This document shows positions 1 to 46,591 of a stretch of DNA of 46,591 nucleotides, piece after piece. Position 1 is the stretch's first letter, and every line of letters starts with the position of its first letter. The translations under genes and the position numbers were made by a program. The notes under the pieces were generated by a model. It saw only the letters and a list, made by a program, of their open reading frames with translations, did not search any database and was not told where the DNA came from. The DNA comes from an uncultured Oligoflexia bacterium (GTDB lineage: Bacteria; Bdellovibrionota; Bacteriovoracia; Bacteriovoracales; Bacteriovoracaceae), in NCBI GenBank assembly GCA_950061135.1, contig CATLVU010000007.1:1-46591 (forward strand), read 5' to 3'.

Positions 1-1
1 T

Positions 2-886
2 ACAAAATATCATGATGGTCAATTTTTAACTGAGAAGTTTAATCCTTTTGAATTTAAAGACCCAATGTATATTAGAGAAATTATTTTATCCGTAGTTGAT
101 AAAAATAAGTTTAATAAGCTTGAACGTGGACGACTTCTAAAAGAGATAAAAAGGCATATCCCAAATAGTTCTTGTTTTTTATCTCTTATTGAAAATTTAA
201 AAACTAGTTTTATTGATATTGATTTATATTTTGAAGATTTTAAAGACTACATAACAGATAAAGAAACTAAACGATCAAACATTTTGTATATCGATGTAGA
301 AAACTATCCAAAATCAATAATTGCACCCCTTGTTATCTATACTCTTGAGTATTTTAAAAATATTTCAAAGCAAGAAAAAATCTTAGTTTTTGATGAGTGT
401 TGGAGTTTTTTAAAAGATCATAGTCTGTATATAGACGAATGTTTTAGAACTTTTAGAAAATCTGGTGCATTTCCTATTGCTATTTCTCAGTCCTTGAATG
501 ACTTTTCAAGTTTAAGCTATGAGCTTGCTAATTCGATTACAAATAATTGTTATTTTAAAGTCTTTTTTCCTCAAGAAATCAATGAGGCAATAGATATCAC
601 TGATTTTGATATCACAAACATCAAGTCCCTTGAGTTTGAAAAAAATGTATTTTCTGAGTGTTATTTAAAATCAACGGATAATAAATACAGAAAGATTCTA
701 AAAAATTACTTATCACCCTTAGAACTTGAGCTTTTTCATACAGAGGCCGGCAAGGATAAAAAACTTAATTCTTTCTTAAATAAATTCAGTGAATTTTTTG
801 ACTCGAATCAAACAGCAATTAATTCTTTTGTGAGGTTAAAGCATGAAGATCATTCAAATGATTTTTATATTAATTATGAACGTTAA
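2..886 (+). CDS. VirB4/TraC-like conjugation ATPase, C-terminal part (5' end outside window)
   Basis: Frame is open from base 2 (TKYHDGQFLTEKFNPFEFKDP-MYIREI...). Walker-B-like KILVFDECWSFLK followed by FRTFRKSGAFPIAISQSLNDF, as in VirB4/TraC ATPases. Confidence 0.8.
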   Translation, partial: TKYHDGQFLTEKFNPFEFKDPMYIREIILSVVDKNKFNKLERGRLLKEIKRHIPNSSCFLSLIENLKTSFIDIDLYFEDFKDYITDKETKRSNILYIDVENYPKSIIAPLVIYTLEYFKNISKQEKILVFDECWSFLKDHSLYIDECFRTFRKSGAFPIAISQSLNDFSSLSYELANSITNNCYFKVFFPQEINEAIDITDFDITNIKSLEFEKNVFSECYLKSTDNKYRKILKNYLSPLELELFHTEAGKDKKLNSFLNKFSEFFDSNQTAINSFVRLKHEDHSNDFYINYER

Positions 887-1532
887 TGTATTCAGTAGTA
901 CATTCTTTGTTCCTGATAGCGATACAGCGGCATTAGTAACACTCGTTTCGAATACAGCATCAACTGTTTCAAATACTCTTAAAATTTTAGAAGTAGCTAA
1001 AAAAACAAGCGATCAAATAGATAAATACAATTTTATCGCTATGAGACGCTATTTTACAGCAAGAAGAATTCAAAGACACGTTGAAGATCTTAAAACTGCT
1101 AAAAAGATGAAACCTAAAGATTTATCAGAACTTAACAGAGTTATGCTGAATCTTAAAACAAACCTTCAGGGACTTAAAAGCAATATTGACTTTATGGCGA
1201 TAGACGTTTTTGAAGCTCAAAACTTTACTGATAGATATTGGGATAAAGTTGCTAGCTCAATCGAGGATGAAAAAGAAGTTCATAATCAAGAGATTAACAG
1301 TGCAAGTGCAGGATCAATTAGTAAACATTCTCAAAACACAGCGATGAATACAGCACTGAATGGAAAGATATTATCAAAAATAAGAAGAGATAATCTTGAG
1401 TACCAAAAAATTAATTTAGGACTTAAAAAAAGTGAATCACTAGAAAAGCTTAGAAGAGAACAGTTCTATAAAAAATGGATTGGTGTTCCTGAGGAAAGTC
1501 AGAAAGCAAATATTAAGGATCAAAGACTATGA
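843..1532 (+). CDS. VirB5/TrbJ-like conjugal transfer protein (putative)
   Basis: Signal-like N-terminus, helical/charged body, position between VirB4-like and VirB6-like genes; overlaps both neighbours. Confidence 0.45.
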   Translation: MKIIQMIFILIMNVNVFSSTFFVPDSDTAALVTLVSNTASTVSNTLKILEVAKKTSDQIDKYNFIAMRRYFTARRIQRHVEDLKTAKKMKPKDLSELNRVMLNLKTNLQGLKSNIDFMAIDVFEAQNFTDRYWDKVASSIEDEKEVHNQEINSASAGSISKHSQNTAMNTALNGKILSKIRRDNLEYQKINLGLKKSESLEKLRREQFYKKWIGVPEESQKANIKDQRL

Positions 1533-2797
1533 GCATTGTAAAAGAGCTTTTACTAGTTCAAAGCTTTAATCTATCAAGTTTAATTGAAGAGTATAGACTA
1601 TTCTTTTTAAGTCTTATCCCTTCTGTCTTTATTTTGGCCGTCATCATTGAATACTTAGATAGACTAGAACCTTTTAGCCTCGTTAAAAGAACATTTATTA
1701 GTGTTTTAATTCTTACAACAGTTACAAGCTTTTACGAACAATCAATTAACTCATCCATGGATACTGCTGATCAGGTATTAAAAGAACAAAAATCACAAAA
1801 CATATTACTAATGGATTTTTTTGAAGGTATTTCGCATAGGAATGTACTTAGCGAGAATGATGAAAAAGATTTTTTTAAGGATCAAAACTTTTTAACAGGA
1901 ACTATGGCCTTTATAAAACATCATTTATTTGATTCATTCGTTAATGATGGCTTTACTATAACAATATACTTTATTACTAAACTTTGTTTTATAATTTTAA
2001 AAGTCGTCTACTCATTAGTTTATTATCTAGGTTATGGCCTAATGGGTATCCCGTGTTTAATTTATTTATTTCCATCTATGGGGAACGTACTTCGAGGAGC
2101 TATTTTAAGCTATTTATGGTGCCTAATAGTGCCACACGTACTTGTCTTTATTATTTCAATGATTGGTACAGAAATCAATAACGGATATGTCTCAGGCAAT
2201 ATCATTGGTGGTTCAATGATGGGAACCGCTTTTTTATTTATTCTAACGTTATTTATAGCTTTTACTCCATTAATTGGGGCCATGATCTTAAATGGAAGTG
2301 GAATATCACAGGCAGGAGGAATAATTGCAACAATTGGGGCTAATTATGTAATGAATCTTCCAAAAGCCACAACTAATAATTTTGCGGCTGCTCTTACAGG
2401 TGAAAGATTAGGGCCTAAGACAAGACTTGCATCAAATGCTGTAGGAAAGAGTTACAAACTTGCTAAAGGTACAAAAAATATTTTTTCATCTCAAAAAAAT
2501 AGTACTGATAATTCAGCAATTACAAATTCATCATTAGAAAATAAACCTAATGACGTAAACAACAAAAGATACCAAAAAATTAATAACGACTTACCAAACT
2601 CAACCAATAAAACGATTCAGCAAAGTTCAAATCAATTACAAAAAACAATGAAAGGAGAAAAGAATGGAACAATACACAAGTATGGCCCAATCAATAGATC
2701 GTATCAAAAGACCCCTAATATATATCGCACTCCTAGGCTCTCTAATACATATTCTAATTTTAGGAGCAGGGATATTTCTAGGACAACAAAAAAATAA
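1529..2797 (+). CDS. VirB6/TrbL-like polytopic membrane protein
   Basis: ATGA overlap with upstream gene; several TM segments (e.g. ITKLCFIILKVVYSLVYYLGYGLMGIPCLIYLF, LRGAILSYLWCLIVPHVLVFIISMI) then a low-complexity N/S/K-rich tail. Confidence 0.65.
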   Translation: MSIVKELLLVQSFNLSSLIEEYRLFFLSLIPSVFILAVIIEYLDRLEPFSLVKRTFISVLILTTVTSFYEQSINSSMDTADQVLKEQKSQNILLMDFFEGISHRNVLSENDEKDFFKDQNFLTGTMAFIKHHLFDSFVNDGFTITIYFITKLCFIILKVVYSLVYYLGYGLMGIPCLIYLFPSMGNVLRGAILSYLWCLIVPHVLVFIISMIGTEINNGYVSGNIIGGSMMGTAFLFILTLFIAFTPLIGAMILNGSGISQAGGIIATIGANYVMNLPKATTNNFAAALTGERLGPKTRLASNAVGKSYKLAKGTKNIFSSQKNSTDNSAITNSSLENKPNDVNNKRYQKINNDLPNSTNKTIQQSSNQLQKTMKGEKNGTIHKYGPINRSYQKTPNIYRTPRLSNTYSNFRSRDISRTTKK

Positions 2798-3107
2798 TGA
2801 TAAATATAGTGTTTTACAGATATGCCATATAGGAATGAATGATTTTTTTAATAATAATCCATCAACTGAGCTTTTTGATAAGTCGGTATTAGAAGCTGTT
2901 AAAGATCATAAATTTAAAATTGAAAAAATAAAGCTTATTAAACAGCGATCAAGCTTTAACTGTGATGTAGTAGCTCAAGATCCTAAAGGATATAGAAGCT
3001 TTTTAGTTTCACTTCAAAAGAACTCTAGTTTTACTCATTTATATAAAATCTCTGATGTAAAAGAGCAAAAAATTATTAGCACTTATCAATGGAAGGACAA
3101 TCTATGA
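2664..3107 (+). CDS. VirB8/TraE-like inner-membrane transfer protein (putative)
   Basis: Single N-terminal TM (PLIYIALLGSLIHILILGAGIFL); strong SD AAAGGAG before ATG; position before TraK/TraB-like genes. Confidence 0.5.
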   Translation: MEQYTSMAQSIDRIKRPLIYIALLGSLIHILILGAGIFLGQQKNNDKYSVLQICHIGMNDFFNNNPSTELFDKSVLEAVKDHKFKIEKIKLIKQRSSFNCDVVAQDPKGYRSFLVSLQKNSSFTHLYKISDVKEQKIISTYQWKDNL

Positions 3108-3586
3108 GTTATTATATAATTTCAGGACATATTTTTACGGTATTCCTATCAATGTCACACCTAACCAGTATTAACTTTCCAAGTAAGATTCAAGATTTTG
3201 TAGGAGGCATCGAGGCAGATTTTAAGATATATGAGTTAAACAAGGGCAAAAGTCTTGTTTTTGAGCCAAAACAAAAAGGTTTTTCTCGAAACTTCATAAC
3301 CTTTTTAAAGGATCAGAAATATCATTATAACTTAAAATACAGTGAAGAGTTTTCAAACAAAGACATTGAAATAAAACAGGCACAAAAATGTACCTATTTC
3401 ACACTTTTAAAAGAAACACCTACTTATCAGTTATTTGAATGTCCAAAATCTTTATTTTTTATCAATAAATTAAATTCGCCTGTAAAGGTAAATGAATTAA
3501 CTATTAAATCTAAAAGTTATTTATCTAAGGGACCTCCCATCTTTCTTGATAAAAAAATGATCTATTATCAAGGAAGAGCATTATGA
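3089..3586 (+). CDS. TraK/VirB9-like transfer protein (putative)
   Basis: Exported-looking N-terminus, beta-rich body, sits immediately before VirB10/TraB-like gene. Confidence 0.4.
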   Translation: MEGQSMSYYIISGHIFTVFLSMSHLTSINFPSKIQDFVGGIEADFKIYELNKGKSLVFEPKQKGFSRNFITFLKDQKYHYNLKYSEEFSNKDIEIKQAQKCTYFTLLKETPTYQLFECPKSLFFINKLNSPVKVNELTIKSKSYLSKGPPIFLDKKMIYYQGRAL

Positions 3587-4365
3587 AGTGGTTATTTTTT
3601 CTTTGCATAAGCTTTGATGCTTTTAGTGGCTTTAGTGAAATATCAGAAATGAATCGCTATCAATACGATCAATCTCAAAAAAAGATTAAAACGACTAGAA
3701 AGAGTTTATCTTCTAGAAAAAACTCACTTGATGAACATACAAAAAACATACTTGAAAAAGATATAGCTATTTTGGAGCTGCTTAAAAGATCAGAAAAAAG
3801 ATTAATTGTTAGAAAAAAGGATGAAAAGATAACAGCTCTTTCAAGAATGCAGGGAGTTTTATTAAATTCAGTTCTAGCTATGAATATTAAACCGTCTAAG
3901 TTTATTGTCAGAATAAATGATGATTCAGATATCAGCGGCGCTGAACTTAGGTGTATAGGTTATAGCTTTGAAAAAAGAGTGCCAAGTAAGTGCGACTTAC
4001 TGGTGATTGATGATTCAGAGTATAAAGTTGACGTTGATATCTGGGATCTAGACGGCGCAGAAGGAATGATTGCTGATTATTATTACTCAGGTGAAGAAAA
4101 AGCTTTTTTAACTTCTTCTTTTGCATCATTTCTAGGGTCTACATTTGAAGTTGCTAAAGGAGGGATTAATTCTCCTTTTGGAACTTTTAATCAAAACAAT
4201 GCAAGAAATAAAATTCTAGAGGGATTAAGTAGCGTTTCTAAAAACGCTCAAAACAAGATTATTGAGTCAGGTGAAAAGAATTTAACTATTTCATATATAA
4301 ACTCAGGAAAACAAGTTCTTGTTTTCTTTAATAGTTCATTAAATTTAAGTGGAGATCAAAAATGA
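3583..4365 (+). CDS. VirB10/TraB/TrbI-like protein
   Basis: LLNSVLAMNIKPSKFIVRI...VPSKCDLLVIDDSEYKVDVDIWDLDGAEG...SYINSGKQVLVFFNSSLNL resembles the VirB10 C-terminal domain; ATGA overlap. Confidence 0.55.
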   Translation: MKWLFFLCISFDAFSGFSEISEMNRYQYDQSQKKIKTTRKSLSSRKNSLDEHTKNILEKDIAILELLKRSEKRLIVRKKDEKITALSRMQGVLLNSVLAMNIKPSKFIVRINDDSDISGAELRCIGYSFEKRVPSKCDLLVIDDSEYKVDVDIWDLDGAEGMIADYYYSGEEKAFLTSSFASFLGSTFEVAKGGINSPFGTFNQNNARNKILEGLSSVSKNAQNKIIESGEKNLTISYINSGKQVLVFFNSSLNLSGDQK

Positions 4366-4910
4366 AAATTATAATATTAGTCTTTATCAGTATTAATATA
4401 TCCTCATGTTCAACAATGAAAAAGACTCTCATTTATAGCTCGTTAGCAGGCGGTGCTACAGGAGCTATCGCTGGTACAACATTTAGTCCAAACAAGGAGA
4501 GCAAAGGAGCTAATGGTGTAGTATTTGGATTATTGGGAGCAGGAGTTGCGGCACTAGCAGGTCATGCTCTTTATCAAGATGATCCACGAAACTATAAACT
4601 AGATCAAATGCTCATAGACAAAAAGAAACAATTTAATGAAGACGAAATTGAAATAGGACTGGGAAACCTTAGTATCGATGCCAATTTAAATAAAAAAGAA
4701 ACATATCAAGTCCCTGTTAAGGATTTACCTGAAAAGCTAAGAGGTAAAGTAAATAAACAATTTTTAATTAAGTATCAATCAAAAGAGCGCTACGTAAAAA
4801 AAGGGAGCAAAACGTTTTATATACCAGCCTTTGATGTTTACGAACACGCTTATGGAGAGACGCCTGATTCAATCACAAACAATTTAAAAGGAGAGAAAAA
4901 TGAGCAGTAA
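4362..4910 (+). CDS. Lipoprotein with glycine-zipper-like segment (possible TraV/VirB7 role)
   Basis: Lipobox-like ISINISSC; AGGATGAIAGTTF...GVVFGLLGAGVAALAGHAL glycine-zipper-like stretch; inside T4SS operon. Confidence 0.55.
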   Translation: MKIIILVFISINISSCSTMKKTLIYSSLAGGATGAIAGTTFSPNKESKGANGVVFGLLGAGVAALAGHALYQDDPRNYKLDQMLIDKKKQFNEDEIEIGLGNLSIDANLNKKETYQVPVKDLPEKLRGKVNKQFLIKYQSKERYVKKGSKTFYIPAFDVYEHAYGETPDSITNNLKGEKNEQ

Positions 4911-6417
4911 AAAACAATCAAGTGATCTAGGGCTTGGGGAAGTTTTTATTCCAATAGTAGACTTATTATCAGAATTACTAGTTAAACTAACACATCTATT
5001 GGCAGCAGGACTTACTTTTTTATTTAGTAAGTATGTCCTCAATAAAACAAATAAAGGGAAAATAACAAAAATTGAAAGAGAGCATTTAAAAAGTAATAGA
5101 AGAACTTTATTAGACGAAGCTATTGGTTACTCAGTAACTTCAAAAAGAAATATTTTTGGATCAGAGATAAACAAAGCTACTCATACGGCAGTTGTTGGTG
5201 CAAGTGGGTCAGGAAAAACAGTTCTATTAGATGCCTTAATGTTTGAGGATATGAGACAAGGAAAACCTGTCGTGTTTATTGATCCTAAAGGAGATAACGG
5301 GTCACTTTTAAATTTTGTTAACCTTTGCAAACTTACAGGAAGAGATTTTTATGTATTTTCTGAATACTGGAATGGCGAAGGTGCTCGCTGTTTAAACCCT
5401 GTTAAAGATGGGTCTACAACAAATATAGCAGATAGAATTTTTAAATCCTTTACTTGGAGTGAAGAGCATTATGCACAAATATGTAGAGATGCTATAGAAG
5501 ATGCAGTATCTATCCTAAAGGAGTCAGATGAATATTTAAGTATTGAAAGTATTTATAATAAGCTTATTCAGATTAGTGATCCAAAAAATAAAAATGAAGT
5601 TCTATATAAGCGTGATGATATACAAGGTATCTTATCAAGATTAAAAAAGATAAATAAATCTGACTTTGGTGCAAGGCTTAATCAACAAGATGGACTCAGC
5701 TTTGCAGATATAAGAGATAGTAAAAAATGTGTTTATATAGGTCTTCCAGTACTCGGTTACGCTGAAATATCTAGAGCACTTGGAAAGATTATTTTAGGTG
5801 ATATCTCATATTCGGCCTATAAAACATACCGAGAAATTACTCCTGTTAATAATGATCAAATAAGCAAGATGGCGCTTTATATAGATGAGCTTTCAGCTGT
5901 AATTACAGATGAGTTTATTGAAATTTTAAATAAAGTAAGAGGAGCTAAAATAGAGCTGACTTTTGCTTTTCAGTCTCCAAGTGATATTGCAAAAGTAGAT
6001 AAGGAATTGTGTCTACAAGTTTTAGAAAATACATCTAATTGGTTTTTGTTTAAGCAAAGAATAAAAGAAGGAGCAAGCTTCTTTTCTGAGTCTATTGGCA
6101 CTATTGAAACAAAGAAACAAACTCTCAGAGTCAAGGATGGAGAAGAGCAATCTCAGGGGTCACAAAGAGTAGTTGAGGAATTAATAGTACATTCTAATGT
6201 ACTAAAAAACTTAAATGTAGGTCAGTGTATTTTTTTAAGACATTACCCAACTCAAGTTGATTTATTAAATGTTAAATATATTGATCCTAAAGTTGTTTGG
6301 GAGAACGTCAAATTTATAAATAAGGAGGTAAAGACAAACATTATTAACATTGAAAATTCAAATAAGGATTCTTTGGCAAAAAACAAAAGAAGAAACCTTC
6401 TAAGGGAGAATAGATAA
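4900..6417 (+). CDS. VirD4/TraD-type coupling protein ATPase
   Basis: Walker A VVGASGSGKTVLLDAL, FIDPKGD, Walker B MALYIDELSAVI, two N-terminal hydrophobic segments. Confidence 0.88.
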   Translation: MSSKKQSSDLGLGEVFIPIVDLLSELLVKLTHLLAAGLTFLFSKYVLNKTNKGKITKIEREHLKSNRRTLLDEAIGYSVTSKRNIFGSEINKATHTAVVGASGSGKTVLLDALMFEDMRQGKPVVFIDPKGDNGSLLNFVNLCKLTGRDFYVFSEYWNGEGARCLNPVKDGSTTNIADRIFKSFTWSEEHYAQICRDAIEDAVSILKESDEYLSIESIYNKLIQISDPKNKNEVLYKRDDIQGILSRLKKINKSDFGARLNQQDGLSFADIRDSKKCVYIGLPVLGYAEISRALGKIILGDISYSAYKTYREITPVNNDQISKMALYIDELSAVITDEFIEILNKVRGAKIELTFAFQSPSDIAKVDKELCLQVLENTSNWFLFKQRIKEGASFFSESIGTIETKKQTLRVKDGEEQSQGSQRVVEELIVHSNVLKNLNVGQCIFLRHYPTQVDLLNVKYIDPKVVWENVKFINKEVKTNIINIENSNKDSLAKNKRRNLLRENR

Positions 6418-7142
6418 TGAGTATCAATTTTATCCCTCAAGGTGTCTATGAAGACATCATAAATATTGTAGGCCAATGGAAAGTTGTAGACATGAAAAGC
6501 CTATCAGATATGTGCAACTATGAAATTGGTTATCACAATCTATTAAAGAAAGTTAGAACACTAGAAACACATGGATTAATCAAAGGAGTATTATTAGGCC
6601 GTAAAAATAAGCATATATACTTAACCAATAAAGGGCTTCAATACACAGGCTATGATTATACCTATGAAATTTGTGATGAAAATATAACTCATGATCTAAT
6701 TGTAAGTAGGGTTATACAAGTGCTTTTAGAACATAAAAACTTTGTAGACGGCAAACTGTTCCATCAGTTACCAATCGATATGATATATCCTGATGCGAAA
6801 CTTAGCTTAGTTAAAAATACTGAGTGTTTTGATCTCGCAATTGAAGTTGAATTAACACAGAAGGCACAAAACAGAATTAAGGAAAAGTATAGGCGATATA
6901 GCGTAGGGAAGAATTTTGACTATGGAGTTTTTATTACTAATAAGGAGAGATTATTTAAAACTTATGCTCGATATTTATTAGAAATGAAAGAAAGTGTTCA
7001 AGAAGCTATAATATTAATCTTAGAAAAACAGATGACAGCCACAAAGTTTAACCCTCAAAAAACAGAGTGTTTTTATCTCGGTAATAGCACCACTTTTAAT
7101 GATTTATTTAAATCAAATAGGAGTCAAAACACTGTCAAATGA
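6417..7142 (+). CDS. Replication-relaxation (Replic_Relax-like) winged-helix protein
   Basis: wHTH-like N-terminus (LKKVRTLETHGLIKGVLLGRKNKHIYLTNKGLQ), then HDLIVSRVIQVLLEH and a nuclease-like FDLAIEVELTQKAQNRIKEKYRRY; next to coupling protein. Confidence 0.55.
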   Translation: MSINFIPQGVYEDIINIVGQWKVVDMKSLSDMCNYEIGYHNLLKKVRTLETHGLIKGVLLGRKNKHIYLTNKGLQYTGYDYTYEICDENITHDLIVSRVIQVLLEHKNFVDGKLFHQLPIDMIYPDAKLSLVKNTECFDLAIEVELTQKAQNRIKEKYRRYSVGKNFDYGVFITNKERLFKTYARYLLEMKESVQEAIILILEKQMTATKFNPQKTECFYLGNSTTFNDLFKSNRSQNTVK

Positions 7143-7153
7143 AGTTAAACAAA

Positions 7154-7291
7154 ACTCGCCCCTGTGAAATTCTTTAGTAATTTCAAATCATTATCGAGAT
7201 GATTTCTGACCTCCCTCTCTCTACCAGTTCGAGAAGGAGGTCAAAAAGTCCCTCTCTATGATTTAGTAAACTTAAATAAACAGGGGCGAGT
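7154..7291 (+). other. Cloverleaf-like multi-stem intergenic element (candidate oriT or structured RNA)
   Basis: Perfect 12-bp outer stem ACTCGCCCCTGT(7154-7165)/ACAGGGGCGAGT(7280-7291) enclosing stems GAAATT/AATTTC (7166-7184), AAATCAT/ATGATTT (7185-7205) and GACCTCC/GGAGGTC (7208-7242). Confidence 0.75.
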
Positions 7292-7303
7292 AAGAAATAA
7301 GGA

Positions 7304-7717
7304 GTGAGAAAAATGAATATAGAAGAAGGAAAAAAAGAAGAGAACTTTGATGTTGGTGCGAAACATGTACTAGTTAAAAAACGTGGAAGAAAGCCTAAAA
7401 ATACAAATGCTGAATTCCAAATAAATCCAGACCAGACAAAGTTTTTTGTCGATCTATCAAAGGATAAAGAAAGCCTTAGAAAGGTATTTGATCTTCTTAT
7501 AGCTACTAATAAGAAAGACTATGGCAAAGAAATTACTTTTAAAGACTTAGCCTTGTTTGGAATTGAGAAAGTCACATTAAAGGATATTGAGAAGATTCAA
7601 GAAATAAGTTTAAGTAAAAAAGAATTACTAGAAAGAGCTTGGAGTGACTTCAATAAGAAGAATAAGCAAAGCTTATCCTTTGATGATTTCTTACTTAAGA
7701 AGGTTGGAATTAATTAA
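7304..7717 (+). CDS. Small basic protein, possible DNA-binding/mobilisation accessory
   Basis: AT-hook-like KKRGRKPKN; SD AAGGAGTGAG; location between structured element and ssb. Confidence 0.45.
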   Translation: MRKMNIEEGKKEENFDVGAKHVLVKKRGRKPKNTNAEFQINPDQTKFFVDLSKDKESLRKVFDLLIATNKKDYGKEITFKDLALFGIEKVTLKDIEKIQEISLSKKELLERAWSDFNKKNKQSLSFDDFLLKKVGIN

Positions 7718-7734
7718 GAGAGGGAGAATTTAAA

Positions 7735-8043
7735 ATGCAAAATACATACGAAACATTTATGGGAAGACTCGGTAAGAATCCTGAGCTTAAGTACACAAAA
7801 GAGGGAAAGCCTGTCTGCGATTTATCGGTAGCTATTAATAAGGGAAAAGATGTTCCTCCACATTGGAGAAAGGTCGTTGTTTGGGAAAAACAAGCTGAAC
7901 TTTGCTCTTTATATCTTAAGAAAGGATACGAAGTATTTGTTCAAGGGCAAGCTGAGATGAAGTCATTTAAAACCAACGAAGGTGGTACCAAAACGTATGA
8001 GGAAGTGAAGGCTCGATTGGTAGGATTTACAAATCTGAATTAG
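7735..8043 (+). CDS. ssb: Single-stranded DNA-binding protein
   Basis: FMGRLGKNPELKYTKEGKPVCDLSVAINKG...HWRKVVVWEKQAELCSLYLKKGYEVFVQGQ, OB-fold SSB signature. Confidence 0.88.
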   Translation: MQNTYETFMGRLGKNPELKYTKEGKPVCDLSVAINKGKDVPPHWRKVVVWEKQAELCSLYLKKGYEVFVQGQAEMKSFKTNEGGTKTYEEVKARLVGFTNLN

Positions 8044-8051
8044 GAGGAAAA

Positions 8052-8237
8052 ATGGAAAAGACTTTTTTAAATAAGACGTGGCTAAACACTGATGAGGCGG
8101 CTTTATATCTTGGTAGGACACGCAATGCTGTATGGCTTCTTGTTAGTAAGGGAATTTTGATTAAACGAAAGTGGAATCGAAGACTCTATTTCAAAAGAAC
8201 CGAGCTTGACCACTTATTAGATGCTTCATTTTCATAG
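8052..8237 (+). CDS. Excisionase-like helix-turn-helix protein
   Basis: LNTDEAALYLGRTRNAVWLLVSKGILIKRKWNRRLYFKRTELDHLL, MerR/excisionase fold; immediately upstream of integrase. Confidence 0.8.
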   Translation: MEKTFLNKTWLNTDEAALYLGRTRNAVWLLVSKGILIKRKWNRRLYFKRTELDHLLDASFS

Positions 8238-8246
8238 GAGGTAGTA

Positions 8247-9380
8247 ATGGCCATAACTCAAGAAACTTTGCCTTGTGGCGATTCTCGATTTTCAGTTTAT
8301 GTAAATATTAGAAGTAGAGCTATGCCTCATATCAGGTGTCAAAAACGCATTAAAGGATTAAAGACTAAGGCAGAAGCAACTCGTAAAGAAAAGAAACTGA
8401 TCCAAGAACTTTCACAGAGAGTGGCTCAAGAAGAAGGGCATGGTTTCACTTGGAGAATGATCATTACCAAATGGGCGGCTGAAGTCGCCCAGCCTTCTTA
8501 TATTGAAAAGAGTTATAACCCAACAACTATTAGAGATTATGTTTCAATGCTTCATCGCTGGACTGAAAGTTGGCTTGATAGGCCTGCTACACAAATTACA
8601 AAGGGTGATGGGCGAGAAGTTTTTAATCGAGTAATTGAAGAAGGGAGAAGTAAGGCTTTTCAAAAGCGTCTTAAAAACACAATTAACATGATTTACAACT
8701 GGGCAATAGAGAATAGAGCAATTAGGGGAGTTTCCCATAGTCCTGTATTTGGTTTAAAGGTTGTTATTAAGCAAGATAAGAGACCCGAAATACTTAAGCC
8801 TCATGAAATACGAAAGCTTCTATATGAAGCTAAGGTACAGGATCATGACTGGTATTACATTTGGGCCATGGCACTTCTTACTGGAATGAGAAACGGTGAG
8901 CTATATGCTCTTAGGTGGGACGATATAGATTTTAGTGTATCTTTAATTAAGGTTGAGAGGTCATATAACTTTAAGATGGGGGAGTTCAAGGACACCAAGG
9001 CTGGTTACTGGCGTAGTGTACCTATTTCTTCTGAGCTTCGCTCCTTGCTTTTAGAGATAAAGAACCAATCTAAGTCTGAGTACGTTCTTCCAAGGCATAT
9101 TCTTTGGACTGGTGGTAAACAGGCTAAGATTCTAAAGATGTTTTGTAAATCAATTGACCTTCCCGAGATTCGTTTCCATACGCTGAGAGCTTGCTTCGCT
9201 ACTCAGCTTATTGGATCGGGAGTGGAGCCTGTTAAAGTGATGAAGATTTGTGGATGGAAGGATTTGAAAACTCTCGGAGTTTATTTACGGTTAGCTGGAA
9301 TAGATGAAAGAGGAGTTACTGAGGGACTTAACTTTTTACCTAGCAGTAATGTGGATAAGCAAATGCAGAGTTTATTGTAG
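8247..9380 (+). CDS. int: Tyrosine recombinase/integrase
   Basis: MALLTGMRNGELYALRWDDIDF, FHTLRACFATQLIGSGVEPVKVMKICGWKDLKTLGVYLR; catalytic R, HxxR and Y signature. Confidence 0.93.
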   Translation: MAITQETLPCGDSRFSVYVNIRSRAMPHIRCQKRIKGLKTKAEATRKEKKLIQELSQRVAQEEGHGFTWRMIITKWAAEVAQPSYIEKSYNPTTIRDYVSMLHRWTESWLDRPATQITKGDGREVFNRVIEEGRSKAFQKRLKNTINMIYNWAIENRAIRGVSHSPVFGLKVVIKQDKRPEILKPHEIRKLLYEAKVQDHDWYYIWAMALLTGMRNGELYALRWDDIDFSVSLIKVERSYNFKMGEFKDTKAGYWRSVPISSELRSLLLEIKNQSKSEYVLPRHILWTGGKQAKILKMFCKSIDLPEIRFHTLRACFATQLIGSGVEPVKVMKICGWKDLKTLGVYLRLAGIDERGVTEGLNFLPSSNVDKQMQSLL

Positions 9381-9575
9381 GCCATATTTGTCGTCTCTTA
9401 TCGAGATCATTGTTCGTGGAAATACATTTCTTAAATACCAGGAGAAATAATATTTGCACTTAATGGTGCAGGGCGCATTGATCTAATGTTCTACCTCTTG
9501 TGGATATTTATACTGTGACTTAAAATATTAGTTATGATATTACGATAAAGAATCAAAATAATTTAAGGAATAATT

Positions 9576-10640
9576 GTGCAAATTGAACAAATTAGCTTAG
9601 ATCAACTTTCTTTTGATCCGGAGAATCCAAGACTTCCTTCAAGCCTTAGAAAGGCAAAACAGAAACAAATTATTGAATGGATGTTACTTGATGCGTCATT
9701 GCTGGATCTAATGTCGTCTATAGCCCAGAACGGTTTTTTTGCAGGAGAACCAATTTTAGTTGTTAAAAATGGTAATGATTACCATGTTGTGGAGGGGAAC
9801 CGTAGGTTAGCTGCAACTTTACTTTTAAATAATCCAGGTATCTCTAAAACCAAGAGCCGATCAATTAGTGAAATTCTTGAATCATCTAAACCTGAAAATA
9901 TTCCTACAAGTTTACCTGCTGTCATTTTTCCATCTAAAAATGAAGTACTAGATTATTTAGGTTATAGGCACGTTACAGGTATTAAGAGCTGGGGGCCATT
10001 AGCTAAGGCTAGATATTTAAATGAGCTATATAATAGCTTGAAAGGAAGAGCTTCTTTTGAGGACAAATGTAGAAAGCTTGCACGTAAAATTGGTAGTAAA
10101 TCTCCTTATACAAAACAACTACTTGTTTCGTATTGGCTTTTTGAAATTTTGGAAGAAAATGGTTTTTATAAAATTAGAGGATTAAGTGAAGAAAGTATTG
10201 AGTTTTCTCACATGTATGACTCCTTAAGATTTACAGGTCTTAGAGAGTTTCTCAATATTGAATTCGAGTCACGAGATCCAATAAAAAACCTTGATAAGAA
10301 AAATTACAAAGAATATTGTACATGGCTTTATGAAAAGAGTGAGGGGCAAACTAGGCTTGGTGACAGTAGACAGCTGAAGGTTTTAAATAAAGTCGTTCAG
10401 TCTAAAGAGGCTCTACATGCATTTCGTTCGGGAAAAAGCCTTTCCGAGGCGAGTCAGTACTCCGATTACCCTGATGAACTTTTACAGAAACATATTTATG
10501 ATGCATACCAGATAATGAAAGAGGCCCTTGATGTGTCAGGTAGAGCAAATCATTTAAGTGAAGTTGATTTAGATAATTTAAAAAGTATTTCGAAGTTTTC
10601 TAAAATGATCCACTCATCATTCTTTAATGATGACTTTTAG
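9576..10640 (+). CDS. ParB/Srx-fold N-terminal domain protein
   Basis: IEQISLDQLSFDPENPRLPS...IAQNGFFAGEPILVVKNGNDYHVVEGNRRLAATLLL: ParB-like NPR and EGNRRLAA motifs; GTG start. Confidence 0.8.
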   Translation: MQIEQISLDQLSFDPENPRLPSSLRKAKQKQIIEWMLLDASLLDLMSSIAQNGFFAGEPILVVKNGNDYHVVEGNRRLAATLLLNNPGISKTKSRSISEILESSKPENIPTSLPAVIFPSKNEVLDYLGYRHVTGIKSWGPLAKARYLNELYNSLKGRASFEDKCRKLARKIGSKSPYTKQLLVSYWLFEILEENGFYKIRGLSEESIEFSHMYDSLRFTGLREFLNIEFESRDPIKNLDKKNYKEYCTWLYEKSEGQTRLGDSRQLKVLNKVVQSKEALHAFRSGKSLSEASQYSDYPDELLQKHIYDAYQIMKEALDVSGRANHLSEVDLDNLKSISKFSKMIHSSFFNDDF

Positions 10641-10652
10641 TATTGAGCTAGA

Positions 10653-11885
10653 ATGAAGACTGGAAAGAAAAAATATACAAAAAAGAAAGCTTCAAAAAAG
10701 AAAGTCTCAAAGAAGAAAGCTTCAAAAAAGAAAGCTTCAAAAAAGAAAGTCTCAAAAAAGAAAGTCTCAAAAAAGAAAGTCTCAAAAAAGAAAGTCTCAA
10801 AAAAGAAAGTCTCAAAGAAGAAAGCTTCAAAAAAGAAAGTCTCAAAAAAGAAAGTCTTAAAAAAGAAAGCTTCAAAAAAGACAAAGAGAAAGCTAAGTGA
10901 TTATACCGTAAAGGTAACTGATTTATCGCTAAGTAATGTTAAGCCTTCATCTTTTTCCACGTACTACAACTATTGGGCAGACTTCTTAGAAATGTATTGT
11001 TTGTTTATAGATGGTCGAATTGCTTCAATAGATGATTTGGATGATATTAATATTGACTCACATGTTGGAAATGAGTTTGATGTTAATGGAATAGATGAAT
11101 CAATAACAAATAATGGTAAAATTGAGGATGTTTATAACTTTGTAGAGAGTAGAAAAGCATTATTTGGAGCAAGTTACCCATTTCAAATTGAGCCTAAAAC
11201 AAGAAAAATTACGTTAAAGAAGAATTTAGATAATAGTCACAAATTATACCTTTCATTACTGATAAGTAGTAATCCATCTTTTTTCAAAAAAAAATACCAT
11301 AAATGGACTAAAGAGTTTGAATCCTTTTCACGAAATATACTAAAAATATTTATGCCAAAAAACTCTATAGTAGCTAACTTTGGAGCAAGTGGAATAGTAA
11401 GCAATATTTTTAAGTCTAATAAAGTTAAACAAAGATTTATAGAATTATCTAAGCATATCAAAATTCCTACTACCGTAGAATTTGATAAAATACCAGATAA
11501 TAGGTCGGGGGATTTAGAAATTGATCTGGTATCTTGGAAAAAGTTTGCTCCTAGGAATAATGGAAGAGGTACAGTTGTAGCATTCGCTCAGTGCTCATGT
11601 GGAAAAGATTGGGTAAAGAAACAAAAATCAATTGCACAGGACACCCTTCGGAAGTATTTAGCTATCAAAGATAATATACTTTCATTTATTTTTGTTCCTC
11701 AAGCCTTAAGAGCTGTGGATGGTTCTTGGGAAAAACCGTATGAAATAGAGAGTGTAATTGTAATTGATAGATTAACGATCCTGCGCTCATTCAAAAAAGC
11801 TGAACTTGAAAAAATGTATAAAGCACATTTCAAAAATCTGCTTGAGCCTTTGTTAAAGATATCATTTAATCATTTTGATATTTAA
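10653..11885 (+). CDS. Lysine-repeat-tailed protein with putative PD-(D/E)XK-like nuclease core
   Basis: N-terminal tandem KKKAS/KKKVS repeats; C-terminal NRSGDLEIDLVSWKKFAPRNNGRGTVVAFAQCSCGKDWVKKQ resembles a nuclease core (D...AQCxxGKdW). Confidence 0.5.
   Translation: MKTGKKKYTKKKASKKKVSKKKASKKKASKKKVSKKKVSKKKVSKKKVSKKKVSKKKASKKKVSKKKVLKKKASKKTKRKLSDYTVKVTDLSLSNVKPSSFSTYYNYWADFLEMYCLFIDGRIASIDDLDDINIDSHVGNEFDVNGIDESITNNGKIEDVYNFVESRKALFGASYPFQIEPKTRKITLKKNLDNSHKLYLSLLISSNPSFFKKKYHKWTKEFESFSRNILKIFMPKNSIVANFGASGIVSNIFKSNKVKQRFIELSKHIKIPTTVEFDKIPDNRSGDLEIDLVSWKKFAPRNNGRGTVVAFAQCSCGKDWVKKQKSIAQDTLRKYLAIKDNILSFIFVPQALRAVDGSWEKPYEIESVIVIDRLTILRSFKKAELEKMYKAHFKNLLEPLLKISFNHFDI
10678..10880 (+). 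repeat. 15-bp tandem repeat (TCAAAAAAGAAAGYT-type), about 13 units
   Basis: Repeated cttcaaaaaagaaag/tctcaaaaaagaaag units, in frame, encoding KKKAS/KKKVS. Confidence 0.9.
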
Positions 11886-12001
11886 TAGAATATATCGATT
11901 AGCTCTTTTAATTTTATTTTTGAAGTTTTGGAACGTATCACCAGTGATTCCAGATCAAAAAAATGTAAATAGTATTGAAAAAATGGCAGTGAGGTAAAGT
12001 T

Positions 12002-13159
12002 TTGGCCCAAGTTAATCTAGATGTAGATAACCTTTATAAACCTATAGTCATCGACGTCGATGATCTTTGTGGAATCTCTATGAGTACTGCGAAGGAAGGT
12101 GAATTGGTACAAGTTTTAAAAAAATGTTTTTTTAATTCTTATGAGGTAAATCATAAAACTTTTTTTGACGCGGTTCTTAGTCCATTTTCATGTCATTTAA
12201 GCAGAGATATTAATAATCTTATTGTAATCGTTCGAGAAAAGAAGGCACATATATACACAAGATTTCCGTTGACGATGAGAATTCGACCAAAGGTAGATAT
12301 TAAACAATATCACGCTGTATTTGAAGACCAAATTTTGGACATCGATGGAGTTGAGTTTAAAGATTCTATTTTTAACTTAGAAATTAAGGATGGTGACAAA
12401 CTTATATGGCTATTTCGAAATGACTGGAACTTTGGCCTTTATTTTGATTTTTCAGGAGAGCTTAAGTCAAACTCAATCTCAACAATACTCGGGAATTGTT
12501 ATAAAAAGTTAAAGTTTTATGGATTGTATGAATTTCTATCCTCCGAAGATCAATTTAATAAGCTACTTGATACTGGGTGGTTTCCTTTTGTCCAAATATT
12601 AGGGAAAGATTTTGATCGTTTACGCGAAGCGAGTGAGAATAAAGACTTTACCAATATAGAGGAGTCAATAATAAATTCTTTCAATGAAGAGAGGGTTAAA
12701 TCATTTTCTCAATATTGGTGGAGGAATTCTATTTTTTTAGATAAAAAAAATATATTAAATGCAGGTTTGAATGCTTATCTAGCAAAGACTTCTGAGCAAA
12801 CTATAAACTGCATAAAAAACTTATCTTCTGAAATTGAAGGTATTATTCGATTGGACTTTCATTTGTCTCATGGAAGAAAACCAACGATGAGGGAGCTTAA
12901 AGAGTATATCTTGAGCTGTGGCAAAAATAAGTTTTCGGATGGGGATAGTTTAGGTTTTCCTGGTTTATTTTTTCGGTATTTAAATGACGTTATTTTTAAA
13001 GACTTTGATGTCGAAAAAGATGAAATTCCATTATCAAGACATTCCGTTTCTCATGGTATCGCTGAAGTAGGTGATTATTCGAGAGAAAGAGCATTGCAAC
13101 TCATTTTGACTCTAGATCAGATTTACTTTTATATTGGCCGTAACAGCTCTACAAATTAA
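12002..13159 (+). CDS. Uncharacterised protein with HEPN-like C-terminal motif
   Basis: LSRHSVSHGIAEVGDYSRERALQLILTLDQIYFYI near the C-terminus: R-x4-H followed by G, like HEPN-family termini. Start codon is TTG. Confidence 0.5.
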   Translation: MAQVNLDVDNLYKPIVIDVDDLCGISMSTAKEGELVQVLKKCFFNSYEVNHKTFFDAVLSPFSCHLSRDINNLIVIVREKKAHIYTRFPLTMRIRPKVDIKQYHAVFEDQILDIDGVEFKDSIFNLEIKDGDKLIWLFRNDWNFGLYFDFSGELKSNSISTILGNCYKKLKFYGLYEFLSSEDQFNKLLDTGWFPFVQILGKDFDRLREASENKDFTNIEESIINSFNEERVKSFSQYWWRNSIFLDKKNILNAGLNAYLAKTSEQTINCIKNLSSEIEGIIRLDFHLSHGRKPTMRELKEYILSCGKNKFSDGDSLGFPGLFFRYLNDVIFKDFDVEKDEIPLSRHSVSHGIAEVGDYSRERALQLILTLDQIYFYIGRNSSTN

Positions 13160-13380
13160 TTAAATAGATGTTTTTTTTATATGCATAAGTTAACTAGATA
13201 CTTGCCTACACTTCTGATTAGTATTAAAATGAATTTAACCAAACGTTACACAAAAGAGTAGTGATAACGTTTATCGAAAGATAGGACCGTCGTGGCTATT
13301 TTGGCTACACTTGCTAATATGACCTCAATGAAAACAAAGCGTTGCAAGTCTGTCGGCACCTCCACCAGACACAGTTTTTA

Positions 13381-13406
13381 AAAGCATCGTTTCAGATGCT
13401 TTTTTT
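13381..13406 (+). terminator. Rho-independent terminator
   Basis: AAAGCATC-gtttca-GATGCTTT followed by T-rich tail. Confidence 0.7.
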
Positions 13407-14056
13407 ATTTCAGCAATATTAAGAGTAGGGCTGAGTTTTATGTAGAGAGTGAGGTTGAGCAGTATCATCGTAAGTTACGTACTTGGTCTGAAGAGATGGA
13501 GGTAAAGGCAAAGAGGGTGTGGGAGTCTAAAAGGTTAAAAGCTCTTGCTGTTCCAGTTCTTCCTGTATTAACAAATGATTCGGATAGTTATATTGAAGAG
13601 ATACATGTCCATATGACTTTTCCAAGAGATAAAGTAATTCTTTTAAAAGAGCTTCCAGATGAAGAAGCATATCCTGTTAAACCCAAAAAGCCACAATACC
13701 TTCTAAAGAGCAATGTTTCGAGGGGGCTAGAAATGGCTATGAAGCTGTCAGATAGTTTAAATTATATGTTCCCAACAGAAGCTTCAGGTCCAAGCTTTAA
13801 AATGGATAACTTTATACTTTCAAATGTGAAAAAACCTTATTGGGGCCCATACATAAAAGAGAATCAAGTGCAGTTTCAAACCGATAGTTTGAGGCAAGGG
13901 TGGAGACAAGATAGATGGCCACATTTTTATATTGTACCTACTGAGCCTTGTGTTGAAATGGAGTTTTCTGTCGAAATTACGGCTAAAAGTATTAAGGGGA
14001 AAATTCTTAAGGAATCGAAGCTGAAAGTCGTAAGTAATAGTTATATTTCTGACTAG
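13382..14056 (+). pseudogene. 5'-truncated CDS (ATG-initiated ORF 13496-14056)
   Basis: Same frame is open to 13382 with coherent coding-like sequence (SRAEFYVESEVEQYHRKLRTWSEE-MEVKAK...), then stop and terminator; no upstream start. Looks like a C-terminal segment. Confidence 0.5.
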
Positions 14057-14080
14057 AATTGCCTATGTTTAAGATCTGTA

Positions 14081-14267
14081 TAACTTAGGATGTTTTATCG
14101 CCCTAGAGCCGACATCTTGGCTTGATTTTATATTAGAGTTCAGACTATGTGCATGGATTTACTCATTTGTAACGCAGGAAACGTGTTTGTAACATTATTT
14201 TGTTACGATCACGTTTAACTTAGGTTCGCTTTATCGCCTCTGGGGCGACATTTTGAGCTTGATTTAA
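14081..14267. repeat. Imperfect ~50-bp direct repeat flanking a 38-nt palindromic stem-loop
   Basis: TAACTTAGGATGTTTTATCGCCCTAGAGCCGACATCTTGGCTTGATTT (14081-) vs TAACTTAGGTTCGCTTTATCGCCTCTGGGGCGACATTTTGAGCTTGATTT (14216-). Stem-loop AAACGTG-ttt-GTAACA-ttattt-TGTTAC-gat-CACGTTT at 14179-14216. Confidence 0.65.
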
Positions 14268-14392
14268 ACCTGGCGGGGTATAGAAGCTGAGTTAGCTCTT
14301 GTTCACTTAAATTGACTGATTTGTTAACCTAGGTAAACCCTAGAAACCACCTAAGTGGTTGATTTGACGTTTTATGTAACATTGTTTCATGC

Positions 14393-14438
14393 AGTGTACA
14401 CTAAATATTTTGTGTACACTAAGTCTTTAGTGTACAAT
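14393..14438. promoter_or_regulatory. Three phased palindromic operator-like sites
   Basis: AGTGTACACT (14393-14402), TGTGTACACT (14411-14420), AGTGTACAAT (14429-14438): exactly 18-bp period, last overlapping the ATG at 14437. Confidence 0.75.
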
Positions 14439-15681
14439 GAACGATAAGATGAATGTGAATGAAGAAGAAATAAATAAGCTATTATCCCCATTTTCATTTC
14501 AAGACGTTTTGAGAGGACTTGATCTCAATGCGGCAGAAATTGAAGAAGCCGAAAAAGATAAGTTACTTGGAAAAGTAGATGGATACCTGTCTTCTAATAG
14601 AGGGGATTATCTCATTGAAATAAAAAAATATCATGATCTTCGATATGCTAGTGTACTTCCTAGTATGTTTGAAAGCTTTGCTTCAAGGCGTTTCTTAAGA
14701 CATGACTCAAAAAGTAAGAGAGTAGACCTACCAATCCTCTTAATTGCTAGAGTAAAAAAACTATCTGATTCTTTCTTAGATAATGCTCTCGAGTTTTTTG
14801 ATCGCTATGAAAGTAGAGAGTTTAATTGGATATTAATCGATGATTCTGGAAAGCTCGTTGGGAACTTTGAGGGGAGTATTTTAGAAAGGTCTATTCATAA
14901 AGAGTTGAATCGTAAAATTGAATTGCATAAAAAAGAATATAAGCAGAAGCTTTCATTTTCTCCTATTCAGCAATGGTTGTTAAAATGTTTACTGTTAAAT
15001 GGATTGAGTGAAAAGCTCTGGCCATTTAAATTTCAAAGAAAAATTCATGATTATAAAATACTTTCAAAGTTTTCAGGCGTAAGCGAAAGTTCATGTTTTA
15101 ACTTCGTAAAGCTTTTACAGGAACAAGAGTATCTTCATATAGATGGCCATGAATATCAGTTTAGAGACTTAAAGAAATTATTTGATATGTGGGAGATGAA
15201 CTATTCCTCTTCTAGAAAGGAAGAAGTTTATTTATCCCCGATAAGGCCAATGATCTCTTTAGAGGAATGGCGAGAAGAAGCATTCCATTATTTCCATAAA
15301 GTAAGCCATCAAATTGAAAAAAAGTTAGCCGTTATCATGAGTGGTCATCTAGCTTGTCGAGAACTCGACTTATCATGGTCGAATAACAAGTCAGTCATCT
15401 TTCATGCTAAGAAAGACCAAGAGGATGTATTAGAAAAATTTATTAAGAGAATGAAGCTTCGGATCTCTGATAATCCTGAGGATGGAATTAAGCTTGTTTT
15501 ACATAAAAGCGAGTTCCCAGTTATACAAGTCGCTAGAGAGCACAGAGAATTAAATATAGCGGACCCTATCCAACTTCTTTTAGATGTTCAGTATTCAGGA
15601 GGAAGAGGAAGGGAGCAAGCTGATTATATTTATGAGAGAGTTCTAGAGAAGCACTTTAGGAGCATGGGATGGAAGAATTAA
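14437..15681 (+). CDS. AbiEi-like winged-helix/antitoxin-type protein
   Basis: C-terminal IADPIQLLLDVQYSGGRGREQADYIYERVLEKHF resembles AbiEi-family antitoxins; N-terminal YLIEIKK nuclease-like segment; overlaps downstream nucleotidyltransferase gene. Confidence 0.5.
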   Translation: MNDKMNVNEEEINKLLSPFSFQDVLRGLDLNAAEIEEAEKDKLLGKVDGYLSSNRGDYLIEIKKYHDLRYASVLPSMFESFASRRFLRHDSKSKRVDLPILLIARVKKLSDSFLDNALEFFDRYESREFNWILIDDSGKLVGNFEGSILERSIHKELNRKIELHKKEYKQKLSFSPIQQWLLKCLLLNGLSEKLWPFKFQRKIHDYKILSKFSGVSESSCFNFVKLLQEQEYLHIDGHEYQFRDLKKLFDMWEMNYSSSRKEEVYLSPIRPMISLEEWREEAFHYFHKVSHQIEKKLAVIMSGHLACRELDLSWSNNKSVIFHAKKDQEDVLEKFIKRMKLRISDNPEDGIKLVLHKSEFPVIQVAREHRELNIADPIQLLLDVQYSGGRGREQADYIYERVLEKHFRSMGWKN

Positions 15682-16514
15682 AAATCGATAAAGAGTTTTA
15701 TGATGCTTTTAAGAAGCTTCTAGTAGGTCTTGAAGATTACAATAAAGAGATTGTAATAATTGGTGGATTGGCGAATGCTCTTTATCAATATCATGAGCAT
15801 GGTCAAAATAGTAGACTTGGAGTACTTGCAACAAAGGACCTCGATGTTTTAACATCTGATAAAGTAACGATATTGAATAAATCAATAATTGATGGACTCT
15901 CTGAGCAGGGCTTTATCGTAGACCCTAAGCCTATTGAAGATAAAATAATCACCAAATTTACATTGCCTGATACGAATTTTGAAATTGAATTTCTTTGCCC
16001 TATGAAGGGAGGAGATCCCGATAAAGAAGGAAAGAGGCAATTAGTTAAAGAAATTCAGGATGGTGTTAAGGCCCAACCTTTGAGATATCTTGATCTTGCT
16101 TTGTTTGATCCTTGGACCATCAATTCAAAAAACATTCCTGAACTAAATGACATAGACATAGATATTCAAATTCCAAACCCTGGAGCATATCTTATTCAAA
16201 AGTTTATAATCAAGGATAGAAGAAAGCCTGCTTTTGCCCAGAAGGATTGCTTTTATATTTATGAACTACTTTTAAAGTTTAGAGATAACTTTGAAATACT
16301 TAAAAGGTGTATCGACGATCTTGTTGTGAAGAATACACAAAGGGGTGGATACAAGAAAGTGAGAGGCTTTAAAGAAGACTTTAAAGATTACTTTGCATCT
16401 AATCAGGCCGAAGGAACGCTACGTTGTCACAGAGAGCTTAAGGAAAGAGATTACGACTCTATTGATATTGAAGATGTGCAGGCTGTTTTTGATCTGTTTT
16501 TTGAAGAGTTATAA
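15669..16514 (+). CDS. Nucleotidyltransferase-fold protein (AbiEii/GSU2403-like toxin candidate)
   Basis: IVIIGGLANALYQYHEHGQNSRLGVLATKDLDVLTSD: GGxA...TKDLDV nucleotidyltransferase signature. Confidence 0.65.
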   Translation: MEELKIDKEFYDAFKKLLVGLEDYNKEIVIIGGLANALYQYHEHGQNSRLGVLATKDLDVLTSDKVTILNKSIIDGLSEQGFIVDPKPIEDKIITKFTLPDTNFEIEFLCPMKGGDPDKEGKRQLVKEIQDGVKAQPLRYLDLALFDPWTINSKNIPELNDIDIDIQIPNPGAYLIQKFIIKDRRKPAFAQKDCFYIYELLLKFRDNFEILKRCIDDLVVKNTQRGGYKKVRGFKEDFKDYFASNQAEGTLRCHRELKERDYDSIDIEDVQAVFDLFFEEL

Positions 16515-16574
16515 TTAAGTATTATTATCTTCCTTGCTTCTTTTCGCTGTGCTGGGAACTTTTGAGGTGACTAT

Positions 16575-16961
16575 ATGACTTATAAAAATGAAGATGTTTT
16601 AAAAAGAATTCATGATTCTAAAAAAAGTGAATTAACTCATGTTACTGGCAAAAGCTCTCTCTCGATTGAAGAAAGAGTTAAAGTGAGTCTATGTAGACAC
16701 TTTGTGCGTTTTGCTAATGAGAAGAAAATGAAACCGAAAGACTTGAGTGATTTAACAGGTATTTCGGCTAGTCTTATATCTGAAATTACAAACTACAAAA
16801 TCAAAAAGTTTTCGATAGATATATTGTTAAAGAACTTAACGATTCTTGGCGCACACTCACCACGTATTTGGGAGTACTTAGTCTTTATAGAGAAGGCCGT
16901 TGAAGTTCCTGCGCTTAAAGCCACAGAGGCGAGGAAGCTAATAAAAATAATCCGCAAATAA
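16575..16961 (+). CDS. XRE-like HTH protein
   Basis: HFVRFANEKKMKPKDLSDLTGISASLISEITNYKIKKFSIDILLKNLTILG, HTH_XRE signature. Confidence 0.65.
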   Translation: MTYKNEDVLKRIHDSKKSELTHVTGKSSLSIEERVKVSLCRHFVRFANEKKMKPKDLSDLTGISASLISEITNYKIKKFSIDILLKNLTILGAHSPRIWEYLVFIEKAVEVPALKATEARKLIKIIRK

Positions 16962-17173
16962 TCTGTTTCTTTTTGGGGGGGTTCTTGATCGGTTTTGTCG
17001 ATCTCATTCTCTGACGGTTAAAGTTTGGTACTTGAAGAGTTTCTTTCCTATTAGGTTCATTCAAAGCCATTGATTAAATAAGATATCCATTAATTCCGAA
17101 AGTTTAGATAGTGTTTAACACTATTTTTTAACAAATATAGAGTCGGCTAAAGTTGGCAAAGAGGGTGGCATAG

Positions 17174-18019
17174 ATGCAAAAAACATCTGTAAATATAAAA
17201 AGAATGGATTGTCCTTCTGAAATAAAAATGATCGAAGGATTGATGGAAAACTTAGACCCAAGCGCGAAGATGGTGTTTGATTTAGAGTCTAGGACTGTGC
17301 AGTTTTATCATAGTGTAGATAAAGACCAGATACTGGACTCTTTAAAGGCTATTTCTCTTCCCGGTGATTTAATAAGCTCTCAAGAGGTTTTAGATCATGA
17401 TATTCCAGATATCGCTCCTAGTGTAGAAGCGAAAACGCTAAAATACTTACTCGGTATAAATTTTACGATGTTTGTTGTTGAGATCATTTTAGGGTTTTAT
17501 GCTGAGTCTACTGGGCTTCTTGCTGATGGGCTAGATATGCTGGCTGATTCATTTGTGTATGGTTTAAGTCTTTATGCCGTTGGAAAGTCAATTGCAATGA
17601 AGCATAAGGCGGCATATTTTAGCGGAATTATGCAAATCTCTCTTGGCCTGCTTTGCTTGGTCGAGGTTGGTAGAAAATTCTATTTTGGAAGTGAGCCACT
17701 GTCTAATTATATGATCGTGGTTTCAGTAATTGCACTTATCGCTAACCTCTGGTGTCTTATATTGATTCATAAGCATAAAGACGGAGAAGTTCACATGAAG
17801 GCCAGTTGGATATTTTCTGCTAATGATGTAATCGTTAATACCGGAGTGATTTTTTCCGGTGCTTTGGTATATTTTCTTAAGAGTAATGTTCCTGACCTTA
17901 TTATTGGAGGAATTGTCTCTCTTGTTGTAATCAGAGGTGGCATTAGCATAATGAAGCTATCAAAAATCAAAAAAGCAGAGCCTATAAAAGAATCATGTTG
18001 TTCAAGTAATTGTGATTAA
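17174..18019 (+). CDS. CDF-type cation transporter with N-terminal HMA-like domain (copy 1)
   Basis: RMDCPSEIKMIEG N-terminal domain; STGLLADGLDMLADSFVYGLSLYAVG CDF motif; C-terminal CCSSNC. Confidence 0.85.
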   Translation: MQKTSVNIKRMDCPSEIKMIEGLMENLDPSAKMVFDLESRTVQFYHSVDKDQILDSLKAISLPGDLISSQEVLDHDIPDIAPSVEAKTLKYLLGINFTMFVVEIILGFYAESTGLLADGLDMLADSFVYGLSLYAVGKSIAMKHKAAYFSGIMQISLGLLCLVEVGRKFYFGSEPLSNYMIVVSVIALIANLWCLILIHKHKDGEVHMKASWIFSANDVIVNTGVIFSGALVYFLKSNVPDLIIGGIVSLVVIRGGISIMKLSKIKKAEPIKESCCSSNCD

Positions 18020-18075
18020 TTAGTCATTTTTTATAAAACTTTCTAATGAAGGCAGTCCCTTTTGAACTTTCAAAA
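18019..18075 (-). pseudogene. Degenerate fragment of small membrane-peptide ORF (copy A)
   Basis: Minus strand reads KVQKGLPSLESFIKND*, matching the C-terminus of the 34468-34635 ORF. Confidence 0.5.
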
Positions 18076-18203
18076 GTGACAAAATGAAGTATATATCAGT
18101 TTTAGCTTTCATAATTATGGGTGTTTGAGTTTTGCTTAAAAGAAGTAATTAAGAAGCAGCTTCAAATTATCTAACCTGCTGAAAATACACAGTAAAAAAA
18201 CTA

Positions 18204-18235
18204 TTTACTCCGTAGTATACCACAGGGTTTATAAT
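18204..18235 (+). promoter_or_regulatory. MerR-type promoter with extended spacer
   Basis: TTTACT - 20 bp spacer containing CCGTAGTATACCACAGG - TATAAT just upstream of merR. Confidence 0.6.
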
Positions 18236-18241
18236 GAACTC

Positions 18242-18655
18242 ATGAAAGAAGAATATACTATTGGAAAGTTAGCAAAAGAGTCTGGAGTGACAGTTGAAAC
18301 CATAAGGTTTTATGAACAAAAAGGTTTGATCAAGCAACCCTCTCCGAAGTCAGGATATCGTAAATATCCTTTTGACGACATTATTAAGATTAAGTTTATC
18401 AAAAGAACACAGGAACTTGGGTTTACTTTAAATGAGGCCAAAGAGCTTTTAGAACTTCGTGTAAAAAACAACGCTAAATGTGGTCAAGTTAAAGCTAAAG
18501 CTGAACAGAAACTTGATGAAGTCGAAAAAAAGATAAAAGACTTAAACAAGATGAAGCGTTCATTAAGAAAAATGGTTGATTCATGTTCAAACAACGAAAA
18601 ATCAGTTTCTGAATGTCCAATTCTTGAATGCTTTGAAAAGGATAAAAAATGTTAA
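18242..18655 (+). CDS. merR: MerR-family transcriptional regulator (mercury/heavy metal type)
   Basis: YTIGKLAKESGVTVETIRFYEQKGLIKQPSPKSGYRKY; Cys residues in CGQVKAK and SECPILECF at metal-binding positions. Confidence 0.85.
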   Translation: MKEEYTIGKLAKESGVTVETIRFYEQKGLIKQPSPKSGYRKYPFDDIIKIKFIKRTQELGFTLNEAKELLELRVKNNAKCGQVKAKAEQKLDEVEKKIKDLNKMKRSLRKMVDSCSNNEKSVSECPILECFEKDKKC

Positions 18656-19347
18656 ATGTAGAATTTATTTTTGACAAAGATTGTCCTAATGTAAAATCAA
18701 CTCGGGCAAACCTAGTGAAAGCCTTCTCTAAAGCAAAGTTAAGTGCACAATGGAAGGAATGGGATAGAAACTCAGAAGAAGCTCCTGAACATGCCAAAAT
18801 GCATGGCTCTCCTACAGTGTTAATAAATGGAAAAGATATAATGGGAGTTGAGCCAGAAACTGGAGCAAACTGCTGTAGAGTTTATGAGGGAGCAGGTGTT
18901 CCCTCTGTAGAGCTACTAGTTTCAAAATTGTTAGAAACAAAGAATACTTCCTCTACTAATAGTAATAAGTTGTTTGGATTTCTTGGAACAGTTTCTATTG
19001 GGCCGGGGGTTGGAGCGGCATTTCTTGCTAAGGCATCATGCCCTTTTTGTTACCCTGCTATAGCAGGTTTTTTAACTAGTATTGGGTTGGGTTTTCTATT
19101 TAAGGGGACTTATTTCTATATATTAATGGCTGTTTTTCTAGGAGTAGCACTTTTTGGTTTAGGTTTTAAGGCGAAAGCAAGAAGAGGATTAGGGCCACTA
19201 TATTTAGGTATATTTGGATCAATAGTGGCAATGGTGTTCCACTATTTTAAAAATGATTATATTTTTTACTTTGGAATTGGTGTTTTAATAATTGCTTCGG
19301 TCTGGAATTTAATTCCAGTGAAAAAGCAATGTAATGCTTGTAATTAA
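18649..19347 (+). CDS. Thioredoxin-like domain fused to MerC/MerT-like membrane domain
   Basis: N-terminal MLNVEFIFDKDCPNVKST...HGSPTVLINGKDI thioredoxin-like; C-terminal FLAKASCPFCYPAIAGFLTSIGLGFL multi-TM with CPFC. Confidence 0.7.
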   Translation: MLNVEFIFDKDCPNVKSTRANLVKAFSKAKLSAQWKEWDRNSEEAPEHAKMHGSPTVLINGKDIMGVEPETGANCCRVYEGAGVPSVELLVSKLLETKNTSSTNSNKLFGFLGTVSIGPGVGAAFLAKASCPFCYPAIAGFLTSIGLGFLFKGTYFYILMAVFLGVALFGLGFKAKARRGLGPLYLGIFGSIVAMVFHYFKNDYIFYFGIGVLIIASVWNLIPVKKQCNACN

Positions 19348-19362
19348 ACATAGGAGGATTAT

Positions 19363-19617
19363 ATGGCAAACAAAGTCGAAATTTTTAGTGCAGGGTGCCC
19401 TGCTTGTGAAAGCACGATTGAACTCGTGAATGAAGTCGCTTGTGATAACTGTGAGATAAACATTCTTGATATGAATGATTCATCTGTTTCAAATCGCGCA
19501 AAAGAACTTGGAATAGCAAGAGTTCCCGCTGTTGTTGTTAATGGTAAACTAGCTGATTGCTGCCAAGTTAAAGGCCCAACTAAAGAAGGTCTTAAAGCTG
19601 CTGGAATTGGTAGCTAG
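19363..19617 (+). CDS. Small thioredoxin-like (CPAC) protein
   Basis: EIFSAGCPACESTIELVNEVA...LGIARVPAVVVNGKLADCC. Confidence 0.75.
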   Translation: MANKVEIFSAGCPACESTIELVNEVACDNCEINILDMNDSSVSNRAKELGIARVPAVVVNGKLADCCQVKGPTKEGLKAAGIGS

Positions 19618-19782
19618 TTCTTTTTTGTTAATTTTTCTGTAAAGCTTTCTAAAGACGGAAGCCCTTTTTGAACTTTCAAGAGGGCTTCTTTTTTTATGGC
19701 CTTGCTTGAAAAGTTCAATACAGTTGTTCCTGAAATTACTGTAAATAATATCGCAAGAAAATATCTCAATTATCGCACGCAT
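19614..19782 (-). pseudogene. Frameshifted copy of small membrane-peptide ORF (copy B)
   Basis: Minus strand MRAIIEIF then +1 frameshift (TTTTC vs TTTC in copy C), then LAILFTVISGTTVLNFSSKAIKKEALLKVQKGLPSLESFTEKLTKKN*. Confidence 0.6.
19658..19695 (+). terminator. Rho-independent terminator
   Basis: GAAGCCCT...AGGGCTTC stem with inner TTGAA/TTCAA and T7 tail. Confidence 0.65.
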
Positions 19783-19993
19783 ACTATGCCTCATGATTTT
19801 GATTGCGGTTGATGATGTCTCAAACCGTTGTTTTATTCCATTTTCCACCAAGTGATACACCCGAAAGAACCCCAAAATACCAAAAAAGCACTAAAACATA
19901 TCAATTAATCGTGAAAAAGCCGAGAATTCGGAAGCCGAGTGACGAATTTTCGTCAGTATAAGACCATTAAAATTAACAAAGAGGGAGGATTCT

Positions 19994-21051
19994 ATGGCGT
20001 ATAGGAAGTACGATCCTATGGTTAAAAAGATGATCATAGAAAGTGGAAATCGAAAATTATTTCCTGATTTGAATATTCCAAGAACGACAATCAATTATTG
20101 GCTCAAAGAGAGTAAGGAGAGAGTGACGGTCGAAAGCGAATTTGCATATGAGTATAGAGTTCAAAAGTTAAAAGAAGAGAACTTTGAGCTAAAGGCAAAG
20201 AATTTATTGTTAAAGAAAATGTATCATAAGTTTTTGGAAGAAGTTGAAGTTCATAATTTAAAAGGTAAAGAGAAACGGAAGCAGGCCATTGAGTTGATTG
20301 AGTCCTTTCGTGACTTTTTAACCTTAAAAGAGATTTTAAAAACTATTGGAGTTTCTCCAAGCAGTTATTACAGATGGAGAGTTGAGGCCTACGGTTGTGA
20401 GACAAATAAATATAAGAGATGTAATTTAAACCGTGCTAATCAACTAACAGCCAAGGAAGTCGAAACTCTTATAAAGTATGCAACTCTTCCTCAGTTTCGA
20501 AAGTTCTCAACTGTCAGTCTCATGCACTATTGTAAGAGACATCGTATACTTCATTGTTCCTTAGACTCTTGGTATAAGTACTTAAAGCTCCACGGAATTG
20601 TTAGAAGGACAACGCCTAATAGAAGGAAGAAGCAATATAAGAATGGATTACGAGCTAAGAAGGTTAATGAATACTGGCATATTGATCTCACAGAACTAAA
20701 GTACGGAGAAAAAGATAAGGCGTATTTGCAGATTGTAATCGATAATTATTCAAGATTAATTGTCGCTTGGAAGCTATCAAATCGAAAGACCATGGATCTT
20801 ACGTATAAGACAATTTTAAAGTCTTTTCATTTTGCTCCATGGTTGAGGCTGTCTTTCGTCAGTTCAAGCAACGCTTTTATTTAAAAGAGTCTAAAAACTT
20901 TCGAAGTCTTTATTCTCAAGTATATAAATTTGTTAAACAATACAATCGGATAATTCCTCATACGTCGCTGAAGGGTGGACTTCCAATAGAAGTCTTTAAG
21001 GGGACATTTGATCATGAATCGTATACTGTCAGTTGTGGAAGACCTGTATAA
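19994..21051 (+). pseudogene. IS3-like/rve transposase with internal deletion
   Basis: ORF 19994-20884 has NEYWHIDLTELKYG and VIDNYSRLIVAW (DD part) then shifts; ORF 20839-21051 carries MVEAVFRQFKQRF...YNRIIPHTSLKGGLPIEVF (E part). Confidence 0.75.
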
Positions 21052-21331
21052 AAATAAGACTAATGAATTTGTTCTTCCACGAGTTCAGGGATGGGAGACA
21101 GGGGAGCAGGCTAAATATTTAAAGCTCTTCCTAAAAGAAATAGACCTTCCCTTAATTCGTTTTCATGACCTAAGAGCATCTTGGGCCACGATCATGCTTT
21201 CAAAAGGAATTGAGCCTATCAAGGTCATGTCCATGGGGGGATGGAAAGATTTAAAGACAATGCAGATTTATATTCGCAAGTCTGGGATAAATATTCGAGG
21301 GATAACTAAGTGTTTGGACTTGTTAAAATAA
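21026..21331 (+). pseudogene. Tyrosine integrase 3' remnant
   Basis: VLPRVQGWETGEQAKYLKLFLKEIDLPLIRFHDLRASWATIMLSKGIEPIKVMSMGGWKDLKTMQIYIRKSGINIRGIT, closely similar to the C-terminus of int at 35722-36789; no N-terminal part. Confidence 0.85.
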
Positions 21332-21360
21332 AATGCACTTGATTTAATGTAAAAACTAAT

Positions 21361-21377
21361 ATACCCTGCGGGGGTAT
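21361..21377. promoter_or_regulatory. CsoR-type operator
   Basis: ATACCCTGCGGGGGTAT, matches the known ATACCC..GGGGGTAT CsoR box; upstream of copZ-copA. Confidence 0.75.
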
Positions 21378-21389
21378 ATGGGGGTCAAT

Positions 21390-21608
21390 ATGAAAACATT
21401 GAATATAGAAGTAGAAGGTATGAATTGTGGCGGTTGTGTAAATAAAATAACCGGGCATTTTCAATCGATTGATAATATTGAGGAAATCAAAGTCAATTTA
21501 GAAGATCAAAAAGTTCTGATTATCGGTAGTGATGATCTTTCAAATATGAAGGTCAGAAATGATTTAATAGAGCTTGGTTTTAGTGTAAAGAGTATTAAAA
21601 AGGCATAA
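21390..21608 (+). CDS. copZ: HMA-domain copper chaperone
   Basis: MKTLNIEVEGMNCGGCVNKITGH; GMxCxxC motif; next to copA. ORF track start 21378; ATG at 21390 preferred. Confidence 0.85.
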   Translation: MKTLNIEVEGMNCGGCVNKITGHFQSIDNIEEIKVNLEDQKVLIIGSDDLSNMKVRNDLIELGFSVKSIKKA

Positions 21609-21609
21609 T

Positions 21610-23781
21610 ATGGAAACGATTTCTCTTAAAGTTGGGGGAATGAGCTGTGCCAGTTGTGCCAGCTCAATTGAAAAGGAAGTTGCATCCTTAGATGGTGTAA
21701 TCAGCTCTAGTGTCAATTTTGCTGTTGAAACTGGAAAATTTGAAGTACAGGACAATAACGTTAGAGATAAAGTTATCGAGAAGATCAAGTCTCTTGGTTA
21801 CTCAATAGCTGATGATGAAAAAGTGGCTACTAATGTAGAGAAAATTGATGAGAACTTTTCTAAGTTTGTGATTTCAATCGTTTTAGCAATTATGATATTT
21901 GCTTTGGCAATGTGGCCTCTAAAAGGCTGGCCTTCTAAAGATGTAAATTGGTATTTGCAATTGGCCTTATGTGTTCCTATATGGGGATGGGTTGGATTAA
22001 AGTTTCAAAAATCTCTTCTTCACTTCTTAAAAAGTGGAAAGTCTAATATGAATACTCTTATAGGGCTTGGGACTACAGCTGCTTTTCTTTATAGTTTTTT
22101 TATAACTATTTTCTCTGAATATTCAGTTCAAATGGGGCTTACCCAAAAAGTTTATTTTGAAGCAGTCGGTTTTATTATTTCTTTTGTTTACTTAGGACAA
22201 TACTTTGAGGAAAAAGCGAAGAGAAAGACTACAGAGGCCCTAAACTCCCTTTTTCAGCTAAGTTCAAAGAATGCGACGCTTATAACTGATGGAGAGTTAA
22301 GAGAAGTTAAGATAGAAGATGTTAAAGTTGGTGATGTTATTAGGGTGAAGCCTGGAGAAAAGTTTCCTGTTGATGGTAAAATTATCAAAGGAGAGTCAGC
22401 GATTGATGAATCTATGATTTCTGGTGAACCAATTCCTGTGACAAAACAAGCTGGGGATCAACTTTTTACAGGAACAATAAATGGTGACAGTGTTATTGAG
22501 TATCGAGCAACTAAAGTAGGGAATGATACTTTCCTGTCGCAAATAATTAATTTTGTAGAACAGGCACAGAACTCTAAACCAGAAATTCAAAAATATGCAG
22601 ACAAGATAAGTTCAGTTTTTACTCCTGTAGTAATAGTTTTCTCAATTGTTACATTTCTATCTTGGTTTTTTCTAGGCCCTATGCCCATTTGGGGAAATTC
22701 AGTTTCTAACTTTATTGCTGTTCTTGTTATCGCTTGTCCATGTGCTTTAGGACTAGCGACACCAACTGCTGTAGTCGTTGCTACTGGTAGAGCGTCCTTA
22801 AAAGGTTTATTGATTGGTGGTGGAGATATCATTGAAAAAGCAATTGGGATTGATACGATTATATTTGATAAAACTGGAACTATAACTGAAGGAAAACCTT
22901 CTGTAATTGAAGTGAATATAAAAGATAGTGATGAAGCTATTTTGAAAGAAGTTGCATCAATTGAACAGTTTTCTGAACATCCTCTTTCTAAAGCCATTGT
23001 GAACTACTCTAAAGAACAAGGGATTGAACTAGAAGAACCAGATAGCTTTGAGATAGTAAAAGGGAAGGGCTTGAAAGCTGAAATTGATGAAAGTGACTAT
23101 TTAATCGGAAATGAGAAATTATTAAATGAAAATAATGTGTTTCTTGATAACAATATTATGACAGACCAAGTTGGAAGCTTTGTGTTTATTTCAAAAAATA
23201 AGAAGCATGTAGGTTCAATTATAGTTGGAGATAAAATCAAAGACTCTTCCAAGCATACAATAGAGCAACTTAAAGAACGTGGCATAGAAACTTGGATGAT
23301 AACAGGTGATAATGAGATTATTGCTAAAGCTGTATCCAAAGAACTAGGCATTGATCATTTTATAGCAAATGCTCTTCCCCTTGAAAAATCAACTAAACTA
23401 GAAGAGCTTCAAAATAGTGGTAAGACTGTCGCTATGGTTGGGGATGGTGTTAATGATGCTCCTGCATTAGCAAAGGCTGACCTTTCAATGGCGATGGGAA
23501 CTGGTACTGATGTGGCCATAAATGCTTCAGACGTTACAATTGTAAAGGGTGATCTTTCAAAGGCACTAGAGTTTATTGAGTTGTCTGAAGGGACTATGAA
23601 GATTATTAAACAAAATCTTTTCCTTTCAATGGTCTACAATACATTATTGATTCCAATTGCAGCAGGTGTTCTTGTTATTTTCGGTGGGCCTATGATGCCT
23701 CCTGTTTTAGCAAGTGTCGCTATGGCATTAAGTAGTATTTCTGTTGTTTCCAATAGTCTTAGAATTAAGAATATTATCTAA
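21610..23781 (+). CDS. copA: P1B-type copper-translocating ATPase
   Basis: GMSCASCASSIEK, CPCALGLATP, DKTGTITEGKP, SEHPLSKAI, GDGVNDAPALAKAD. Confidence 0.96.
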   Translation: METISLKVGGMSCASCASSIEKEVASLDGVISSSVNFAVETGKFEVQDNNVRDKVIEKIKSLGYSIADDEKVATNVEKIDENFSKFVISIVLAIMIFALAMWPLKGWPSKDVNWYLQLALCVPIWGWVGLKFQKSLLHFLKSGKSNMNTLIGLGTTAAFLYSFFITIFSEYSVQMGLTQKVYFEAVGFIISFVYLGQYFEEKAKRKTTEALNSLFQLSSKNATLITDGELREVKIEDVKVGDVIRVKPGEKFPVDGKIIKGESAIDESMISGEPIPVTKQAGDQLFTGTINGDSVIEYRATKVGNDTFLSQIINFVEQAQNSKPEIQKYADKISSVFTPVVIVFSIVTFLSWFFLGPMPIWGNSVSNFIAVLVIACPCALGLATPTAVVVATGRASLKGLLIGGGDIIEKAIGIDTIIFDKTGTITEGKPSVIEVNIKDSDEAILKEVASIEQFSEHPLSKAIVNYSKEQGIELEEPDSFEIVKGKGLKAEIDESDYLIGNEKLLNENNVFLDNNIMTDQVGSFVFISKNKKHVGSIIVGDKIKDSSKHTIEQLKERGIETWMITGDNEIIAKAVSKELGIDHFIANALPLEKSTKLEELQNSGKTVAMVGDGVNDAPALAKADLSMAMGTGTDVAINASDVTIVKGDLSKALEFIELSEGTMKIIKQNLFLSMVYNTLLIPIAAGVLVIFGGPMMPPVLASVAMALSSISVVSNSLRIKNII

Positions 23782-23803
23782 TTTCAGATACTTGTATTGA
23801 GAT

Positions 23804-23820
23804 TTACCCTGATGGGGTAT
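23804..23820. promoter_or_regulatory. CsoR-type operator
   Basis: TTACCCTGATGGGGTAT upstream of csoR. Confidence 0.6.
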
Positions 23821-23946
23821 GTATAAAATATAGGGGTATAGGGTATTAATGGCGCGATGCGGAGCGTTAGGCTAATCTATCTTCAGATAATGAAGGCAAT
23901 GACTCTGTTGGCTTTGGAATTAAAATAAGGTTTTAGAGAGTAAGTT

Positions 23947-24231
23947 ATGGAAAAAAAAGGTGCTGATCACAAATCACATTTAGCAAGAGTTAATAGAATT
24001 GAAGGTCAAGTAAAAGGCATTAAAGGTATGATTGAAGAAGGTAAGTATTGTGTAGATATACTTACCCAAATCAAGGCAATTAGAAGTGCTCTAAAGGGAC
24101 TTGAGCTTCAAATCCTTGAAGGGCACGCAAATCATTGTTTGTTGAATGCAGTAAAGTCAGGCTCTAAAAAAGATGCAGAAGAGAAAATTAATGAGATCAT
24201 GGAGTTGATTAAGAAATCATCTAAGTCTTAA
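23947..24231 (+). CDS. csoR: CsoR/RcnR-family metal-sensing repressor
   Basis: HLARVNRIEGQVKGIKGMIEEGKYCVDILTQIKAIRSALKGLELQILEGHANHCL. Confidence 0.9.
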   Translation: MEKKGADHKSHLARVNRIEGQVKGIKGMIEEGKYCVDILTQIKAIRSALKGLELQILEGHANHCLLNAVKSGSKKDAEEKINEIMELIKKSSKS

Positions 24232-24764
24232 TAATGAAAAACATGTCTTCTAACGACCCTGCTCAGCTCAAATACTGATAGTCCTCCAATCGTTGCACCC
24301 ACTAACCAATACAGAGCAAGACTTAAGTATACTTCAGAGCCTAGTATAATAAAGCTAGATAGAGCGATTATTGAAATAGAAGTATAATAAAGAATTCTTG
24401 ATTCCTTTATTTTCCTTACTTCACTAGATTTTAATATGTACGCTGCAAAGAGAGCACCACTTCCAATAAAAATTGATCCGCAAATGGCCATACAGATATT
24501 CTCACCAAATTTATGATGAAAGTAATGAAATAGTTCATAATTATTCGTTAGGCTAAGACTAAACTGTGGACAAAAAGTAAGAGTAACGGCTCCAATAAAG
24601 GCTTGAATACCTAATAGTTTAGAAAAAACAGTTTTATGGGATGGATCGAGATCAGCTTTAACAAAGTTTAAAATTCTATTGCTCAACTCTTCTGGCGGGT
24701 TAACTCCTTTAGAGTTCATAAAATCCAAGAAGTCCTTATTGTCTTTGTTGTTAGGATCAATCAT
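24228..24764 (-). CDS. Membrane protein, putative anti-sigma factor
   Basis: Cytoplasmic N-terminus then several TM segments; translationally coupled (overlap) to ECF sigma gene. Confidence 0.55.
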   Translation of the reverse strand: MIDPNNKDNKDFLDFMNSKGVNPPEELSNRILNFVKADLDPSHKTVFSKLLGIQAFIGAVTLTFCPQFSLSLTNNYELFHYFHHKFGENICMAICGSIFIGSGALFAAYILKSSEVRKIKESRILYYTSISIIALSSFIILGSEVYLSLALYWLVGATIGGLSVFELSRVVRRHVFHY

Positions 24765-25294
24765 TTCGCTTCTCCTATTAACTTAGCTTTGAGTTTTTTT
24801 ATACCTCTTGAAACTAACTTTCTCGAATTAGCCTCTGAAGTTTTTAATGCCTTAGAAATGTCAGTAAAATCTTCTTCTGAGTAGTAACGTAACTTGATTG
24901 CCAGTTTCTCCTTTTCAGAAAGTGACTTAACAGAGTCGAGATCGATTTTATCGTCGATCTCCTTAGTTTCGCAAATGAGTTGATCTTCATTTATAGAAAC
25001 GAGCTTTATTTTGCGACTCTTCTTAACAGAGTCGAGTAATTCACTCCTACAAATTGTATATATCCACTTTAAAAGTGGGTGTTTGCTACTATATAGATGT
25101 CGTGAATTATGAAATTTAACAAAAATACTTTGAAATATATCTTCGATTATATTCTTATCGGACAACCTTTTATCAAGGTAGCTATAAACTCGATCTTTAT
25201 GTCGTAAATAAATAACTTCAAAGGCCATATTTTCACCGTTCTTATAAAGCTCCATGAGCTTTTCATCTTCTAAATGTGAAAATGGATTTCCCAT
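24761..25294 (-). CDS. ECF-type RNA polymerase sigma factor
   Basis: FEVIYLRHKDRVYSYLDKRLSDKNIIEDIFQSIFVKFHNSRHLYSSKHPLLKWIYTICRSELLD...LSEKEKLAIKLRYYSEEDFTDISKALKTSEANSRKLVSRGIKKL. Confidence 0.88.
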   Translation of the reverse strand: MGNPFSHLEDEKLMELYKNGENMAFEVIYLRHKDRVYSYLDKRLSDKNIIEDIFQSIFVKFHNSRHLYSSKHPLLKWIYTICRSELLDSVKKSRKIKLVSINEDQLICETKEIDDKIDLDSVKSLSEKEKLAIKLRYYSEEDFTDISKALKTSEANSRKLVSRGIKKLKAKLIGEAK

Positions 25295-25325
25295 CCTCTA
25301 CCTCTTATTACGACGAGTGTGCCTA

Positions 25326-25419
25326 TTTTGTGACAAAAACTTTTCAAAAGTACCCCGTGGGGGTATAACTAATTAAAAATACTATATTTTTATTAAAAAA
25401 GTAAGTTTTTTGTCACAAA
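25326..25419. promoter_or_regulatory. Divergent promoter region: inverted GTTTTT(T)GTCACAAA motifs flanking a CsoR-type box
   Basis: TTTTGTGACAAAAAC (25326-25340) and GTTTTTTGTCACAAA (25405-25419) with GTACCCCGTGGGGGTAT at 25350-25366 between. Confidence 0.6.
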
Positions 25420-25425
25420 TATGAA

Positions 25426-25956
25426 TTGGCTCTCGTAACAGGGAGTGAAGACTATTTAATTGGGGGATCTTTGAAAGCTCTATTGTTACTTTTTGCATTT
25501 ACAGCCTCATCTCATGTATGGGGACATGGAGGTGAAGATCATTCTAAAGATGTTAAGCAACCTAAAGTCGTAAAGCCAAATGTGGAAATAGAAGAAAAGT
25601 ATATAAAAATAAATCAGGAATATATTAAAACTGTAAAACCAATCTTTAAAAAATCCTGCTTTGACTGCCATGGAAATACAACAGTGTACCCTTGGTATTA
25701 TAAAGTCCCCGGTGTGAAGCAGCTAATTGATGATGATGTAAATGAGGCAAAGTCTCATCTCGATTTTTCGAAAGACTTTCCATTTATAAGCCATGGGACA
25801 CCAATAAAAGACTTAGATGCTATCAATAAATCTATAAATAACGAATCCATGCCACCATTTCGTTATCAAATTATGCATGGGGATAAAAAACTCACTAAAG
25901 ATGAAATCAAACAGATTAAAAAATGGATAAGAGAATCAAAAGAGATGTTAAAATGA
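25426..25956 (+). CDS. Exported haem-binding (CxxCH) domain protein
   Basis: VKPIFKKSCFDCHGNTTVYPWYYKVPGVKQLIDDDVNEAKSHLDFS, as in haem-binding (Haem_bd) domains; exact start uncertain. Confidence 0.7.
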   Translation: MALVTGSEDYLIGGSLKALLLLFAFTASSHVWGHGGEDHSKDVKQPKVVKPNVEIEEKYIKINQEYIKTVKPIFKKSCFDCHGNTTVYPWYYKVPGVKQLIDDDVNEAKSHLDFSKDFPFISHGTPIKDLDAINKSINNESMPPFRYQIMHGDKKLTKDEIKQIKKWIRESKEMLK

Positions 25957-27152
25957 TGAAATACTTTGCCGTTCTAATATTTATAAACTCAATAGAGGCT
26001 AAGGCCATTACTTTCGAGGATGGGATCAAAGCTCTTCAGTCGCATGAGAGTGTTGATTCGATGAAGTTTAAATCAAAAGCATTAAGTGAAGAGGCTGAAT
26101 TGAAAGGATCATGGGGTGATCCAATGTTCAAGGTTGCAGCTAAAAATTTTCCTCAAGATAGTTTAAAAAATAATGAAACCCCCATGACTGGGATTGAGTT
26201 TGGAGTTTCACAAAAAATAGCTTTAACAACAAAATATGGAAATATAGAAGATGCATTTAAGTCTCTTTCAAATGCATATCAATTTGAAGCAGATGATAAG
26301 AAAGAAGCTCTCACTAAGGCTTTTTGGGAAATGTTAATTCTCAAAAGGAAAGTATCTGAAGAACTAGAAATTTTAAAAGAGAACAATGCATGGATTTCAA
26401 GAATTCTTAAAGTTAGTAAAAGGTTATACTCAACAGGAAAAATATCTCAACAAGCTCTTCTTGATATTCAAATTAGAAAGTCTGAAATTGAAAGTGAAGT
26501 AAACAATAAGAAGTATGAACTATCTCAAATCGGCGATCGTTTAAAGTATTTAATAGGAACTTCTGATGTTGAAGAAGCTTCTATTCCTTGGAAGTCTCTA
26601 AAAACAAACTCAGATAAATTAAAAGACAATAAAGAACTCAGCCTAAAAGAAAAGCTAAAAGCTAAAGACTTGGCATTAACTGCTTCTAAGCAAAACTATG
26701 TTCCTGATTTAACTGTATCACTGGGGTACACAAAAAGATCAAATATTGATGGGAACGGAGACTTTGTTGGCGCAGCTATTAGTTTTCCTCTACCTTTCTC
26801 TGGAGAAAAGTATTCTAAACATGGGCAAGCGGTTCAAGAGAAGTATATGGCCGTTAAAAACGTTGAAAACTATAAGAGGCAAAAAAATAGAGACATTTCT
26901 GTACTCCGTAAAGAGATTGATAAACTTTTAGGAGAACTGAGTATTTTAAAAGAGAAAACTATTAAGTTTGCTCGTAACTCAAGAGAAATAACTGCTAAGT
27001 CTTATGGCCTCGGCAACTCTACTTATGTCGAATTACTTCAAAGTGAGCTTAAATTACAAAAAATCCTCATGCTCAAAGTAATGCTAGAAGCAAAAAGAGA
27101 TATTAAAAGAGCAACATTAAAGTATGTTAAAGGAGAGTCCTTAAATGAATAA
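25923..27152 (+). CDS. TolC/CusC-like outer-membrane efflux protein
   Basis: Long coiled-coil OEP repeats; upstream of RND adaptor and pump; KSYGLGNSTYVELLQSELKLQK. Confidence 0.8.
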   Translation: MDKRIKRDVKMMKYFAVLIFINSIEAKAITFEDGIKALQSHESVDSMKFKSKALSEEAELKGSWGDPMFKVAAKNFPQDSLKNNETPMTGIEFGVSQKIALTTKYGNIEDAFKSLSNAYQFEADDKKEALTKAFWEMLILKRKVSEELEILKENNAWISRILKVSKRLYSTGKISQQALLDIQIRKSEIESEVNNKKYELSQIGDRLKYLIGTSDVEEASIPWKSLKTNSDKLKDNKELSLKEKLKAKDLALTASKQNYVPDLTVSLGYTKRSNIDGNGDFVGAAISFPLPFSGEKYSKHGQAVQEKYMAVKNVENYKRQKNRDISVLRKEIDKLLGELSILKEKTIKFARNSREITAKSYGLGNSTYVELLQSELKLQKILMLKVMLEAKRDIKRATLKYVKGESLNE

Positions 27153-28533
27153 GTTAATCAGTGTTATATTTTTAATGTTTCTCCTTGTTATAGGTGTTTC
27201 ATGTCAAAAAGAGAGCTCTATTGATTCAAGCAAAACTCATGAAGGGCATGAACACTCTAAGACTAAGGTTTATTATACTTGTTCTATGCACCCACAGATT
27301 AAAGAAAAAGAAATGGGGAAATGTCCAATATGTCATATGAATCTAACAAAGATTGAAGTTGACGATGAAGAAGATATTCAAGCGTCGGCTGTAGTTCCTG
27401 AAAAAGATATTTGGCAATGTAAAGACTTTCCTGATGTGACAAGCGAAACTGAAGATGTTTGTCCTATGGATGGTACTCCGATGGTCAAAAAACCAAAAGA
27501 AAATAAAGCTGCAAAGGTTGTGGCAAAAGTAAAACTAAGAAAAGCTCAGTTAAAACATTTTGAACCAGACTTCTTTCCTGTAACGACGATGAAAATGACT
27601 AAGAAAATTAGATTACTTGGTTCTGTCCTCCAGTCCGAGGAAAAGGAAAGCAATATCCCTGCTCGTATTGGAGGGAGAGTTGAAAAGGTTTATGTTAAAT
27701 CAACTGGTAGTATGGTTAAAGTTGGTGATCCTGTGATTGATCTATATAGCCCTAAACTAATTACTGCCGGAGAAGAATATTTACTAGCTCGAAAAAGTTA
27801 TGCAAAAAGCAAAACTAAAGAATTTAAAGATATGCTAGATCAGAGTATTGAAAGACTCAAACTTTGGGGAATCAAGAGATTTCAATTTGAAAATTGGTAT
27901 AAAACAGGGAAAGTTCCAAGACAAATTACAATTTATTCAAACGCAACAGGTATAGTTCGTTCAAGAAATGCTACTGTTGGTAAATACTTTAAAGAGGGCC
28001 AAAACTTCTTTGAATTATCGGACTTAGCAGATGTTTGGGTCGAGATGGATGTATATGAACATGATTCATCATTAATTAAGATCGGACAAAAAGTAGATTT
28101 AGAATTTACTGCTATTCCGGGGGAAAAGCTTGTAGGTGAAATAGATTTTGTAAACCCTGTCCTAGATCAAAAATCAAGAACATTAAAGGTTAGAGCTACT
28201 ATTGAAAATGCTTCAGGCAAGCTAAAGCCCGGAATGATCGCAAATGCAGTTTTAAATGTAGATATAGAAGGAATGCCTCTTGTTGTACCAAGAACGGCAG
28301 TGATTGATACCGGTAAAAGAAAAATCGTCTGGGTCAAGATTTCTGGTAAGAACTTTCAGGCAAAAACTGTTCATGCAGGTTATGAATCTGAAGGTTACGT
28401 TGAAATTAAACATGGATTAATGGAAGGCGAAGAAGTCGTGATTGAAGGAAACTTTCTATTAGATGCTCAAGCACAACTTTTTGGTGGCTACGAAGATATG
28501 AAAGAATCCAAAACTTCAGGTCACAACCACTAA
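27145..28533 (+). CDS. cusB: RND periplasmic adaptor with heavy-metal-binding domain(s)
   Basis: VYYTCSMHPQIKEKEMGKCPICHMNLTKIE; barrel-sandwich ARIGGRVEKVYVKSTGSMVKVGDPVIDLYSPKL. Confidence 0.9.
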   Translation: MNKLISVIFLMFLLVIGVSCQKESSIDSSKTHEGHEHSKTKVYYTCSMHPQIKEKEMGKCPICHMNLTKIEVDDEEDIQASAVVPEKDIWQCKDFPDVTSETEDVCPMDGTPMVKKPKENKAAKVVAKVKLRKAQLKHFEPDFFPVTTMKMTKKIRLLGSVLQSEEKESNIPARIGGRVEKVYVKSTGSMVKVGDPVIDLYSPKLITAGEEYLLARKSYAKSKTKEFKDMLDQSIERLKLWGIKRFQFENWYKTGKVPRQITIYSNATGIVRSRNATVGKYFKEGQNFFELSDLADVWVEMDVYEHDSSLIKIGQKVDLEFTAIPGEKLVGEIDFVNPVLDQKSRTLKVRATIENASGKLKPGMIANAVLNVDIEGMPLVVPRTAVIDTGKRKIVWVKISGKNFQAKTVHAGYESEGYVEIKHGLMEGEEVVIEGNFLLDAQAQLFGGYEDMKESKTSGHNH

Positions 28534-28542
28534 GGGCAAGCT

Positions 28543-31500
28543 ATGATTCAGAATTTAATAGAATTATCTATTCGTAATCGTGCAGTTGTAGTTATAGGAT
28601 TTGTCTTTATAGCGTTGCTGTCAATATTCAGTCTTAAAACAGCTAGGATTGATGCTATTCCTGATATCGGTGAGAATCAACAGATTGTTTTTACTGAATG
28701 GGCCGGAAGATCACCTAAAGATATTGAAGAACAAGTTACATATCCTTTAAGTGTAATGATGCAAGGGATTCCGGGGGTAAAAAACATTCGTGCGACTTCT
28801 GCATTTGGTTTTTCTATTATATATGTGATTTTTAAAGATGATGTCGATTTTTACTGGAGTAGAAGCCGAGTCTTAGAGAAGTTATCAACTGCTTCATCTG
28901 AACTTCCATTAGGAGTAACTCCTAATATGGGGCCGGATGCTACGGGATTAGGGCAGATATTTTGGTACACACTTGAAAATGAGAAAGGTGCATCAAAGCC
29001 AAAGTCACTAGCAGAGCTTAGATCAATTCAGGATTTCTATGTACGCTATCTCCTTCAAGGTGTGGAGGGAGTAAGTGAAGTCGCTAGTATTGGTGGATTT
29101 GTAAAAGAATATCAAATAGATGTTGATCCAAATAAACTATTTGCCTATGACGTTCACTTCTCGAAACTTATTAAGTCAATCCAAAATAGTAATATTGATG
29201 TTGGTGCAGAGGTAGTCGAGGATGGCGATAGAGAGTTCGTTGTTCGTGGTAAGGGCTTCTTTAAAAGCATTTCTGATATTGAGAATGTCGTAGTTGCAGT
29301 AAAGAATAATTCACCAATTAGAGTAAAAGACTTAGCTAGTGTAAACATTGGGCCGGGATTTAGAAGAGGTGCACTTGATAAAAATGGTGTTGAGTCGGTT
29401 GGTGGCGTTGTAACTATGCGATTTGGTGAGAATCCGAAAGAAGTTATTGATAATGTAAAAGAAAGACTTTCAATTATCGAAAAAGGACTTCCAAAAGGTG
29501 TTAAGCTTGTACCTTTCTATGATCGAACAGAAGTAATCGAGCGAACAATTGGAACAGTTTATACAGCTCTTGGACAAGAAATTATCATAACCATTATCGT
29601 TATCCTTTTATTCTTACTTCATTTTAAATCGTCAATTTTAGTTTCTCTTACACTCCCTTTTGGTGTGGGTATTAGTTTTATTTTAATGAAGTTTTTAGGA
29701 ATAGACTCAAATGTAATGAGTTTGTCTGGACTTGTTATTGCCATTGGTTCAATGGTTGATATGGGTATTATTATGACTGAGAATATATATTCTCATTTGG
29801 CCCAAAATCCTAATGTGTCTAAAAAAGATAGAATTGAAATCATCGTTAAATCAGCTCGTGAAGTTGGGCCAGCAATTCTAACTGCTGTTGCAACGACGAT
29901 TGTTACATTTTTGCCAGTATTTGGACTTGAAGGAAGTGAAGGGAAATTATTTGGGCCACTTGCTTGGGCAAAAACTCTAGCAATGTTTGGCTCTGTCGTT
30001 GTAGCAATCATTTTAGTTCCTGCATTGTCAGCATATTTATTAAAGGGAGAGCTAAAACCAATTGAGAAAAACAAGGTTAGTCTATTTATAGTTGAAAAGT
30101 ATAGACCAGCTTTAAATTGGATGCTTGATAATAGAAAAATATTTGTTATTTTTCCTACAATTATTTTTATGCTTGGAATGTTTGCCTATTCAAAATTAGG
30201 TAAAGAGTTTATGCCGTCTCTAAATGAAGGTGAAATTCTTTATATGCCTGTAACAACTCCCGATGTGAGTATGACAAAGGGAAGAGAACTATTAGCCTAC
30301 ACTGATAAGAAGCTAAAAGAGCATCCTCTCGTAGCTGATGCCATAGGAAAGCTCGGTAGAGCAAATACTGCAATTGATCCAGCTCCTGTGGCCATGTTTG
30401 AAACAGTCATTAAGCTTGTTCCTGAAGATCAGTGGCCTGATGGTGTATCTATTTATGACATTATGAGTGAGCTTGATGGAGAGCTTCAAGTACCGGGCCT
30501 AGTAAATGCATGGTTGTTTCCAATCGAAAATAGAATTGCCATGATCTCCACAGGAATTAAAACTCAAATTGGTATCAAAATATTTGGTGATGATTTAAAA
30601 ACTCTCGAAAGTATTGCTTCAAAGATAGGTAAAGAAGTTGAGAAAGTTAAAGGCGCTTATGGTGTATATGCTGAACAGATTACAGGAAAGCCTTATATAG
30701 AGTTTGATATCGACCGAGTTGCTGCCAGTAGATATGGAATCAACACCGGAACAATTAATAAGATACTTCAGACAGCAGTTGGGGGAATGACTATTGGCCA
30801 ATTCTATGAAGGGCGAGAACGATACCCCATACGAGTTAGATATAAGAAAGAGCTTAGAGATAGAATTGATGAGCTTAAAAAAGTCTTAGTGCCGAGTCCT
30901 TTAGGTCAACATATACCGCTTTCTGAACTAGCTGATATTCAAGTTGTTACTGGCCCTGCTGCAATACAGTCAGAAAATGGAATGCTTAGATCGCTTGTTC
31001 TTTTAAATGTTCAAGGCAGAGATTTAATTGGTTTTGTAGAGGAAGCAAAAGAGCATATTGAAAAGAATGTAGAGCTTCCCAAAGGATATTCGATTGTTTG
31101 GGCAGGACAATATGAGAGTCAGGTTAGATCAAATCTTATTCTTATTTATTTTGGTATCAAAAATTTAAGAAATGCTGCAATCATTTTTAGTGCAGTACCA
31201 ATTGCCTTCGCAGGAGGCTTAATTCTTCTTTGGATAGGTGGATTTAATACTTCTGTTGCTGTTTGGGTTGGGTTTATTGCTCTGTTTGGTATTGCGGTTG
31301 ATGATGGTGTTGTGATGATGACGTATCTTCAAGAAGCGATTAAGAGTCATAAACCTAAAGATTGGGATGGTCTAAAAGAATGTATTTTAGAGGCTGGTTC
31401 AAGAAGGATTAGACCCCTTGTTATGACTACAACAACTACAGTTGTAGCTTTAATTCCAATTATGTGGTCAACAAGTACAGGTAGTGAGGTTATGAAACCA

Positions 31501-31617
31501 ATGGCCATTCCAACTCTTGGTGGAATGTTAGTTGAGTTAGTAACTTTATTTATCGTGCCCGTTGTTTATTCATATTTTGAACAAAGAAAAATGGAAAAAG
31601 AAAATTTGGTTAATTAA
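28543..31617 (+). CDS. cusA: CusA/CzcA-type heavy-metal RND efflux pump
   Basis: 1024 aa; DAIPDIGENQQIVFTEWAGRSPKDIEEQVTYPL; RND repeats; GIAVDDGVVMMTYL. Confidence 0.95.
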   Translation: MIQNLIELSIRNRAVVVIGFVFIALLSIFSLKTARIDAIPDIGENQQIVFTEWAGRSPKDIEEQVTYPLSVMMQGIPGVKNIRATSAFGFSIIYVIFKDDVDFYWSRSRVLEKLSTASSELPLGVTPNMGPDATGLGQIFWYTLENEKGASKPKSLAELRSIQDFYVRYLLQGVEGVSEVASIGGFVKEYQIDVDPNKLFAYDVHFSKLIKSIQNSNIDVGAEVVEDGDREFVVRGKGFFKSISDIENVVVAVKNNSPIRVKDLASVNIGPGFRRGALDKNGVESVGGVVTMRFGENPKEVIDNVKERLSIIEKGLPKGVKLVPFYDRTEVIERTIGTVYTALGQEIIITIIVILLFLLHFKSSILVSLTLPFGVGISFILMKFLGIDSNVMSLSGLVIAIGSMVDMGIIMTENIYSHLAQNPNVSKKDRIEIIVKSAREVGPAILTAVATTIVTFLPVFGLEGSEGKLFGPLAWAKTLAMFGSVVVAIILVPALSAYLLKGELKPIEKNKVSLFIVEKYRPALNWMLDNRKIFVIFPTIIFMLGMFAYSKLGKEFMPSLNEGEILYMPVTTPDVSMTKGRELLAYTDKKLKEHPLVADAIGKLGRANTAIDPAPVAMFETVIKLVPEDQWPDGVSIYDIMSELDGELQVPGLVNAWLFPIENRIAMISTGIKTQIGIKIFGDDLKTLESIASKIGKEVEKVKGAYGVYAEQITGKPYIEFDIDRVAASRYGINTGTINKILQTAVGGMTIGQFYEGRERYPIRVRYKKELRDRIDELKKVLVPSPLGQHIPLSELADIQVVTGPAAIQSENGMLRSLVLLNVQGRDLIGFVEEAKEHIEKNVELPKGYSIVWAGQYESQVRSNLILIYFGIKNLRNAAIIFSAVPIAFAGGLILLWIGGFNTSVAVWVGFIALFGIAVDDGVVMMTYLQEAIKSHKPKDWDGLKECILEAGSRRIRPLVMTTTTTVVALIPIMWSTSTGSEVMKPMAIPTLGGMLVELVTLFIVPVVYSYFEQRKMEKENLVN

Positions 31618-31626
31618 CTAATTACT

Positions 31627-32235
31627 ATGGAGGTATATATGTGTCCAAATTGTGAAAAGAAACTATCATTTAAAAAATCATTACTAGTGTTAAGTGTGGT
31701 TGCTCTTGGGTTATTTGGGATGGAGAGCTATGCATCAGGAACTCAGGGAGGTCACGATCATAGTAAGATGAATCATTCAAAAATGGATCACTCAAAGATG
31801 AAAAAAGGTGATCGAAAATCGTTGTCAGAAGCAGCTAAGAAATCGGTCTTATCAGCTTTAGAGGCGAATGAAGCACTTCACAGCTCATTTTTTGAATACG
31901 ATGCCAAAACCGTGGAATCAAATGCTATGAAATTAAAAAAGGCAATTGATGCAATTGAAGATAAAGAGGTTGCAAAGCTTTTAAATTTCTCTAAAACGAA
32001 ACTCTCTGAAATTAAAGCTTCAAATGATAGAGAAACTAATAACAAGAACTATCACCTTGTATCAATGGCCCTAATTCATATTGTTAATAAATATGATGTT
32101 GGTTCAAAGTACAATGCTTATTCTTGCCCAATGGTTAAGAAAAAATGGGTACAAAATAGTAGTAAAATGGCAAAGGTTCATAATCCTTATGCGCCAAATA
32201 TGCCTCACTGTGGCTCACAAGATAGTCAACATTAA
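31627..32235 (+). CDS. Exported His/Met-rich metal-binding protein (DUF3347-like)
   Basis: GGHDHSKMNHSKMDHSKMKKGD; C-terminal AYSCPMVKKKWVQNSSKMAKVHNPYAPNMPHCG. Confidence 0.6.
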   Translation: MEVYMCPNCEKKLSFKKSLLVLSVVALGLFGMESYASGTQGGHDHSKMNHSKMDHSKMKKGDRKSLSEAAKKSVLSALEANEALHSSFFEYDAKTVESNAMKLKKAIDAIEDKEVAKLLNFSKTKLSEIKASNDRETNNKNYHLVSMALIHIVNKYDVGSKYNAYSCPMVKKKWVQNSSKMAKVHNPYAPNMPHCGSQDSQH

Positions 32236-32240
32236 ATATT

Positions 32241-33134
32241 ATGGGACATAATCACTCTCACCACCATCATGGCAGCAAGAATATAATTGTTGCCTTTTTC
32301 CTAAATGCAGGGTTTGCCGTAATAGAGCTAATCGGTGGGTATTTAACAAATAGTGTTGCCATATACTCTGATGCTCTACATGACTTTGGTGATAGTTTGG
32401 CTTTACTCTTTTCTTATTTTGCTGAAAAGCTTAGTCATAAGGATGCAGACAAAAAGTTTACGTTTGGTTATCGACGTTTTTCAATTCTTTCAGCCTTGAT
32501 TAATGGAGTTATTTTATTAGTAGGAAGTATTTTTGTAATTTATGAAGCTTCTCAAAGAATAATGGCTCCGGAAGAAGTATCTCCTGAAGGAATGCTAGGG
32601 TTAGCGATATTAGGTATTTTAGTAAACTCATTTGCCGCTTACAGGTTGTCTAAAGATGATGGCATGAATACTAAAATGGTTATGTTCCATCTTTTAGAGG
32701 ATTTGCTTGGATGGGTTGCTGTTTTAATTGTTAGCATCGTCTTATTATTTAAACCTTGGTATGTATTAGACTCAATTCTCTCAATTTTGATTTCTTTAGT
32801 AATTCTAAGAGGGGTTTATAAAAACTTGATGAAAGTTGGATTGATTTTTCTTCAAAAATTTCCAGATGAACTAGAATTTGAACAACTGAAGAACGAAGTA
32901 ATGGAACTTGAACTTGTAAACGACATTCATGCTGTTAAGGGATGGTCAATTGATGATACTACCTACTATTTACGATTTCATGTTCTAGTACCTGAAGAAA
33001 CAAAAATAGGAGCTGTTGATTCATTAAAAGTTAGAATAAAAGAAATTCTTAAGAAGTATAATGTTACTTACTCAACGATTGAGTTTGAATCCGTGAACGG
33101 TTGTGACGATATTCATAGTATGGAAAAGAAATGA
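32241..33134 (+). CDS. czcD: CzcD-like CDF cation efflux protein
   Basis: MGHNHSHHHHGSKN; ELIGGYLTNSVAIYSDALHDFGDSLALLFSYFAEKLSHKDADKKFTFGYRRFSIL. Confidence 0.93.
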   Translation: MGHNHSHHHHGSKNIIVAFFLNAGFAVIELIGGYLTNSVAIYSDALHDFGDSLALLFSYFAEKLSHKDADKKFTFGYRRFSILSALINGVILLVGSIFVIYEASQRIMAPEEVSPEGMLGLAILGILVNSFAAYRLSKDDGMNTKMVMFHLLEDLLGWVAVLIVSIVLLFKPWYVLDSILSILISLVILRGVYKNLMKVGLIFLQKFPDELEFEQLKNEVMELELVNDIHAVKGWSIDDTTYYLRFHVLVPEETKIGAVDSLKVRIKEILKKYNVTYSTIEFESVNGCDDIHSMEKK

Positions 33135-33586
33135 AATGGCTTGAACTAAAAATACCACCATTAATTGTAGCCCTTATATTTGGGAGCTTAATCTGGATTA
33201 TACCAACACCTTACAAAATTGCTAATAAGACAATTACCTATGGAGCCTCTGGGTTATTTTTCTTAATAGGTAGTTTAATCTCCCTACTTGGAGTATGGGA
33301 GTTTCGGAAACAAAAAACAACAGTGAATCCAATGGCTCCCCAAGAGAGTAATAGTCTTGTTGTAAAAGGAATTTATAAGTTTACTAGAAATCCTATGTAT
33401 TTAGGATTTCTTCTTTGGCTTTTATCGCTCGGTTTTTTTCTTGGGAGTCTCACTTCCCTTGTTTTGGTCTTAGGTTTTGTATTATATATGAGCTATTTCC
33501 AAATTATTCCTGAAGAAAGTATTTTGGAAGATAAGTTTGGCAAAAACTATTTAGAATATAAGAAAAATGTGAGACGTTGGATTTAG
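33131..33586 (+). CDS. Isoprenylcysteine carboxyl methyltransferase (ICMT)/PEMT-like membrane protein
   Basis: VVKGIYKFTRNPMYLGFLLWLLSLGFFLG...IIPEESILEDKFGKNYLEYKKNVRRWI. Confidence 0.85.
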   Translation: MKWLELKIPPLIVALIFGSLIWIIPTPYKIANKTITYGASGLFFLIGSLISLLGVWEFRKQKTTVNPMAPQESNSLVVKGIYKFTRNPMYLGFLLWLLSLGFFLGSLTSLVLVLGFVLYMSYFQIIPEESILEDKFGKNYLEYKKNVRRWI

Positions 33587-33610
33587 CTAGACGAAGAAAA
33601 GGTTGATTTA

Positions 33611-34459
33611 ATGAAAAAAACAAAAGTACATGTAAAAAAAATGGATTGTCCATCTGAGATAAAACTGATTGAAGGAATGATTGAAAAAGTAGATCAAAGC
33701 ATAAAAATAGAGTTTGATTTAGTTGACCGAACAGTGAGTTTTTACCATAACAATGATGCTAGCTCTATTCTTAAAGGTTTAGATGATATATCTCTGTCAG
33801 GCACTTTCATATCGTCTGAAGATATTTTAGAAAGCGAAATTCCCGACATTACTCCAAGTGTAGAAGCGAAAACATTAAGATATCTTTTGGCCATTAATTT
33901 AACAATGTTTCTTGTTGAAATATTTGTTGGATTCTATGCAGAGTCAACGGGGCTGATTGCTGATGGGTTAGATATGCTAGCGGATTCTTTCGTTTATGGC
34001 ATTAGCTTATATGCTGTAGGAAAGAGTATTGCCGTTAAAAATAGAACCGCATTTTTAAGTGGTATAATGCAAATTACTCTTGGAGTATTGTGCTTAGTTG
34101 AAGTAGGTCGAAAGTTTTATCTTGGAAGTGAGCCTCTTTCAAATTATATGATAGGAATTTCAATCATTGCTCTTATTGCAAATGTATGGTGCCTTGCTCT
34201 AATTCATAGGCATAAAGATGGTGAAGTTCATATGAAAGCAAGTTGGATATTCTCAGCTAATGATGTCATCGTAAATACAGGCGTTATTATATCAGGTGTT
34301 CTTGTATATTTTTTCAAAACTAATATTCCCGATTTAATCATTGGTGCATTCGTAGCTCTAATCGTCATTAAAGGAGGAATAACCATTATTAAGCTCTCAA
34401 GGCCCCAGAAAGAGCAAGCAAAAGAAAAACAAGAATGTTGCTCTAGCAAGTGTAGTTAA
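33611..34459 (+). CDS. CDF-type cation transporter with N-terminal HMA-like domain (copy 2)
   Basis: Paralogue of 17174-18019 along the full length; STGLIADGLDMLADSFVYGISLYAVG; C-terminal CCSSKC. Confidence 0.87.
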   Translation: MKKTKVHVKKMDCPSEIKLIEGMIEKVDQSIKIEFDLVDRTVSFYHNNDASSILKGLDDISLSGTFISSEDILESEIPDITPSVEAKTLRYLLAINLTMFLVEIFVGFYAESTGLIADGLDMLADSFVYGISLYAVGKSIAVKNRTAFLSGIMQITLGVLCLVEVGRKFYLGSEPLSNYMIGISIIALIANVWCLALIHRHKDGEVHMKASWIFSANDVIVNTGVIISGVLVYFFKTNIPDLIIGAFVALIVIKGGITIIKLSRPQKEQAKEKQECCSSKCS

Positions 34460-34467
34460 AGTAGACT

Positions 34468-34635
34468 TTAACGATTATTTGTCAGTTTCTTAGTAAATGC
34501 TTCAAGAGGCGATAGTCCTTGTTGGACTTTTATTAGAGCTTCTTTTTTTATGGCCTTACTTGAAAGGTTCAAAACTGTAGTTCCTGAAACTATTGTAAAT
34601 AATATCGCAAGAAATATCTCAATTATCGCACGCAT
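34468..34635 (-). CDS. Small (55 aa) single-TM peptide (copy C, intact)
   Basis: MRAIIEIFLAILFTIVSGTTVLNLSSKAIKKEALIKVQQGLSPLEAFTKKLTNNR; SD AGGGAGG upstream; start overlaps the stop of the upstream gene; degenerate homologues at 18.0 and 19.7 kb. Confidence 0.6.
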   Translation of the reverse strand: MRAIIEIFLAILFTIVSGTTVLNLSSKAIKKEALIKVQQGLSPLEAFTKKLTNNR

Positions 34636-35143
34636 GCCAGTCCTCCCTTTTCTTAAGCTCTCGCTTAACAATGTCTTTCACAGTCGATGGATACCATGAC
34701 CCACCGAGTTTAGTTGGTATGTTTTTATCATTTAAGTGTTCAGAGATTCGCTTGAATGAATACCCCTTTTCTCGAAGGGAAATCATCTTCTCAATTACCT
34801 TTTGTTCGCCCTTATGAACTACGCGTGTAGTCCCAACAAGCTTTTCACCAAAGCGAAGAGTAGGTGCTTTCACTTCTTCTTTTTTGAATCCAAGCGCACG
34901 AGTTGCATCACTTATTGAAGAGCGAGGCCAGCCAGTTAATTTTGAAATTTCATAGCTAGAAAGGTCTTTTTCTAAGTACAGTTTCCGCAAAAGTTTTGAA
35001 TTTTGAATAGGCTTATTGAAGAAATGTGCAATGATAACGGGCACATAATTCGTGTAGTCGCAGAGTTCGTCTAGCATTGTCGAACGTCCACCATTAGATT
35101 CCGGTGGTGGAAGCCCTCTTTCCTTAAACATTTTTAAAATCAA
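34619..35143 (-). CDS. Recombinase-domain-like DNA-binding protein lacking serine-recombinase catalytic domain
   Basis: VIEKMISLREKGYSFKRISEHLNDKNIPTKLGGSWYPSTVKDIVKREL (recombinase-domain pattern), KLTGWPRSSISDATRALG HTH; no resolvase catalytic region. Confidence 0.55.
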   Translation of the reverse strand: MILKMFKERGLPPPESNGGRSTMLDELCDYTNYVPVIIAHFFNKPIQNSKLLRKLYLEKDLSSYEISKLTGWPRSSISDATRALGFKKEEVKAPTLRFGEKLVGTTRVVHKGEQKVIEKMISLREKGYSFKRISEHLNDKNIPTKLGGSWYPSTVKDIVKRELKKREDWHACDN

Positions 35144-35261
35144 CTACTTAATTACGGTAACTTGCGCTTATTTTGGGATTTGAGACCTGTTCTGAACTGT
35201 CTCAAACTGTCCCGATGTGGCTATTTGTAGCTATTTTTTTAGCTACCACTAAATCAATGTG

Positions 35262-35332
35262 ACTACACTGTGTAGTAGAAGGCCGAAAAAGAATAGGTAA
35301 GTTGCCGTAATTAAAAAACTACTCTGTGTAGT
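35262..35332. promoter_or_regulatory. Two palindromic operator-like sites
   Basis: ACTACACTGTGTAGT (35262-35276) and ACTACTCTGTGTAGT (35318-35332) upstream of XRE gene. Confidence 0.65.
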
Positions 35333-35369
35333 CAAAGAGCTTTTTTAACGGTTTTAAAGGAGGTCTAAG

Positions 35370-35732
35370 ATGAAACCAAAAAAGAAAAAAGCTCGTCGTA
35401 GTGACACAAAGATTGAGACAGAAGAGGGGAGACTACTTGCTTATCTTCGAGAGTCTCGAAATCTTTCAATGAGAAAGGCAGCAGAACTACTCAGTGTATC
35501 TAGCACACTTGTTAATCATGCAGAGAATGGAAGAATGGATTTATCAAACGGTTTAATTCTGAGATTTCTCAATGCCTATGGTTATACCTTCGAGCAATTT
35601 GAAGGGATGCTTAAAGGAAATTTTAAGATACCTGAGCATACAAGAAGTGAGTGCATCGAAATAATAAAGAGATTGGATGAACAAAAACTAAAAACGGTGA
35701 AGGCTTTCTTATCGACCTTCCTTGGTAATTAA
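35370..35732 (+). CDS. XRE-family HTH regulator
   Basis: LLAYLRESRNLSMRKAAELLSVSSTLVNHAENGRMDLSNGLILRFLNAYG. Confidence 0.85.
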   Translation: MKPKKKKARRSDTKIETEEGRLLAYLRESRNLSMRKAAELLSVSSTLVNHAENGRMDLSNGLILRFLNAYGYTFEQFEGMLKGNFKIPEHTRSECIEIIKRLDEQKLKTVKAFLSTFLGN

Positions 35733-36789
35733 GGAAGGTCTTATGGGAATTAAATATGATGAGGATAAAAAATATTATGTCGTTACCTACAGTCGGAGAC
35801 ACCCTCTCACAAAAGAGCCGAGAAGTTTAAGGCGACAAGGGATTAAGACGAAGTACGAAGCAGAGCGGGTACATAAGGAATTAATTATTAAGCTTGCTGA
35901 TAAATTTAATGAGGCCGTTCACCCTTATTGGCCGGAGGTTGTTAAAAAATTCTTAGTCCATTTTGCAAATAGAGGGATCGCAAATAATACTTTAATCAAT
36001 TACAAATCTAGTTTGGAAGCGCATACTTTTCCAAAGTGGGAGGGAGCTAGAATAAATGAAATAACAACCTCCAATATTCGTGACTTTATCATCGAAGATT
36101 TATCTAACTTCTCTGAGGCACATCGAAAAAGTATGCTTAAATTTATTCGAGCTGTTTTTAGATATGCCGTGGAGGAGGATATTATTCAAAGAGACCCAAC
36201 TCCCAAATTAAAATTCAAAACAGGTGAAAAAATAAAAAAAGTTCTAAAAGAGAATGAAGTAAAGATATTCTTGAAAGAAGCTAAAGAAAAGAAACATGAG
36301 TGGTTTCCCATTTGGGCATTAGCCTGTTTTACAGGAATGAGAAATGGGGAACTTTACGCATTAAAGTGGGAAAGAGTCGATCTTAAAAAAAGAATGATGG
36401 TGGTTTCAAGTTCTTGGACTAAAGAAAATGGTTACAAGGAAACAAAATCTGGTGATGATAGAGTTGTTGAAATAGCTAAGTCTCTAATGCCAATTATGCA
36501 GGAGCTATACAATAAGCGAACGGATGAATTTGTATTACCCCGAATAAATGAATGGACAACGGGATGCCAAGCTTATGTATTGAAAGACTTCCTGAAAGAG
36601 TTAAAACTTCCACTCATCAGATTTCACGATCTAAGAGCAACTTGGGCTACTATTATGCTCTCAAAAGGAATAGAGCCTATCAAAATAATGTCGATGGGAG
36701 GGTGGAAAGATTTAAAGACGATGCAGATTTATGTAAGGAAGTCGGGGATTCATATTCAGGGGATAACAGATTCTTTGAACTTTTTTTAA
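35722..36789 (+). CDS. int: Tyrosine recombinase/integrase (second full copy)
   Basis: LACFTGMRNGELYALKWERVDL; FHDLRATWATIMLSKGIEPIKIMSMGGWKDLKTMQIYVRKSG. Confidence 0.92.
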   Translation: MVIKEGLMGIKYDEDKKYYVVTYSRRHPLTKEPRSLRRQGIKTKYEAERVHKELIIKLADKFNEAVHPYWPEVVKKFLVHFANRGIANNTLINYKSSLEAHTFPKWEGARINEITTSNIRDFIIEDLSNFSEAHRKSMLKFIRAVFRYAVEEDIIQRDPTPKLKFKTGEKIKKVLKENEVKIFLKEAKEKKHEWFPIWALACFTGMRNGELYALKWERVDLKKRMMVVSSSWTKENGYKETKSGDDRVVEIAKSLMPIMQELYNKRTDEFVLPRINEWTTGCQAYVLKDFLKELKLPLIRFHDLRATWATIMLSKGIEPIKIMSMGGWKDLKTMQIYVRKSGIHIQGITDSLNFF

Positions 36790-36796
36790 AGAAAGA

Positions 36797-37747
36797 TTAA
36801 AACGCAGGAATTAAGCTAATATCAACGATTTGACTCGAGTTTTTAACATACTTTCCATGAGTTGATGTGAAGAAACTTTTGAGTGCTTTCTTTGCTCCAG
36901 CAAAAGCACATATAGAGACTGTCATGTTAGCAATTTCATTTTGAGTAATATAATACTTAGAGGTATCATAAGTTATGCTTGCGACACTTACTGAAACACC
37001 TGCAATAGAAGACTCTTTAGCGATCATTTTGTAATCTATATCTTTGAATCTTTTTTTCTGATGGAATTCTCTAGCACATAAAAATAGTGCATTAGCTGTA
37101 AGTGCAATAGAGCCTGCTTTAACGCTACTTAGTAGAGAAAGTTTTAAACTGTATTTGGGAAAAAAGTGATCTAATAGTACTGGTGTTCCAGCATAAGCAA
37201 CGAGGCCGATATCAAAAAGAGATGATAAAAATGTAATAGGATTGGGATTCACTGTAGAGGCAACTAATTTAATCCCTGAAGATATCAAAATTAAAGTAAG
37301 TTTTTGACCATCTGGAGAACTAGTTGTTATGAGCTTGTAATTTAGATAAGAGTTCGCAATTGCAAGAGATCCACTCAAGACATCACCAATATTGATGCAC
37401 ATCCAATCTACAATCGCTTTAGTTGAAAGACCTAATAATTTCCCAATCTCATGTGTATAAGGAAGGATAGGTATACCATGAGGGGACATAATATCTGCTA
37501 TTAAAAGATGTTTTGTAAACTTGGCAATACCATCCCATCCAAACTTATCAAATATAACCGGTAAACTACTTATATCATGGCCGTGTTTAACTCTATGACC
37601 AACACCTTTTACAAAATCCATATATATATCGACTTTATTTGGTGTACCTACTTCGTTTAGAATTTTGGTGAAATTTACTAGCGCAGGTGATGCTAGTTCG
37701 GTGGCAGTAGATGCTAAATTTGAAACGGTATTAATCATGGATCTCAT
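36797..37747 (-). CDS. Uncharacterised membrane-associated protein
   Basis: 316-aa ORF with hydrophobic segments and GHRVKHGHDISSLPVIFDKFGWDGIAKFTKHLLIADIMSPHGIPILP; no confident family. Confidence 0.5.
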   Translation of the reverse strand: MRSMINTVSNLASTATELASPALVNFTKILNEVGTPNKVDIYMDFVKGVGHRVKHGHDISSLPVIFDKFGWDGIAKFTKHLLIADIMSPHGIPILPYTHEIGKLLGLSTKAIVDWMCINIGDVLSGSLAIANSYLNYKLITTSSPDGQKLTLILISSGIKLVASTVNPNPITFLSSLFDIGLVAYAGTPVLLDHFFPKYSLKLSLLSSVKAGSIALTANALFLCAREFHQKKRFKDIDYKMIAKESSIAGVSVSVASITYDTSKYYITQNEIANMTVSICAFAGAKKALKSFFTSTHGKYVKNSSQIVDISLIPAF

Positions 37748-37962
37748 ATATTACAGGTTGGTAATTTTCACTAATGACTATGTAAGAATTGCTAGAATGT
37801 TTTAATGTAATTATAGATATTTAAGTGTTTTTAGATTGTTTTGAATTACCCGTTGATCGATATCCGATTATAGATGTCGAATTCTATAGATTTGAAGGGA
37901 GAAGTCGATAAGTAAAACTACATTTTAATTTACGAATTTTAAACGAGATAAAGGAACTTCTA

Positions 37963-40512
37963 ATGAGTAATGATGATTTGATCAGGTCATATTTAAAAGA
38001 GTTTTCACAAGATGCGGATAAATGGTTTATAGAAGCAGATTTTCTAGAACAGCGATATGAGTTTTTTAAATCATTTTTTGAAAAAGAGAATCTAAAGAAA
38101 CATGAATGGAAAGATTTTCAAGAACTTGGTGATAGTCTTCACTCATTAGCTACGAATAAATTAGCTCAAAAAAAAGCATTTGGTAACATGAATCATGAAT
38201 TACAAAAATATAGGGATAGTTTTTATTATCTTGCATACGGTGAAGATACGATTGATCAAAGGATTAATAATTTAGTAACAAATAAAGATTATAAATTAGA
38301 TTATGTGGGAAAAAGTACTATAAGTGAAATTGTGGGTTACTTATTTCCTGAACAGTTTACTTTCTATAATTCGCGTTCTAGAGATGCCTTAAAAGCCCTT
38401 GAAGTTGACCTACAACTTCCTCGTAAGGTGAGTTTGGGGGAAACTCTACTAAGGTATTCCGAATCGATTCAGGAAATATACAAGCTCTATAAAGAAATTG
38501 TTGGCAGGAAAACCAATATCCCTTTAAGTTTTGAAATTGATCAGTTCTTTAGCTATCTCTCAGAGAATGTCTCTTGTGGAGATGAAAAAGATGCAAATAA
38601 ATCTTCTCAAAGGCAATTTGACGAGGGGACAAAGTTCTGGACTTATTCTCCCGGCGAAGGAGGATCTGATTGGGAATATTGTAGAAAGAATGGAGTTGCC
38701 ATAATAGGTTGGGAAGAACTGGGTGACTTGTCTCATTTTGAAACGAAAGATGCATTAAAAGATCACTATACAGAAGTTTTCAAGCAAGAGGGAAGTGGTA
38801 AAAATAATATAACTACTTGTTGGAATTTCGCAAACACTCTTAAAGAAGGAGATATTATTTTTGCCAAGGCAGGGCGTTCGAAACTTCTCGGAGCTGGAAA
38901 AGTATCAATTGGTTATGACTTTAAGGAAGGTCAAGGTCACTGTAGTCACTATGTTAAAGTCGACTGGTTTTCAAAAGAGGAAAAAGACTATAACAAAAGT
39001 ATTTTTGCTATAAAAACCTTAACTGATGTTACCAAGTATACGGACTTTGTACAGATGTTACTAGAGGATTCAAAGACTCAAGAGGTTAGTTTAGATATTA
39101 AAACTTCAATTGATGTAGACCCAAATCTTAACACTATATTTTTTGGCCCTCCGGGAACAGGTAAGACTTATGAAGTTAGAAAGAGGGCGGTTGAGATTAT
39201 TGAAGGCGAGTCTGTATCTGATGAAGAGTACATGGATAAATACAATTCGTATGTTCAAGATGGTAGGATTAAATTTATCACATTTCATCCGAATTACGGA
39301 TACGAGAACTTTGTTGAAGGGATATTTCCTCAAGAAGATTCAGGTGATGAGGGCAATGTAAGTTACGAAACGAGAGATGGCTCCTTCAAGTCAATGTGTG
39401 AAGATGCTTTAGCCGAATTATTAGAGATCAGGTCTACTTCAAACAGCTTTGAAAATGAATTCGAGATTGCATTTAAAATATTTGTTGATGAAATTGAAGA
39501 GTCATCCAATCAGTTAGCATTGAAAACACAATCCCAAAATAAAGAATTTTTGGTTGAGTATGTAGAGAAAACAGACGGCGTAAATGTTTGTCCGGAAAGT
39601 GGACGAAAGATGAGAATTTCAAAAAAACGTCTTAAAGAAATATATGTTGATTTGCGTAGCCGTAATATTTCAGATCCTAAGAGAACGGATATTTCGAAGA
39701 GGTCATTAAGGGCTTATTCAGTATCAATTATGTCGAAAATATTATCTTATGATGTGAAAAGTGAGACAGCATCAGTTCGACTAGATAAACACATTCGCCC
39801 TTTTGATATTTTAAGTAATGGAAAATATGGTGTAAAAGACAATGCTGAGCCGTACGTACTTGTTATTGATGAGATTAATAGGGGAAACATTGCATCTATC
39901 TTTGGTGAACTTATTACACTAATTGAACCAACAAAAAGAATAGGAGCACAAGAAGAACTTACTGTTGAGTTACCAGTATCAAAATCGATTTTTGGCGTAC
40001 CAAGCAATTTATATATTCTTGGAACAATGAATACAGCAGATAGATCTGTAGAGTCTTTGGATATGGCCCTCAGGAGAAGATTTGGTTTTGAGGCATTTTA
40101 CCCAAGATATGATTTAAAAGCTCTGTCAACTGAGATAGAAGGGGTTAAGCTTTCTAAACTACTTGAAACAATTAATCTAAGAATACAATGTCTTAAGGAT
40201 CAAGATTACTCCGTCGGACATTCTTACTTTTTTGGAGTTAAGTCTAAGAAAGACCTAGTTGAGGTTTTCGAAAACAAAGTTGTACCATTATTGCAAGAAT
40301 ACTTTTTTGATGATTGGGAAAAAATTGGGTTAATATTAGGTAAAGATGTTGTCATTAAAAAACCTGTTTCCGTTTCAAAAATATTTGCAAGTTTTAATTC
40401 AGACCTAAGGGATGCATATAGTGATACTAAGTTATATGAAATATTAAAGTTTGATGAATGGGTTGGGGTAGAAAATCTTTTTAAAAAAATGATTGGAATT
40501 GTAGATGAATAA
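37963..40512 (+). CDS. mcrB: McrB-like AAA+ ATPase/GTPase with EVE/PUA-like insert
   Basis: FFGPPGTGKTYEVRKRA, FITFHPNYGYENFVEGI, VLVIDEINRGNIASIFGELITLIE, LGTMNTADRSVESLDMALRRRFGFEAF; upstream FWTYSPGEGGSDWEYCRKNGVAIIGWEELGDLS. Confidence 0.9.
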   Translation: MSNDDLIRSYLKEFSQDADKWFIEADFLEQRYEFFKSFFEKENLKKHEWKDFQELGDSLHSLATNKLAQKKAFGNMNHELQKYRDSFYYLAYGEDTIDQRINNLVTNKDYKLDYVGKSTISEIVGYLFPEQFTFYNSRSRDALKALEVDLQLPRKVSLGETLLRYSESIQEIYKLYKEIVGRKTNIPLSFEIDQFFSYLSENVSCGDEKDANKSSQRQFDEGTKFWTYSPGEGGSDWEYCRKNGVAIIGWEELGDLSHFETKDALKDHYTEVFKQEGSGKNNITTCWNFANTLKEGDIIFAKAGRSKLLGAGKVSIGYDFKEGQGHCSHYVKVDWFSKEEKDYNKSIFAIKTLTDVTKYTDFVQMLLEDSKTQEVSLDIKTSIDVDPNLNTIFFGPPGTGKTYEVRKRAVEIIEGESVSDEEYMDKYNSYVQDGRIKFITFHPNYGYENFVEGIFPQEDSGDEGNVSYETRDGSFKSMCEDALAELLEIRSTSNSFENEFEIAFKIFVDEIEESSNQLALKTQSQNKEFLVEYVEKTDGVNVCPESGRKMRISKKRLKEIYVDLRSRNISDPKRTDISKRSLRAYSVSIMSKILSYDVKSETASVRLDKHIRPFDILSNGKYGVKDNAEPYVLVIDEINRGNIASIFGELITLIEPTKRIGAQEELTVELPVSKSIFGVPSNLYILGTMNTADRSVESLDMALRRRFGFEAFYPRYDLKALSTEIEGVKLSKLLETINLRIQCLKDQDYSVGHSYFFGVKSKKDLVEVFENKVVPLLQEYFFDDWEKIGLILGKDVVIKKPVSVSKIFASFNSDLRDAYSDTKLYEILKFDEWVGVENLFKKMIGIVDE

Positions 40513-41743
40513 TATTACTGCCTTCGAGCATGATTGGATTTATGTTGGAGAAGGTGAGAACGAATTAAAATACTCAGAGTTTAAGTCTCTTGAGAGATTT
40601 TTTAAATACTCTAAAACTGATATGTTTACAATAGGGAACAAGGCTGTCAAGTTTAAGCAATACGTAGGGGTTCTTAAAGTAGGAGAGACATACATTAAAG
40701 TACTCCCTAAAATAGGGCAAAGTCATAAAGGTGATTGGGAGAGATTACTTTTTGAAATGATAATTAATAATAAACAAATTCCTAAACGATTTCAATCTTC
40801 TATATTTAGTTTGAATAACAACATTATTGATATTTATATCTGGGAACTTGTAAGAGAGGTTGAGTCCATATTTCGAACAGAGATTCGAAAAGGGTACAAT
40901 TTGAGATCAAAAAATTCGACCTCTATCAAGGGGAAAATAAATTTCACAAAAGATGTTACGGTTAACCATAGCGATAAATCGAAAAAATATATTATTTACG
41001 AAGAATTTAATAATAATATTTTGGAGAATTGCATAATCTATAGTGCTGTCGTAAGGGCAATGAGTTTGACAGTGAATCCTCATTTAATTGATGCCCTGAA
41101 AGAGTTTGAACTACTCTTTGATCTAAGAGACGTTAAGACTATTAATTATAAAAAAATATTAAGGTATAGACCTAATTTTAATAGAAACAATGTGAAGTAT
41201 AAAAATGCAATCGAGTTATCCAGAGTTATTATTCTCGGAGAAAACCCGGATGGAGTAGGAGTTGATACAAGTGTAGTAAGCTTTTTGTTCGATATGAACA
41301 AGTTGTATGAGGATTATGTTTATAATTTGTTAAAGAAACAACTTACACAAAAGGGGATTTCTGTTAAAAGAGAGATTCGGGAGTTTTGGGAAAACAAAAG
41401 AATTAAGCCCGATATCGTCATTCGTAACGGAAAGAAGACCTTTGTTCTAGATACAAAATGGAAAGATGTTGCACTAAAAGGTGTATCAGATGGTGACCTA
41501 AAGCAAATGTATATTTACAACTTATATTGGAACTGTAGTGAAGCGGTTCTTTTATATCCCTCTGGAGACATTCATTCAAAGAAAGTAGGGGGTTATAGAG
41601 AGGCAGCCTTTATGTCTGAACGTAATATCCATAGTTCCTTTAAATGTTCGACCTACGAAATTCCCTTGTTCGACTCTGAAGGGAAGGTTGCACCTCACTT
41701 AACATTAGAGCCAATACTGAAGTTTATTCAATTAAATAACTAG
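40505..41743 (+). CDS. mcrC: McrC-like nuclease subunit
   Basis: Overlaps mcrB; YIKVLPKIG; KPDIVIRNGKKTFVLDTKWKDV PD-(D/E)XK motif. Confidence 0.88.
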   Translation: MNNITAFEHDWIYVGEGENELKYSEFKSLERFFKYSKTDMFTIGNKAVKFKQYVGVLKVGETYIKVLPKIGQSHKGDWERLLFEMIINNKQIPKRFQSSIFSLNNNIIDIYIWELVREVESIFRTEIRKGYNLRSKNSTSIKGKINFTKDVTVNHSDKSKKYIIYEEFNNNILENCIIYSAVVRAMSLTVNPHLIDALKEFELLFDLRDVKTINYKKILRYRPNFNRNNVKYKNAIELSRVIILGENPDGVGVDTSVVSFLFDMNKLYEDYVYNLLKKQLTQKGISVKREIREFWENKRIKPDIVIRNGKKTFVLDTKWKDVALKGVSDGDLKQMYIYNLYWNCSEAVLLYPSGDIHSKKVGGYREAAFMSERNIHSSFKCSTYEIPLFDSEGKVAPHLTLEPILKFIQLNN

Positions 41744-42933
41744 GCAGCTTCTTTACTGTTATTCGGTAGAATATTGAGAAATAACTCTCTGTCATACGAC
41801 TTATAGAGTTTGTTAATTAAACCAGCTTGTGCGTGGCCCAATATTGATGAGCGGAGGGCATAAAACTCTTCCTTTGATATTGTAAAATCAGAATCATGGG
41901 CCAGCTTGTTTCTTAAGTTAATCAAGTCAAGTTGAAATGAGATATCATTTAGTTCTTTTCCAAGAAAAAACTGTAGTTTAGGTGACCTTTCAAATGCTCC
42001 TTTGGTTATTAAACAATTATTAAAGTGAGCATCTTTTAAGAATTTAAAAATTGAGACTAAGGAAAAATTTGTCTTTACATCAATAAAAGCGACATCTGAC
42101 TCGTTTTCCTTTCTCGTTGAAATTCTATTACTTCTTTTGCAAAACCAAATCTTATTATAAGATGTTGAAGAAAGTACTGCCTTTTTAAATACATCATTAA
42201 CAACAGATTCGAGTCCTTTTAAATAAGAAAATGCAATACTATTAAGGTTGTAGATTCGATTATCATGAAGTTCGATTTCAGCTTTAATTATTTCTTCTTT
42301 TGCACTATGGGGCATTGATTGGAAGACCTTTTCTGGTATGCAATAAGAAATTATTGAATTGATTATTTTCTGAGAAATATTCGCATTAATTAGTGATGAT
42401 TCTTCTAGAACCTCAATCCTATTTTCAGAGAAAAACAATTCATTTTTTGAATCTTCAATAATGACGGGAAAACGCATTCCACTTTGATAATTTGAAAGAG
42501 AATCACTATATAATTCTCCATCTTGATAACACGAAAATTGTGATAATCTTTCTGCACATGATTTTTGAGAATTTTCGATTATAGTAAAGTCTTCAACTTC
42601 AAACCAGATCTCTACATCGTGAGCATTATAAATGTCATCATATAAGCCTTGTTTTGGTCTTTCTGTCTCAATACTCTTTATCTTGCCTACCCACAAGAAG
42701 CGATAATCGGAAATAAAAAGGTACGTACTTTCGTTACTGAGCGATATTTCTTTAAAATCTGAAATATTTAAAGGATCTTTCTTTGACTTAGAGATCTTTC
42801 CCCAATATCTAGTCGCCTTAGGGTCTTTTTTCTTTGCCTTTTTTAGATCAAAGTAAAATCTATGGGCCTGAGTATATTCTTCTACATTACTATCGAGAAA
42901 TGGATTAAATACAAGATAAAAGTGTTTATTCAT
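41740..42933 (-). CDS. Uncharacterised protein with C-terminal HEPN-like motif
   Basis: FQLDLINLRNKLAHDSDFTISKEEFYALRSSILG: RNKLAH = R-x4-H; stops converge with mcrC (4-nt overlap). Confidence 0.5.
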   Translation of the reverse strand: MNKHFYLVFNPFLDSNVEEYTQAHRFYFDLKKAKKKDPKATRYWGKISKSKKDPLNISDFKEISLSNESTYLFISDYRFLWVGKIKSIETERPKQGLYDDIYNAHDVEIWFEVEDFTIIENSQKSCAERLSQFSCYQDGELYSDSLSNYQSGMRFPVIIEDSKNELFFSENRIEVLEESSLINANISQKIINSIISYCIPEKVFQSMPHSAKEEIIKAEIELHDNRIYNLNSIAFSYLKGLESVVNDVFKKAVLSSTSYNKIWFCKRSNRISTRKENESDVAFIDVKTNFSLVSIFKFLKDAHFNNCLITKGAFERSPKLQFFLGKELNDISFQLDLINLRNKLAHDSDFTISKEEFYALRSSILGHAQAGLINKLYKSYDRELFLNILPNNSKEAA

Positions 42934-43281
42934 TATGCTGCCTCTTCATTATTAGCTACTTTTACGAGCTGATTCCAATGTTCCCAAATCATAACCATTG
43001 CAAATGTATCGAGTTCACAATACCTAAGTAATGCCGATTTTACTTTCTCACGTTCTTGGTCAGACATATGAGTAAATTGCATCATTGCATAAGCTGTTAA
43101 TGCGGCTCCTCCGTTGGCAATATCAGAATCGCTCATTACAAGCTCCAGCTGATCGTAGTCCCACTTATCAAAGACAGGAGGTAATGTTTTGTATGGGTTA
43201 ACTACTTGACCTTCGTCATCTAGGCTAATCCAAGTATGGGCCTCAAAGTTTTTCGATTTTATTTCGCAATTTTTGCCATAG
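42933..43281 (-). pseudogene. C-terminal remnant of DUF2779-family protein
   Basis: Minus frame LYGKNCEIKSKNFEAHTWISLDDEGQVVNPYKTLPPVFDKWDYDQLELVMSDSDIANGGAALTAYAMMQFTHMSDQEREKVKSALLRYCELDTFAMVMIWEHW; family-typical C-terminus with no N-terminal part. Confidence 0.7.
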
Positions 43282-43284
43282 AGA

Positions 43285-43416
43285 GGCTGGAAAGATTTGA
43301 AAACTTTGTCTGTATATTTACGTCTAGCAGGGATTGAAGAGAAGGGCGTGACGGAGGGTCTTAACTTTTTACCCCAAAATACGGGAAATATTGTGTCAAT
43401 AAATACAGTAGGTTAG
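43285..43416 (+). pseudogene. Tyrosine integrase extreme 3' remnant
   Basis: Translates GWKDLKTLSVYLRLAGIEEKGVTEGLNFLPQNTGNIVSINTVG*, matching GWKDLKTLGVYLRLAGIDERGVTEGLNFLP of int at 8247-9380. Confidence 0.88.
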
Positions 43417-43422
43417 ACGTTT

Positions 43423-43499
43423 TTACAGCAATTGCGGTATTTTGGATTGCACTTACAGCAAATGCGGTATAAAATGGTTTTGTTACAGCAAATGCTGTA
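43423..43499. repeat. Three 17-bp palindromic direct repeats with exact 30-bp period (operator array)
   Basis: TTACAGCAATTGCGGTA (43423), TTACAGCAAATGCGGTA (43453), TTACAGCAAATGCTGTA (43483). Confidence 0.85.
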
Positions 43500-43511
43500 C
43501 TGAGGTTTTGA

Positions 43512-43889
43512 ATGAATGAAGCTGATTTAAAAAAGTTAATAGAGTCTAAAGAAGAGTTGTTTCTAAAGAAGCTTAAATATGCGGGTCTTAATGACCTAGA
43601 GTATTGGGAAAAGCGACCAGAGAATCTATCGCGAGAACTCTTGGTTAGATATCTAAATAGTATTGATGAAACGAAGGAAGTCTTTCCAGATATGTCAGTT
43701 AGAGAAAGTGATGGTGGAAAGTACGGACAGACAGGGTTCAAATGGGTTTTTAAGCTTAGAGACAGCTTCCTTATTATGGGGAAAAAGGTCGATATTTACC
43801 TAAAGGGCTTTTTCTTTGAAGAGGGTGACCCTAGGGGAATTGAGGTTCAATCGTTTAAAAAATCTGTAATCTTGAAAAAGGTAAAATAA
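43512..43889 (+). CDS. Small uncharacterised protein (possible TA/regulatory module member)
   Basis: 125-aa ORF directly downstream of operator array; followed 10 bp later by zinc-ribbon gene. Confidence 0.55.
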   Translation: MNEADLKKLIESKEELFLKKLKYAGLNDLEYWEKRPENLSRELLVRYLNSIDETKEVFPDMSVRESDGGKYGQTGFKWVFKLRDSFLIMGKKVDIYLKGFFFEEGDPRGIEVQSFKKSVILKKVK

Positions 43890-43899
43890 GAGGTAGAAA

Positions 43900-44490
43900 A
43901 TGGAATGTTCACACAACAATATTTCTAACAAAAAAGTAAAAAAAGAAATTTTTGATATGACCTTTGAGGCCAAGACAAGTGTTTGTAATGATTGTGGTGC
44001 TCATTTGCGCGATAACGAATATGAAAAGAAGTATATGCAGTGGCTAGAGGGGATTTATAAAGAAAGAAGAGACAAATTCCAAACTCAATGTCATTTTTCC
44101 AAGAATTTAGTTAAATGTGCGGAAGCGTACTTGGAGGATTATCCAGGGATTTCACCAACTGTGTTTTTCAGAGCACTTGTTACAATTTACTTTAATGTGG
44201 TCGATGGAGATGGAAAAAAATCTTCTCAGCTAGAATCAATTTTAGATGCTGAAATTTATGACTCTTTTATTCAGGATAAAGACAGGAAAAAAGTAACGAT
44301 CCAGTTTAAACCTAAGATGATGATTGAACTTTTGGCCATAGGTGAATTTTTAGGGGAGAGCACTTCCACTATTGTTGAGGAGGTTGTTGTTAAATTTATG
44401 ACAATGATTACCTCTCACGATGAAAGACTTAGGAGCTTTTGGGAAAATGAGATTCGAGACTATCTTGATATGTTTTTAAAGGGTGCCTAG
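43900..44490 (+). CDS. Zinc-ribbon-like N-terminus protein
   Basis: MECSHNNIS...SVCNDCGAHLRD Cys/His cluster; helical C-terminus; SD AGAGGTAG. Confidence 0.55.
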   Translation: MECSHNNISNKKVKKEIFDMTFEAKTSVCNDCGAHLRDNEYEKKYMQWLEGIYKERRDKFQTQCHFSKNLVKCAEAYLEDYPGISPTVFFRALVTIYFNVVDGDGKKSSQLESILDAEIYDSFIQDKDRKKVTIQFKPKMMIELLAIGEFLGESTSTIVEEVVVKFMTMITSHDERLRSFWENEIRDYLDMFLKGA

Positions 44491-44650
44491 CTTGATCTAG
44501 TGGGTAAGTTTGAACTTTATTATCTTATCTTTTTATTATAGTTTTGGAGAAGTTGTTTCAATTTTGAAATTGTAATGTCTGAAGTCATAAGAGAAATGAA
44601 TTATGTTTGATTATTTAAAAATCGTAACTTAAAATTATGTAAGAGGTTTT

Positions 44651-44938
44651 ATGAGTAAAACAGCAGTTTTAACAGGACAGTTTTTGTCGGATATTGAGTC
44701 CGTAGAAGACATTTTGAAAAAATATAAGATTGAAACTGTCAGGGAAATTCAGGAAGATACAACTTTATTAGTTATCGGAGAAGGTACAAAATCATACTGG
44801 GCCAGCTCTCCCACTGGTACTTTGATTCACGAGGCTACCAGAAGAAGTTTGAATGGGAGCGAAATTGAAGTTCTTTATGAAAAAGAGTTCTTAAGAAAAT
44901 TTAATCCCAAAACCCCCACTGATGAAATTCACGTTTAG
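44651..44938 (+). CDS. Small BRCT-like domain protein
   Basis: KTAVLTGQFLSDIESVEDILKKYKIETVREIQEDTTLLVIGEG...LIHEATRRSLNGSEIEVLYEKEFLRKF resembles ligase-type BRCT. Confidence 0.55.
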   Translation: MSKTAVLTGQFLSDIESVEDILKKYKIETVREIQEDTTLLVIGEGTKSYWASSPTGTLIHEATRRSLNGSEIEVLYEKEFLRKFNPKTPTDEIHV

Positions 44939-45028
44939 TATATTTTTCTCCCTATAATTATTCTTTAATACAGGTCAGATTTCCTCCGATAAATAGCTAT
45001 AATTATAAGCATTTTTGTAGGTAAACTT

Positions 45029-46498
45029 ATGAGTTTTATACTAAGCGTATTGGAGAGAATTAATAGCATTATTCACTTAGAGCATAGTCCTATTTTAATT
45101 CCGTTAATTATTGGACTATTTGGAGCTTCAATATTTTTGCTTTTCACAGGTTTGTGGAGAGTAAAAGCTCAGATAAAAAAAAAGTTGAAGGCACTCAAAA
45201 AATTTGAAACGAGTGCAGCAATTGATCGAAAAGATTTCGTAAAAATACAACAACTCTTTGAGGATGATAAAGTCCTCCATCATCAGTGGCGTGAATTTGA
45301 AGAGTGTGTTGTTGTTGATCGTATAGCCGATGGGCAAGAAGAATATAGGAATACTATTGCAGCAAGCGAGTTTTTTAACTTTGAGGATGTTGTTAATACG
45401 GCGGACTCTTGGATTTATAATGTAAAATTTAATTTTTTCAATGTTGTTCCAAATCTTCTTACTGGCCTTGGTATTTTAGGTACTTTTATTGGAATTATAT
45501 CGGGTTTAGAGGTTGATCCAAATGCAACCACGTCGGTTGGTATAAACATAGAAACATTCATTATAGGATTAAAGAAGTCGTTTGGAACTTCTATTTGTGG
45601 TTTGTTCTTAGCAACTATTTTTACTTTATTTGAAAAGTTAAGAATGGATAGGACGGAACATGTTGTTAATGAGCTTGCACAAGAGATTGATAGACTTTTC
45701 AAAAGGAAAGTTGAGCAAGAATACTTAATGAACATTCACCAAGCGATGGAAGAACAAAATTCGACACTAAAGACTCTTGCCTCAGAAATCGGAGGTGAGA
45801 TTGTTAAGAGTATTACTGGTATGGGGATAGATACAGTAGATATAGGTGACAATGTCAAAGAAGGTATTGCAAATGGCTTTGCTAATCTTGGAGAGAACTT
45901 AAGTCAACTTAATGAAATACACAAAACTTACCAAGATAGTGCAAGAGTTATACTCGATGAGTCAAAGAGTGTCGGAGTTGCAGTTACATACTTAAATAAA
46001 GCAGTTCAGGGATACTCTGGAAATGTTGATGATACTTCAAAGAAATTTGAAATTGCGAGTAATAAATTAGAAAGTTTAACAGATAAGCAATCTCAACAAA
46101 TCAGTAGTTTCGAAACGACTTCTTCGAATATTATTAAAGCAGCGGAGATAAGCCAGGGTAGTATTGATAAGTTAATTGAGACAAAGGACTCTTTTCAAAC
46201 AGCATTTACAAAGACTTCTGAAGATTTAGGAGAGATGGTAACATCCTTTACATCACTCGTTAACGAGTACAATTCAAAGACGCAAAACTCTCTTTCGGGA
46301 ACATTTAAAACTTTTGACAACGAGCTTTCTAAGGCTGTCACAAGTCTAGGTAAAGGCGTTGGTGAGATGTCAGAAGGAGTAGATAATATTGCATACTACC
46401 TTGGACAGCTGAAGAGCCAGGTAGATACAGCAATAAAAGAAATGGAAGTGAAGGAAAAGGAGAACAAGGACGACTCGCCACCTCCTTTTGAATCATAA
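45029..46498 (+). CDS. zorA: ZorA-like MotA/TolQ/ExbB proton-channel protein with long helical tail
   Basis: NVVPNLLTGLGILGTFIGIISGLEVDP...GLKKSFGTSICGLFLATIFTLFEKLRMDR MotA/ExbB core followed by a long coiled-coil C-terminus. Confidence 0.8.
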   Translation: MSFILSVLERINSIIHLEHSPILIPLIIGLFGASIFLLFTGLWRVKAQIKKKLKALKKFETSAAIDRKDFVKIQQLFEDDKVLHHQWREFEECVVVDRIADGQEEYRNTIAASEFFNFEDVVNTADSWIYNVKFNFFNVVPNLLTGLGILGTFIGIISGLEVDPNATTSVGINIETFIIGLKKSFGTSICGLFLATIFTLFEKLRMDRTEHVVNELAQEIDRLFKRKVEQEYLMNIHQAMEEQNSTLKTLASEIGGEIVKSITGMGIDTVDIGDNVKEGIANGFANLGENLSQLNEIHKTYQDSARVILDESKSVGVAVTYLNKAVQGYSGNVDDTSKKFEIASNKLESLTDKQSQQISSFETTSSNIIKAAEISQGSIDKLIETKDSFQTAFTKTSEDLGEMVTSFTSLVNEYNSKTQNSLSGTFKTFDNELSKAVTSLGKGVGEMSEGVDNIAYYLGQLKSQVDTAIKEMEVKEKENKDDSPPPFES

Positions 46499-46591
46499 TG
46501 AGTAAGAAAGTGAAAAAAACACAAGAAAATTTTGTATGGCTGTCTTATTCTGACTTGGCAACAGGTCTTTTGATTTCCTTTATATTAATCT
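46498..46591 (+). CDS. zorB: ZorB-like (MotB/OmpA-type) protein, 5' end only
   Basis: TAATG-coupled start; MSKKVKKTQENFVWLSYSDLATGLLISFILI, MotB/ZorB N-terminal TM motif. Confidence 0.75.
   Translation, partial: MSKKVKKTQENFVWLSYSDLATGLLISFILI

Follow-up and report, generated by a model that had tools for sequence, protein, structure and literature searches.

The question raised by this locus is what function is served by a conspicuous 138-nt intergenic structure (positions 7154 to 7291) that lies between conjugative transfer genes and the integration genes of a mobile element from predatory Bdellovibrionota. Since oriTs are usually too diverse to be found by sequence search, little-studied phyla have ICEs and mobilizable islands for which no start site has been assigned. 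An earlier note on this DNA had listed an oriT among several suggestions. Sequence comparison with related elements and with plasmids of Bacillota leads us to conclude that the structure is very probably the oriT core of an ICE that uses a MOBC relaxase, the DNA at which the element is nicked to start its passage to another cell.

The window (the whole stretch of 46,591 nucleotides that was analysed) starts at base 1 of contig C7 of a 2.75-Mb genome, the nearest relatives found for which are Bacteriovoracaceae/Halobacteriovoraceae MAGs. T4SS genes, a coupling protein gene and a gene for a 241-aa protein are located upstream of the structure, while genes for a protein with a conserved K-K-R-G-R-K motif (KKRGRK protein), an SSB, an excisionase-like protein and an integrase follow downstream:

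3583..4365, + strand: TrbI/VirB10-like transfer protein (PF03743, 1.3e-9)
4900..6417, + strand: VirD4/TraG-type coupling protein, T4CP (TraG-D_C, 5.7e-8; HerA and TrwB domains)
6417..7142, + strand: predicted MOBC-type relaxase (winged helix + PD-(D/E)XK), 241 aa (motifs, hhalign, AF2 fold)
7313..7717, + strand: KKRGRK protein, conserved, 134 aa (start codon ATG at 7313); may be an auxiliary protein of the relaxosome
7735..8043, + strand: single-strand DNA-binding protein, SSB (PF00436, 7.9e-23)
8052..8237, + strand: excisionase-like helix-turn-helix protein (PHROG excisionase, 0.0022; HTH_17 in counterparts)
8247..9380, + strand: tyrosine integrase of the element (PF00589, 1.7e-20)

The coupling protein and relaxase genes lie directly 5' of the structure, and the gene order is the same in relatives. 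In most ICEs of the family, the KKRGRK gene is found 3' of the structure. Its product had no Pfam or PHROG match, and the predicted model was all-helical, of low confidence and too uncertain for a fold search; as judged from gene position only, the protein is a candidate auxiliary relaxosome protein. Contig C15 of the same genome has a related module, and another KKRGRK copy lies on C130. For the ICE in the window itself, a search for att repeats gave no convincing candidate.

Several other genes in the window were observed. The product of the gene just past the integrase (9576-10640) has a ParB-like part at its N terminus that is similar to PD-Lambda-5_A of a defence system (PADLOC, 1.3e-23), and the gene is possibly defence cargo or a neighbour; another (10653-11885) codes for a protein that begins with a long repetitive lysine-rich KKKASKKKVS stretch. 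Positions 21610-36789 contain genes for a metal P-type ATPase, CusA-like RND efflux and cation efflux, together with a second tyrosine integrase (35722-36789), and are probably another mobile metal-resistance island. An McrB-like AAA protein followed by an McrBC component (37963-41743) makes up a type IV restriction pair.

The 241-aa protein has an N-terminal winged helix, and its H-D, P-D and E-x-E-x-T-x-K-x3-R motifs are kept across Bdellovibrionota. When compared by hhalign with four Bacillota MOBC relaxases, it aligned over 190 columns, catalytic motifs included (probability 94, E 1e-7). The Pfam Replic_Relax profile matched just one of the 13 relaxase members (E 0.0012). An AlphaFold (AF2) model with a pLDDT of 85.7 had FokI as its best PDB match, followed by winged-helix proteins; the MOBC family of relaxases consists of winged-helix/PD-(D/E)XK nickases (PMC12857230). 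As judged by motif, profile-profile and predicted-fold comparison, the protein is a MOBC relaxase.

The structure itself is bounded by a long-range outer stem, P1, and contains a middle stem, P3, and a central hairpin, P4:

7154..7165, + strand: 5' arm of outer stem P1, ACTCGCCCCTGT, perfect complement of 7280-7291
7185..7191, + strand: 5' strand of middle stem P3, AAATCAT, pairs with 7258-7264
7207..7243, + strand: central hairpin P4, TGACCTCC (7207-7214) with GGAGGTCA (7236-7243), 94% paired
7258..7264, + strand: 3' strand of middle stem P3, ATGATTT, pairs with 7185-7191
7280..7291, + strand: 3' arm of outer stem P1, ACAGGGGCGAGT, perfect complement of 7154-7165

The perfect 12-bp outer stem claimed in the earlier note is exact, and the inverted repeat spans 138 nt. 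P1 apart, the 46.6-kb window has no perfect inverted repeat of at least 12 bp that spans 110-185 nt; such repeats averaged 0.67 per simulated window, and none of these had at least 8 G/C of 12. The minimum free energy of the region, calculated as RNA, was -52.1 versus -25.7 ± 3.7 for shuffled sequences (z -7.2, none of 200 as good), in agreement with the earlier claim of a non-random arrangement. A search of the window against Rfam revealed no match above the gathering score.

Covariation was scored on the 13 closest relatives, in which P1, P3 and P4 together are 93.9% paired. Both sides of a pair had changed in 41 cells of these three stems; shuffles gave 14.5 such cells, and slid structures no more than 7. 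P1 is 95.9% paired and includes both-sided changes; the long-range P3 helix is 90% paired, with both-sided changes at six of its seven pairs; P4, 94% paired, has compensatory changes at two inner pairs. Covariation and conservation of the stems, the absence of which the earlier note had set as the refuting condition, were both observed.

The earlier note had described the interior as three consecutive hairpins. Hairpin 1 (GAAATT/AATTTC) and hairpin 3 (GACCTCC/GGAGGTC) are present in the sequence, the former being 55% paired in relatives, but hairpin 2 (AAATCAT with ATGATTT at 7199-7205) is not upheld. It is 78% paired, largely via G-U, with both-sided changes at one of seven pairs, and competes with the pairing of the same strand to 7258-7264 (90% paired in relatives). 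The long-range P3 pairing in the 13 relatives results in one long nested hairpin. We therefore rejected the three-hairpin cloverleaf on covariation and not on energy, because relatives separate the two pairings while folding energy hardly does: with the three hairpins enforced, the RNA energy was -49.6 versus -52.1, and DNA parameters on the + strand favoured a local form. A switch had also been proposed to operate through a second copy of CCCTCTCTA, which is located at 7250-7258 (the copy beside stem 3 reads CCCTCTCTCTA); this proposal was not supported, the alternative pairing being kept only in the closest relatives. Among internal mismatches, G-T was not in excess over A-C, but the A-C side consists largely of a single conserved C-A/C-T mismatch. 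Because too few mismatches were informative, wobble asymmetry was dropped as a test of strand.

Bdellovibrionota and the MOBC plasmids of Bacillota alike retain the TGAC[C/T]...GTCA of P4, and the strand that follows TGAC contains a candidate nick region:

7214..7226, + strand: conserved pyrimidine strand into C-N-A-C, proposed nick region (nick predicted within 7214-7227)

In nearly all relatives, and also in pAM373, ATCC 29212 plasmid 2, pLIS52 and LR962614, the spacing between TGAC and this AC hardly varies. The conserved motif, where the nick is predicted, lies ca. 60-110 bp from the direct repeats described below; TraX-pAD1 binds direct repeats ca. 70-120 bp from nic and shows no covalent intermediate (PMC12857230).

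The structure is flanked by two further elements:

7113..7156, + strand: four 11-bp direct repeats (iterons), TCAAATAGGAG / TCAAAACACTG / TCAAATGAAGT / TAAACAAAACT, starting at 7113, 7124, 7135 and 7146
7288..7344, + strand: C-free purine-rich strand after the structure, a 57-nt C-free run

In 71 non-redundant relatives, an 11-nt period was detected in the 70 nt 5' of the inverted repeat (z 13.0 at lag 11, 8.4 at lag 22 and 5.3 at lag 33). The iteron sequences vary among lineages while the period is constant, as would be expected of a DNA-binding array on one helix face. We propose that the iterons are double-stranded DNA sites for the relaxase winged helix or for an auxiliary protein. On the other side, the first 50 nt 3' of the structure average 1.7% C in 81 elements, and relaxase-less copies that are not followed by a KKRGRK gene have 0-8% C over 100 nt, with one run of 148 nt. 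The C-free purine-rich strand, 57-148 nt long, is seen even where no gene starts (from ca. 8871 in L152 and from ca. 5519 in L150), and a C-poor strand also follows the structure in Enterococcus MOBC plasmids. The simplest guess is that the tract provides an unfoldable single strand.

From relatives, 92 distinct intergenic regions were taken; an outer inverted repeat of 110-185 nt was found in ca. 80 of them, directly 3' of the relaxase gene. The outer-stem arms are diverse (53 different 8-nt arms among 60 elements), and wobble pairs occupy 13 of 600 outer-stem cells, a count biased by a search that allowed wobbles and extended stems through them. A covariance model, R1, built only from Bdellovibrionota, had matches in 101 of 369 Bdellovibrionota genomes, of which weak ones outside this family (E above ca. 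1e-6) may be chance hairpins. In the Bdellovibrio-type ICEs L160 and L164, the order coupling protein-relaxase-structure is kept and a large serine recombinase serves as the integrase; the structure is the same with either kind of recombinase and is therefore not tied to the integrase. Copies with no relaxase or integrase nearby were seen twice on one 13-kb contig (L148:7168-7309 and 8297-8440) and at L149:8870-9012, and may be decayed or plasmid-borne. In L013 (1384-1464) and L020, the 5' half of the structure is replaced by unrelated sequence; L013 has a transposase-like ORF and looks like a case of a transposase gene abutting the structure. A literature search, conducted mostly without subscription papers, found no paper on oriT or MOBC ICEs in Bdellovibrionota.

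Several strong R1 matches had no relaxase or coupling protein gene nearby. L147 (5175-10723) is a 5.5-kb element between 57-bp repeats at a tRNA-Glu gene, which contains a Fic-domain gene (PADLOC SoFic, 7e-42), two uncharacterised genes, the structure, a helix-turn-helix protein gene and an integrase gene. L152 is a 4.4-kb element between 54-bp repeats at a tRNA-Gly gene, with the structure beside xis-int. In L150, L151 and L156, the structure is located beside an integrase gene on incomplete stretches. Both L147 and L152 are bounded by att repeats, code for their own integrase, lack a relaxase and carry a conjugative-type oriT-like site, the combination that defines an oriT-only IME (MGI/iOriT). 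Their gene content is as expected of oriT-only satellites. Islands that carry only an oriT, similar to that of the helper, are known for SXT/MGI (PMC5704250).

Matches to R1 were also obtained outside the phylum, at intergenic sites of Bacillota plasmids, from Enterococcus and Listeria: LR962614 (E 8.9e-9), ATCC 29212 plasmid 2 (1.4e-6), pAM373 (1.4e-4) and, weakly, Listeria seeligeri pLIS52 (0.013). The oriT of the pheromone plasmids pAM373/pAD1 was reportedly published by Francia and Clewell in 2002. In pAM373 (NC_002630), repeats of 12 bp are found between the coupling protein and relaxase genes, together with an outer repeat of 18 bp that spans 142 nt; the inner hairpin is 25 bp long and contains TGACC, and a stretch of 66 nt is free of C. 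The other three plasmids have the same module, likewise between those two genes, consisting of repeats, an inverted repeat of at least ca. 140 nt, an inner TGACC hairpin and a C-poor strand, and homologous relaxases; that of pAM373, one of the four used in the hhalign comparison, matches Pfam Replic_Relax. The central hairpins of Bdellovibrionota and of the plasmids have TGAC[C/T] and AC at a nearly fixed distance in common. In PLSDB, pAM373 and ATCC 29212 plasmid 2 are typed MOBC and pLIS52 is typed non-mobilizable. An SSB gene lies directly 3' of the MOBC-type relaxase gene in pLIS52 (L170:3396-4759), echoing the SSB gene near the window's relaxase.

Strong support for the suggested oriT comes from the neighbourhood, the iterons, the resemblance to oriT regions of MOBC plasmids, and the att-bounded satellites that have only the structure and xis/int. 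Three features of a MOBC-type oriT are found here: an adjoining relaxase gene and VirD4-type coupling protein gene, a relaxase of predicted MOBC type, and direct repeats beside a large inverted repeat. Another suggestion of the earlier note was a structured leader RNA, in which a fold of the transcribed + strand would control translation of the operon of 7313-7717 and SSB. The structure does end 5-10 nt before a ribosome-binding site and folds strongly as RNA, and covariation alone cannot separate RNA from DNA. However, att-bounded satellite copies occur without the 7313-7717 and SSB genes, the Bacillota counterparts are placed differently relative to genes, and the upstream 11-bp iterons point to double-stranded DNA binding. 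Together with the rarity of wobbles, the lack of a G-T excess and the absence of an Rfam match, these observations make a leader RNA improbable.

We regard as slightly less credible still a single-strand origin or single-stranded DNA promoter (sso/Frpo-like) that would not be nicked and would instead prime complementary synthesis or drive early SSB/xis-int expression in the recipient. The downstream SSB gene, the conserved hairpin and the C-free strand on its 3' side are compatible with such a site, and its function may coexist with an oriT in the same region. It is the oriT, however, that accounts for the iterons and for the position beside the relaxase and coupling protein genes; the homologous region in Bacillota is the oriT region; and relaxase-less satellites would still need an oriT, the structure being the only shared site found in them. 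The least probable alternative, to which we give almost no credence, is an att or accessory recombination site of the integrase. The structure precedes xis-int in ICEs and satellites alike, but the att repeats of L147 and L152 are at tRNA genes and not at the structure, the structure is the same in elements with serine recombinases, and it is present on Enterococcus plasmids that have no adjacent integrase.

For a MOBC-type oriT, the following sequence of events can be proposed. The relaxase (6417-7142) would bind the iterons (7113-7156) by its winged helix, possibly with the help of the 7313-7717 protein. Opening or extrusion of the long nested inverted repeat would let P1-P3-P4 present the conserved TGACC...CTCTCTAC strand, which the PD-(D/E)XK domain is predicted to nick, the position being likewise a prediction. 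The nicked strand would pass to the VirD4-type coupling protein (4900-6417) and then through the T4SS, and the hairpin would again mark the end for resealing. On the right, the C-free tract may remain single-stranded and unfolded, a plausible aid to strand loading or to coating by SSB.

A broader reading, which we put forward tentatively and consider rather less likely to be right than wrong, is that MOBC oriTs are one cross-phylum three-part module (11-12-bp iterons, a nested hairpin with TGACC...CNAC, and a C-free strand). A relaxase that reportedly makes no covalent intermediate would recognise this module in its folded, single-stranded form, the unstructured C-free strand would serve the coupling protein as a loading track, and a very small oriT-only satellite family would parasitise these ICEs in predatory bacteria. 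In practical terms, a covariance model from one phylum is able to locate the oriT region of a second; a nick region is predicted as well, and satellites of 4-6 kb that have no relaxase gene come to light in predatory bacteria; the handling of DNA by MOBC relaxases without a covalent bond becomes easier to test.

Among known systems, the mobilization region of CloDF13 codes for the coupling protein MobB and the relaxase MobC and, like the window, has a small MOBC relaxase adjoining a coupling protein. The covariance model had no match in this MOBC plasmid, the deposited mob genes of which read broken; with this exception, all features examined fit an oriT of the MOBC kind. MGIVflInd1, which is mobilised by SXT-type ICEs, resembles L147 and L152 in having an integrase, an excisionase and an ICE-like oriT and no relaxase. 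It differs in that its helper is MOBH, while the presumed helper of L147 and L152 is a MOBC ICE, and these two elements are only 4.4-5.5 kb long. pAM373 shares with the window direct repeats, a large inverted repeat of ca. 140 nt, an inner TGACC hairpin with apical CNACG and a C-poor strand, as well as a MOBC relaxase and a VirD4-type coupling protein as neighbours. The window's site follows the relaxase gene, has 11-bp repeats and a C-rich inner hairpin with a conserved mismatch, and belongs to an ICE of Bdellovibrionota, whereas that of pAM373 lies between the coupling protein and relaxase genes of a plasmid, with 12-bp repeats and a perfectly paired inner hairpin.
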